Virus record (IMG/VR): IMGVR_UViG_3300047548_000949
Coordinates: 1 to 30,372 of that record
Strand: one strand, 5' to 3'
From: a virus
DNA: 30,372 nucleotides
Shown: positions 1 to 30,372 of the stretch, one piece after another
How positions within the stretch are numbered: the stretch's first letter is position 1
Layout: every line of letters starts with the position of its first letter
Made by a program: the position numbers and the translations under genes
The notes under the pieces: generated by a model
Told to the model about the DNA's origin: nothing
Databases searched by the model: none
The model's input: only the letters and a program-made list of their open reading frames with translations

Positions 1-531
1 TGCGCATCTTCCAGACCTTCCGGAGGTGCCACTGTTACCTGAACTGCCAGAGGTTGCGCTGCTACCCGAACTTCCGGAGGTGCCACTGTTACCTGAACTG
101 CCAGAGGTTGCGCTGCTACCAGAACTGCCAGAGGTTGCGCTGCTACCGGAACTACCCGAAGTGGCACTGCTACCAGAACTTCCGGAGGTGCCACTGTTAC
201 CTGAACTGCCAGAGGTTGCGCTGCTACCAGAACTTCCGGAGGTTGCGCTCGTTCCTGAACTGCCCGAAGTGGCACTGCTACCAGAACTTCCGGAGGTTGC
301 GCTGCTACCAGAACTTCCGGAGGTTGCGCTCGTTCCTGAACTACCCGAAGTGGCACTGCTACCAGAACTCCCGGAGGTTGCGCTGCTACCAGAACTTCCG
401 GAGGTTGCGCTGCTACCCGAACTGCCAGAGGTTGCGCTACTGCCAGAACTTCCCGAAGTGGCACTGCTACCAGAACTTCCGGAGGTTGCGCTCGTTCCCG
501 AACTTCCGGAGGTACCAGAACTACCAGAGGT
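1..531 (-). repeat. 27-bp tandem repeat encoding a nine-residue Gly/Ser/Thr/Ala unit
   Basis: About nineteen near-identical 27-bp units run head to tail from the left edge and degrade near 500-531, where shorter six-residue units appear. On the coding strand each unit reads roughly TSGSSGSSA, with Gly/Ala and Ser/Thr exchanges. The period is a multiple of three, so unit gain or loss keeps the frame. Part of the array lies outside the window, so total copy number is unknown. Confidence 0.9.
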
Positions 532-1185
532 ACCATTAAATCCAGAAGTCCCAGAATCTGTAACAGTAAAACCGGTAATTGTTATAGTACCACCTGTATT
601 ATCGTATAATGTTAATGTTGTAGTACCGGATGAATATGTACCCCCAGTTAAATATACTTCTGGATTATATTTAACCCAATTAGCATTTTCTTTTGTTACA
701 CCACTAATACCTTCTATTGTATTTCCAGTCCACCACGATATAAACGCAGCACCTTGCGGTGTATCGTCTGTACATTGAAAACCCGTACCTATGTTAATTA
801 AAGAACCACTATTTTGGGCGTTATTAAATAATGTTTCGTAATTGTGTATGTTAAATTGGTAAACTGTGCTTGTTTCGTAAACAAAAGCCAACATACCTAA
901 TCTACGACGTCCAGAAGAAATACCATCAGAATATAAATTTATTACATTTGACGTATTGAGAGGTGCATTATAAGAAAAATCAATAGGTATTGTATTGCCT
1001 GAATATAGTATAGTACCACTATCACCAACAGGTATGGTAAAGGATAAATCAGAAAGATTAAAAACCTCAACATAACCGCCAATCTGAAAAGCACTAAAAT
1101 TAGTTCCGGTATTAGATTCTGGGCTAACAGAAACCGGGCCACTATTTAATACCTGAGATGTTGGGTTTTTAAAATCAAAACTCAT
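1..1185 (-). CDS. Gly/Ser/Thr-repeat tail or fibre-like protein, 3' end beyond window
   Basis: The frame is open from an ATG at 1185 to the left edge (395 codons), so the C-terminus is missing. Residues 1 to about 205 are a non-repetitive, beta-rich-looking region beginning MSFDFKNPTSQ. From about residue 210 onward the protein is almost entirely a nine-residue repeat of the type TSGSSGSSA, with Gly, Ser, Thr and Ala only. Such collagen-like or GTS-type repeats are common in extended phage tail-fibre and adhesin shafts; that role is inferred. The start is one base downstream of the stop of the preceding Pro/Thr-linker gene, so the two are very probably co-transcribed and translationally coupled. 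The repeat DNA is much more G+C-rich (about 60%) than its surroundings. I do not recognise the N-terminal domain. Confidence 0.8.
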   Translation of the reverse strand, partial: MSFDFKNPTSQVLNSGPVSVSPESNTGTNFSAFQIGGYVEVFNLSDLSFTIPVGDSGTILYSGNTIPIDFSYNAPLNTSNVINLYSDGISSGRRRLGMLAFVYETSTVYQFNIHNYETLFNNAQNSGSLINIGTGFQCTDDTPQGAAFISWWTGNTIEGISGVTKENANWVKYNPEVYLTGGTYSSGTTTLTLYDNTGGTITITGFTVTDSGTSGFNGTSGSSGTSGSSGTSATSGSSGSSATSGSSGSSATSGSSGSSATSGSSGSSATSGSSGSSATSGSSGTSATSGSSGSSATSGSSGSSATSGSSGTSATSGSSGSSATSGSSGNSGTSGSSGSSATSGSSGSSATSGSSGSSATSGSSGNSGTSGSSGSSATSGSSGNSGTSGRSGRCA

Positions 1186-1186
1186 T

Positions 1187-2533
1187 TTAATTTGTTAAAG
1201 AATTACCTTTGAAATAAATATTAAACAATGAATTATCAAGTCTCATGTTCGGCATACCAAAGGTTGTGTATAAACGATATATGCCAGCAGGTATTGTAGA
1301 GCCTGTATAATCAAATGTTAAATCATAGTATGTTTCATTCATATTTACGGGAATCATTGAATTAGGATTACCAAAATCATTGACCCCTATGTTGTTCACC
1401 TTAAAACCATTTGTAGCTCCAGTGGAAATAATCCAAGTGTACCAAGCAAGACCAGAAACAGTTCCAGCAGAAACCTCATAAGTCTTAAATAAATAAGGTT
1501 GCACTAAATTACCATATGCGTCAACACTACCACCAAGTGTGACAATATCTGCAACACCAACTGAAGGGGAGTTACCACCCCAACCAGAATATGAAATATA
1601 CCTGTTCATTTGGCTTGCTAACATTACACTATTTGTAGATGGCGCTAAACCATTTGAAAATCCACGGAATGAAGATGAACCAGAACCCATCCATTCGTTG
1701 AAGTTTACATTTTCGCTTATAGGTTCTATAAATAAATAAGCGTGGTATAAGGTATTACTTGGTGTTATTGAAGGGGTAAGTGTGGGGGTATTTGTTGGGG
1801 TTATGCTAGGGGTTGGTGTTATTGTTGGAGTTGGGGTATTTGTTGGGGTAGGACAGGCCGTGGAGCCTGTTATGAATCCATTATTATCCACCCCATAACA
1901 AACACCGTTTATCACAAACCTTGTTTCTGCCGACCAAGTGTTTGAAACATTATTTTGACAGTTAGATAAACCTAAAAAGTATTGTTTACCTATAGAACCG
2001 TCAAAATTTGCATAACGACCAAATATTGGGTTATTAGGATTGTTAGCACATGTTAAGTTACAACCAATATTATTTAAATCCCTAGCCACCGAAAATACCT
2101 TGCAACCAAAAGGTGTCGGTGTAACTGTATTTGTTGGAGTCGGTGTTATAGTATTGGTGGGCGTGTTTGTGGGGGTTATAAAAGGAGAATTAGTTGGGGT
2201 TTGAGTATTTGTCGGGGTGACAGTATTAGTTGGTGTATTTGTGGGTGTTTTGGTTGGGGTTCTAGTGGGTGTTGGTGTTTGAGTCGGAGTGGGGGTTGGG
2301 CTTGTACATTCTATACTTAAAGTAACCCCGGACAATAAAACAGAACGCTCTATGCCAGAATAGATGGGTGTGGAACCAGTAGAGTTTAGGTATATATTAA
2401 ATGGGCCGGAAGCATCAGAAGTTTGACCCAAATAAATTGTATATGTAGAACATCCATTTACAGTTAACTGCTCCTCTATGTAATTTGTGCAAGTATCAGA
2501 TTCGTTAACTATAAATACTGAATAAATAGACAT
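1187..2533 (-). CDS. Modular structural protein with two Pro/Thr linkers
   Basis: 448 residues with an ATG start. Four modules are visible: an N-terminal domain (about 1-77), a Pro/Thr linker (about 78-141) built from PTPT and PTNT units, a small Cys-containing domain (about 142-227), a second Pro/Thr linker (about 228-260), and a C-terminal domain (about 261-448) rich in Gly, Asn and aromatic residues. Pro/Thr linkers of this kind are extended spacers between folded domains in surface proteins and large-phage tail proteins. A tail-fibre or decoration role is inferred from this and from its place in the tail cassette. A candidate late promoter lies 14 bases before the start. The next gene begins one base after its stop. 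I recognise none of the three folded domains. Confidence 0.8.
1754..1852 (-). repeat. Pro/Thr-rich linker repeat (second)
   Basis: This stretch encodes residues 228-260 of the modular protein. It is a run of Pro-Thr pairs alternating with Asn, Ile, Ser or Leu. The coding-strand DNA is a degenerate short tandem of CC(N)AC(N) codon pairs, seen on the plus strand as repeated GTTGGGGT-like words. Confidence 0.8.
2111..2302 (-). repeat. Pro/Thr-rich linker repeat (first)
   Basis: This stretch encodes residues 78-141 of the modular protein, about 64 residues dominated by Pro and Thr with interspersed Asn, Gln, Arg, Lys and Val. It is an imperfect tandem of two- to four-residue units (TPT, TNT) joining the N-terminal domain to the small Cys-containing domain. 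Confidence 0.8.
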
Positions 2534-2540
2534 CCAACGT

Positions 2541-2554
2541 TTTGAAAATAAATA
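2541..2554 (-). promoter_or_regulatory. Candidate late promoter motif upstream of the Pro/Thr-linker gene
   Basis: The coding strand carries CTATTTAT followed by TTTCAAA, ending shortly before the ATG at 2533; 14 bases lie between the TATTTAT core and the start. It matches the motif shared by six leaders in this window. A role in late transcription is inferred from distribution only. Confidence 0.55.
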
Positions 2555-2555
2555 G

Positions 2556-2825
2556 TCAAATTAGTTGGTTTTGAACTATAGTAATAGTAAAATTACAGTT
2601 ATAAGAACAATTCAATATTTTATAATACCCTATGTTGTTAGAATCTACCAATTTAACTAATATCTCTGGAATGTTATTAAATATAGTTGGTGGTTGGAAA
2701 GTTTGATTGGGAGGTATAGTAGATGATATAGTACCCAATAAAGTGCTGTTTTCTCCACGTATGTCAGAAACATAAACATCAAATGGTGTAGTTCCGGTTA
2801 GGCCGACAAATATTAACCTATTCAT
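2556..2825 (-). CDS. Small hypothetical protein of the tail cassette
   Basis: 89 residues beginning [12 protein letters not shown] prefer the ATG at 2825 because it overlaps the TGA stop of the upstream SprB-repeat gene as ATGA, the classic coupling arrangement; a GTG three codons upstream (2834) is possible. The protein is rich in Thr, Ile and Asn, predicted mostly beta, with two Cys close together near the C-terminus (CSYNC). There is no signal peptide or membrane segment. Its position between the SprB-repeat protein and the Pro/Thr-linker protein suggests a small tail-tip, fibre-connector or decoration subunit. That is inference, and I do not recognise the family. Confidence 0.7.
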
Positions 2826-4948
2826 GTTGAACACATTATATTATAATCAATTTTAAGTTTAGCCTCTATAACCTGACCATTTAAATTTGTAGAACTTGGT
2901 GCGGATATTATTTTTATTGTATTTGTTATGGGGTTAAGTTCTAGCGATTCTATGCCCGGTATTGTAGATATTAAATCCTTAATTGAATTATACCATAAGT
3001 TATCTGCGGGTATATCGGTTCTGCTGTAACCAGTATAAAAAACTTGTGAATTTGTAAAACCAGAAGGGGTTACGGACACCTCCGCCGAATAAATAGCACT
3101 AATCAAAACACATCCTGTATTACCACTAGTAAGGTCGGCATATCCTTCATTTAACAATTCAAACATTCCTCTTTTACTTGAGGAACCCACTTCAAAATTT
3201 TGGTCAAAAACTGAATATGTTTCATAGGATTCATATACAATTGGACAAGATATTATCGCTGTCCTACTTAAAGAACAACCATTTCCATCAACTATGGTTA
3301 AACTATAAGTGCCACCACTTAAATTACTAGCTGTTATGGTTTGTGGGTTTCCAGAAACATTAGAAGACCATTGATAAGTGAAAGGAGGCGTTCCGCTATT
3401 TATGAAAGCTGTTATTTGCCCACTATTGCCATCACCACAAGATGTTGTTGATAACGAAAAATCAAGAGGTGCGCTCTGGGAAACTATTACATTCATATCT
3501 TGCCTACAACCAGTTGAATCAGATACACCAACAATGTGTTGCCCACTTGAAACATTATAAAAAGTATGTCCAGTTAATGAAGTATCAAAACCAACACCAT
3601 CTAAATAATATGTAAATGGTGAAGTGCCTCCAGTTGATTGGTACACATATATTTTACCATTATTTGAACCACATGTTGTGCCAGTAGTTGATGCCGATAT
3701 TGTGAATTTATTTTCGGTTAAAATAATAACTTCTTCAGAATAAGTGCAACCAGAAGAATCTGTAACACCCACTGTATATGTACCAGAAGAAAGACCTGTA
3801 AATACAAATGAAGTAGATGAATTTGAATAGGTTGAAGTCCCTCCGGTTGGGTTTATAATATAATAAGAATATGGAAAAGAACCCCCATTTATGGACATAC
3901 TTATCTGACCATCTGAATTGGAACAATAAGAATTTTCAGATACGATATTAACACTTGATATGTTATTTGGTGATAATAAAGGTACCGTTTGTGTATATGA
4001 ACACAGAGAAGAATCCCTAGTATAAACAGAATAAACTCCGGGAGATAATCCGCTCAAAATAAATTCCCTGCTATATGTGGTCTCAATATTACCAGTACTT
4101 GCAGAATAACAAAATGGAGGTGTACCACCTGTTGTGTAGAATAATATAGAACCGTCGGCAGAAAAACAAGTGGGAGGTGTAGGTGTTGCAAAACCAAAAC
4201 CCACAGGTTCTACTTTTTCAACTATTGCCGATTTTGTTAATCTACAATTATTTGAATCTGTAACAGTTACTGAATAAGAACCTTCGCTTAAACCAGTTAT
4301 GGTATTTCCAGTAGAATTATTACTCCAAAGATAAGAGTATGGTGGATAACCAGTTTGACCCGTAACATACAATTTACCGTTAGGTACAATATCACAGCTC
4401 GCATTCGCTACTGAAAATATTCCAAAATCAAAATCTGTTGATTCATTAATTATGAAGTATTCACTTCTACCAGTGCAACCACCCAAATCAGTTCCAACAA
4501 CGTAATATGTGTCAGCACTAAGTGAGTCGAAAATAAAAAAATCAGTGTTTATGGTAGCTGATTTAACATATGAATCCGAACTATTATATAAATCAAATGT
4601 TGAATATGAAAAATATGAATTAGTATTCCCAGTCATTGAGCCATTATCATTTCCACATGTACTATCTTTTGTTTGAGAAACAGATACACACATCCCAGAA
4701 GAAACTGGAATTGTAACCAAAAAACTTTGGTTTGTAGGTAATGTGGAATCATTTAATTGTAAAAGATAATTGCCATGATAAAGTCCAGTTCTTGTTGAAG
4801 AAGAACTTGTATTATCGTAATTTAAATTAGGTTCTAACCAATTAACAACATAAGGAGGTGTCCCCCCGGTCAACGTTATATTTATTGCACCAGAACTATT
4901 CGATTGACAATCGCCAGTTACTAATATTTTATAATCAAAAGCAGCCAT
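2822..4948 (-). CDS. SprB-repeat (Ig-like) adhesin-type tail protein
   Basis: 708 residues from an ATG at 4948 that shares its A with the TAA stop of the upstream gene; a TTG at 4954 is a less likely start. Residues about 11-565 form seven repeats of roughly 60-75 residues. Each opens with a Cys-containing segment followed by G.I.....GG.PPY, then a G.Y.V.V.D..GC close (for example SCDIVPNGKLYV and GSYSVTVTDSNNC). This is the SprB-repeat pattern known from Bacteroidetes gliding-motility adhesins and other secreted surface proteins. Residues about 569-708 are a different, non-repetitive C-terminal domain. In a phage tail cassette the likely role is an extended host-contact fibre or adhesin. No signal peptide is present, consistent with a virion protein. 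The repeat family assignment is fairly sure; the binding target is unknown. Confidence 0.85.
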   Translation of the reverse strand: MAAFDYKILVTGDCQSNSSGAINITLTGGTPPYVVNWLEPNLNYDNTSSSSTRTGLYHGNYLLQLNDSTLPTNQSFLVTIPVSSGMCVSVSQTKDSTCGNDNGSMTGNTNSYFSYSTFDLYNSSDSYVKSATINTDFFIFDSLSADTYYVVGTDLGGCTGRSEYFIINESTDFDFGIFSVANASCDIVPNGKLYVTGQTGYPPYSYLWSNNSTGNTITGLSEGSYSVTVTDSNNCRLTKSAIVEKVEPVGFGFATPTPPTCFSADGSILFYTTGGTPPFCYSASTGNIETTYSREFILSGLSPGVYSVYTRDSSLCSYTQTVPLLSPNNISSVNIVSENSYCSNSDGQISMSINGGSFPYSYYIINPTGGTSTYSNSSTSFVFTGLSSGTYTVGVTDSSGCTYSEEVIILTENKFTISASTTGTTCGSNNGKIYVYQSTGGTSPFTYYLDGVGFDTSLTGHTFYNVSSGQHIVGVSDSTGCRQDMNVIVSQSAPLDFSLSTTSCGDGNSGQITAFINSGTPPFTYQWSSNVSGNPQTITASNLSGGTYSLTIVDGNGCSLSRTAIISCPIVYESYETYSVFDQNFEVGSSSKRGMFELLNEGYADLTSGNTGCVLISAIYSAEVSVTPSGFTNSQVFYTGYSRTDIPADNLWYNSIKDLISTIPGIESLELNPITNTIKIISAPSSTNLNGQVIEAKLKIDYNIMCST
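3254..4918 (-). repeat. Seven SprB-like protein repeats
   Basis: Protein-level repeats begin near residues 14, 98, 185, 261, 342, 426 and 504 of the adhesin-type gene. Each shows an N-terminal Cys, a GG.PPY-like turn and a C-terminal D..GC. They are divergent at the DNA level, so they are old duplications and unlike the nearly identical 27-bp array at the left edge. Confidence 0.8.
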
Positions 4949-7911
4949 TAACAACTTATTTTAATGTCTAACCCCACACTTAAAGTTACTTTGTTATCAT
5001 TCAAGTAACAATCAGGGGAATATAAAGTCATAATACCATTGTATAAATAATAATCATACCCATATTCTTTAACCTGTTCAAAACCAGTCAATATACCATA
5101 TAACCAAGAAGAACCTATTGGGGCATCATCAGAACCATAACCATAATAAAAAGGAAATTTAACTATTTGAACATTCCCAATTTTCAAATCAACATACCAA
5201 ATGCTTCTGACTGTTTCGTATAGACAGTTTTTATCATTCAATCCCAAATCAGACCTCATGTGGTTTAACCTATCTGCCAACATAGATTTAAAATTGGAAA
5301 CAAAGTCCGTTGAATTTTCCCAAGGGTATAAATCAAAACTAACTTGTGATTTCCCACAATTGAAATCAAAAACATTCCCTATTATTATTTCATCTGATTT
5401 GGGTACTTTTAAAAGCTGACAACCTCTTTGCCTTCTGTAAGCAAATTTTTGCCTATGGAATATAGAGTTCTCAAATTTCAAACCTGTTTTCCATAGTGTT
5501 GTGGCCGGAACCATCTGCTCTATCAAATTAACCCAATACTGGTTTAAACCTTGTACATATTCTATTATTTTCTGATATGTGTATTTATTATTTGGTATAC
5601 CAGTAGTTTCTTCGGATTCGATGTATTTCCAAAATATAGAATCCAGCGTAGGATAACCCCCAGTCTTGCCGTCGGTTATGTACATTCTGTTTCTAACATT
5701 TATCATGTTTTTCCAGAAAGTTTGAGCAAATTCAAAGAAACTTTTGTTTTTTGGTTTAGGGTTTATATAAGTCCAGTCAACACCACCTATCTGCGGATAA
5801 GGGTTTGTAAGACCTGTGTTTGGTATTGGGTAATCATACCTAACTGACTCATCCCAAACATCATAAACTAAACCAATCGAAGGGTTTATGAAAATATCTA
5901 CATTTTTTGAATTTAAAACCAACCTTTCATCATCAGTATAATAGTATGCGTCATAACCACCATCAACCGATATTCGTGTTTTATTATTACTATAAACCCA
6001 AGATTTTTTATTGTCAATCGTTTTGGTCAATTTAAAACCTTCGTTCATATAAGGAAACTTTATGAACCTATCCAAATATTTCTGCCCGTAAGTGAAGGGT
6101 TCCAAACTTGTTTGAATGTCTATATTTTGACCTGTATAAACCTGACCGTTTAATGTTACCAAATCTGGACTCCTATGTTCCGGTGTAGATTGATACCAAC
6201 CAGCGCCCTTTTGAAAGTAAAACAAGTCTGTATTTCTGGGTGTAGAAGGATAACCTTCTGAGTCTAATGGATAATCTGATTTTTCAATGTTAATACTTTG
6301 ATAAAAATTTCTAGTGGTAAATCCAGTAAAAGTAGTGCCTCTTATTTTAAATGTTACATCGTTTTGATATACAGGTTCTTGAATTACATAAGTACCACCA
6401 CTTATTTTGGCATATTTGGAATTAAAATCTTCTATGTTTATCTTTTGGTCTGCTAAATAGATATATTCATTAAATTCTATCAAAGGGTCTGGGGCACCAA
6501 TTAATCTAAGCAAAAATTCAATTGAACGTCTAGTCCCTTTAGAACGAAATAGATAAGCTGAGTTTATTATTAAATTTCTATAAAAAGCAAAGTTTAATTC
6601 GTTTGGGGTCTGCGCCCTTGCATAGCCCGGATATGTTACATCTGTGGTATTCCCAAATATACTATCCAAAAAACTCTCATTTGTTATTGGGGATATGTTT
6701 GTGTCCCAACCTAATGTTTTTGCCAAATTAACAAGTAATTGAGATGGAATATCGTTACTTGGATTATAATTAACAGAATTTACATAAGCAATACCGTCTA
6801 TGAATTTTTTTATTTCGTCAAAACTTCTGCCATATATTTGAAGTATTGATTCAACTTTCCTACCCAAGGTATCAAATTCTTTAAGGGAATCGGATACCAA
6901 AAATCTGGATATTAAATTGGTTTTGAAAGAATCCATAATGTCTGCAACATTCTGCAATTCTTCCAAATAAGTGTCAAAGGCTGGTGTGCGTATATCTAAG
7001 TTCCAAGAACCCTCTCTTGGCCATGTTACTTGCCTTTTGTCTAAGTAAAATTGCCCATAATCATTTTGTTCCGGTATTTGGAAAATGGCAGTATATATAG
7101 GGTCAATTAACCTATTTAAAAGGTATTGTTCTATTTCGTCAAAAGAATCCTTAAAAATCCTATCTACGACATAATCATTCGGTCTTATTTTATAAGGCAA
7201 GACTGTTTGTGTTAGACCGCTAAAAGGATTTCCTTGAACATAAAAAGCCAAACTTCCAGTTAACAAAGACTGTGAAGGAGACAAAGAAAGGATTTTGTAT
7301 ATATTGTCATTTATATCTATACAATAATCCAAATATGTTGATGGTAAGTCTCTATAAGGGGATACTGGTATCTCACTATAAGTAATGTTGTTTTTAGAAT
7401 TAACCGAATAGTCTATACCAAAAGGGTTGAAAAATCGGTTTACATTTACCTCAAAATATGTTTCATCGTTAACCGAATCGTATGATATATTTTCTGCTGT
7501 ATAGCCACTAAGAAGGTTAATATTGAATTGTTCAACATCAATGGACGCTGGAAAATAGTTTATTATCTTTGTTACTGAAACGCTAAACCTCTTAGATAAA
7601 GAACCGTATAATGAAAAATTTAATACCTGAGATATATCATAATTAGGATAAATCCTTACTTCGTTAGATAGAAAAACCCTGTTTTGTTGTTCGTTTAATA
7701 TATTGAGTTTATCTAATGTTATCGGTTCGTTGAAAGAACCTATGCTGAAAGTTCTTACAACTCTTTCTAATACATTTGAAGTAAATTCAAAATTACCACC
7801 TGTTAGGCCACCCCCCGATACTGTTTGTAAACCAACTATATCGTCAGAAAATGTCCCCCCGCCGCTACCCGGCCTTGGTGGATAAAAATATTTTCCTATC
7901 GGGTCAGACAT
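4948..7911 (-). CDS. Large tail/baseplate protein with tail-protein-I-like segment
   Basis: 987 residues with an ATG start. The N-terminus is Gly/Pro-rich (PPRPGSGGG). Around residues 437-474 a segment reads like YRNLIINSAYLFRSKGT followed by RRSIEFLLRLIG. It resembles the helical R.KGT...L..LLRL.G signature of phage tail protein I / P2 gpI-type baseplate proteins; I recognise this only by pattern. Much of the rest is Tyr/Asn-rich and beta-looking. The stop shares a base with the next ATG (TAATG), and its own ATG overlaps the upstream stop in the same way. The gene is therefore the second of a four-gene coupled block running from 8816 to 2556. A baseplate-periphery or tail-tip role is likely, but the exact T4 counterpart is not clear. 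Confidence 0.75.
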   Translation of the reverse strand: MSDPIGKYFYPPRPGSGGGTFSDDIVGLQTVSGGGLTGGNFEFTSNVLERVVRTFSIGSFNEPITLDKLNILNEQQNRVFLSNEVRIYPNYDISQVLNFSLYGSLSKRFSVSVTKIINYFPASIDVEQFNINLLSGYTAENISYDSVNDETYFEVNVNRFFNPFGIDYSVNSKNNITYSEIPVSPYRDLPSTYLDYCIDINDNIYKILSLSPSQSLLTGSLAFYVQGNPFSGLTQTVLPYKIRPNDYVVDRIFKDSFDEIEQYLLNRLIDPIYTAIFQIPEQNDYGQFYLDKRQVTWPREGSWNLDIRTPAFDTYLEELQNVADIMDSFKTNLISRFLVSDSLKEFDTLGRKVESILQIYGRSFDEIKKFIDGIAYVNSVNYNPSNDIPSQLLVNLAKTLGWDTNISPITNESFLDSIFGNTTDVTYPGYARAQTPNELNFAFYRNLIINSAYLFRSKGTRRSIEFLLRLIGAPDPLIEFNEYIYLADQKINIEDFNSKYAKISGGTYVIQEPVYQNDVTFKIRGTTFTGFTTRNFYQSINIEKSDYPLDSEGYPSTPRNTDLFYFQKGAGWYQSTPEHRSPDLVTLNGQVYTGQNIDIQTSLEPFTYGQKYLDRFIKFPYMNEGFKLTKTIDNKKSWVYSNNKTRISVDGGYDAYYYTDDERLVLNSKNVDIFINPSIGLVYDVWDESVRYDYPIPNTGLTNPYPQIGGVDWTYINPKPKNKSFFEFAQTFWKNMINVRNRMYITDGKTGGYPTLDSIFWKYIESEETTGIPNNKYTYQKIIEYVQGLNQYWVNLIEQMVPATTLWKTGLKFENSIFHRQKFAYRRQRGCQLLKVPKSDEIIIGNVFDFNCGKSQVSFDLYPWENSTDFVSNFKSMLADRLNHMRSDLGLNDKNCLYETVRSIWYVDLKIGNVQIVKFPFYYGYGSDDAPIGSSWLYGILTGFEQVKEYGYDYYLYNGIMTLYSPDCYLNDNKVTLSVGLDIKISC

Positions 7912-8816
7912 TAAGTAGTTATGTTTGCGAAATTCTTAGAGAAATCTATATCGTCACCCCTATCTTCCCTTACTTCATATAGTAATGAATTAAATTGGTT
8001 ACGAACTTCATATAAATTATACTGTTTGTAAATGTTATTTGAATTGTCATAAATCGTATATATACCGTCATCCACAGATTTAGTTTGATTTCCGTACAAC
8101 GCTATTGCAAGGGTTGATATGTCATGCTCAGCCATTTCTATTTCTACTGAAACTGGGTTGAAAAAAGTATTTGTTATTATAACGTTTTGGTTTGGTTGTC
8201 CAATGTAAGGTGTTGCATTTGGCTTGTTCGTTGGGGATGTTGAAGGAGTTAACGTTAAAAACAACAAATTTGTGTTTCCATCAACATACCTATAACGAAC
8301 TGATTTTTGAACTGTGTTAGTTTGATTTGTTACAACTGGCTCACAATAAAAAGAAGATGTTATAATTCTAAAAAAATTGGGTATCTTGCTGCCATCACTA
8401 TTTAAATATTCTACCCTAAAACCGACTAAACCTTGTGGCACAAATTTGTTTCTATATTTTTGAGGTACATTGTTTAAATCAATAACCAATCCCTTCACGC
8501 TTGGTAATGCGCTAAGTATTCCGCAGTCAGTTATGACGGTTCTAATTTGAGCGGGTCTTAGATACAGTGTATAAAACCCAAGCTCTGTGAACTCCTCGGC
8601 ACTTAACGTTAGGTTATAAAGTCCACCAAGTATTTCATTGTTTTGACCTCCAGTTGTTTGATTATTAAAATATGGTCTTAATAATGTTGTCGCGTCTAAA
8701 GTTTTTAAAACAAAATTATCTGTTTGGTCTCGTGTTGGTGTATACACCATTACTATTTCCACATCTTCCGGCGAAACATCGCTCGGCCTATTTGTACCAT
8801 ATGAGCCTATTGCCAC
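7911..8816 (-). CDS. Hypothetical tail-cassette protein (301 aa)
   Basis: The start is GTG at 8816, with an A-rich stretch just before it; no better ATG lies nearby upstream. The 301 residues are soluble-looking, rich in Asn, Thr and aromatic residues, with no signal peptide or membrane span. The segment TLTPSTSPTNKPNATP (about residues 188-203) is a short Pro/Thr linker reminiscent of those in the 448-residue protein downstream. A candidate late promoter sits 16 bases upstream, making this the first gene of a block of four tightly overlapping genes. I do not recognise the family. Context suggests a baseplate or fibre-attachment component. Confidence 0.75.
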   Translation of the reverse strand: MAIGSYGTNRPSDVSPEDVEIVMVYTPTRDQTDNFVLKTLDATTLLRPYFNNQTTGGQNNEILGGLYNLTLSAEEFTELGFYTLYLRPAQIRTVITDCGILSALPSVKGLVIDLNNVPQKYRNKFVPQGLVGFRVEYLNSDGSKIPNFFRIITSSFYCEPVVTNQTNTVQKSVRYRYVDGNTNLLFLTLTPSTSPTNKPNATPYIGQPNQNVIITNTFFNPVSVEIEMAEHDISTLAIALYGNQTKSVDDGIYTIYDNSNNIYKQYNLYEVRNQFNSLLYEVREDRGDDIDFSKNFANITT

Positions 8817-8825
8817 TTATTCTTA

Positions 8826-8839
8826 TTTTAAGATAAATA
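8826..8839 (-). promoter_or_regulatory. Candidate late promoter motif upstream of the 301-aa gene
   Basis: The coding strand reads ATATTTAT followed by CTTAAAA, with 16 bases between the core and the GTG start at 8816. It lies in the only gap (8817-8845) between two blocks of overlapping genes, where a new transcription start is expected. Confidence 0.55.
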
Positions 8840-8845
8840 TTACAT

Positions 8846-9907
8846 TTACTGTTTATTCGTCAGGTTGAAAAACCCATATCCATAATTTTCCAAATCTAAC
8901 ATATTTGATACCTCTCCCAACCTGTTTATTTTTTCATACGGTGAAATTACACCTCTCTCAATAAAAACACTTGTTTGTATTTGAGGTTGGTCAACCATAT
9001 CCAACATATTTTCATCTTTGGTGATAGGAACTGCCACAATATCATCTTCTGTAAAACTATTATACTCTTCTAAAAATATAGTTAAACCTTCTGCATAATC
9101 AAAATACTTAATGCCTTGTATTGTGTAACCAGTATATGATTCAGCTATGTCATCAACCATTCCATATATGTCCCCATATTTTATAATAGGTACGCCAACA
9201 ATATATTTTTCATTTCCGTAAAGGGAAAGTTCTTCCAATCTTGATTTGGTTATACCACTAATTAAAACTGGTTTATTATAGACTTGTGCGGATTTATAGT
9301 TTTCGGAGTCGCCGGAAAAAATATAATTATAACTTATTGGCGTTGCCGACCAGTTACCATTAAAAGACTTAAACTCTATTGTACCATAAGGGTTTTCATT
9401 TTCGGATAAAACGTATGGCGTCTTTATTTTTTTGGTTACAATATTTGTACCCCAAGCGTTTGTTTGTGTTAATTTTATCTCGTAGGTATTATTCGCTTCT
9501 GGGTATTCGTGAGAAATGGGTACGAAACTTTCATTTACTGAAATGGGGTTTGAACCATCACCCCAATCTAAAACATATGTAGAAGATTGTAAAAATTTGT
9601 TAAATGGTTCGCTCGTATTAAAGACATGGAAAATATATGGCTGCTCAGTTGTACCCGAAAAAACAAAATTAGAAACATTATTTGCTTGTTCCGCCAATCC
9701 ATCAAAAGGGGTATAATAACCCAAATCCTTTATGGTTTGTGTTAGCAGTATGTTTATAGATAAACCTGTTAAGATAGATGTATTGTTAGCACCGCCTTTT
9801 AATAAAGATGTCATCCCGGTATAAACCCCAAAAGTATTTCCGCTATATTGTTTTTGCACAATATCTGAATATATGGAACCGGGAGATATTTTTATTTTAT
9901 AGTTCAT
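8846..9907 (-). CDS. PKD-domain tail protein
   Basis: 353 residues from an ATG at 9907 that overlaps the upstream TGA as ATGA. A TTG seven codons further up (9928) is possible but would sit deeper inside the upstream gene. A PKD-like Ig fold is visible at about residues 100-163: the W-G-D-G-S core (about 115-119) preceded by YVLD, then HEYPE and a N-A-W-G strand ending. PKD domains are beta-sandwich spacers or binding modules found on Bacteroidetes surface proteins and on phage tails. The rest of the protein is unrecognised. It is the last gene of the four-gene block started by the 1536-residue protein. A role in tail fibre or host contact is inferred. Confidence 0.75.
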   Translation of the reverse strand: MNYKIKISPGSIYSDIVQKQYSGNTFGVYTGMTSLLKGGANNTSILTGLSINILLTQTIKDLGYYTPFDGLAEQANNVSNFVFSGTTEQPYIFHVFNTSEPFNKFLQSSTYVLDWGDGSNPISVNESFVPISHEYPEANNTYEIKLTQTNAWGTNIVTKKIKTPYVLSENENPYGTIEFKSFNGNWSATPISYNYIFSGDSENYKSAQVYNKPVLISGITKSRLEELSLYGNEKYIVGVPIIKYGDIYGMVDDIAESYTGYTIQGIKYFDYAEGLTIFLEEYNSFTEDDIVAVPITKDENMLDMVDQPQIQTSVFIERGVISPYEKINRLGEVSNMLDLENYGYGFFNLTNKQ

Positions 9908-10671
9908 GGATTTACATATTGAAACCAATTTATTGGATTTGAGGCAATACCTGCCAATATATTATTGCCATCATATACTTGATAAGTATATGTTTCGTAA
10001 TTTAAAACAAATTTGTAATAAAAATATTTTGTGTAATCAAAATCATAAGGGTCGGAAAAAGAAGATTGCCTATCGTTCATCATCCTAATAAACGAACCTG
10101 TTTTAGCATCGTAAAATTTACAAGAAACATAAAAAGTATTTATCTTTGAAATATCATAATTGCCCAGCCAATAAATGTTAAACCCGTTCATTCCGTAATC
10201 AAGTTTATAGTTAGGGTAATTTACAGAGTATGTTTGACCGGAAATAGATAAATTAGTTGTATTTGATTTATTTGCGTTTAATATAATTGTCAAATAATTC
10301 TTTTGCCTCTTATCAGTAGGGGTGTCATAAAAATCCAATTTGAAAAATGATTTTGAAAAACCTTCTGAATTGAACCGCATTTCATTTATAGAAAATTTAT
10401 TTACAAACGTACTTACCCAATTAGATGCGGTATTTAACCCAGAACCAGAATAGAAATAAAAGTTGTAATTAACAGAAGTATTTGAATCAATACCTTTATG
10501 TGTGAATGGCGTGGTTTCGTAATCTTTTGCTAAACCAACTATATCGGATATTACTTCCTCTTCATATAATTCTATAGATTGCTCCTGACCTAAATTTGAA
10601 AAGTCAATATCAATAGGAATTATCAAATTTTTATCTGAACCCTGTATTCTGTTTAAACTATATCTATTCAC
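9904..10671 (-). CDS. Hypothetical structural protein (255 aa)
   Basis: The start is GTG at 10671, overlapping the TAG stop of the upstream gene by eight bases. No in-frame ATG follows within the first twenty-odd codons, so GTG is probably real. The 255 residues are soluble-looking, Asn/Tyr/Ser-rich and beta-looking, with several Y-F/Y-Y pairs (for example NYNFYFYSG). There is no signal peptide, membrane span or recognisable motif. Coupling to its neighbours on both sides and the shared composition with the 558-residue protein upstream suggest a partner in the same tail sub-assembly. That is inference from context. Confidence 0.7.
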   Translation of the reverse strand: MNRYSLNRIQGSDKNLIIPIDIDFSNLGQEQSIELYEEEVISDIVGLAKDYETTPFTHKGIDSNTSVNYNFYFYSGSGLNTASNWVSTFVNKFSINEMRFNSEGFSKSFFKLDFYDTPTDKRQKNYLTIILNANKSNTTNLSISGQTYSVNYPNYKLDYGMNGFNIYWLGNYDISKINTFYVSCKFYDAKTGSFIRMMNDRQSSFSDPYDFDYTKYFYYKFVLNYETYTYQVYDGNNILAGIASNPINWFQYVNP

Positions 10672-12340
10672 AATTATCTATTGTTATATTTTTATTTGAA
10701 GAGTCACCGGAGAAATTATTATTCACTTCATTGTTCATATCGGAACCATCCGAAAAAAGCCTGAATAATGAATTATTAAAAGGATAATGGGAATTATTCA
10801 AAAATGGATAATCAACACCGTTTCCGTCGTTATCAATAAAACCTATGTCGTACATATCCCTCCATATAAATTTATTTTCTATTTTTGAATAAAATGCCCA
10901 ATTTGGTATGTTTTCAGTATTGTCCGATACAGACTCTTCTATGTAGTCGGAAAAAACTTTTATCTGCATACCAATATGAGGGGAATAGTAAAAACCGTTA
11001 TCTGATTGTATATTAAAAACGTCTTCGTTGTATGCTATTCTATGATAATATTTAGATAAGACTGTTTCTTTTTGCTCTATGTCATTCCATTCACAAAAAT
11101 CTCCATCAATTAAATCCCCTACAGATAAGGATTTATTCCAATAGAATGTCTTACCGGAATCTAATCTTTTTTCAACTTCTATTTCTTCATCAGAATCTAA
11201 ATTATCTTTCGACCACCAATAATTAACGTCTTTTGTTATGTTTAAAGACCAACCTTTCTTTAAAGCTATATTGTTTTTGGGTTTATTGAACAACCCATAA
11301 TATCCAGTATTAATAATAGTCAAAAATAATTCACTTAACGGCCTATTTTGGTTATCTAAAATACTTTTCAAATCTATAGGTCTTTTCAATGTGAAACTAT
11401 ATGAGTTACTGCTATTTTTTTGAGAAACTCTTTGAGTATTGTTAGGGGTTAAAATAGGGTATTCCAATTTTTTTTCTTCAGGGAAAGGGCTTTTTTCAAA
11501 ACCAATTTTATTTATAACCAAATTATCATAAGTTTCCAAAACCTTATGTCTTTTGATATAATACCTTGACAATGATTCTGGATTATCATTGTTCAGCTTT
11601 CTTTTAAAGGTTGAAACTTTCCCTTCATAGAATGTAGAACCAGTGAAACCAATATCCACAATATTGAATATATATTCTTCACTACCAAAAACATTATTCC
11701 CCAAAGAGAATACTTGGAATGTGTTTCCGCTCTGATAGTAAAATGGTAATTTTACAAATTCGCCCGGACTTAAATTATGTGGGCAAACACAAACAAATGA
11801 ATATAACTTAACACCATTTTGGGTTTGGGTTGTCATTTTAAAAGGTATACCATCAGAAACTACCCAAGAATATTGAGCATATCCATCTGAATAACCCATT
11901 TTTTTGTTATAATCGTTTGAATAAGGATATGTTATGTAATAAGACCAATTGTATGTATATCCACTTCTAAATTCATAATCTATGCTACCATAAGTTTGTG
12001 GTCTATGGAAATCAAATTCATAATACTGCGGATAGCCAGACCAAATATTTGTATCCAAAGAAAGTTCTGGGTTTATATAGTATAAATTATTTTTCAATGG
12101 TTCATAATCAGTAGAGCCGTAATAGAAGTTATCATAAATTAAAGAAACCTTAAATGTTGGCCTATATAAATAACAAGATTGTCTTTCTTTGTTGTAAACA
12201 TCTTGAAGATTTACATTTATACTTTTATCGTATTCTATAACATTTCTATCCTCAGAACCTAAATCAATATTTATACTTTGGTCTGTGTTAGGAGCCGAAG
12301 GGTATTTTATAGCACTCGGAATTATGCGAACATCACTCAT
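10664..12340 (-). CDS. Hypothetical structural protein (558 aa)
   Basis: The ATG at 12340 overlaps the stop of the 1536-residue gene by eight bases. The 558 residues are strongly enriched in Tyr, Asn, Ser and Asp, giving a beta-rich virion-protein appearance, with an acidic, low-complexity C-terminus (about 535-558). The opening residues SDVRIIPSAIKYPSAP are Pro-containing and possibly extended. No domain is recognised. It is the second gene of the block led by the giant protein, and the tight overlap implies matched production. Likely a baseplate or tail-fibre component; the precise role is unknown. Confidence 0.75.
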   Translation of the reverse strand: MSDVRIIPSAIKYPSAPNTDQSINIDLGSEDRNVIEYDKSINVNLQDVYNKERQSCYLYRPTFKVSLIYDNFYYGSTDYEPLKNNLYYINPELSLDTNIWSGYPQYYEFDFHRPQTYGSIDYEFRSGYTYNWSYYITYPYSNDYNKKMGYSDGYAQYSWVVSDGIPFKMTTQTQNGVKLYSFVCVCPHNLSPGEFVKLPFYYQSGNTFQVFSLGNNVFGSEEYIFNIVDIGFTGSTFYEGKVSTFKRKLNNDNPESLSRYYIKRHKVLETYDNLVINKIGFEKSPFPEEKKLEYPILTPNNTQRVSQKNSSNSYSFTLKRPIDLKSILDNQNRPLSELFLTIINTGYYGLFNKPKNNIALKKGWSLNITKDVNYWWSKDNLDSDEEIEVEKRLDSGKTFYWNKSLSVGDLIDGDFCEWNDIEQKETVLSKYYHRIAYNEDVFNIQSDNGFYYSPHIGMQIKVFSDYIEESVSDNTENIPNWAFYSKIENKFIWRDMYDIGFIDNDGNGVDYPFLNNSHYPFNNSLFRLFSDGSDMNNEVNNNFSGDSSNKNITIDNCE

Positions 12341-15300
12341 TTGGTAAATATTTTGTTTTGAACTTATCCATTGCTGTTTTACCTTTAATCAAACCAAAGT
12401 AAAAATGATTAGGTGCGCCCATAATTATTTCGTTGCGCCTGTTTTTTGTTAACGGTTCATATCTGCCCAAGTTATCAACGTTGAATATGTAACCTCTTGC
12501 ATATGTATCGTTTAATAAATAATTAGGGCTTAGGAAATAATCAAACTGGTTTAACCTGTCCAACCCTTGATATTTTCTTGTGTATATGGAATCTAAATCA
12601 GTAGCCCAATCATTTTTTTCATTTCCAAATATGGATTCCCCATCAGAAAGTTTCCAACTATAAAACGGCACTAACTGTGATTTATTGCCGAAAATTAGTT
12701 GCTTTAACGTATTGTTTATCGGAGTCCTAATGTCTAATCTTCCCGGAGATATAAAGTCTTTATACTGCAAATCCTCGGTTGTTGAAGAAAAGAAGACACC
12801 TATTGAATTTTTATTATTGTTCGTTACGAATATAACTGGGTCGTAAGCATTATCCGAAGAAACGTAAAATTCTGGGGAAAATTTTATTACACCATTTTCA
12901 GAATTTATGGATAAAAGCTGCGCCAAATCACCATCTACCCTTGAGTTTTCTCTTGAGAAAAGCATCTCCAAAGAATTATTTCTATTAATGAAAGAATAGA
13001 ACTGAGAAAAGAACCTTTGGTCTGTTATTCTGGATATTACGAAAAGATTAACCAAATCAGATGTATCCCCATAACTCGTCGCACCTATTTTGTCCAACGT
13101 GTACATTTTTGAAGATAAATCAAAAGAAGTTTCTGATAGGTTTTTATTTTTCATACCCATATTCATTATAGTGGTGGGGTATAAAAGGTTTCTCTGGTTG
13201 TTTGAGTTTTGAGAAGACGATGCCCTTTTACCTATAAACTGTTTTGTTAATATGTTATACGGGCTACTTCTGTAATAGAAGTTATTTGTCTTATCATCAA
13301 AGAAAATCAATTCTTTACAGAAATCTGGTTCGTTTGGTTGATTGTTGGAATTATAAGTAGTATTGACTTGAATAGGGAAAGCATATAGGGAACCATTAAC
13401 CCAGTTATTACTAAAAGTCTGTGATAAAACACCCCGGCAAATACCATAGAAAAACCTGAAACGGTATCCCCATTCTGCGAATGATTTTATATCTTTTGGT
13501 AAATCTAATATGGGTCTGGACATGAAAACATAACACCCGTTTTCTATTGAATCTTCGTCTTGACAATTTTCTTTTATACCAAAACTTGTCCCATTGCCAC
13601 TATAACATTTAAGGCCGACCATATTTGTACAATCAAAAGTATTAAGGGCTTCATATGCAATAGTATCTTCAAAATCTGGGTTATATGTATTAGAACCCAA
13701 ACCATAAGATTCTACTACAATTTGGTTGGAATCGGCGTTTATTGTATATGTGTTAAACCCTAAATTTTGCTGCAACAAAGAAGCGTTGGTATCCCAAGAA
13801 AAACCATCCAAATAATCCGAAGAAGGTAATCTATCAGTCCTAATCACATTTAATAACCTATTGTTTATAGGCATCGGGTTGGATTCAAAAAAAGACTTAA
13901 ACGTTGGGCTATAATATAAAACTTCTGTGTTTGAAGGTGTATTGTTTCCATTTGATTCCGTTCCATAATAATAACCACAACCTGATAAATCTTCAGAACC
14001 GTCGTAATTTATTTCATTTGGTAAATTATTATAAAATCTATTGTTTATCTTTGATACGACACTTTTAATTCCACCAATTTCAACCGGCTCGGCTTTGTAC
14101 TGGAAAGCATTCCCGTAAGATAAAGAACCATAATATCCAATATTGCTGGTCGTGTGTGCAGAAAAAGATGTTCCGGGAGTGAAAAAATAAGAAGGATAAA
14201 ATACGCTGCTCTGATTACCAAACATTTGGATAGAATAACCATCTGATATTTTTTGGACTGGTATGTTTAATCTGGTCTCTGCTGTGATTACTATATCATC
14301 ATGCCCATTTTTACCGAAAATCCTACCGAGACCATACTCATTTACAAATTTTGGGGAATATGGGTCAACCCCTCTTTGTAGAATGGTTATATATTGGCCT
14401 TTGAAACTATCGAATAAATCTGAATTGTTGAAAGGGTTTTCTTCTGCTTTACCCCAAGAAAAAATATTATCCTTTGTGTTTAAAAATACATTGCTACCAG
14501 CACTCAGTATTTTGGGTAAAGTATCCCCACCGCCGGTTAAATCCCATATCTTAGTTGCATCCGATATTGTAATCGCGCTAATAACTTGATAGTATTCAAT
14601 ATCAGAAGGAAATTTATAATTTGTGGTTTGCGATTCGTTGTACACTAAATATGAAACAGAAGCGTCTTCATTTTGAGATGTTGCATAATTTACGTTTAAA
14701 GTATTGTAACCAGAAATCATCGTATTTCCAGTTAACCCATTTATAACTTCTCCAGATTTTGTCGTTTGTACTGCTAAAAAATTAACATCTTGAGAGTTAT
14801 CTGGATTTACAAATGTCAACAAAGTGCCACTTTCCAATTTATCTTGTAACAATATAGTTACAGTATTGTCGTAGTGTTGTTTACCGGAGTTGGAAGGTTT
14901 ATTAAAAGTTACCCTTATCCTGTTTATACCATCAAAGAACTTTTTCCTCGTATTGAAAATATTTATCCGTTCAGCCAAAGGTAAATCAAAAGAATAACCA
15001 AAAACCTTTTTGTTGTCACTCAATAATCTATATTCTTTACTTTCAGTACTTTTGTAAGTAGCAACAGATTTTTTATCATCTTTTCTGCCCGCCAAACTTT
15101 CCGATACTATTCTAGATATAGTTTCATCATCATCTATTTCACCAGAACTTGATAAAATTGAAAGGATATTATCGTAATATAAAGAATTGTCAGATAATTG
15201 AGTTAATAAGGATGAAGTTAAAACACCATTTTCATCTTCTATTGTTTGTGATTCACAATCACACGCTTGACAATCCGGGTATGTTATCATAGGAAGTTTA

Positions 15301-16943
15301 AACCTTCCAAATTTTTTGGGTCTTAAAGCACCCAAACTTAAAACAGACAATACAGGTCTGGTTAAAAAATTCCAAAGGAAAGCTATTGCGTGGTATGAAA
15401 TTAATATAGAAACCCCAAACATCTGGAATATTTGGAATAAAATTGAAAATATAAAATATACCAAATCAAAATTTCTAACTCCATCGTTTACCGGAAATTT
15501 ATTTACCGTTGGTGTACACGAATCATCGTCTATTTCTTTTATACCAATAAACCTACCTCTGGAAGAACCGTTTTTGTAGTTATCAATTAAACCAGAAACT
15601 GTATAAACCCTATTATATTCAAATTCATAAAAAGTATCCTCGCAATTGACCGCCGAATTGTAATCGGTGTATCCCGTCCAGTCAAGGCCAAAATAATAAG
15701 AACCTGAAATATTCTCCCATTCCAAAGAGTCTTTAGGGAAATAGTTAGGGTCGTTTGTATTGTTTGTCCAATATTCTCTTACGTTAGGAACCAAAAAATA
15801 AGCCCTGCGAACTTGCTCTGTTAAAGAGTTTGGTTGCTCCCACTTTATTTTGAACCTATATTTACCTTTTGTGGGTATGCCTCTTTTCGGGTCGTTTGTA
15901 ACCACTCTTTCACCATACTCATTTGTTGTTATATATTCTAAATTCATAGGTAGTTCAACCACCCAAGAACCGTCACCGTCTATTACCGTTCCAGAGTTAT
16001 TAATCCTATATTCCTCCAATATGGGTCTGCCTTCGTTATCTTCATTTATTGTTTGACGAATAGACAATATTTGTCCGGGTCCGGTTTCCAAATTGCACAA
16101 ATTGCCCATATCGTCTTTTGGTTTGCAATTTTTCCTAACCCTATATTTGTCGCCAGTAGAAAAAATACTACCTATGAAAATTGATGTGGGTTGTATATCC
16201 ACATTTGCATCTTCCCTCAAATCAAAATCAACCCTATTTATGGATACATCACAAACTTCTTCCTGACCCCATAATGGGCTAACATCTATGCTTTTCTGTA
16301 AAGATATTATTTGAGGTAATTCATTTAGATTTGTTGAACTATTGAACCTATTCCCAACCAACTGGGATTCATTAGCCAAACCCATTCTTATCAAATCGTT
16401 TGGCGTCAATGAAAATTCGCCAATATCGGATAAGTCTATATCCACAAAAACTGTTTGTGGCCCCACAGGTACGCCAAATATCATGTAGTCGCCACTATCA
16501 TTTGTCTTTACTGTGTATTTGTAATATTTTTCATATATCTCATATAGAGTTTCATCTTTTAAAACATCATCCCTACTCGGGAAAGTACCAGTCGGTATAT
16601 GACCTTTATATGATTCTACATATGGTAATAGATTGTATCTATACCCATCTTCATTTGTGCTGTTAGTTGATGTGTATGGATATAATGTAGATATTACGGG
16701 GTTTGATTTATCCTCTTCGCTTATGGGTACAAAAACAGATACTTTTACATTTGAAAGCCCATATCCATTGTTGGCAGTAATCCTACCGACAATAACACCA
16801 TAATCAGAACAGTTTCTAGTGTATATATCGTCTTGCGTTATCTTCAAAGATAATATCTCTAAAAAATCAAAATCCTGAGAAAATTTAATATTTATTTGTT
16901 TGTTTAAACCAACGTCGGTTTTTATCCTAAAGGAATCGGCCAT
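12333..16943 (-). CDS. Giant structural protein (1536 aa) with internal hydrophobic segment
   Basis: The largest gene in the window, with an ATG start preceded by an A-run and, 11 bases away, a candidate late promoter. Residues about 49-175 contain G-x-I-x-G-R-I followed by Gly/Leu/Val-rich strands and a later NDSGDYMIFGVPVG. This looks like a carboxypeptidase-regulatory / transthyretin-like beta-sandwich. Residues about 492-541 are strikingly hydrophobic (starting FDLVYFIFSILFQIF), long enough for one or two membrane-spanning helices, and are followed by a basic stretch and the Cys cluster CQACDC (558-563). The remaining roughly 950 residues are Asn/Ser/Tyr-rich. It lies directly downstream of gp25- and gp6-like wedge genes, so a baseplate or tail-tip role is likely. 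I know no T4 counterpart; membrane contact during infection is speculation. Confidence 0.75.
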   Translation of the reverse strand: MADSFRIKTDVGLNKQINIKFSQDFDFLEILSLKITQDDIYTRNCSDYGVIVGRITANNGYGLSNVKVSVFVPISEEDKSNPVISTLYPYTSTNSTNEDGYRYNLLPYVESYKGHIPTGTFPSRDDVLKDETLYEIYEKYYKYTVKTNDSGDYMIFGVPVGPQTVFVDIDLSDIGEFSLTPNDLIRMGLANESQLVGNRFNSSTNLNELPQIISLQKSIDVSPLWGQEEVCDVSINRVDFDLREDANVDIQPTSIFIGSIFSTGDKYRVRKNCKPKDDMGNLCNLETGPGQILSIRQTINEDNEGRPILEEYRINNSGTVIDGDGSWVVELPMNLEYITTNEYGERVVTNDPKRGIPTKGKYRFKIKWEQPNSLTEQVRRAYFLVPNVREYWTNNTNDPNYFPKDSLEWENISGSYYFGLDWTGYTDYNSAVNCEDTFYEFEYNRVYTVSGLIDNYKNGSSRGRFIGIKEIDDDSCTPTVNKFPVNDGVRNFDLVYFIFSILFQIFQMFGVSILISYHAIAFLWNFLTRPVLSVLSLGALRPKKFGRFKLPMITYPDCQACDCESQTIEDENGVLTSSLLTQLSDNSLYYDNILSILSSSGEIDDDETISRIVSESLAGRKDDKKSVATYKSTESKEYRLLSDNKKVFGYSFDLPLAERINIFNTRKKFFDGINRIRVTFNKPSNSGKQHYDNTVTILLQDKLESGTLLTFVNPDNSQDVNFLAVQTTKSGEVINGLTGNTMISGYNTLNVNYATSQNEDASVSYLVYNESQTTNYKFPSDIEYYQVISAITISDATKIWDLTGGGDTLPKILSAGSNVFLNTKDNIFSWGKAEENPFNNSDLFDSFKGQYITILQRGVDPYSPKFVNEYGLGRIFGKNGHDDIVITAETRLNIPVQKISDGYSIQMFGNQSSVFYPSYFFTPGTSFSAHTTSNIGYYGSLSYGNAFQYKAEPVEIGGIKSVVSKINNRFYNNLPNEINYDGSEDLSGCGYYYGTESNGNNTPSNTEVLYYSPTFKSFFESNPMPINNRLLNVIRTDRLPSSDYLDGFSWDTNASLLQQNLGFNTYTINADSNQIVVESYGLGSNTYNPDFEDTIAYEALNTFDCTNMVGLKCYSGNGTSFGIKENCQDEDSIENGCYVFMSRPILDLPKDIKSFAEWGYRFRFFYGICRGVLSQTFSNNWVNGSLYAFPIQVNTTYNSNNQPNEPDFCKELIFFDDKTNNFYYRSSPYNILTKQFIGKRASSSQNSNNQRNLLYPTTIMNMGMKNKNLSETSFDLSSKMYTLDKIGATSYGDTSDLVNLFVISRITDQRFFSQFYSFINRNNSLEMLFSRENSRVDGDLAQLLSINSENGVIKFSPEFYVSSDNAYDPVIFVTNNNKNSIGVFFSSTTEDLQYKDFISPGRLDIRTPINNTLKQLIFGNKSQLVPFYSWKLSDGESIFGNEKNDWATDLDSIYTRKYQGLDRLNQFDYFLSPNYLLNDTYARGYIFNVDNLGRYEPLTKNRRNEIIMGAPNHFYFGLIKGKTAMDKFKTKYLPNE

Positions 16944-16947
16944 TTTT

Positions 16948-16961
16948 TTTAACCATAAATA
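16948..16961 (-). promoter_or_regulatory. Candidate late promoter motif upstream of the 1536-aa gene
   Basis: The coding strand reads CTATTTAT followed by GGTTAAA, 11 bases from core to ATG. It lies just downstream of the terminator that follows gp6, so a fresh start is needed here for the four-gene block beginning with the giant protein. Confidence 0.6.
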
Positions 16962-17003
16962 GATTAAAAAATATTAAATAGATTTTTTATATAAAAACAA
17001 CCG

Positions 17004-17028
17004 AAAAAACAACCATATTCAGTGGTTG
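17004..17028 (-). terminator. Rho-independent terminator after the gp6-like gene
   Basis: On the minus strand CAACCA, a seven-base loop and TGGTTG form a perfect six-bp stem (17023-17028 with 17010-17015) followed at once by six T residues (17004-17009). It begins 16 bases past the gp6-like stop codon. The rest of the 16944-17044 gap is A/T-rich and holds only the next candidate promoter. Confidence 0.75.
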
Positions 17029-17044
17029 GTTAGTTCAATGATAT

Positions 17045-18877
17045 TTAACCAAAAGAAACATTTTGAAAATTCTTAACCCTTACCCGAATATCTTTTTCTG
17101 GGAACCTTATTTGATATATTTGAGAAGGTTCAGCAAAGACTGTATCATCAACCGGGGCTATAACCCTTGTGTTATTATCAACATAAGCCATGGAACTTTC
17201 AGATGAAGAATACTGCCCACCAACTTCATTTATAATTGTGAAACCAGCAACAGTTATCACACCATTCAAATTCTGGACGGCACTTCTTATTTCAGAAACA
17301 TATATATTTTGACCCAAATTCATATTTTGAGGGTTGAAGTATTGTGATATGGTGTTTATAATCGAAGATATTACCTGACCAGAATTTTGATTACTTTCTA
17401 TTACAACAGATATATCTATGCTAACATCAATAACTTGAGCGGATAATATGCTGATATAATCATTTATCATCCTATAATTTGAAAGATAATTTGCTATATT
17501 GTCTTTTAATGTCTGGGAAACAACGGAAGACAATCTTCCTGTGGTATCATAAGATAAAATTTGAATGTTAATTTTATTATCATTTTCAACTATTGCCACT
17601 TTTGCGGGAGCGCCAAATTGTGCTGGCATATTCCTTAGTATTGCCTCATAATCCCTTATTGTTACTGCCCTTTTTTGCGCTGCAAAATTAAAAGACACAA
17701 AATTTCTGACTTCTTCTATGGAAGGGGGGTTTGCACCTCCTACCGCTGCCGTTACGTTATTACATCTAAGAGATGAGATAACAGACGAATTCACCACATC
17801 AGATGGTCCACTAACATTAAAATTGACCGTGCCAACTTGATTTATTACATTTGTCCCCAAGTTACTTGCAAGTCCACCGCCTATCCTGTATTGTATGAAC
17901 AAAGTGGAGTTGGGTGTTAATGCAGAACCCAAAGAAAAATTATTCAAATAGTTTTGCATGGTAAGCCTTGCAAGACCAAGTGTGAAATTGTTTAATTGTT
18001 CTATGGAACTATTTGTACCACCGCCAAAAGTTATTTTTTTGAAACCCTCTGGTGTATACTCAGTAACAAACCTATTTGGCGTCTGTAAATATTTTCCAAC
18101 TTTAATTCCGGGTTGGTCAGATACCTTTGTGGGGTCTTCAATAAACACCCTATCTTCTGCCAGCGAATCCACCTCATACCATCTATTCTCACTTCCCAGA
18201 AATTCCAATGCGTTAGGAGTTGTTGTATAGTTTGTCCCGCTTTTGAGTAAAACACTGGTAATACCTAAAACATTCTTTTCAGGTAAAAACAAATCTAAAA
18301 ATGGCCTAACATCAGAAGGTGTTATAACCCTCTTGAATACTTTTGTTATACCGTTTACGACCAATTCCCTTTTAGTAATTGTGTAATTTACCAGAACACC
18401 GTTAGAATTAAAATTAGGTATTTTAAGTCTATTTGGATAACCTTGGGAATTATATGGTGACGCAAAATCTATATCGTATATTGTTTCAAATACCACACCA
18501 GCGCCGCTGACTTGTGCGCCCCTTATTATTTTACCCAAATATCTTTCATCTTCTTTATCCCCTTGCGCAGGTACAGTTATAGAAAAATCAACCAAAGATA
18601 CTGACGGTCTTTGCCCGGGTATCTTTAAACCATATGTTCTGGCAATGTTATATATGGAAGACCTTTGCTGGGCAAACTGTAAAACCGTTTCTTGTAAACT
18701 TCTGTCAATGTGATAATTAAGGTTATCGGCAATAGCGGCATTCAAATCCAAGAATACAGAAAATAACGAAGCGTCGTTAAAGTCTTGTATTAAATCTGGA
18801 TAATAAACCTTTACATAATTTATTAATTCAGCTCTTATTGCTTCGTAATCCCTAACTGTATATGATAGTTGCGACAT
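17045..18877 (-). CDS. gp6: gp6-like baseplate wedge protein (baseplate J family)
   Basis: 610 residues with an ATG start. The N-terminus (SYTVRDYEAIRAELINYVK, then DFNDASLFSVFLDLNA) is the typical opening of T4 gp6 / Mu gp47-type baseplate J proteins. Later features fit too: a GGGTNSS turn near residue 290 and, near 400, RNFVSFNFAAQKRAVT leading to RDYEAIL, the recurring RDYEA signature of this family. In contractile-tail phages gp6 forms the wedge ring that changes shape on host contact. The gene sits directly after the gp25-like gene, as wedge genes often do. It has its own candidate late promoter and is followed by a terminator, so it may be a monocistronic late unit. Family assignment is confident; numbering follows T4 by analogy. 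Confidence 0.9.
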   Translation of the reverse strand: MSQLSYTVRDYEAIRAELINYVKVYYPDLIQDFNDASLFSVFLDLNAAIADNLNYHIDRSLQETVLQFAQQRSSIYNIARTYGLKIPGQRPSVSLVDFSITVPAQGDKEDERYLGKIIRGAQVSGAGVVFETIYDIDFASPYNSQGYPNRLKIPNFNSNGVLVNYTITKRELVVNGITKVFKRVITPSDVRPFLDLFLPEKNVLGITSVLLKSGTNYTTTPNALEFLGSENRWYEVDSLAEDRVFIEDPTKVSDQPGIKVGKYLQTPNRFVTEYTPEGFKKITFGGGTNSSIEQLNNFTLGLARLTMQNYLNNFSLGSALTPNSTLFIQYRIGGGLASNLGTNVINQVGTVNFNVSGPSDVVNSSVISSLRCNNVTAAVGGANPPSIEEVRNFVSFNFAAQKRAVTIRDYEAILRNMPAQFGAPAKVAIVENDNKINIQILSYDTTGRLSSVVSQTLKDNIANYLSNYRMINDYISILSAQVIDVSIDISVVIESNQNSGQVISSIINTISQYFNPQNMNLGQNIYVSEIRSAVQNLNGVITVAGFTIINEVGGQYSSSESSMAYVDNNTRVIAPVDDTVFAEPSQIYQIRFPEKDIRVRVKNFQNVSFG

Positions 18878-18884
18878 TTAAAAA

Positions 18885-18898
18885 TTTTATGATAAATA
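18885..18898 (-). promoter_or_regulatory. Candidate late promoter motif upstream of the gp6-like gene
   Basis: The coding strand reads ATATTTAT followed by CATAAAA, 14 bases from core to ATG. It lies in the 37-base gap between the gp25-like stop and the gp6-like start. Confidence 0.6.
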
Positions 18899-18914
18899 TT
18901 TAAGGTAAATGAAA

Positions 18915-19388
18915 TTATAGGTTTATAATTATAAAATCAGATTGATTGAAAACGTTATTTGTTATTGAATAATCTATCCTAACCTTAGCAGTATATTCTG
19001 TTGTGCCTTTTCCCGGAGACCTATATATCTTACTTCTTGAATCTTCTTCATAATTTTCTTCCGAAGATGTTGGTATTGAACTTGTTTCATTTCCGTATGG
19101 TTCAACTGTAATATCATTTATGAGTATATTCGGCATATATTTTTGAACAGAATCCCTTATGTCCGATTCTATTGCAGAAAATGTAATCCCGTCATATGGT
19201 TCAAATATGAACTCATAAATCCTTGTCCCAAAATCCGGTAAATAATAACGAGAACCCTTTCTGGTTAATATTAGATGTAATAAATCGGCGCGTATCTCCT
19301 CTGTGAAAGTTTCTGTCATCCTGAGATAACTGCCCTTTAAACTATCCCTGAATGGAAAATCTATTCCATATGTTGAACCATTAGCCAA
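18915..19388 (-). CDS. gp25: gp25-like baseplate wedge protein
   Basis: 157 residues. It carries the gpW/gp25 family pattern: YGIDFPF near the N-terminus, an EEIRADLLHLILTRKGSR helix, then YLPDFGTRIYEFIFEP and later strands. T4 gp25 is a lysozyme-like-fold wedge subunit at the sheath-baseplate junction. The start is TTG at 19388: the next in-frame Met is residue 24 and would delete the conserved GIDFPF segment, so the TTG is very likely real. Residues about 105-130 hold a Ser/Glu-rich insertion (SSIPTSSEENYEEDS), probably a loop. A candidate late promoter lies 13 bases upstream. It is followed by the gp6-like gene after a 37-base gap. Confidence 0.9.
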   Translation of the reverse strand: MANGSTYGIDFPFRDSLKGSYLRMTETFTEEIRADLLHLILTRKGSRYYLPDFGTRIYEFIFEPYDGITFSAIESDIRDSVQKYMPNILINDITVEPYGNETSSIPTSSEENYEEDSRSKIYRSPGKGTTEYTAKVRIDYSITNNVFNQSDFIIINL

Positions 19389-19394
19389 TTTTGT

Positions 19395-19408
19395 TTTTTA
19401 AATAAATA
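19395..19408 (-). promoter_or_regulatory. Candidate late promoter motif upstream of the gp25-like gene
   Basis: The coding strand reads ATATTTAT followed by TTAAAAA, 13 bases from core to the TTG start. It differs from the other five copies at one position (A in place of the conserved T). It lies in the gap after the LRR gene. Confidence 0.5.
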
Positions 19409-19426
19409 TTTGAGTTATTGCTTTAA

Positions 19427-20851
19427 TTAGTATTTAAATTTTCCTTTTAATTTTGGGTACATTTCATTTAATTCTTCTTCCGAATATTTTGCTAATCCCG
19501 AATTTCTTATCTGAATGTCTCTTTTAACTTCCAAGTTTTCTGGTAGTGATTCAATTTTTTCACAATTATGTAAAACCAACCACCCCCTAACTATTTGAAG
19601 ATTTCCAAGGCTTACTAATGAGGTACAATCACGTAAATTTAAAGTACCACCAACTGTTTGAAGGTTTCCGAGGCTTGTTAAGGAGGTGCAATTTTCTAAA
19701 TTCAAATCCCTCCCAACACTTTCAAGTTTTCCAAGGCTTGTTAAAGAGGTACATTTTGCTAAATTCAAACTCCCCCCAACTGATTGAAGATTTTCAAGGC
19801 TGGTTAAGGAGATGCAGCCAAATAAACTTAAATACCCCTCAACTTTTTTAAGATTTCCAAGGCTTATTAAGGAGGTGCATTTAAATAAATTCAACTCCCC
19901 CCCAACTGTTTGAAGATTTCCAAGGGTTTTAATTGGCAATTCGCTTAAATCCAATTCTCCAACCGAACCATTCTTTATATAATCTTCAATAATTTGATAT
20001 AACTTGAATTGATATTTTTCATCTCTTTCCTTTTTATCCCTTATTGGTTTAATATTTTGAAAATCAATAACATCAAGATATGATTTTAATATATTTAAAT
20101 CCATAACGGATTCATTATGTTTTGTTGTCCCTTCAACTGGATAACCGTTTATTATTGGAACGTCATCACTATCCATTTTTTCCCCATAAACGGATAATGC
20201 AAAAACCTCAAAATCATCTTCATTTGACCTATTAAACTTAATTGCCAACCTTTTCAATCTATTTTTCATCTCTGGCGATATTGCCCTTATTAAATAAAAG
20301 GTTACATTATGTTTATAATAATAATCGTCAAAATGTTTTGGCGTTTTATAAGCAATGCAATAAGGGGTTTCAAGACCTTCACCTTCGGAGCATTGCTTCC
20401 AACCAAACTTTGACATGCTCAACTTTCTTGCTGCCTCATGTGAATGTGGGACATATATAATCACATCCCCATCATCTCTAATAACGTCATAATCTGATTG
20501 CCATTCTTTTTTGCTTATTGCGCTTCCGGTCTGGTTAAGAATATTAACATCATCAATAAGTTCATTAAATGTTTTATATTGATTAATGTCCTTATATTTT
20601 GTTTTTCCTTTTGTTGCGAACACATGAAATTCCTCAATGATGTTTTTCATTTGCGGAATGTTCTTATAACCATTCACATATGCCTTTAAGAGAAAATCGA
20701 AATATTTTCTTGTTTCATTATTTAATATATTCTTAATCTTGTCAAATTCTTCTTGACTTAACAATCCTTTTCTTATGTAAGGATGTTCTTTTTGTTCGAT
20801 TAATATATTTGATAATTCCCTAAATTGATTTTCGGTTATTAATATTTCCAT
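19427..20851 (-). CDS. Leucine-rich-repeat protein of unknown function
   Basis: 474 residues from the ATG at 20851 (MEILITENQF). A non-ATG start 13 codons upstream would bury the candidate promoter inside the coding region, so I reject it. Residues 1 to about 300 are not repetitive. They include a stretch near 120-200 with DVIIYVPHSHEAARK, a W..C motif, YCIAYKTP and an aromatic YYYKHNVTFYLI. I associate this pattern with a recurrent uncharacterised phage domain but cannot name it. Residues about 307-420 contain five to six 21-residue repeats of the form LGNL..VGG.L.L..CTSL.S, a leucine-rich repeat with a conserved Cys. No signal peptide or membrane span is present. It stands between replication and baseplate genes with its own late-type leader, like a cargo gene. 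Function unknown. Confidence 0.8.
   Translation of the reverse strand: MEILITENQFRELSNILIEQKEHPYIRKGLLSQEEFDKIKNILNNETRKYFDFLLKAYVNGYKNIPQMKNIIEEFHVFATKGKTKYKDINQYKTFNELIDDVNILNQTGSAISKKEWQSDYDVIRDDGDVIIYVPHSHEAARKLSMSKFGWKQCSEGEGLETPYCIAYKTPKHFDDYYYKHNVTFYLIRAISPEMKNRLKRLAIKFNRSNEDDFEVFALSVYGEKMDSDDVPIINGYPVEGTTKHNESVMDLNILKSYLDVIDFQNIKPIRDKKERDEKYQFKLYQIIEDYIKNGSVGELDLSELPIKTLGNLQTVGGELNLFKCTSLISLGNLKKVEGYLSLFGCISLTSLENLQSVGGSLNLAKCTSLTSLGKLESVGRDLNLENCTSLTSLGNLQTVGGTLNLRDCTSLVSLGNLQIVRGWLVLHNCEKIESLPENLEVKRDIQIRNSGLAKYSEEELNEMYPKLKGKFKY
19590..19930 (-). repeat. 63-bp repeats encoding 21-residue leucine-rich repeats
   Basis: Five full units and partial flanks share plus-strand words such as CCAAGGCTTGTTAA and GAGGTGCA at a 63-base spacing. 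Unit-to-unit similarity at the DNA level is high enough to suggest recent duplication or recombination among units. Confidence 0.8.
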
Positions 20852-20863
20852 TAAAGTAAGAAA

Positions 20864-20877
20864 TTTTATTATAAATA
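20864..20877 (-). promoter_or_regulatory. Candidate late promoter motif upstream of the LRR gene
   Basis: The coding strand reads CTATTTAT followed by AATAAAA, 19 bases from core to the ATG at 20851, the longest spacing of the six. It lies just after the terminator of the thermonuclease gene and supports the ATG at 20851 as the true start. Confidence 0.55.
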
Positions 20878-20890
20878 GTTTATATAACAA

Positions 20891-20915
20891 AATGGGGGAT
20901 TAAAAACCCCCCATT
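20891..20915 (-). terminator. Hairpin terminator after the thermonuclease gene
   Basis: AATGGGGG and CCCCCATT form an eight-bp G/C-rich stem around a nine-base loop, starting eight bases past the stop codon at 20923. On the minus strand the stem ends in a short T tract (ATTTTG). The U-run is weaker than at the other terminators. It closes the nrdB-nrdA-thioredoxin-nuclease unit. Confidence 0.65.
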
Positions 20916-20922
20916 CATGAAT

Positions 20923-21459
20923 CTAAAACCTTCGTTTGTTTCTGCCTCGCCACACGTGTGGTAGGACATTCGGTTCTGGAAGCCCCCAGAACCCATATCC
21001 TTTCTCTCTGGCGTTGTTTTGCAAACTTTCCAAGTAAATCCTCTCATCTTCCGACATGTTCTCGTCTCGCCAAAACCAAGCCCATCCTTTGGATATTAAA
21101 AACTCAGTCATTGAAACGCCGTTTAGATAAACTTTTGCAACAGTCCTGTCAAAAATATCTACAGACAACGAGTCAATCCTGACTATTTTACCTTTCAACA
21201 TAGCCCGGACAGAATCTGCAATAAGCCTACCGTATGGTTGGTCTTTGCTGATTCTGTTTGAAATAACTTCAGGACAATCAACACCGTAAACCCGAATCCA
21301 TTTTTTTGAAATTAATCCGTCAATCAAAACTTTGTAACTGTCTCCATCATGTACCGCAAAAACTTTAGCGTTTGGTTCTAAACTGTCATATGGTATAAAT
21401 ACGTTCTGACCATACAAGCCAAAACAAAAAAAAGAAAAAACAATAAATAAATTCTTCAT
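20923..21459 (-). CDS. Exported thermonuclease-family (SNase) nuclease
   Basis: 178 residues. The ATG overlaps the thioredoxin stop as ATGA. Residues 1-17 (MKNLFIVFSFFCFGLYG) are a typical signal peptide, with Gln18 following the likely cleavage point as is frequent in Bacteroidetes secreted proteins. The rest matches the staphylococcal nuclease family: HDGD (37-40), IRVYGVDCPE with Arg56 and Glu64 as the expected catalytic pair, and FDRTVAKVYL with Arg105 as the second catalytic Arg. The conserved GWAWFWR and GFWGLPEP segments follow. All three catalytic positions are intact, so it is probably active and Ca2+-dependent, cutting DNA or RNA in the periplasm or outside the cell. A lipid anchor is not evident. 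It is the last gene of the nucleotide-metabolism unit. Confidence 0.88.
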   Translation of the reverse strand: MKNLFIVFSFFCFGLYGQNVFIPYDSLEPNAKVFAVHDGDSYKVLIDGLISKKWIRVYGVDCPEVISNRISKDQPYGRLIADSVRAMLKGKIVRIDSLSVDIFDRTVAKVYLNGVSMTEFLISKGWAWFWRDENMSEDERIYLESLQNNAREKGYGFWGLPEPNVLPHVWRGRNKRRF

Positions 21460-21725
21460 GTCAATTTTTTTAAATCTTCAATAATTTTTTGATATTCTTC
21501 CTTACTCGATAATCCAACTTTTCGCATAATTTCCTGATTATCTTTTTCAAAAATCACAGTAGGTAATGAACGAATGTTATATGAAATAGCTTCGTCATAG
21601 TCTTCATCAACATCTCTGGTAGTTAATTCAAGTCCCGGATTTGATTCAAACAAATCCTTCAGTATTGGTTTTAATGCACGGCATGGGCCGCACCAAGAAG
21701 CAGAAAAAACTTTCAATTTTAACAT
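21456..21725 (-). CDS. Thioredoxin/glutaredoxin-like redox protein
   Basis: 89 residues from an ATG at 21725, one base past the nrdA stop; a GTG three codons earlier is possible. It has the active-site motif WCGPC (11-15) in the usual place after the first strand (LKVFSASWCGPCRALKP) and a cis-Pro motif SLPTV (Pro55). The length fits a minimal thioredoxin fold. It has no signal peptide, so it is cytoplasmic. Its placement directly after nrdA, which ends in a CVNC redox pair, makes it the probable electron donor for the reductase; this is inferred from gene order and family knowledge. The next gene overlaps its stop. Confidence 0.92.
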   Translation of the reverse strand: MLKLKVFSASWCGPCRALKPILKDLFESNPGLELTTRDVDEDYDEAISYNIRSLPTVIFEKDNQEIMRKVGLSSKEEYQKIIEDLKKLT

Positions 21726-21726
21726 A

Positions 21727-24249
21727 TTATTCACAATTTACACATTCCAAAATATTTCTCGCAAAAGCCTGAGCCGAATTTTGAGAGTATTGATAATATA
21801 AAGTCTTTACACCCTCTTCATGTGCATAAAGATACAGTTGGTTTATATCTTTGGCTGAAATGCTGGGGTGAATCATTAAATTCAAACTTTGTGATTGGTC
21901 AATATACTTCTGTCTTTGAGCGGCTTGTAATACAATTTCTTTTGGGGAAATCTCCAAAAATGTCTTAAAGACTTCTTTGGTTGGAAAATCAAGATGTTGC
22001 ACCGAGCCGTCCTTAACCATAATGCTATCCCAAGTCTGTTCATTATTTAAACCATATTTTTCAAGTTCGCCCAAAAGATATGGGTTTTTATAAATTGTCC
22101 TGATTTTAGCCAAATCTTTTACAAAATAGTTAGACTTCATCGGTTCTATACCCATGCTAACTTGACCCAATATAAAGGATGAAGACTTAGTGGGGGCAAT
22201 TGCTATAAGTGTTGTATTAGCATATCCCGGTCGTATACAAGCGTATTTAGATGGGTTGCTTTCATATAGAGCCATTGAAGTATTTTCAGAACGCTCCCTA
22301 ATCGTTTTGAAAATATGGTTATTATAATATTTCGCTTTCAATGATTCAAAAGGTATCAATTTAGACTGCAAGAATGAATGATAACCCAAAACCCCAAGTC
22401 CGATTGCCCTATGGTTCTTAGCAAAATTATTGGCTCTTTCCATTCCATGCAAACCGTTTGATTTAACTATAAACTCATCCATTACAGCATTTAGAAATTG
22501 AATGTACGTTTCAACCGCATCCGTGTTTTCTATTTCATCCCAATGTAATAAATTTATTGACCCAATGCAACACACAAATGAATTTTCATGGTCAGTGGGT
22601 AACATTATTTCAGAGCAGTTAAAAGTTTTAAGACCATTAGATACAAATATATGTTCATCGTTAAAAACCGTGGGGCAGTATACTGGTTCATTATCTAATT
22701 TTTCAATATACCAAACCCTAGTCCTGCTTTCTGATTCTTCCTTGTTTTTTATGTTTTCAACATCGATTTGCCTATGACATAAAATATGAGTTTTTTCATC
22801 AATCAAAGATAAATCTTTTTTTGTGTTAAAAACCAATCTATACCAAGATAAATTGGCTCTTTTTTCGGGTTTATCTTGTTGTTCAACATGTTCCAAACTA
22901 CAAGATAAACCTAAATTTGTAAACAAAATTTGAAGTTCAGCCAAAAAATCTCTGTGTGTATCCAGATAATAAAGTTCCAAATAATCGGTATCTACACCGG
23001 ATACAATACCATGCGCACCAAATAAACCGTTTAGGTAAGACCATACTGTTAGTTCGGTAGAAATCCAAATCCAAGAAGGTATTTCTGGCTTTTCTGTATC
23101 CAAAGCAATGGGCGCTTGTATACAATCCATTCTTCTTAATCTAATCTTAGATTGATATGAGCCAAGTAAAAATGCCTCTTCGGACATATTCAAATCACCA
23201 AACAAACCTTTCTGTGTTTGGGTTGCGACATAATCCCCAATTTTTAAATCTTTAGCCTCTACCCTTTGTATGCCTTTTTCTGTATCATTGATAACAGCAA
23301 TGCCGTGATTTGGAGAAACTTTTTGGGTCATGCCATTCGCATACGTTATTTTTAAAATTTCAGAATTGCTATCTCTTAATAACATAGGCGAAGCCATAAC
23401 CTTCTCTTGGCCGTTGAATAAAACCAATTCATTACATTCTGTTTCCAGCTCTTTAACAGTCAAATAACCTTTAGAAGTGAGAACCCTTTGGTCAGCCGTT
23501 AGACAAAGATTAGAAGCTGTGATTTCCATGTCAAGGTCTTTGTAAGGGGTGTTGTTGTTGGCATTGTCCTTAAACAAAATATAAGGAAAACCAATCTCGC
23601 TTCTCCTTTGGATTACCTTTGCCCATATCTTTCTTTTTTCAGTATCACCGTTTTTCATTTCTTGCAACCACTGGTCAGAAACGCTAACCCCATATTGCAA
23701 GTTTTGTATGGGGTTTCCTTCGGTTGCAATATTCAAAAATTCATCAATGTCTTTATGTTCCAATGGTAGATAAACAGCACAAGCCCCCCTTCTGGCTTCG
23801 CTTTGTTTACAAACGTCTACAACGGTGTCGTAAAGCATGGCATAATGAACTGGGCCGTCAGCGTGTCCTCCGGTTGAAATGGCAGTGCCTCTTGGTCTTA
23901 AATTACCCAAATAAGCAGAAGTACCACCACCATATTTTGACATTAAACCAATTTCTCTGGCCGTATCCAATATCCCATTCATGGTATCAGGAACATTTGA
24001 ACCATAACAGGATATAGGCAAACCTTTGTTTTTTCCAAAGTTTATCCATACCGGAGTAGATAGGCTGTAATAGCCTTTCGCCATATAGGTTTCAAACTTT
24101 TCGGCAAAACCCTCAATCCCAAGGTATTCTTCAGCTTTAGTGGCAATCTCTTTTATCCTATCTTCTGCGCTTTCGCTTATGTAACCTCTGGATAAAAAAG
24201 TTCTGGCTTCGTCGTTGAGCCAGTAATAATTGTTGTATGGTTGGTTCAT
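21727..24249 (-). CDS. nrdA: Class I ribonucleotide reductase alpha subunit with intein
   Basis: 840 residues: a 544-residue extein interrupted by a 296-residue intein (residues 249-544). It reduces ribonucleotides to deoxyribonucleotides together with NrdB. Visible catalytic features: Cys81 (SCYGSN, the first redox Cys), the N-L-C-S-E motif split by the intein (Asn247, Cys545, Glu547; Cys545 corresponds to the thiyl-radical Cys439 of E. coli NrdA), Cys560/Cys561 as the second redox Cys, the Tyr818-Tyr819 radical-transfer pair (TLYYQ), and the C-terminal redox pair Cys836/Cys839. There is no N-terminal ATP-cone, so the usual dATP overall-activity switch appears absent. The start follows the nrdB stop by 15 bases; the thioredoxin follows by one. 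Function depends on correct protein splicing. Confidence 0.95.
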   Translation of the reverse strand: MNQPYNNYYWLNDEARTFLSRGYISESAEDRIKEIATKAEEYLGIEGFAEKFETYMAKGYYSLSTPVWINFGKNKGLPISCYGSNVPDTMNGILDTAREIGLMSKYGGGTSAYLGNLRPRGTAISTGGHADGPVHYAMLYDTVVDVCKQSEARRGACAVYLPLEHKDIDEFLNIATEGNPIQNLQYGVSVSDQWLQEMKNGDTEKRKIWAKVIQRRSEIGFPYILFKDNANNNTPYKDLDMEITASNLCLTADQRVLTSKGYLTVKELETECNELVLFNGQEKVMASPMLLRDSNSEILKITYANGMTQKVSPNHGIAVINDTEKGIQRVEAKDLKIGDYVATQTQKGLFGDLNMSEEAFLLGSYQSKIRLRRMDCIQAPIALDTEKPEIPSWIWISTELTVWSYLNGLFGAHGIVSGVDTDYLELYYLDTHRDFLAELQILFTNLGLSCSLEHVEQQDKPEKRANLSWYRLVFNTKKDLSLIDEKTHILCHRQIDVENIKNKEESESRTRVWYIEKLDNEPVYCPTVFNDEHIFVSNGLKTFNCSEIMLPTDHENSFVCCIGSINLLHWDEIENTDAVETYIQFLNAVMDEFIVKSNGLHGMERANNFAKNHRAIGLGVLGYHSFLQSKLIPFESLKAKYYNNHIFKTIRERSENTSMALYESNPSKYACIRPGYANTTLIAIAPTKSSSFILGQVSMGIEPMKSNYFVKDLAKIRTIYKNPYLLGELEKYGLNNEQTWDSIMVKDGSVQHLDFPTKEVFKTFLEISPKEIVLQAAQRQKYIDQSQSLNLMIHPSISAKDINQLYLYAHEEGVKTLYYQYSQNSAQAFARNILECVNCE
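22618..23505 (-). mobile_element. Intein in NrdA with degenerate LAGLIDADG-like region
   Basis: 296 residues starting at Cys249 (CLTADQRVLTSKGY, block A) and ending at Asn544 before Cys545. Block B is SPNH (312-315), with Ser in place of the usual Thr. Block F spans VYCPTVFNDEHIFVSNG (523-539). The penultimate residue is Phe543 where His is usual. The middle contains LLGSYQSK (361-368) and LNGLFGAHG (406-414), which resemble the two LAGLIDADG helices, but the catalytic acids are missing (His where Asp is expected). The splice ends look competent, while the homing endonuclease is probably inactive. Removal joins Leu248 to the catalytic Cys545. Confidence 0.92.
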
Positions 24250-24264
24250 ATTTAAATAATTTAG

Positions 24265-26181
24265 TTAAAACAAATCATCTTCAGTAATGGGCTTTTGTTT
24301 TTTTGTATAATCAACCTGTCTTTTGTAAAAGAAATCCCCTTCTTTTGTTGATGTGGTTTCCAATTCAAACCACTTGGTTTTCTCCAGTTCTTTTTCATCC
24401 ACATCGAAAGCAGGATTCATACCAATTCTTTTTAGTGAATTGTTAAAACGACCCATTATGAAATGTTGAATCGTTTTCTTTGGTAGGAAATCCAACTCGC
24501 CCTTTTCAAAAATCCAATCCAATATTTTACACTCAGCTTCGTATGCTTTCTTAGACGCCGAATATATTAAATTTTCAAATTCATCGTCAAACCAATCTGG
24601 ATTCTCTCGCTTTATAATATTGATTATCTCGGAGCCAAAATTTCCGTGGATATCTTCTTCTTTCGATGTTGCTTCAACAACGTTTGAAATGCCTTTGAAA
24701 AGATTTTTCTCCTTATTAAAAGACATCATAATGAGAAACTGAGAAAACAGTGAAACGTGTTCGATAAACAAAGAGAAAAGTAGAATAGACTTGGTGTACA
24801 TTTTATCATCAGAACTCCTTGTCCCATCCAAATATTTTGTGAGGTATGATATTCTACCCTTTATTGCTGGTATTTCAATAACTGTTTGAAATTCATCTTC
24901 CAAACCTAATAACCTCAATAACCTCGCATAAGCGTCTTTATGACGAACTTCACTGTTTCCAGAAATAAAGGTGGTGTCATTATATCTCGTGACAATAGCA
25001 CCACTATCAACATTTATACAATAAACTTTACCGCTATAAGGTAAAAATTCTTTATTTATTTTGGAGTTATTTGTCTCTAAATGTTTTAGTATAGAAACTA
25101 AAAATCCGTCATTGTCATAAGTAATATTACATTCAAAACCTGCCGATACTGCTACCGCTTGAACCCTGTTGGCACAACTCTTACGCTTTGTGGAATATAT
25201 TGTTTCATTGTCAATAACAGAGTTAGACCAGAATGACAATTCGTTAACAAAACCTTCGCACCAACCATGAGACTTATTAGATAGCCTTACCCAATCAAAA
25301 CTTCCATAATCAAAATAATCCCCACCTAAATTTATCTCATATAAAATTTTATCATTACCTTCTACAGGATATTCTTTATATGATATATTTGAATTTAAAA
25401 GTATTTCAACTAACCTTCTTTTTTTAAAATCATTTTCAAGGGTAATTTCATAAATGTGGTCATTTTTATTTAAACCCTTCTGCAATTTTTCTTCTGTTTT
25501 GTAGTATTTCGGTACACCATATAAATTAATGACTATCTTTAGTCTATCCATCCAAGACAGTTCATTTAAACCATTAAAATTATACAGTTTGGAAATTTTT
25601 GGGATATTAGATTCCGAAACAGAAGATATGTCTTTTGCTAAAATTACCGATACGTTACCATTACTATCTTGATATATAATCCTATGATTAGGAGTTACTA
25701 TAGCATCTAATTTATTGTTACTAAATCTAATCATATCACCCTCATAATCGTCAACTATAACTTTATTTACTTTGGTAAGGGATAATTGTTTAGATTCTAT
25801 ATCATACTGCACAACATCATCACCAACATTAATGTCTCTAAAGTCAACCCACCCTTTAGGCGTTAATACCTCAGTGCCCTCAACATGACATTCGGCAAAA
25901 GTCATACCAACATCTCCGATTTCAGTAATAGGCATTCTCTTATACATATCCGCCCAAAAAGTTTTTACATTTACCTCAACCTGAGCAATTGCCAACATCG
26001 CCCTTTTAATCACCTCTCTTTCCTCTTCTGTTACTTTAACTTTAAAGTCATTTATGTCTGTGGTAAAATTATACTCAGTATCAATCCAATAGGAATGTCT
26101 GATTGCTTCTTTATATTGTAATAATTCTGGATAATCATAGGGTAAGATATTAACCCTTGGTTTAAAAAGACCTTTTTTCAT
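24265..26181 (-). CDS. nrdB: Class I ribonucleotide reductase beta subunit with intein
   Basis: 638 residues: a 326-residue extein and a 312-residue intein (98-409). After splicing the sequence reads FAE-SEVRHKDAY. This gives the metal ligands Glu411 and His414 and the radical Tyr418, matching E. coli Glu115, His118 and Tyr122. Further ligands are probably Glu69 (QVEVNVKTFW; Glu where E. coli has Asp84), Glu474 (LFIEHV), and Glu509 and His512 (EEDIH). The C-terminus, ITEDDLF, is the kind of tail that docks into the alpha subunit. It generates the tyrosyl radical needed by NrdA. It begins the unit after a terminator, with an A/T-rich leader lacking the complete late motif, consistent with early or middle expression. 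The ATG start is well placed. Confidence 0.95.
   Translation of the reverse strand: MKKGLFKPRVNILPYDYPELLQYKEAIRHSYWIDTEYNFTTDINDFKVKVTEEEREVIKRAMLAIAQVEVNVKTFWADMYKRMPITEIGDVGMTFAECHVEGTEVLTPKGWVDFRDINVGDDVVQYDIESKQLSLTKVNKVIVDDYEGDMIRFSNNKLDAIVTPNHRIIYQDSNGNVSVILAKDISSVSESNIPKISKLYNFNGLNELSWMDRLKIVINLYGVPKYYKTEEKLQKGLNKNDHIYEITLENDFKKRRLVEILLNSNISYKEYPVEGNDKILYEINLGGDYFDYGSFDWVRLSNKSHGWCEGFVNELSFWSNSVIDNETIYSTKRKSCANRVQAVAVSAGFECNITYDNDGFLVSILKHLETNNSKINKEFLPYSGKVYCINVDSGAIVTRYNDTTFISGNSEVRHKDAYARLLRLLGLEDEFQTVIEIPAIKGRISYLTKYLDGTRSSDDKMYTKSILLFSLFIEHVSLFSQFLIMMSFNKEKNLFKGISNVVEATSKEEDIHGNFGSEIINIIKRENPDWFDDEFENLIYSASKKAYEAECKILDWIFEKGELDFLPKKTIQHFIMGRFNNSLKRIGMNPAFDVDEKELEKTKWFELETTSTKEGDFFYKRQVDYTKKQKPITEDDLF
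24955..25890 (-). mobile_element. Intein in NrdB adjacent to the metal/radical site
   Basis: 312 residues from Cys98 (CHVEGTEVLTPKGW, block A) to Asn409, with Ser410 as the +1 residue. Block B is TPNH (163-166). The end reads VYCINVDSG (386-394), then FISGN, so the penultimate residue is Gly, a variant I associate with many phage inteins. The central part contains WCEGFVNELSFW (307-318) and a later helix NRVQAVAVSAGF. These resemble a LAGLIDADG-type endonuclease second half, but without the acidic residue, so cutting activity is doubtful. Its ends and interior differ from the NrdA intein, so the two do not look like recent copies of each other. Confidence 0.92.
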
Positions 26182-26201
26182 AATTTTATAATTTTTTGAT
26201 T

Positions 26202-26235
26202 AAAAAAATTGCCCCCAAAATAATATGGGGGCAAT
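26202..26235 (-). terminator. Rho-independent terminator after the helicase gene
   Basis: ATTGCCCCC and GGGGGCAAT form a perfect nine-bp stem around a ten-base A/T loop, followed on the minus strand by a run of seven T residues. It lies between the helicase stop (26261) and the nrdB start (26181) and separates the replication unit from the ribonucleotide reductase unit. Confidence 0.85.
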
Positions 26236-26260
26236 ATAAATATTGTCGAGACAAAAAAAA

Positions 26261-27643
26261 TTATATATATTCAGCTTCCATCTCACCGGCTTTTTTTAGG
26301 AGTGCTTTAATCCTTTCTTGCTTATCCTCTTCTTTGTGTTCTTTATGGCCAAGGAAAGTTGTGTGTGATTTTGTATCAATCTTCAACATCTCATTATCAT
26401 ACAAGCAGTTTTCAAAAACAATTCCGTCGGGACCTAACCTTGATTTTGTAATTGCCATTGTAGCCAATTTGCTTTCTTTTTGTTGCATTGTCTTAGCAAC
26501 AGTAATGATAACGTGAGCAATCGCAATTTTCTTGACCGAACCACCAACTTTATCGTTCGTTACAATTTCGGCAGAAATTGAATCTCTGGAACCCTGCGTT
26601 GCAACCCAACCAGCAACATTAAACTCAGAACACATGGCCTCAAATTTACGCATAATAGAAGCCTCGTCTTTCCATTCGTTACCAGAAGTATTGTGAGGTA
26701 AAACACAGTCAACGTAATCCAATATAATAACATCAATTTTAATCCCATCTGCAATGATACGTTTTATCATATCCCTGATTTGTAGCATGTTAACCGATTC
26801 GGAAGGAAGTTTTTCCAAAATCAAACGGTTTTTTCGGTTTTGATTAAACCTTTCAACCATTTCTTTGACCTCATGCTTTCGCTCCCCAAATTCGCTGGAA
26901 CTAATTTCAGTCCACAAAGTAAAATGTTTTCTTTGAATAACTTTAATATTATCCTCAAAGAAAATTTGAAGAACGTTGTAACCTTTATTATAGGCGTGAT
27001 TTGCAACTTTAGTGGTGAAAGTGGTTTTGCCTATACCCGGAGGCGCAAAAATAAGTCCAACCTCGCCCCTTCCAAGACCGCCTCCAAGTTTTTCATCTAT
27101 GCCAGAAATTCCAGTTGGGATGGGGTCTCTATAATCATCCTCTAAAACATCGTCCAAATTTGAAGCGACATCTACAAAGTCATGCGTTTTTTCACCTACC
27201 CGCAAAGCATCTTGAATGATTGTTGATACTTTATCATACGATAAAAAATCCCCCTCATCAATTATCTTGCTGGAACGTTCTATTGCATTTTGTAAGGCTT
27301 GTTGCTTGCAGAATTTAGTAACCAAATCTTGTACATACAAAGAATCCTCAATATCTACTTCCCGTATTTTATACAACATGTCTTCCATGACATTTTGAAT
27401 AAAAGGCTCGTTCAACTCCGTCTTTATCAACTGTTTTAAAGTTTCAAAATTTGGAGTGGTTTCGTATTTTTTGTAGTATTCCTTTATAAGCGTCAAGAAA
27501 AGTTTGAAATACCTGTTGTCAAAGTATTTCTCATCCATAGACAATATAATAGATGATGCAAACGGTTTGTCGCTTATTATCTGATTAAAAATTTTTATCT
27601 GGTATGTTTCACCAAGATAACTCAAATCTTTTTTGTTCGACAT
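26261..27643 (-). CDS. DnaB-type replicative DNA helicase (T4 gp41-like)
   Basis: 460 residues, ATG start. Residues 1 to about 150 form the helical N-terminal region. The RecA-like motor domain begins near 175 with PTGISGIDEKLGGGLGRGE. It includes Walker A APPGIGKTT (200-208), a Glu-containing strand FFEDN (228-232), Walker B VIILDYVD (305-312), the TQGSR sensor region (349-353) and a late KSRLGPDG motif, in the usual DnaB/gp41 order. It unwinds DNA at the fork as a hexameric ring. No primase or zinc-binding domain is fused. It is close in length to T4 gp41 (about 475 aa). It sits between a 151-residue unknown and a strong terminator, downstream of uvsX and the exonuclease in one unit. Confidence 0.92.
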   Translation of the reverse strand: MSNKKDLSYLGETYQIKIFNQIISDKPFASSIILSMDEKYFDNRYFKLFLTLIKEYYKKYETTPNFETLKQLIKTELNEPFIQNVMEDMLYKIREVDIEDSLYVQDLVTKFCKQQALQNAIERSSKIIDEGDFLSYDKVSTIIQDALRVGEKTHDFVDVASNLDDVLEDDYRDPIPTGISGIDEKLGGGLGRGEVGLIFAPPGIGKTTFTTKVANHAYNKGYNVLQIFFEDNIKVIQRKHFTLWTEISSSEFGERKHEVKEMVERFNQNRKNRLILEKLPSESVNMLQIRDMIKRIIADGIKIDVIILDYVDCVLPHNTSGNEWKDEASIMRKFEAMCSEFNVAGWVATQGSRDSISAEIVTNDKVGGSVKKIAIAHVIITVAKTMQQKESKLATMAITKSRLGPDGIVFENCLYDNEMLKIDTKSHTTFLGHKEHKEEDKQERIKALLKKAGEMEAEYI

Positions 27644-27654
27644 TTTTTTTGTTT

Positions 27655-28110
27655 TTAATTAACCAACAAATCGTAACCAAGATATTCAAAGGTAAATTCT
27701 TTTTGCTTGGACAACAAATCAAAAAGTTCTTCTTTGATATCCCTCATATACGGCCTAATATCCAAAGAATATCTAATCGCGGGTGGGAAATTTTGAGCAT
27801 CAATCCGGCGATGACCAATAACCGTGTCCTTATGTTTAACATATATGTCAAAAAATTCATCTACCTTATTAGTCTTAAAAAAATCTGGGTTTTTTTCAAT
27901 CCCATAACTTCTTTCACACATAAAATCAGATGATTCATTTATTAAGCGACGCTCCATCCAACTTGCCAAATAGTTCATGTACTCAGTCCATTCAAGTGAA
28001 TATTTGGCCTGTGGGTTATATTTGCTTAGTGTAAATATACGTTCAATGATAATTTTGTCATTCAACGTTACAAGAAATGTAATGTTCGTGTTTGCACTTT
28101 TCTTTTCCAT
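27655..28110 (-). CDS. Hypothetical protein in the replication cluster
   Basis: 151 residues with an ATG start, one base after the exonuclease stop and 11 bases before the helicase start. It is charged and soluble-looking, with a helical central part (EWTEYMNYLASWMERRL) and alternating basic and acidic C-terminal helices. No signal peptide, membrane span, Cys cluster or nucleotide-binding loop is visible. Position between the FEN-type exonuclease and the replicative helicase suggests a replication accessory role, for instance a helicase loader or primase partner; its length is shorter than T4 gp59 and I see no clear similarity. Function unknown. Confidence 0.75.
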   Translation of the reverse strand: MEKKSANTNITFLVTLNDKIIIERIFTLSKYNPQAKYSLEWTEYMNYLASWMERRLINESSDFMCERSYGIEKNPDFFKTNKVDEFFDIYVKHKDTVIGHRRIDAQNFPPAIRYSLDIRPYMRDIKEELFDLLSKQKEFTFEYLGYDLLVN

Positions 28111-28111
28111 T

Positions 28112-29104
28112 TTAAAATCTTTTTTCTTTTCTAATAAGTTTCGTAAAAGGTCTTATGTAATCGACCCAATTATTGTCGATTTTTGGTAAAAATTTAAAAA
28201 AACCGTCCTCGTTCATTAATCTGATTAAATTTTTGTAACCCCTGTCCGTTGGGTCAATAGATTCTTCATACACACATAATACTTCTTTTTTAGCCTGTTC
28301 TGTAATAATAGGATTCTTCAAATCAACGATTCTTTTTACAATGTCATAAAATTGTTTAGGTTCTATGCCAGAATCGTTATTCCCTTCAATTAAGTTAATA
28401 ATAGATTTTTCATTTTTTTGTTCAAGAATTTTTTTTGAATTAATAAATACGTCTTCCAATGAATATTCAATTTTGTCAACGTTTGGGCAAACTTTAAGAA
28501 ATGTTTTATCACCGAAACCTTTTATACCACTGATATTATCTGATTTGTCACCAACTAATATTTTGTATATTAAAATGTTTTTATGATGAACATTCAATTC
28601 TTTAAAGTTAATCGTGTCATTGTTTTTAATATACCTCTTTTTGTCGGGCAAATATAAGGAAACATTTTCAGATATTAACTGAGATAAATCCCTATCGCCC
28701 GAAAAAATAGTTATTTTTTCCTCTTTTGATATTGAACAGTAATAAGAAATCATATCGTCAGCTTCAACATTTTCAACAACACACTGACGAATAAAACATT
28801 CTTCCAAATATTGCATTACACGCAATTTTTGGTATTCGTATGATTGCTCATCAAAATAATCGGGTTTTTTACCCCTATTTTCTTTATATTTAGGAAAAAC
28901 TTCTTTTCGGCTATTAGCACTATCTTTACCATCCCAAAAAACAACAACCCTATCATGGTTGTTTTCAACTAAGAATAATCTCAATGTGTTTATGAAATGG
29001 AATATGCCACCGACGTGGTTATTGTTATGGTAATAATCTTTTGCGCCATGGTAGCCAATAGCGAAAAGATTATTACCATCAACCAATAATGGTTTTTTAG
29101 TCAC
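28112..29104 (-). CDS. 5'-3' exonuclease / FEN-type RNase H
   Basis: 330 residues from a GTG at 29104. The FEN/PIN active-site pattern is clear: LLVDGNN (Asp9), FWDGKDS (Asp58), KYKENR (72-77, the substrate-gripping arch), VEADDM (Glu114, Asp116, Asp117), SGDRDLSQL (Asp137, Asp139) and VGDKSDNISGIKGFGDKT (Asp186, Asp189 with the helix-hairpin DNA-binding turn). Proteins of this family, including T4 RNase H and the 5' nuclease domain of Pol I, remove RNA primers and flaps on the lagging strand. About 110 C-terminal residues after the hairpin are less conserved. It is 18 bases downstream of uvsX and almost abuts the next gene. Confidence 0.92.
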   Translation of the reverse strand: MTKKPLLVDGNNLFAIGYHGAKDYYHNNNHVGGIFHFINTLRLFLVENNHDRVVVFWDGKDSANSRKEVFPKYKENRGKKPDYFDEQSYEYQKLRVMQYLEECFIRQCVVENVEADDMISYYCSISKEEKITIFSGDRDLSQLISENVSLYLPDKKRYIKNNDTINFKELNVHHKNILIYKILVGDKSDNISGIKGFGDKTFLKVCPNVDKIEYSLEDVFINSKKILEQKNEKSIINLIEGNNDSGIEPKQFYDIVKRIVDLKNPIITEQAKKEVLCVYEESIDPTDRGYKNLIRLMNEDGFFKFLPKIDNNWVDYIRPFTKLIRKEKRF

Positions 29105-29122
29105 AAAATAATAGTTGGATTG

Positions 29123-30199
29123 TTAATCAAACATATTTTCATCAGAATCTTCAGAATCATCAGGGAAAACATTGGAATAATCCGATACATCATCAGAAAT
29201 TTTAGCAATATTTTCAATGTAATCAGTACTATCGGTTAAGGTAATTTCACCATCTCCTTCAAGTATTTCTTTCCAGTAACTGGAGTATTTTTTCTTGTAT
29301 TCCTCCAAAGATTTGGTACTATCCTCAATATAGCCATGAGGGGTAACAATAACTTTCCCATCTTGGAATTGCATACCGTTAACATGGTTTTTGATTACAC
29401 TAATTTTTGTTCGGATTGCAAAAACCACCTTTCTGGCATTCTTAGTTGCAGAAATTTGACTGATACCAGATTTTTTTTGTTTACCAAAAAGAAATACAAG
29501 AGCTGAAGCCAGCCACATAGCCTCACCGCCTTTCGCTTTAATTTCAGGTGGGTCGTAGATATTATCTCCGGTAGCAACCCATGGTTGATTGATAACCAAC
29601 AATGTATTGTAGTATGGATAATCGGCTTTTTTTGAAGCGGTTATTCTTCCTGATAAACCTTTGCCAATTTTATCTGCCAAAACCCTCGCATCGTGCATAC
29701 TACCGCCAGCACCTTCAAAACTCATTTTGCAAGGTATGCTACCAACCGAATCCCAACAGAATAAAAGGCTATAAGGAAGATTACCCTTTTCCTGCTCAGT
29801 TATCAATTTATTTATGAAATCTGTAACCTCTTCAATGTAGCGGAAACTATCGTTAAATATAAAATGGCCATCCCAACTGCCATCCTCTCTCTTTGTGGCC
29901 TCCAAGCCTAAATTTGTGGCGTATTTCCAACTCCATTTTTTCTCTGTGATAATAAAAACAGGAAGGTGTCCAATCGATTGGGCATTTTTTGCTGCCAAAA
30001 TCATGGCTGTGGTTTTGGAACTATTACTATGTCCCAAGTTCATGTTTATATGTCCCATGATTGGGCCGGGAACACCACAGGCTTTGTGGAATATCTCACC
30101 ACAAGAATAATACTCCTCTGGCTTGTAAATGGTACTTGAACTAAAGGTCTCTTTTATTTTAGCCAATTGGTCGGCTAATGTTTTTTTCTGTAAGGCCAT
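29123..30199 (-). CDS. uvsX: UvsX-type RecA-like recombinase
   Basis: 358 residues, ATG start. The RecA core is recognisable: Walker A GHSNSSKTT (56-64, Ser-Lys-Thr in place of the bacterial Gly-Lys-Thr, as in T4 UvsX-like proteins), catalytic Glu86 in FIITEKKW, Walker B LLFCWDSVG (145-153), and VINQPW (202-207) near the L2 region. The last roughly 30 residues are very acidic (DDSEDSDENMFD), like the regulatory tails of RecA proteins. It catalyses strand exchange for recombination-dependent replication and repair. It starts the unit after a strong terminator and follows the SSB-like gene, a natural functional partner. Confidence 0.93.
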   Translation of the reverse strand: MALQKKTLADQLAKIKETFSSSTIYKPEEYYSCGEIFHKACGVPGPIMGHINMNLGHSNSSKTTAMILAAKNAQSIGHLPVFIITEKKWSWKYATNLGLEATKREDGSWDGHFIFNDSFRYIEEVTDFINKLITEQEKGNLPYSLLFCWDSVGSIPCKMSFEGAGGSMHDARVLADKIGKGLSGRITASKKADYPYYNTLLVINQPWVATGDNIYDPPEIKAKGGEAMWLASALVFLFGKQKKSGISQISATKNARKVVFAIRTKISVIKNHVNGMQFQDGKVIVTPHGYIEDSTKSLEEYKKKYSSYWKEILEGDGEITLTDSTDYIENIAKISDDVSDYSNVFPDDSEDSDENMFD

Positions 30200-30213
30200 T
30201 GTTATATGATTTG

Positions 30214-30241
30214 AAAAAATTGGGGGTTAATAACCCCCAAT
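30214..30241 (-). terminator. Rho-independent terminator after the SSB-like gene
   Basis: A perfect 11-bp inverted repeat (ATTGGGGGTTA with TAACCCCCAAT around one base) is followed on the minus strand by six T residues. It lies 18 bases beyond the stop of the SSB-like gene and 15 bases before uvsX. The remaining gap (30200-30258) shows nothing else. Confidence 0.85.
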
Positions 30242-30258
30242 ATGTTTATGAATTTATT

Positions 30259-30372
30259 TTAAAACGGTAAATCTTCGTCTGGTTCTTCGTCAACTTGCGG
30301 GTCTACATTCGCGGTTGCGGTATTATCACTTGTAGGTTGATTCAAAGTTTCTAAAGAAACATTTCCACCAAA
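30259..30372 (-). CDS. ssb: C-terminal end of an SSB-like single-stranded DNA-binding protein (partial)
   Basis: Only 37 codons before the TAA are inside the window; the start lies beyond the right edge. The visible part is Asn/Thr/Gln-rich and flexible, then strongly acidic, and ends DEEPDEDLPF. Bacterial-type SSB proteins end in an acidic tail closing with D-(I/L)-P-F, which docks partner proteins, so this is very suggestive. The position directly upstream of uvsX fits. The OB-fold itself cannot be seen, so another protein with an SSB-like tail is not excluded. Confidence 0.7.
   Translation of the reverse strand, partial: FGGNVSLETLNQPTSDNTATANVDPQVDEEPDEDLPF

Follow-up and report, generated by a model that had tools for sequence, protein, structure and literature searches.

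The window, meaning the whole stretch of DNA analysed here, is a 30,372-base virus record whose identified genes all lie on the minus strand. From upstream, the gene order is UvsX-like, exonuclease, DnaB-like, both ribonucleotide reductase subunits, thioredoxin, nuclease, gp25-like, and gp6-like. There follow several large unknown proteins; a 987-residue protein; a protein with seven SprB repeats (the SprB protein); a 92-residue protein; a 448-residue protein with Pro/Thr linkers; and a collagen-like protein with tail-fibre matches. The genes of the tail region considered here are:

18915-19388, minus strand: gp25-like baseplate wedge protein (GPW_gp25, 1.4e-10)
17045-18877, minus strand: gp6-like baseplate wedge protein (Baseplate_J, 2e-9; PHROG 219, 7.5e-26)
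4948-7911, minus strand: 987-residue baseplate-region protein, the constant upstream neighbour (synteny; retrieved 80 relatives)
2822-4948, minus strand: seven-SprB-repeat protein of 708 residues (Pfam SprB; place behind the upstream gene kept among relatives)
2556-2834, minus strand: 92-residue protein, with homologs that stand alone or are N-terminal in tip-bearing proteins of relatives (phmmer)
1187-2533, minus strand: 448-residue protein with an N-domain, Pro/Thr linkers, and a C-terminal tip domain (phmmer)

The SprB gene lies inside the tail module, downstream of the gp25-like and gp6-like genes and upstream of the collagen-like tail-fibre matches; the genes around it are baseplate genes, not head genes. 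An earlier note on this DNA, made from the sequence alone, had called the product a phage tail protein. Its place in the tail and baseplate gene cluster favours that label, which derives from the adjoining gp6-like and gp25-like genes rather than from direct proof. Elsewhere in the window, intein-like insertions occur in both ribonucleotide reductase subunits (21727-24249 and 24265-26181), with Intein_splicing matches of 5.7e-9 in the large subunit and 2e-3, below the cut-off, in the small. A 360-residue protein (8846-9928) contains a PKD-like motif (LDWGDGSNPISVNESFVPISHEYPE) recognized by eye and uncalled by Pfam.

The seven-repeat protein

The SprB gene starts with an ATG at 4948, one base of which also belongs to the stop codon of the upstream gene. 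(The open reading frame list placed the start at a TTG at 4954, two codons earlier; orthologs begin at the ATG.) Repeats 1 to 6 were delimited with a repeat HMM and alignment, and repeat 7 is the best single Pfam SprB match in the reading frame; the C-terminal region was defined from alignment A2 and an AF2 model.

4658-4909, minus strand: SprB repeat 1, residues 14-97
4397-4657, minus strand: SprB repeat 2, residues 98-184, with a degenerate GG.PPY motif
4169-4396, minus strand: SprB repeat 3, residues 185-260
3926-4168, minus strand: SprB repeat 4, residues 261-341
3674-3925, minus strand: SprB repeat 5, residues 342-425
3440-3673, minus strand: SprB repeat 6, residues 426-503
3248-3439, minus strand: SprB repeat 7, residues 504-567
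2825-3247, minus strand: C-terminal region, in which an alpha/beta domain spans residues ~595-708 (core pLDDT ~90)

The seven Cys-bracketed repeats described in the earlier note are indeed present. Each unit opens with a Cys (residues 14, 98, 185, 261, 342, 426, and 504), and six of the seven contain a clear version of the GG.PPY motif: GGTPPY, TGYPPY, GGTPPF, GGSFPY, GGTSPF, and SGTPPF. Twelve repeat Cys residues are invariant in 29 orthologs (14, 98, 158, 185, 235, 261, 316, 342, 401, 426, 481, and 558), representing the first Cys in six of the seven units and the second Cys in six.

Pfam SprB (PF13573) matches the reading frame in six stretches with 64.7 bits (gathering cut-off 28; E 5.8e-18), so the proposed match to Bacteroidetes adhesin repeats holds, and the affinity is not to some other Ig-like family only. 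The reverse comparison agrees. An HMM built from only the seven phage units finds, among the matches listed, at least 640 repeats in at least 81 open reading frames of genome contigs, almost all from Bacteroidota, with scores up to 61 bits; these contigs were picked by the pattern GGTPPYTY..W, which favours canonical repeats. Of 99 Bacteroidota genomes, 20 contain Pfam SprB, as against none of the 14 control genomes. Together, the Pfam match, the HMM hits, and the genome counts firmly place the phage units, by sequence, in the SprB family of Bacteroidota surface-protein repeats.

Features of secreted adhesins were also sought. The window protein has no signal-peptide-like N-terminus (hydropathy peak 0.92; orthologs at most 1.47) and no type IX sorting domain: CHU_C is absent, and a Por_Secre_tail match is below the cut-off and falls inside the repeats. 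Neither BACON, among Pfam matches up to E 1, nor any carbohydrate-binding family of Pfam was found in the repeats. The comparison protein, which shows a hydropathy peak of 2.46 and a CHU_C match of 5.1e-14, comes from LR756502, a 642-kb uncultured phage record (L167:10885-15897). It has 1670 residues, with a hydrophobic N-terminus, 13 SprB repeats, PKD, and CHU_C. LR756502 was the only hit in the phage collection; as a tail gene it was rejected, since it encodes a secreted CHU_C protein. Either a huge phage carries this gene as cargo, or the record has been mis-assigned.

A C-terminal domain common to two neighbours

The C-terminal domain, of about 110-115 residues, is common to the SprB protein and the 987-residue protein encoded just upstream:

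4951-5292, minus strand: C-terminal region of the 987-residue protein, homologous to the C-terminal domain of the SprB protein (hhalign)

Alignment of the two regions with hhalign gives a probability of 97.3 and an E of 1.8e-11 over 106 columns, and single-sequence hits of 17-34 bits occur in 40 relatives. The domain is present in all ten virus records tested. A search of 395 Bacteroidota genomes returned one marginal match (6e-4), taken as chance: it is partial and has a stop inside. Foldseek finds no PDB match for the predicted structure of the domain alone (best E 0.3). VIA-align matches to Y-family polymerases (Z at most 5.7) likewise were taken as chance.

The presence of one domain on two adjoining baseplate-region proteins suggests that these may assemble together. 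The domain could be an assembly or docking module; since it has no convincing PDB match, this role is a guess.

Relatives and the number of repeats

Searching viral contigs directly with the repeat protein yielded no relatives. These were gathered instead through the 987-residue and gp6-like proteins, giving 160 viral contig loci, some of them near-identical. The SprB gene comes next after the 987-residue gene in 68 of the 72 loci with downstream room, mostly overlapping it or 0-13 nt away.

The repeat number is nearly always seven: 56 reading frames bearing the C-terminal domain contain seven repeats by the repeat HMM (some of these loci being near-identical). Five others have five or six hits at an equal threshold, with space left for the missing repeats; three of these five are in the 29-row alignment, and there they keep the invariant Cys residues. 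Long extra parts precede the repeats in some relatives (L151, L143, and L150), so the distal end of the array may differ among them. The extension in L143:12970-22917 and L150:12967-22917 is of ~2,470 residues, in reading frames that run off the locus, and that of L143 includes a VWA domain.

Many relatives also have, near the seven-repeat gene, further genes that encode one or two SprB repeats, either on the minus strand near the locus start (L133, L160, L122, and others) or downstream (L101, L103, and others). In L103, the gene behind the seven-repeat gene (15946-19338) encodes an M43 metallopeptidase domain along with two SprB repeats.

The phage collection contains no isolate of this group; its nearest members are ~27% identical in the gp6-like protein. 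One isolate, Flavobacterium phage immuto, has no match to the repeats, the C-terminal domain, or the 987-residue protein within 42 kb around its gp6-like gene. The group comprises uncultured large contractile-tailed phages that probably infect Bacteroidota.

History of the repeats

In a tree built from 202 phage and 204 bacterial repeats, each of the seven phage positions has a group of its own; five of these groups are complete and two nearly complete. None of the bacterial repeats falls inside these groups. In a smaller tree with a richer model, in which positions 3 and 6 each split into two pieces, the labels R1-R7 change 10 times compared to 51.8 in shuffles, and none of 200 shuffles is as low. 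Identities agree: equal positions in different phages average 0.46, and repeats within one phage protein 0.28. (Repeats within one bacterial protein are 0.44 identical, a figure that may be raised because mostly best-scoring repeats were sampled.) Phage and bacterial repeats are ~0.30 identical. The AU test does not reject grouping all the phage repeats into one clade (p 0.72). The repeat alignment has 75 columns only, so the tree speaks to the position groups, not to deep branching or the direction of ancient transfer.

Since each repeat groups with the repeat at the equal position in other phages, and not with its neighbours or with bacterial repeats, the seven-fold array predates the phage group and has been inherited vertically, with a separate history for each bead. 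Phage and bacterial repeats likely have an ancient common origin.

This history bears on the earlier proposal that the module was taken from the host, and in particular on a recent transfer of a piece of a host adhesin gene. In favour of such a transfer are the homology to bacterial repeats and the secreted SprB protein of host type encoded by LR756502, a different huge-phage record. Position orthology runs through the whole phage group, however, with zero bacterial repeats inside and a single phage clade not rejected, which makes recent uptake unlikely; moreover, the gene ends in a domain for which the 395 Bacteroidota genomes offer no convincing match. A recent transfer is therefore hardly credible.

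Mimicry, whereby likeness to the host adhesin would let the phage attach to the gliding machinery or ride on it, is scarcely more so. Gliding and type IX secretion components are discussed as receptors of flavobacterial phages (PMC13288928, PMC7345892), but the phage repeats differ from the bacterial ones and come with no type IX sorting domain. Moreover, repeats of this family also occur outside SprB itself.

Predicted structure

With the 29-row alignment, AF2 predicts seven Ig-like beads followed by the C-terminal alpha/beta domain (mean pLDDT 83). The low pTM of 0.36 is expected of a chain of beads. Foldseek, run against the PDB, matches the repeat array best to fragments of GhpA, an Aureispira surface filament protein (9flp; E 9e-20), although in a second Foldseek comparison fibronectin type III chains score like GhpA. 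Sequence profile A1 also matches GhpA (E 2.9e-7), as well as the neck whisker protein gp24 (9occ; 3.4e-5) and the decoration proteins 5lxk (1e-4) and 8zvi (9e-4). In addition, PHROG 2973, a Hoc-like head decoration family, matches the Ig-like part with E 1.1e-10.

These matches raise the alternative that the protein decorates the capsid or neck, like Hoc or a whisker protein, and only happens to be encoded beside the baseplate genes. The PHROG 2973 match in particular leaves some room for a capsid site. However, the decoration and whisker matches span only the Ig-like beads, whereas the C-terminal domain is common to the baseplate-region neighbour, to whose gene the SprB gene is tightly coupled. 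A site on the capsid or neck consequently appears quite unlikely.

Variable tips

In 25 of 42 aligned sequences, more than 100 residues extend past the C-terminal domain, and these usually comprise a Pro/Thr linker and a tip. The window protein ends at the C-terminal domain, and the tip domain instead is found in the 448-residue protein (residues 261-448; nt 1190-1753). In L151 this same tip is fused to the seven-repeat protein (phmmer, 1636-1819, E 6.9e-40), which ties the separate gene to the SprB apparatus.

The tips often change far faster than the core. Among 56 close pairs (core identity above 60%), mean identity is 0.78 in the core versus 0.47 in the tip. In the pair L133 and L117, identity is 0.92 for the core and 0.42 for the tip, and nucleotide identity drops from ~90% to ~60% at the tip. 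The pattern is not universal: in L115 and L103 the tip is conserved like the core (0.85/0.87). One tip, following the seven repeats in L155:13075-16353, contains DUF285 (BspA-type leucine-rich; E 1.2e-55). A diversity-generating retroelement was considered as the source of tip variation and set aside: five large, possibly incomplete records contain no reverse transcriptase. Receptor recognition probably is performed by the fast-changing tip.

The repeats themselves might instead bind glycans of the host surface, acting as an adhesive that draws the phage to the cell reversibly. Ig-like beads can show weak carbohydrate affinity, and repeats of the SprB family do occur in bacterial surface proteins. 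The BACON repeats in tails of crAss-like phages have been proposed to function in host binding (PMC6949934). Against this, the repeats are fixed at seven, each position evolves slowly, variability is in the tips, and the repeats include no carbohydrate-binding family. Glycan binding by the beads is thus unlikely, and nothing here supports the earlier suggestion that the repeats bind host polysaccharide or the gliding machinery.

A proposed stalk with a recognition tip

These observations are best accommodated by a model in which the SprB protein is a conserved virion component of the tail baseplate or tail-fibre apparatus in uncultured large contractile-tailed phages. The seven Ig-like beads would form a stalk of fixed length, as suggested by their fixed number and slow evolution together with the variability of the appended tips. 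The C-terminal domain, present also on the upstream baseplate-region protein, would likely serve assembly or docking. Host recognition would be left to the fast-evolving tip, not to the beads. In many relatives the tip is joined to the C-terminal domain through the Pro/Thr-rich linker; in the lineage of the window it presumably resides on the separate genes just downstream (2556-2834 and 1187-2533).

Beads that are fixed in number, slow to evolve, and specific to their position, along with an assembly domain in common and a tip that changes fast, would be expected of a stalk-and-tip apparatus for receptor binding; we assign this reading, as a whole, a probability of about 0.66. Its most specific form has somewhat less than an even chance: a length-fixed stalk of seven individually specialised beads, an anchor domain duplicated between two baseplate genes, and swappable receptor-binding tips, either fused or separate.

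The analysis separates a constant part, the seven beads and the C-terminal domain, from a variable part, the tip. Sequence can thereby be used to find the probable receptor-binding tips in this widespread, uncultured phage group. The analysis also indicates that a phage gene annotated as SprB does not necessarily encode an adhesin.

Comparison with known systems

A direct relative is UniProt A0A6J5LD72, a 714-residue protein from an uncultured Caudovirales phage. It has the C-terminal domain and is the one clear match to it among predicted viral structures (TM 0.73, 30% identity, E 1.8e-9). Its name, "SprB repeat", is probably an automatic annotation, and no paper describing it was found.

The SprB proteins of Bacteroidota, among them the gliding adhesin SprB and the secreted CHU_C proteins, have the repeat family, the Cys pair, and the GG.PPY motif in common with the phage array. 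Unlike them, the phage array lacks a signal peptide and a type IX sorting domain, is fixed in number, and has diverged rather than become homogenised. GhpA of Aureispira also is a chain of Ig-like beads and a Bacteroidota surface filament, but it is a cellular protein of 5,898 residues, and it superposes poorly overall (TM 0.17, as expected of a flexible chain). Hoc-like decoration proteins (5lxk, 8zvi) and whisker proteins (gp24, 9occ) likewise contain Ig-like beads; the SprB phage protein differs from them in its genomic setting and its C-terminal domain.

Our search of an open-licence library brought up no paper linking SprB repeats to phage tails. The nearest precedent is provided by the BACON repeats of crAss-like phages, in which a Bacteroidota-associated domain occurs as tandem repeats in tail-associated proteins; those of the crAssphage lineage arose by duplication and are distinct from the bacterial ones (PMC6949934). 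The SprB phage proteins similarly contain tandem repeats of a Bacteroidota type in a tail-associated protein. They differ in the domain family, in the C-terminal domain common to the neighbouring product, and in the exchangeable tips; their own repeats form a fixed set of seven. They thus provide a second case, beside BACON, in which a repeat of Bacteroidota surface proteins serves in tail-associated proteins of phages that probably infect Bacteroidota.
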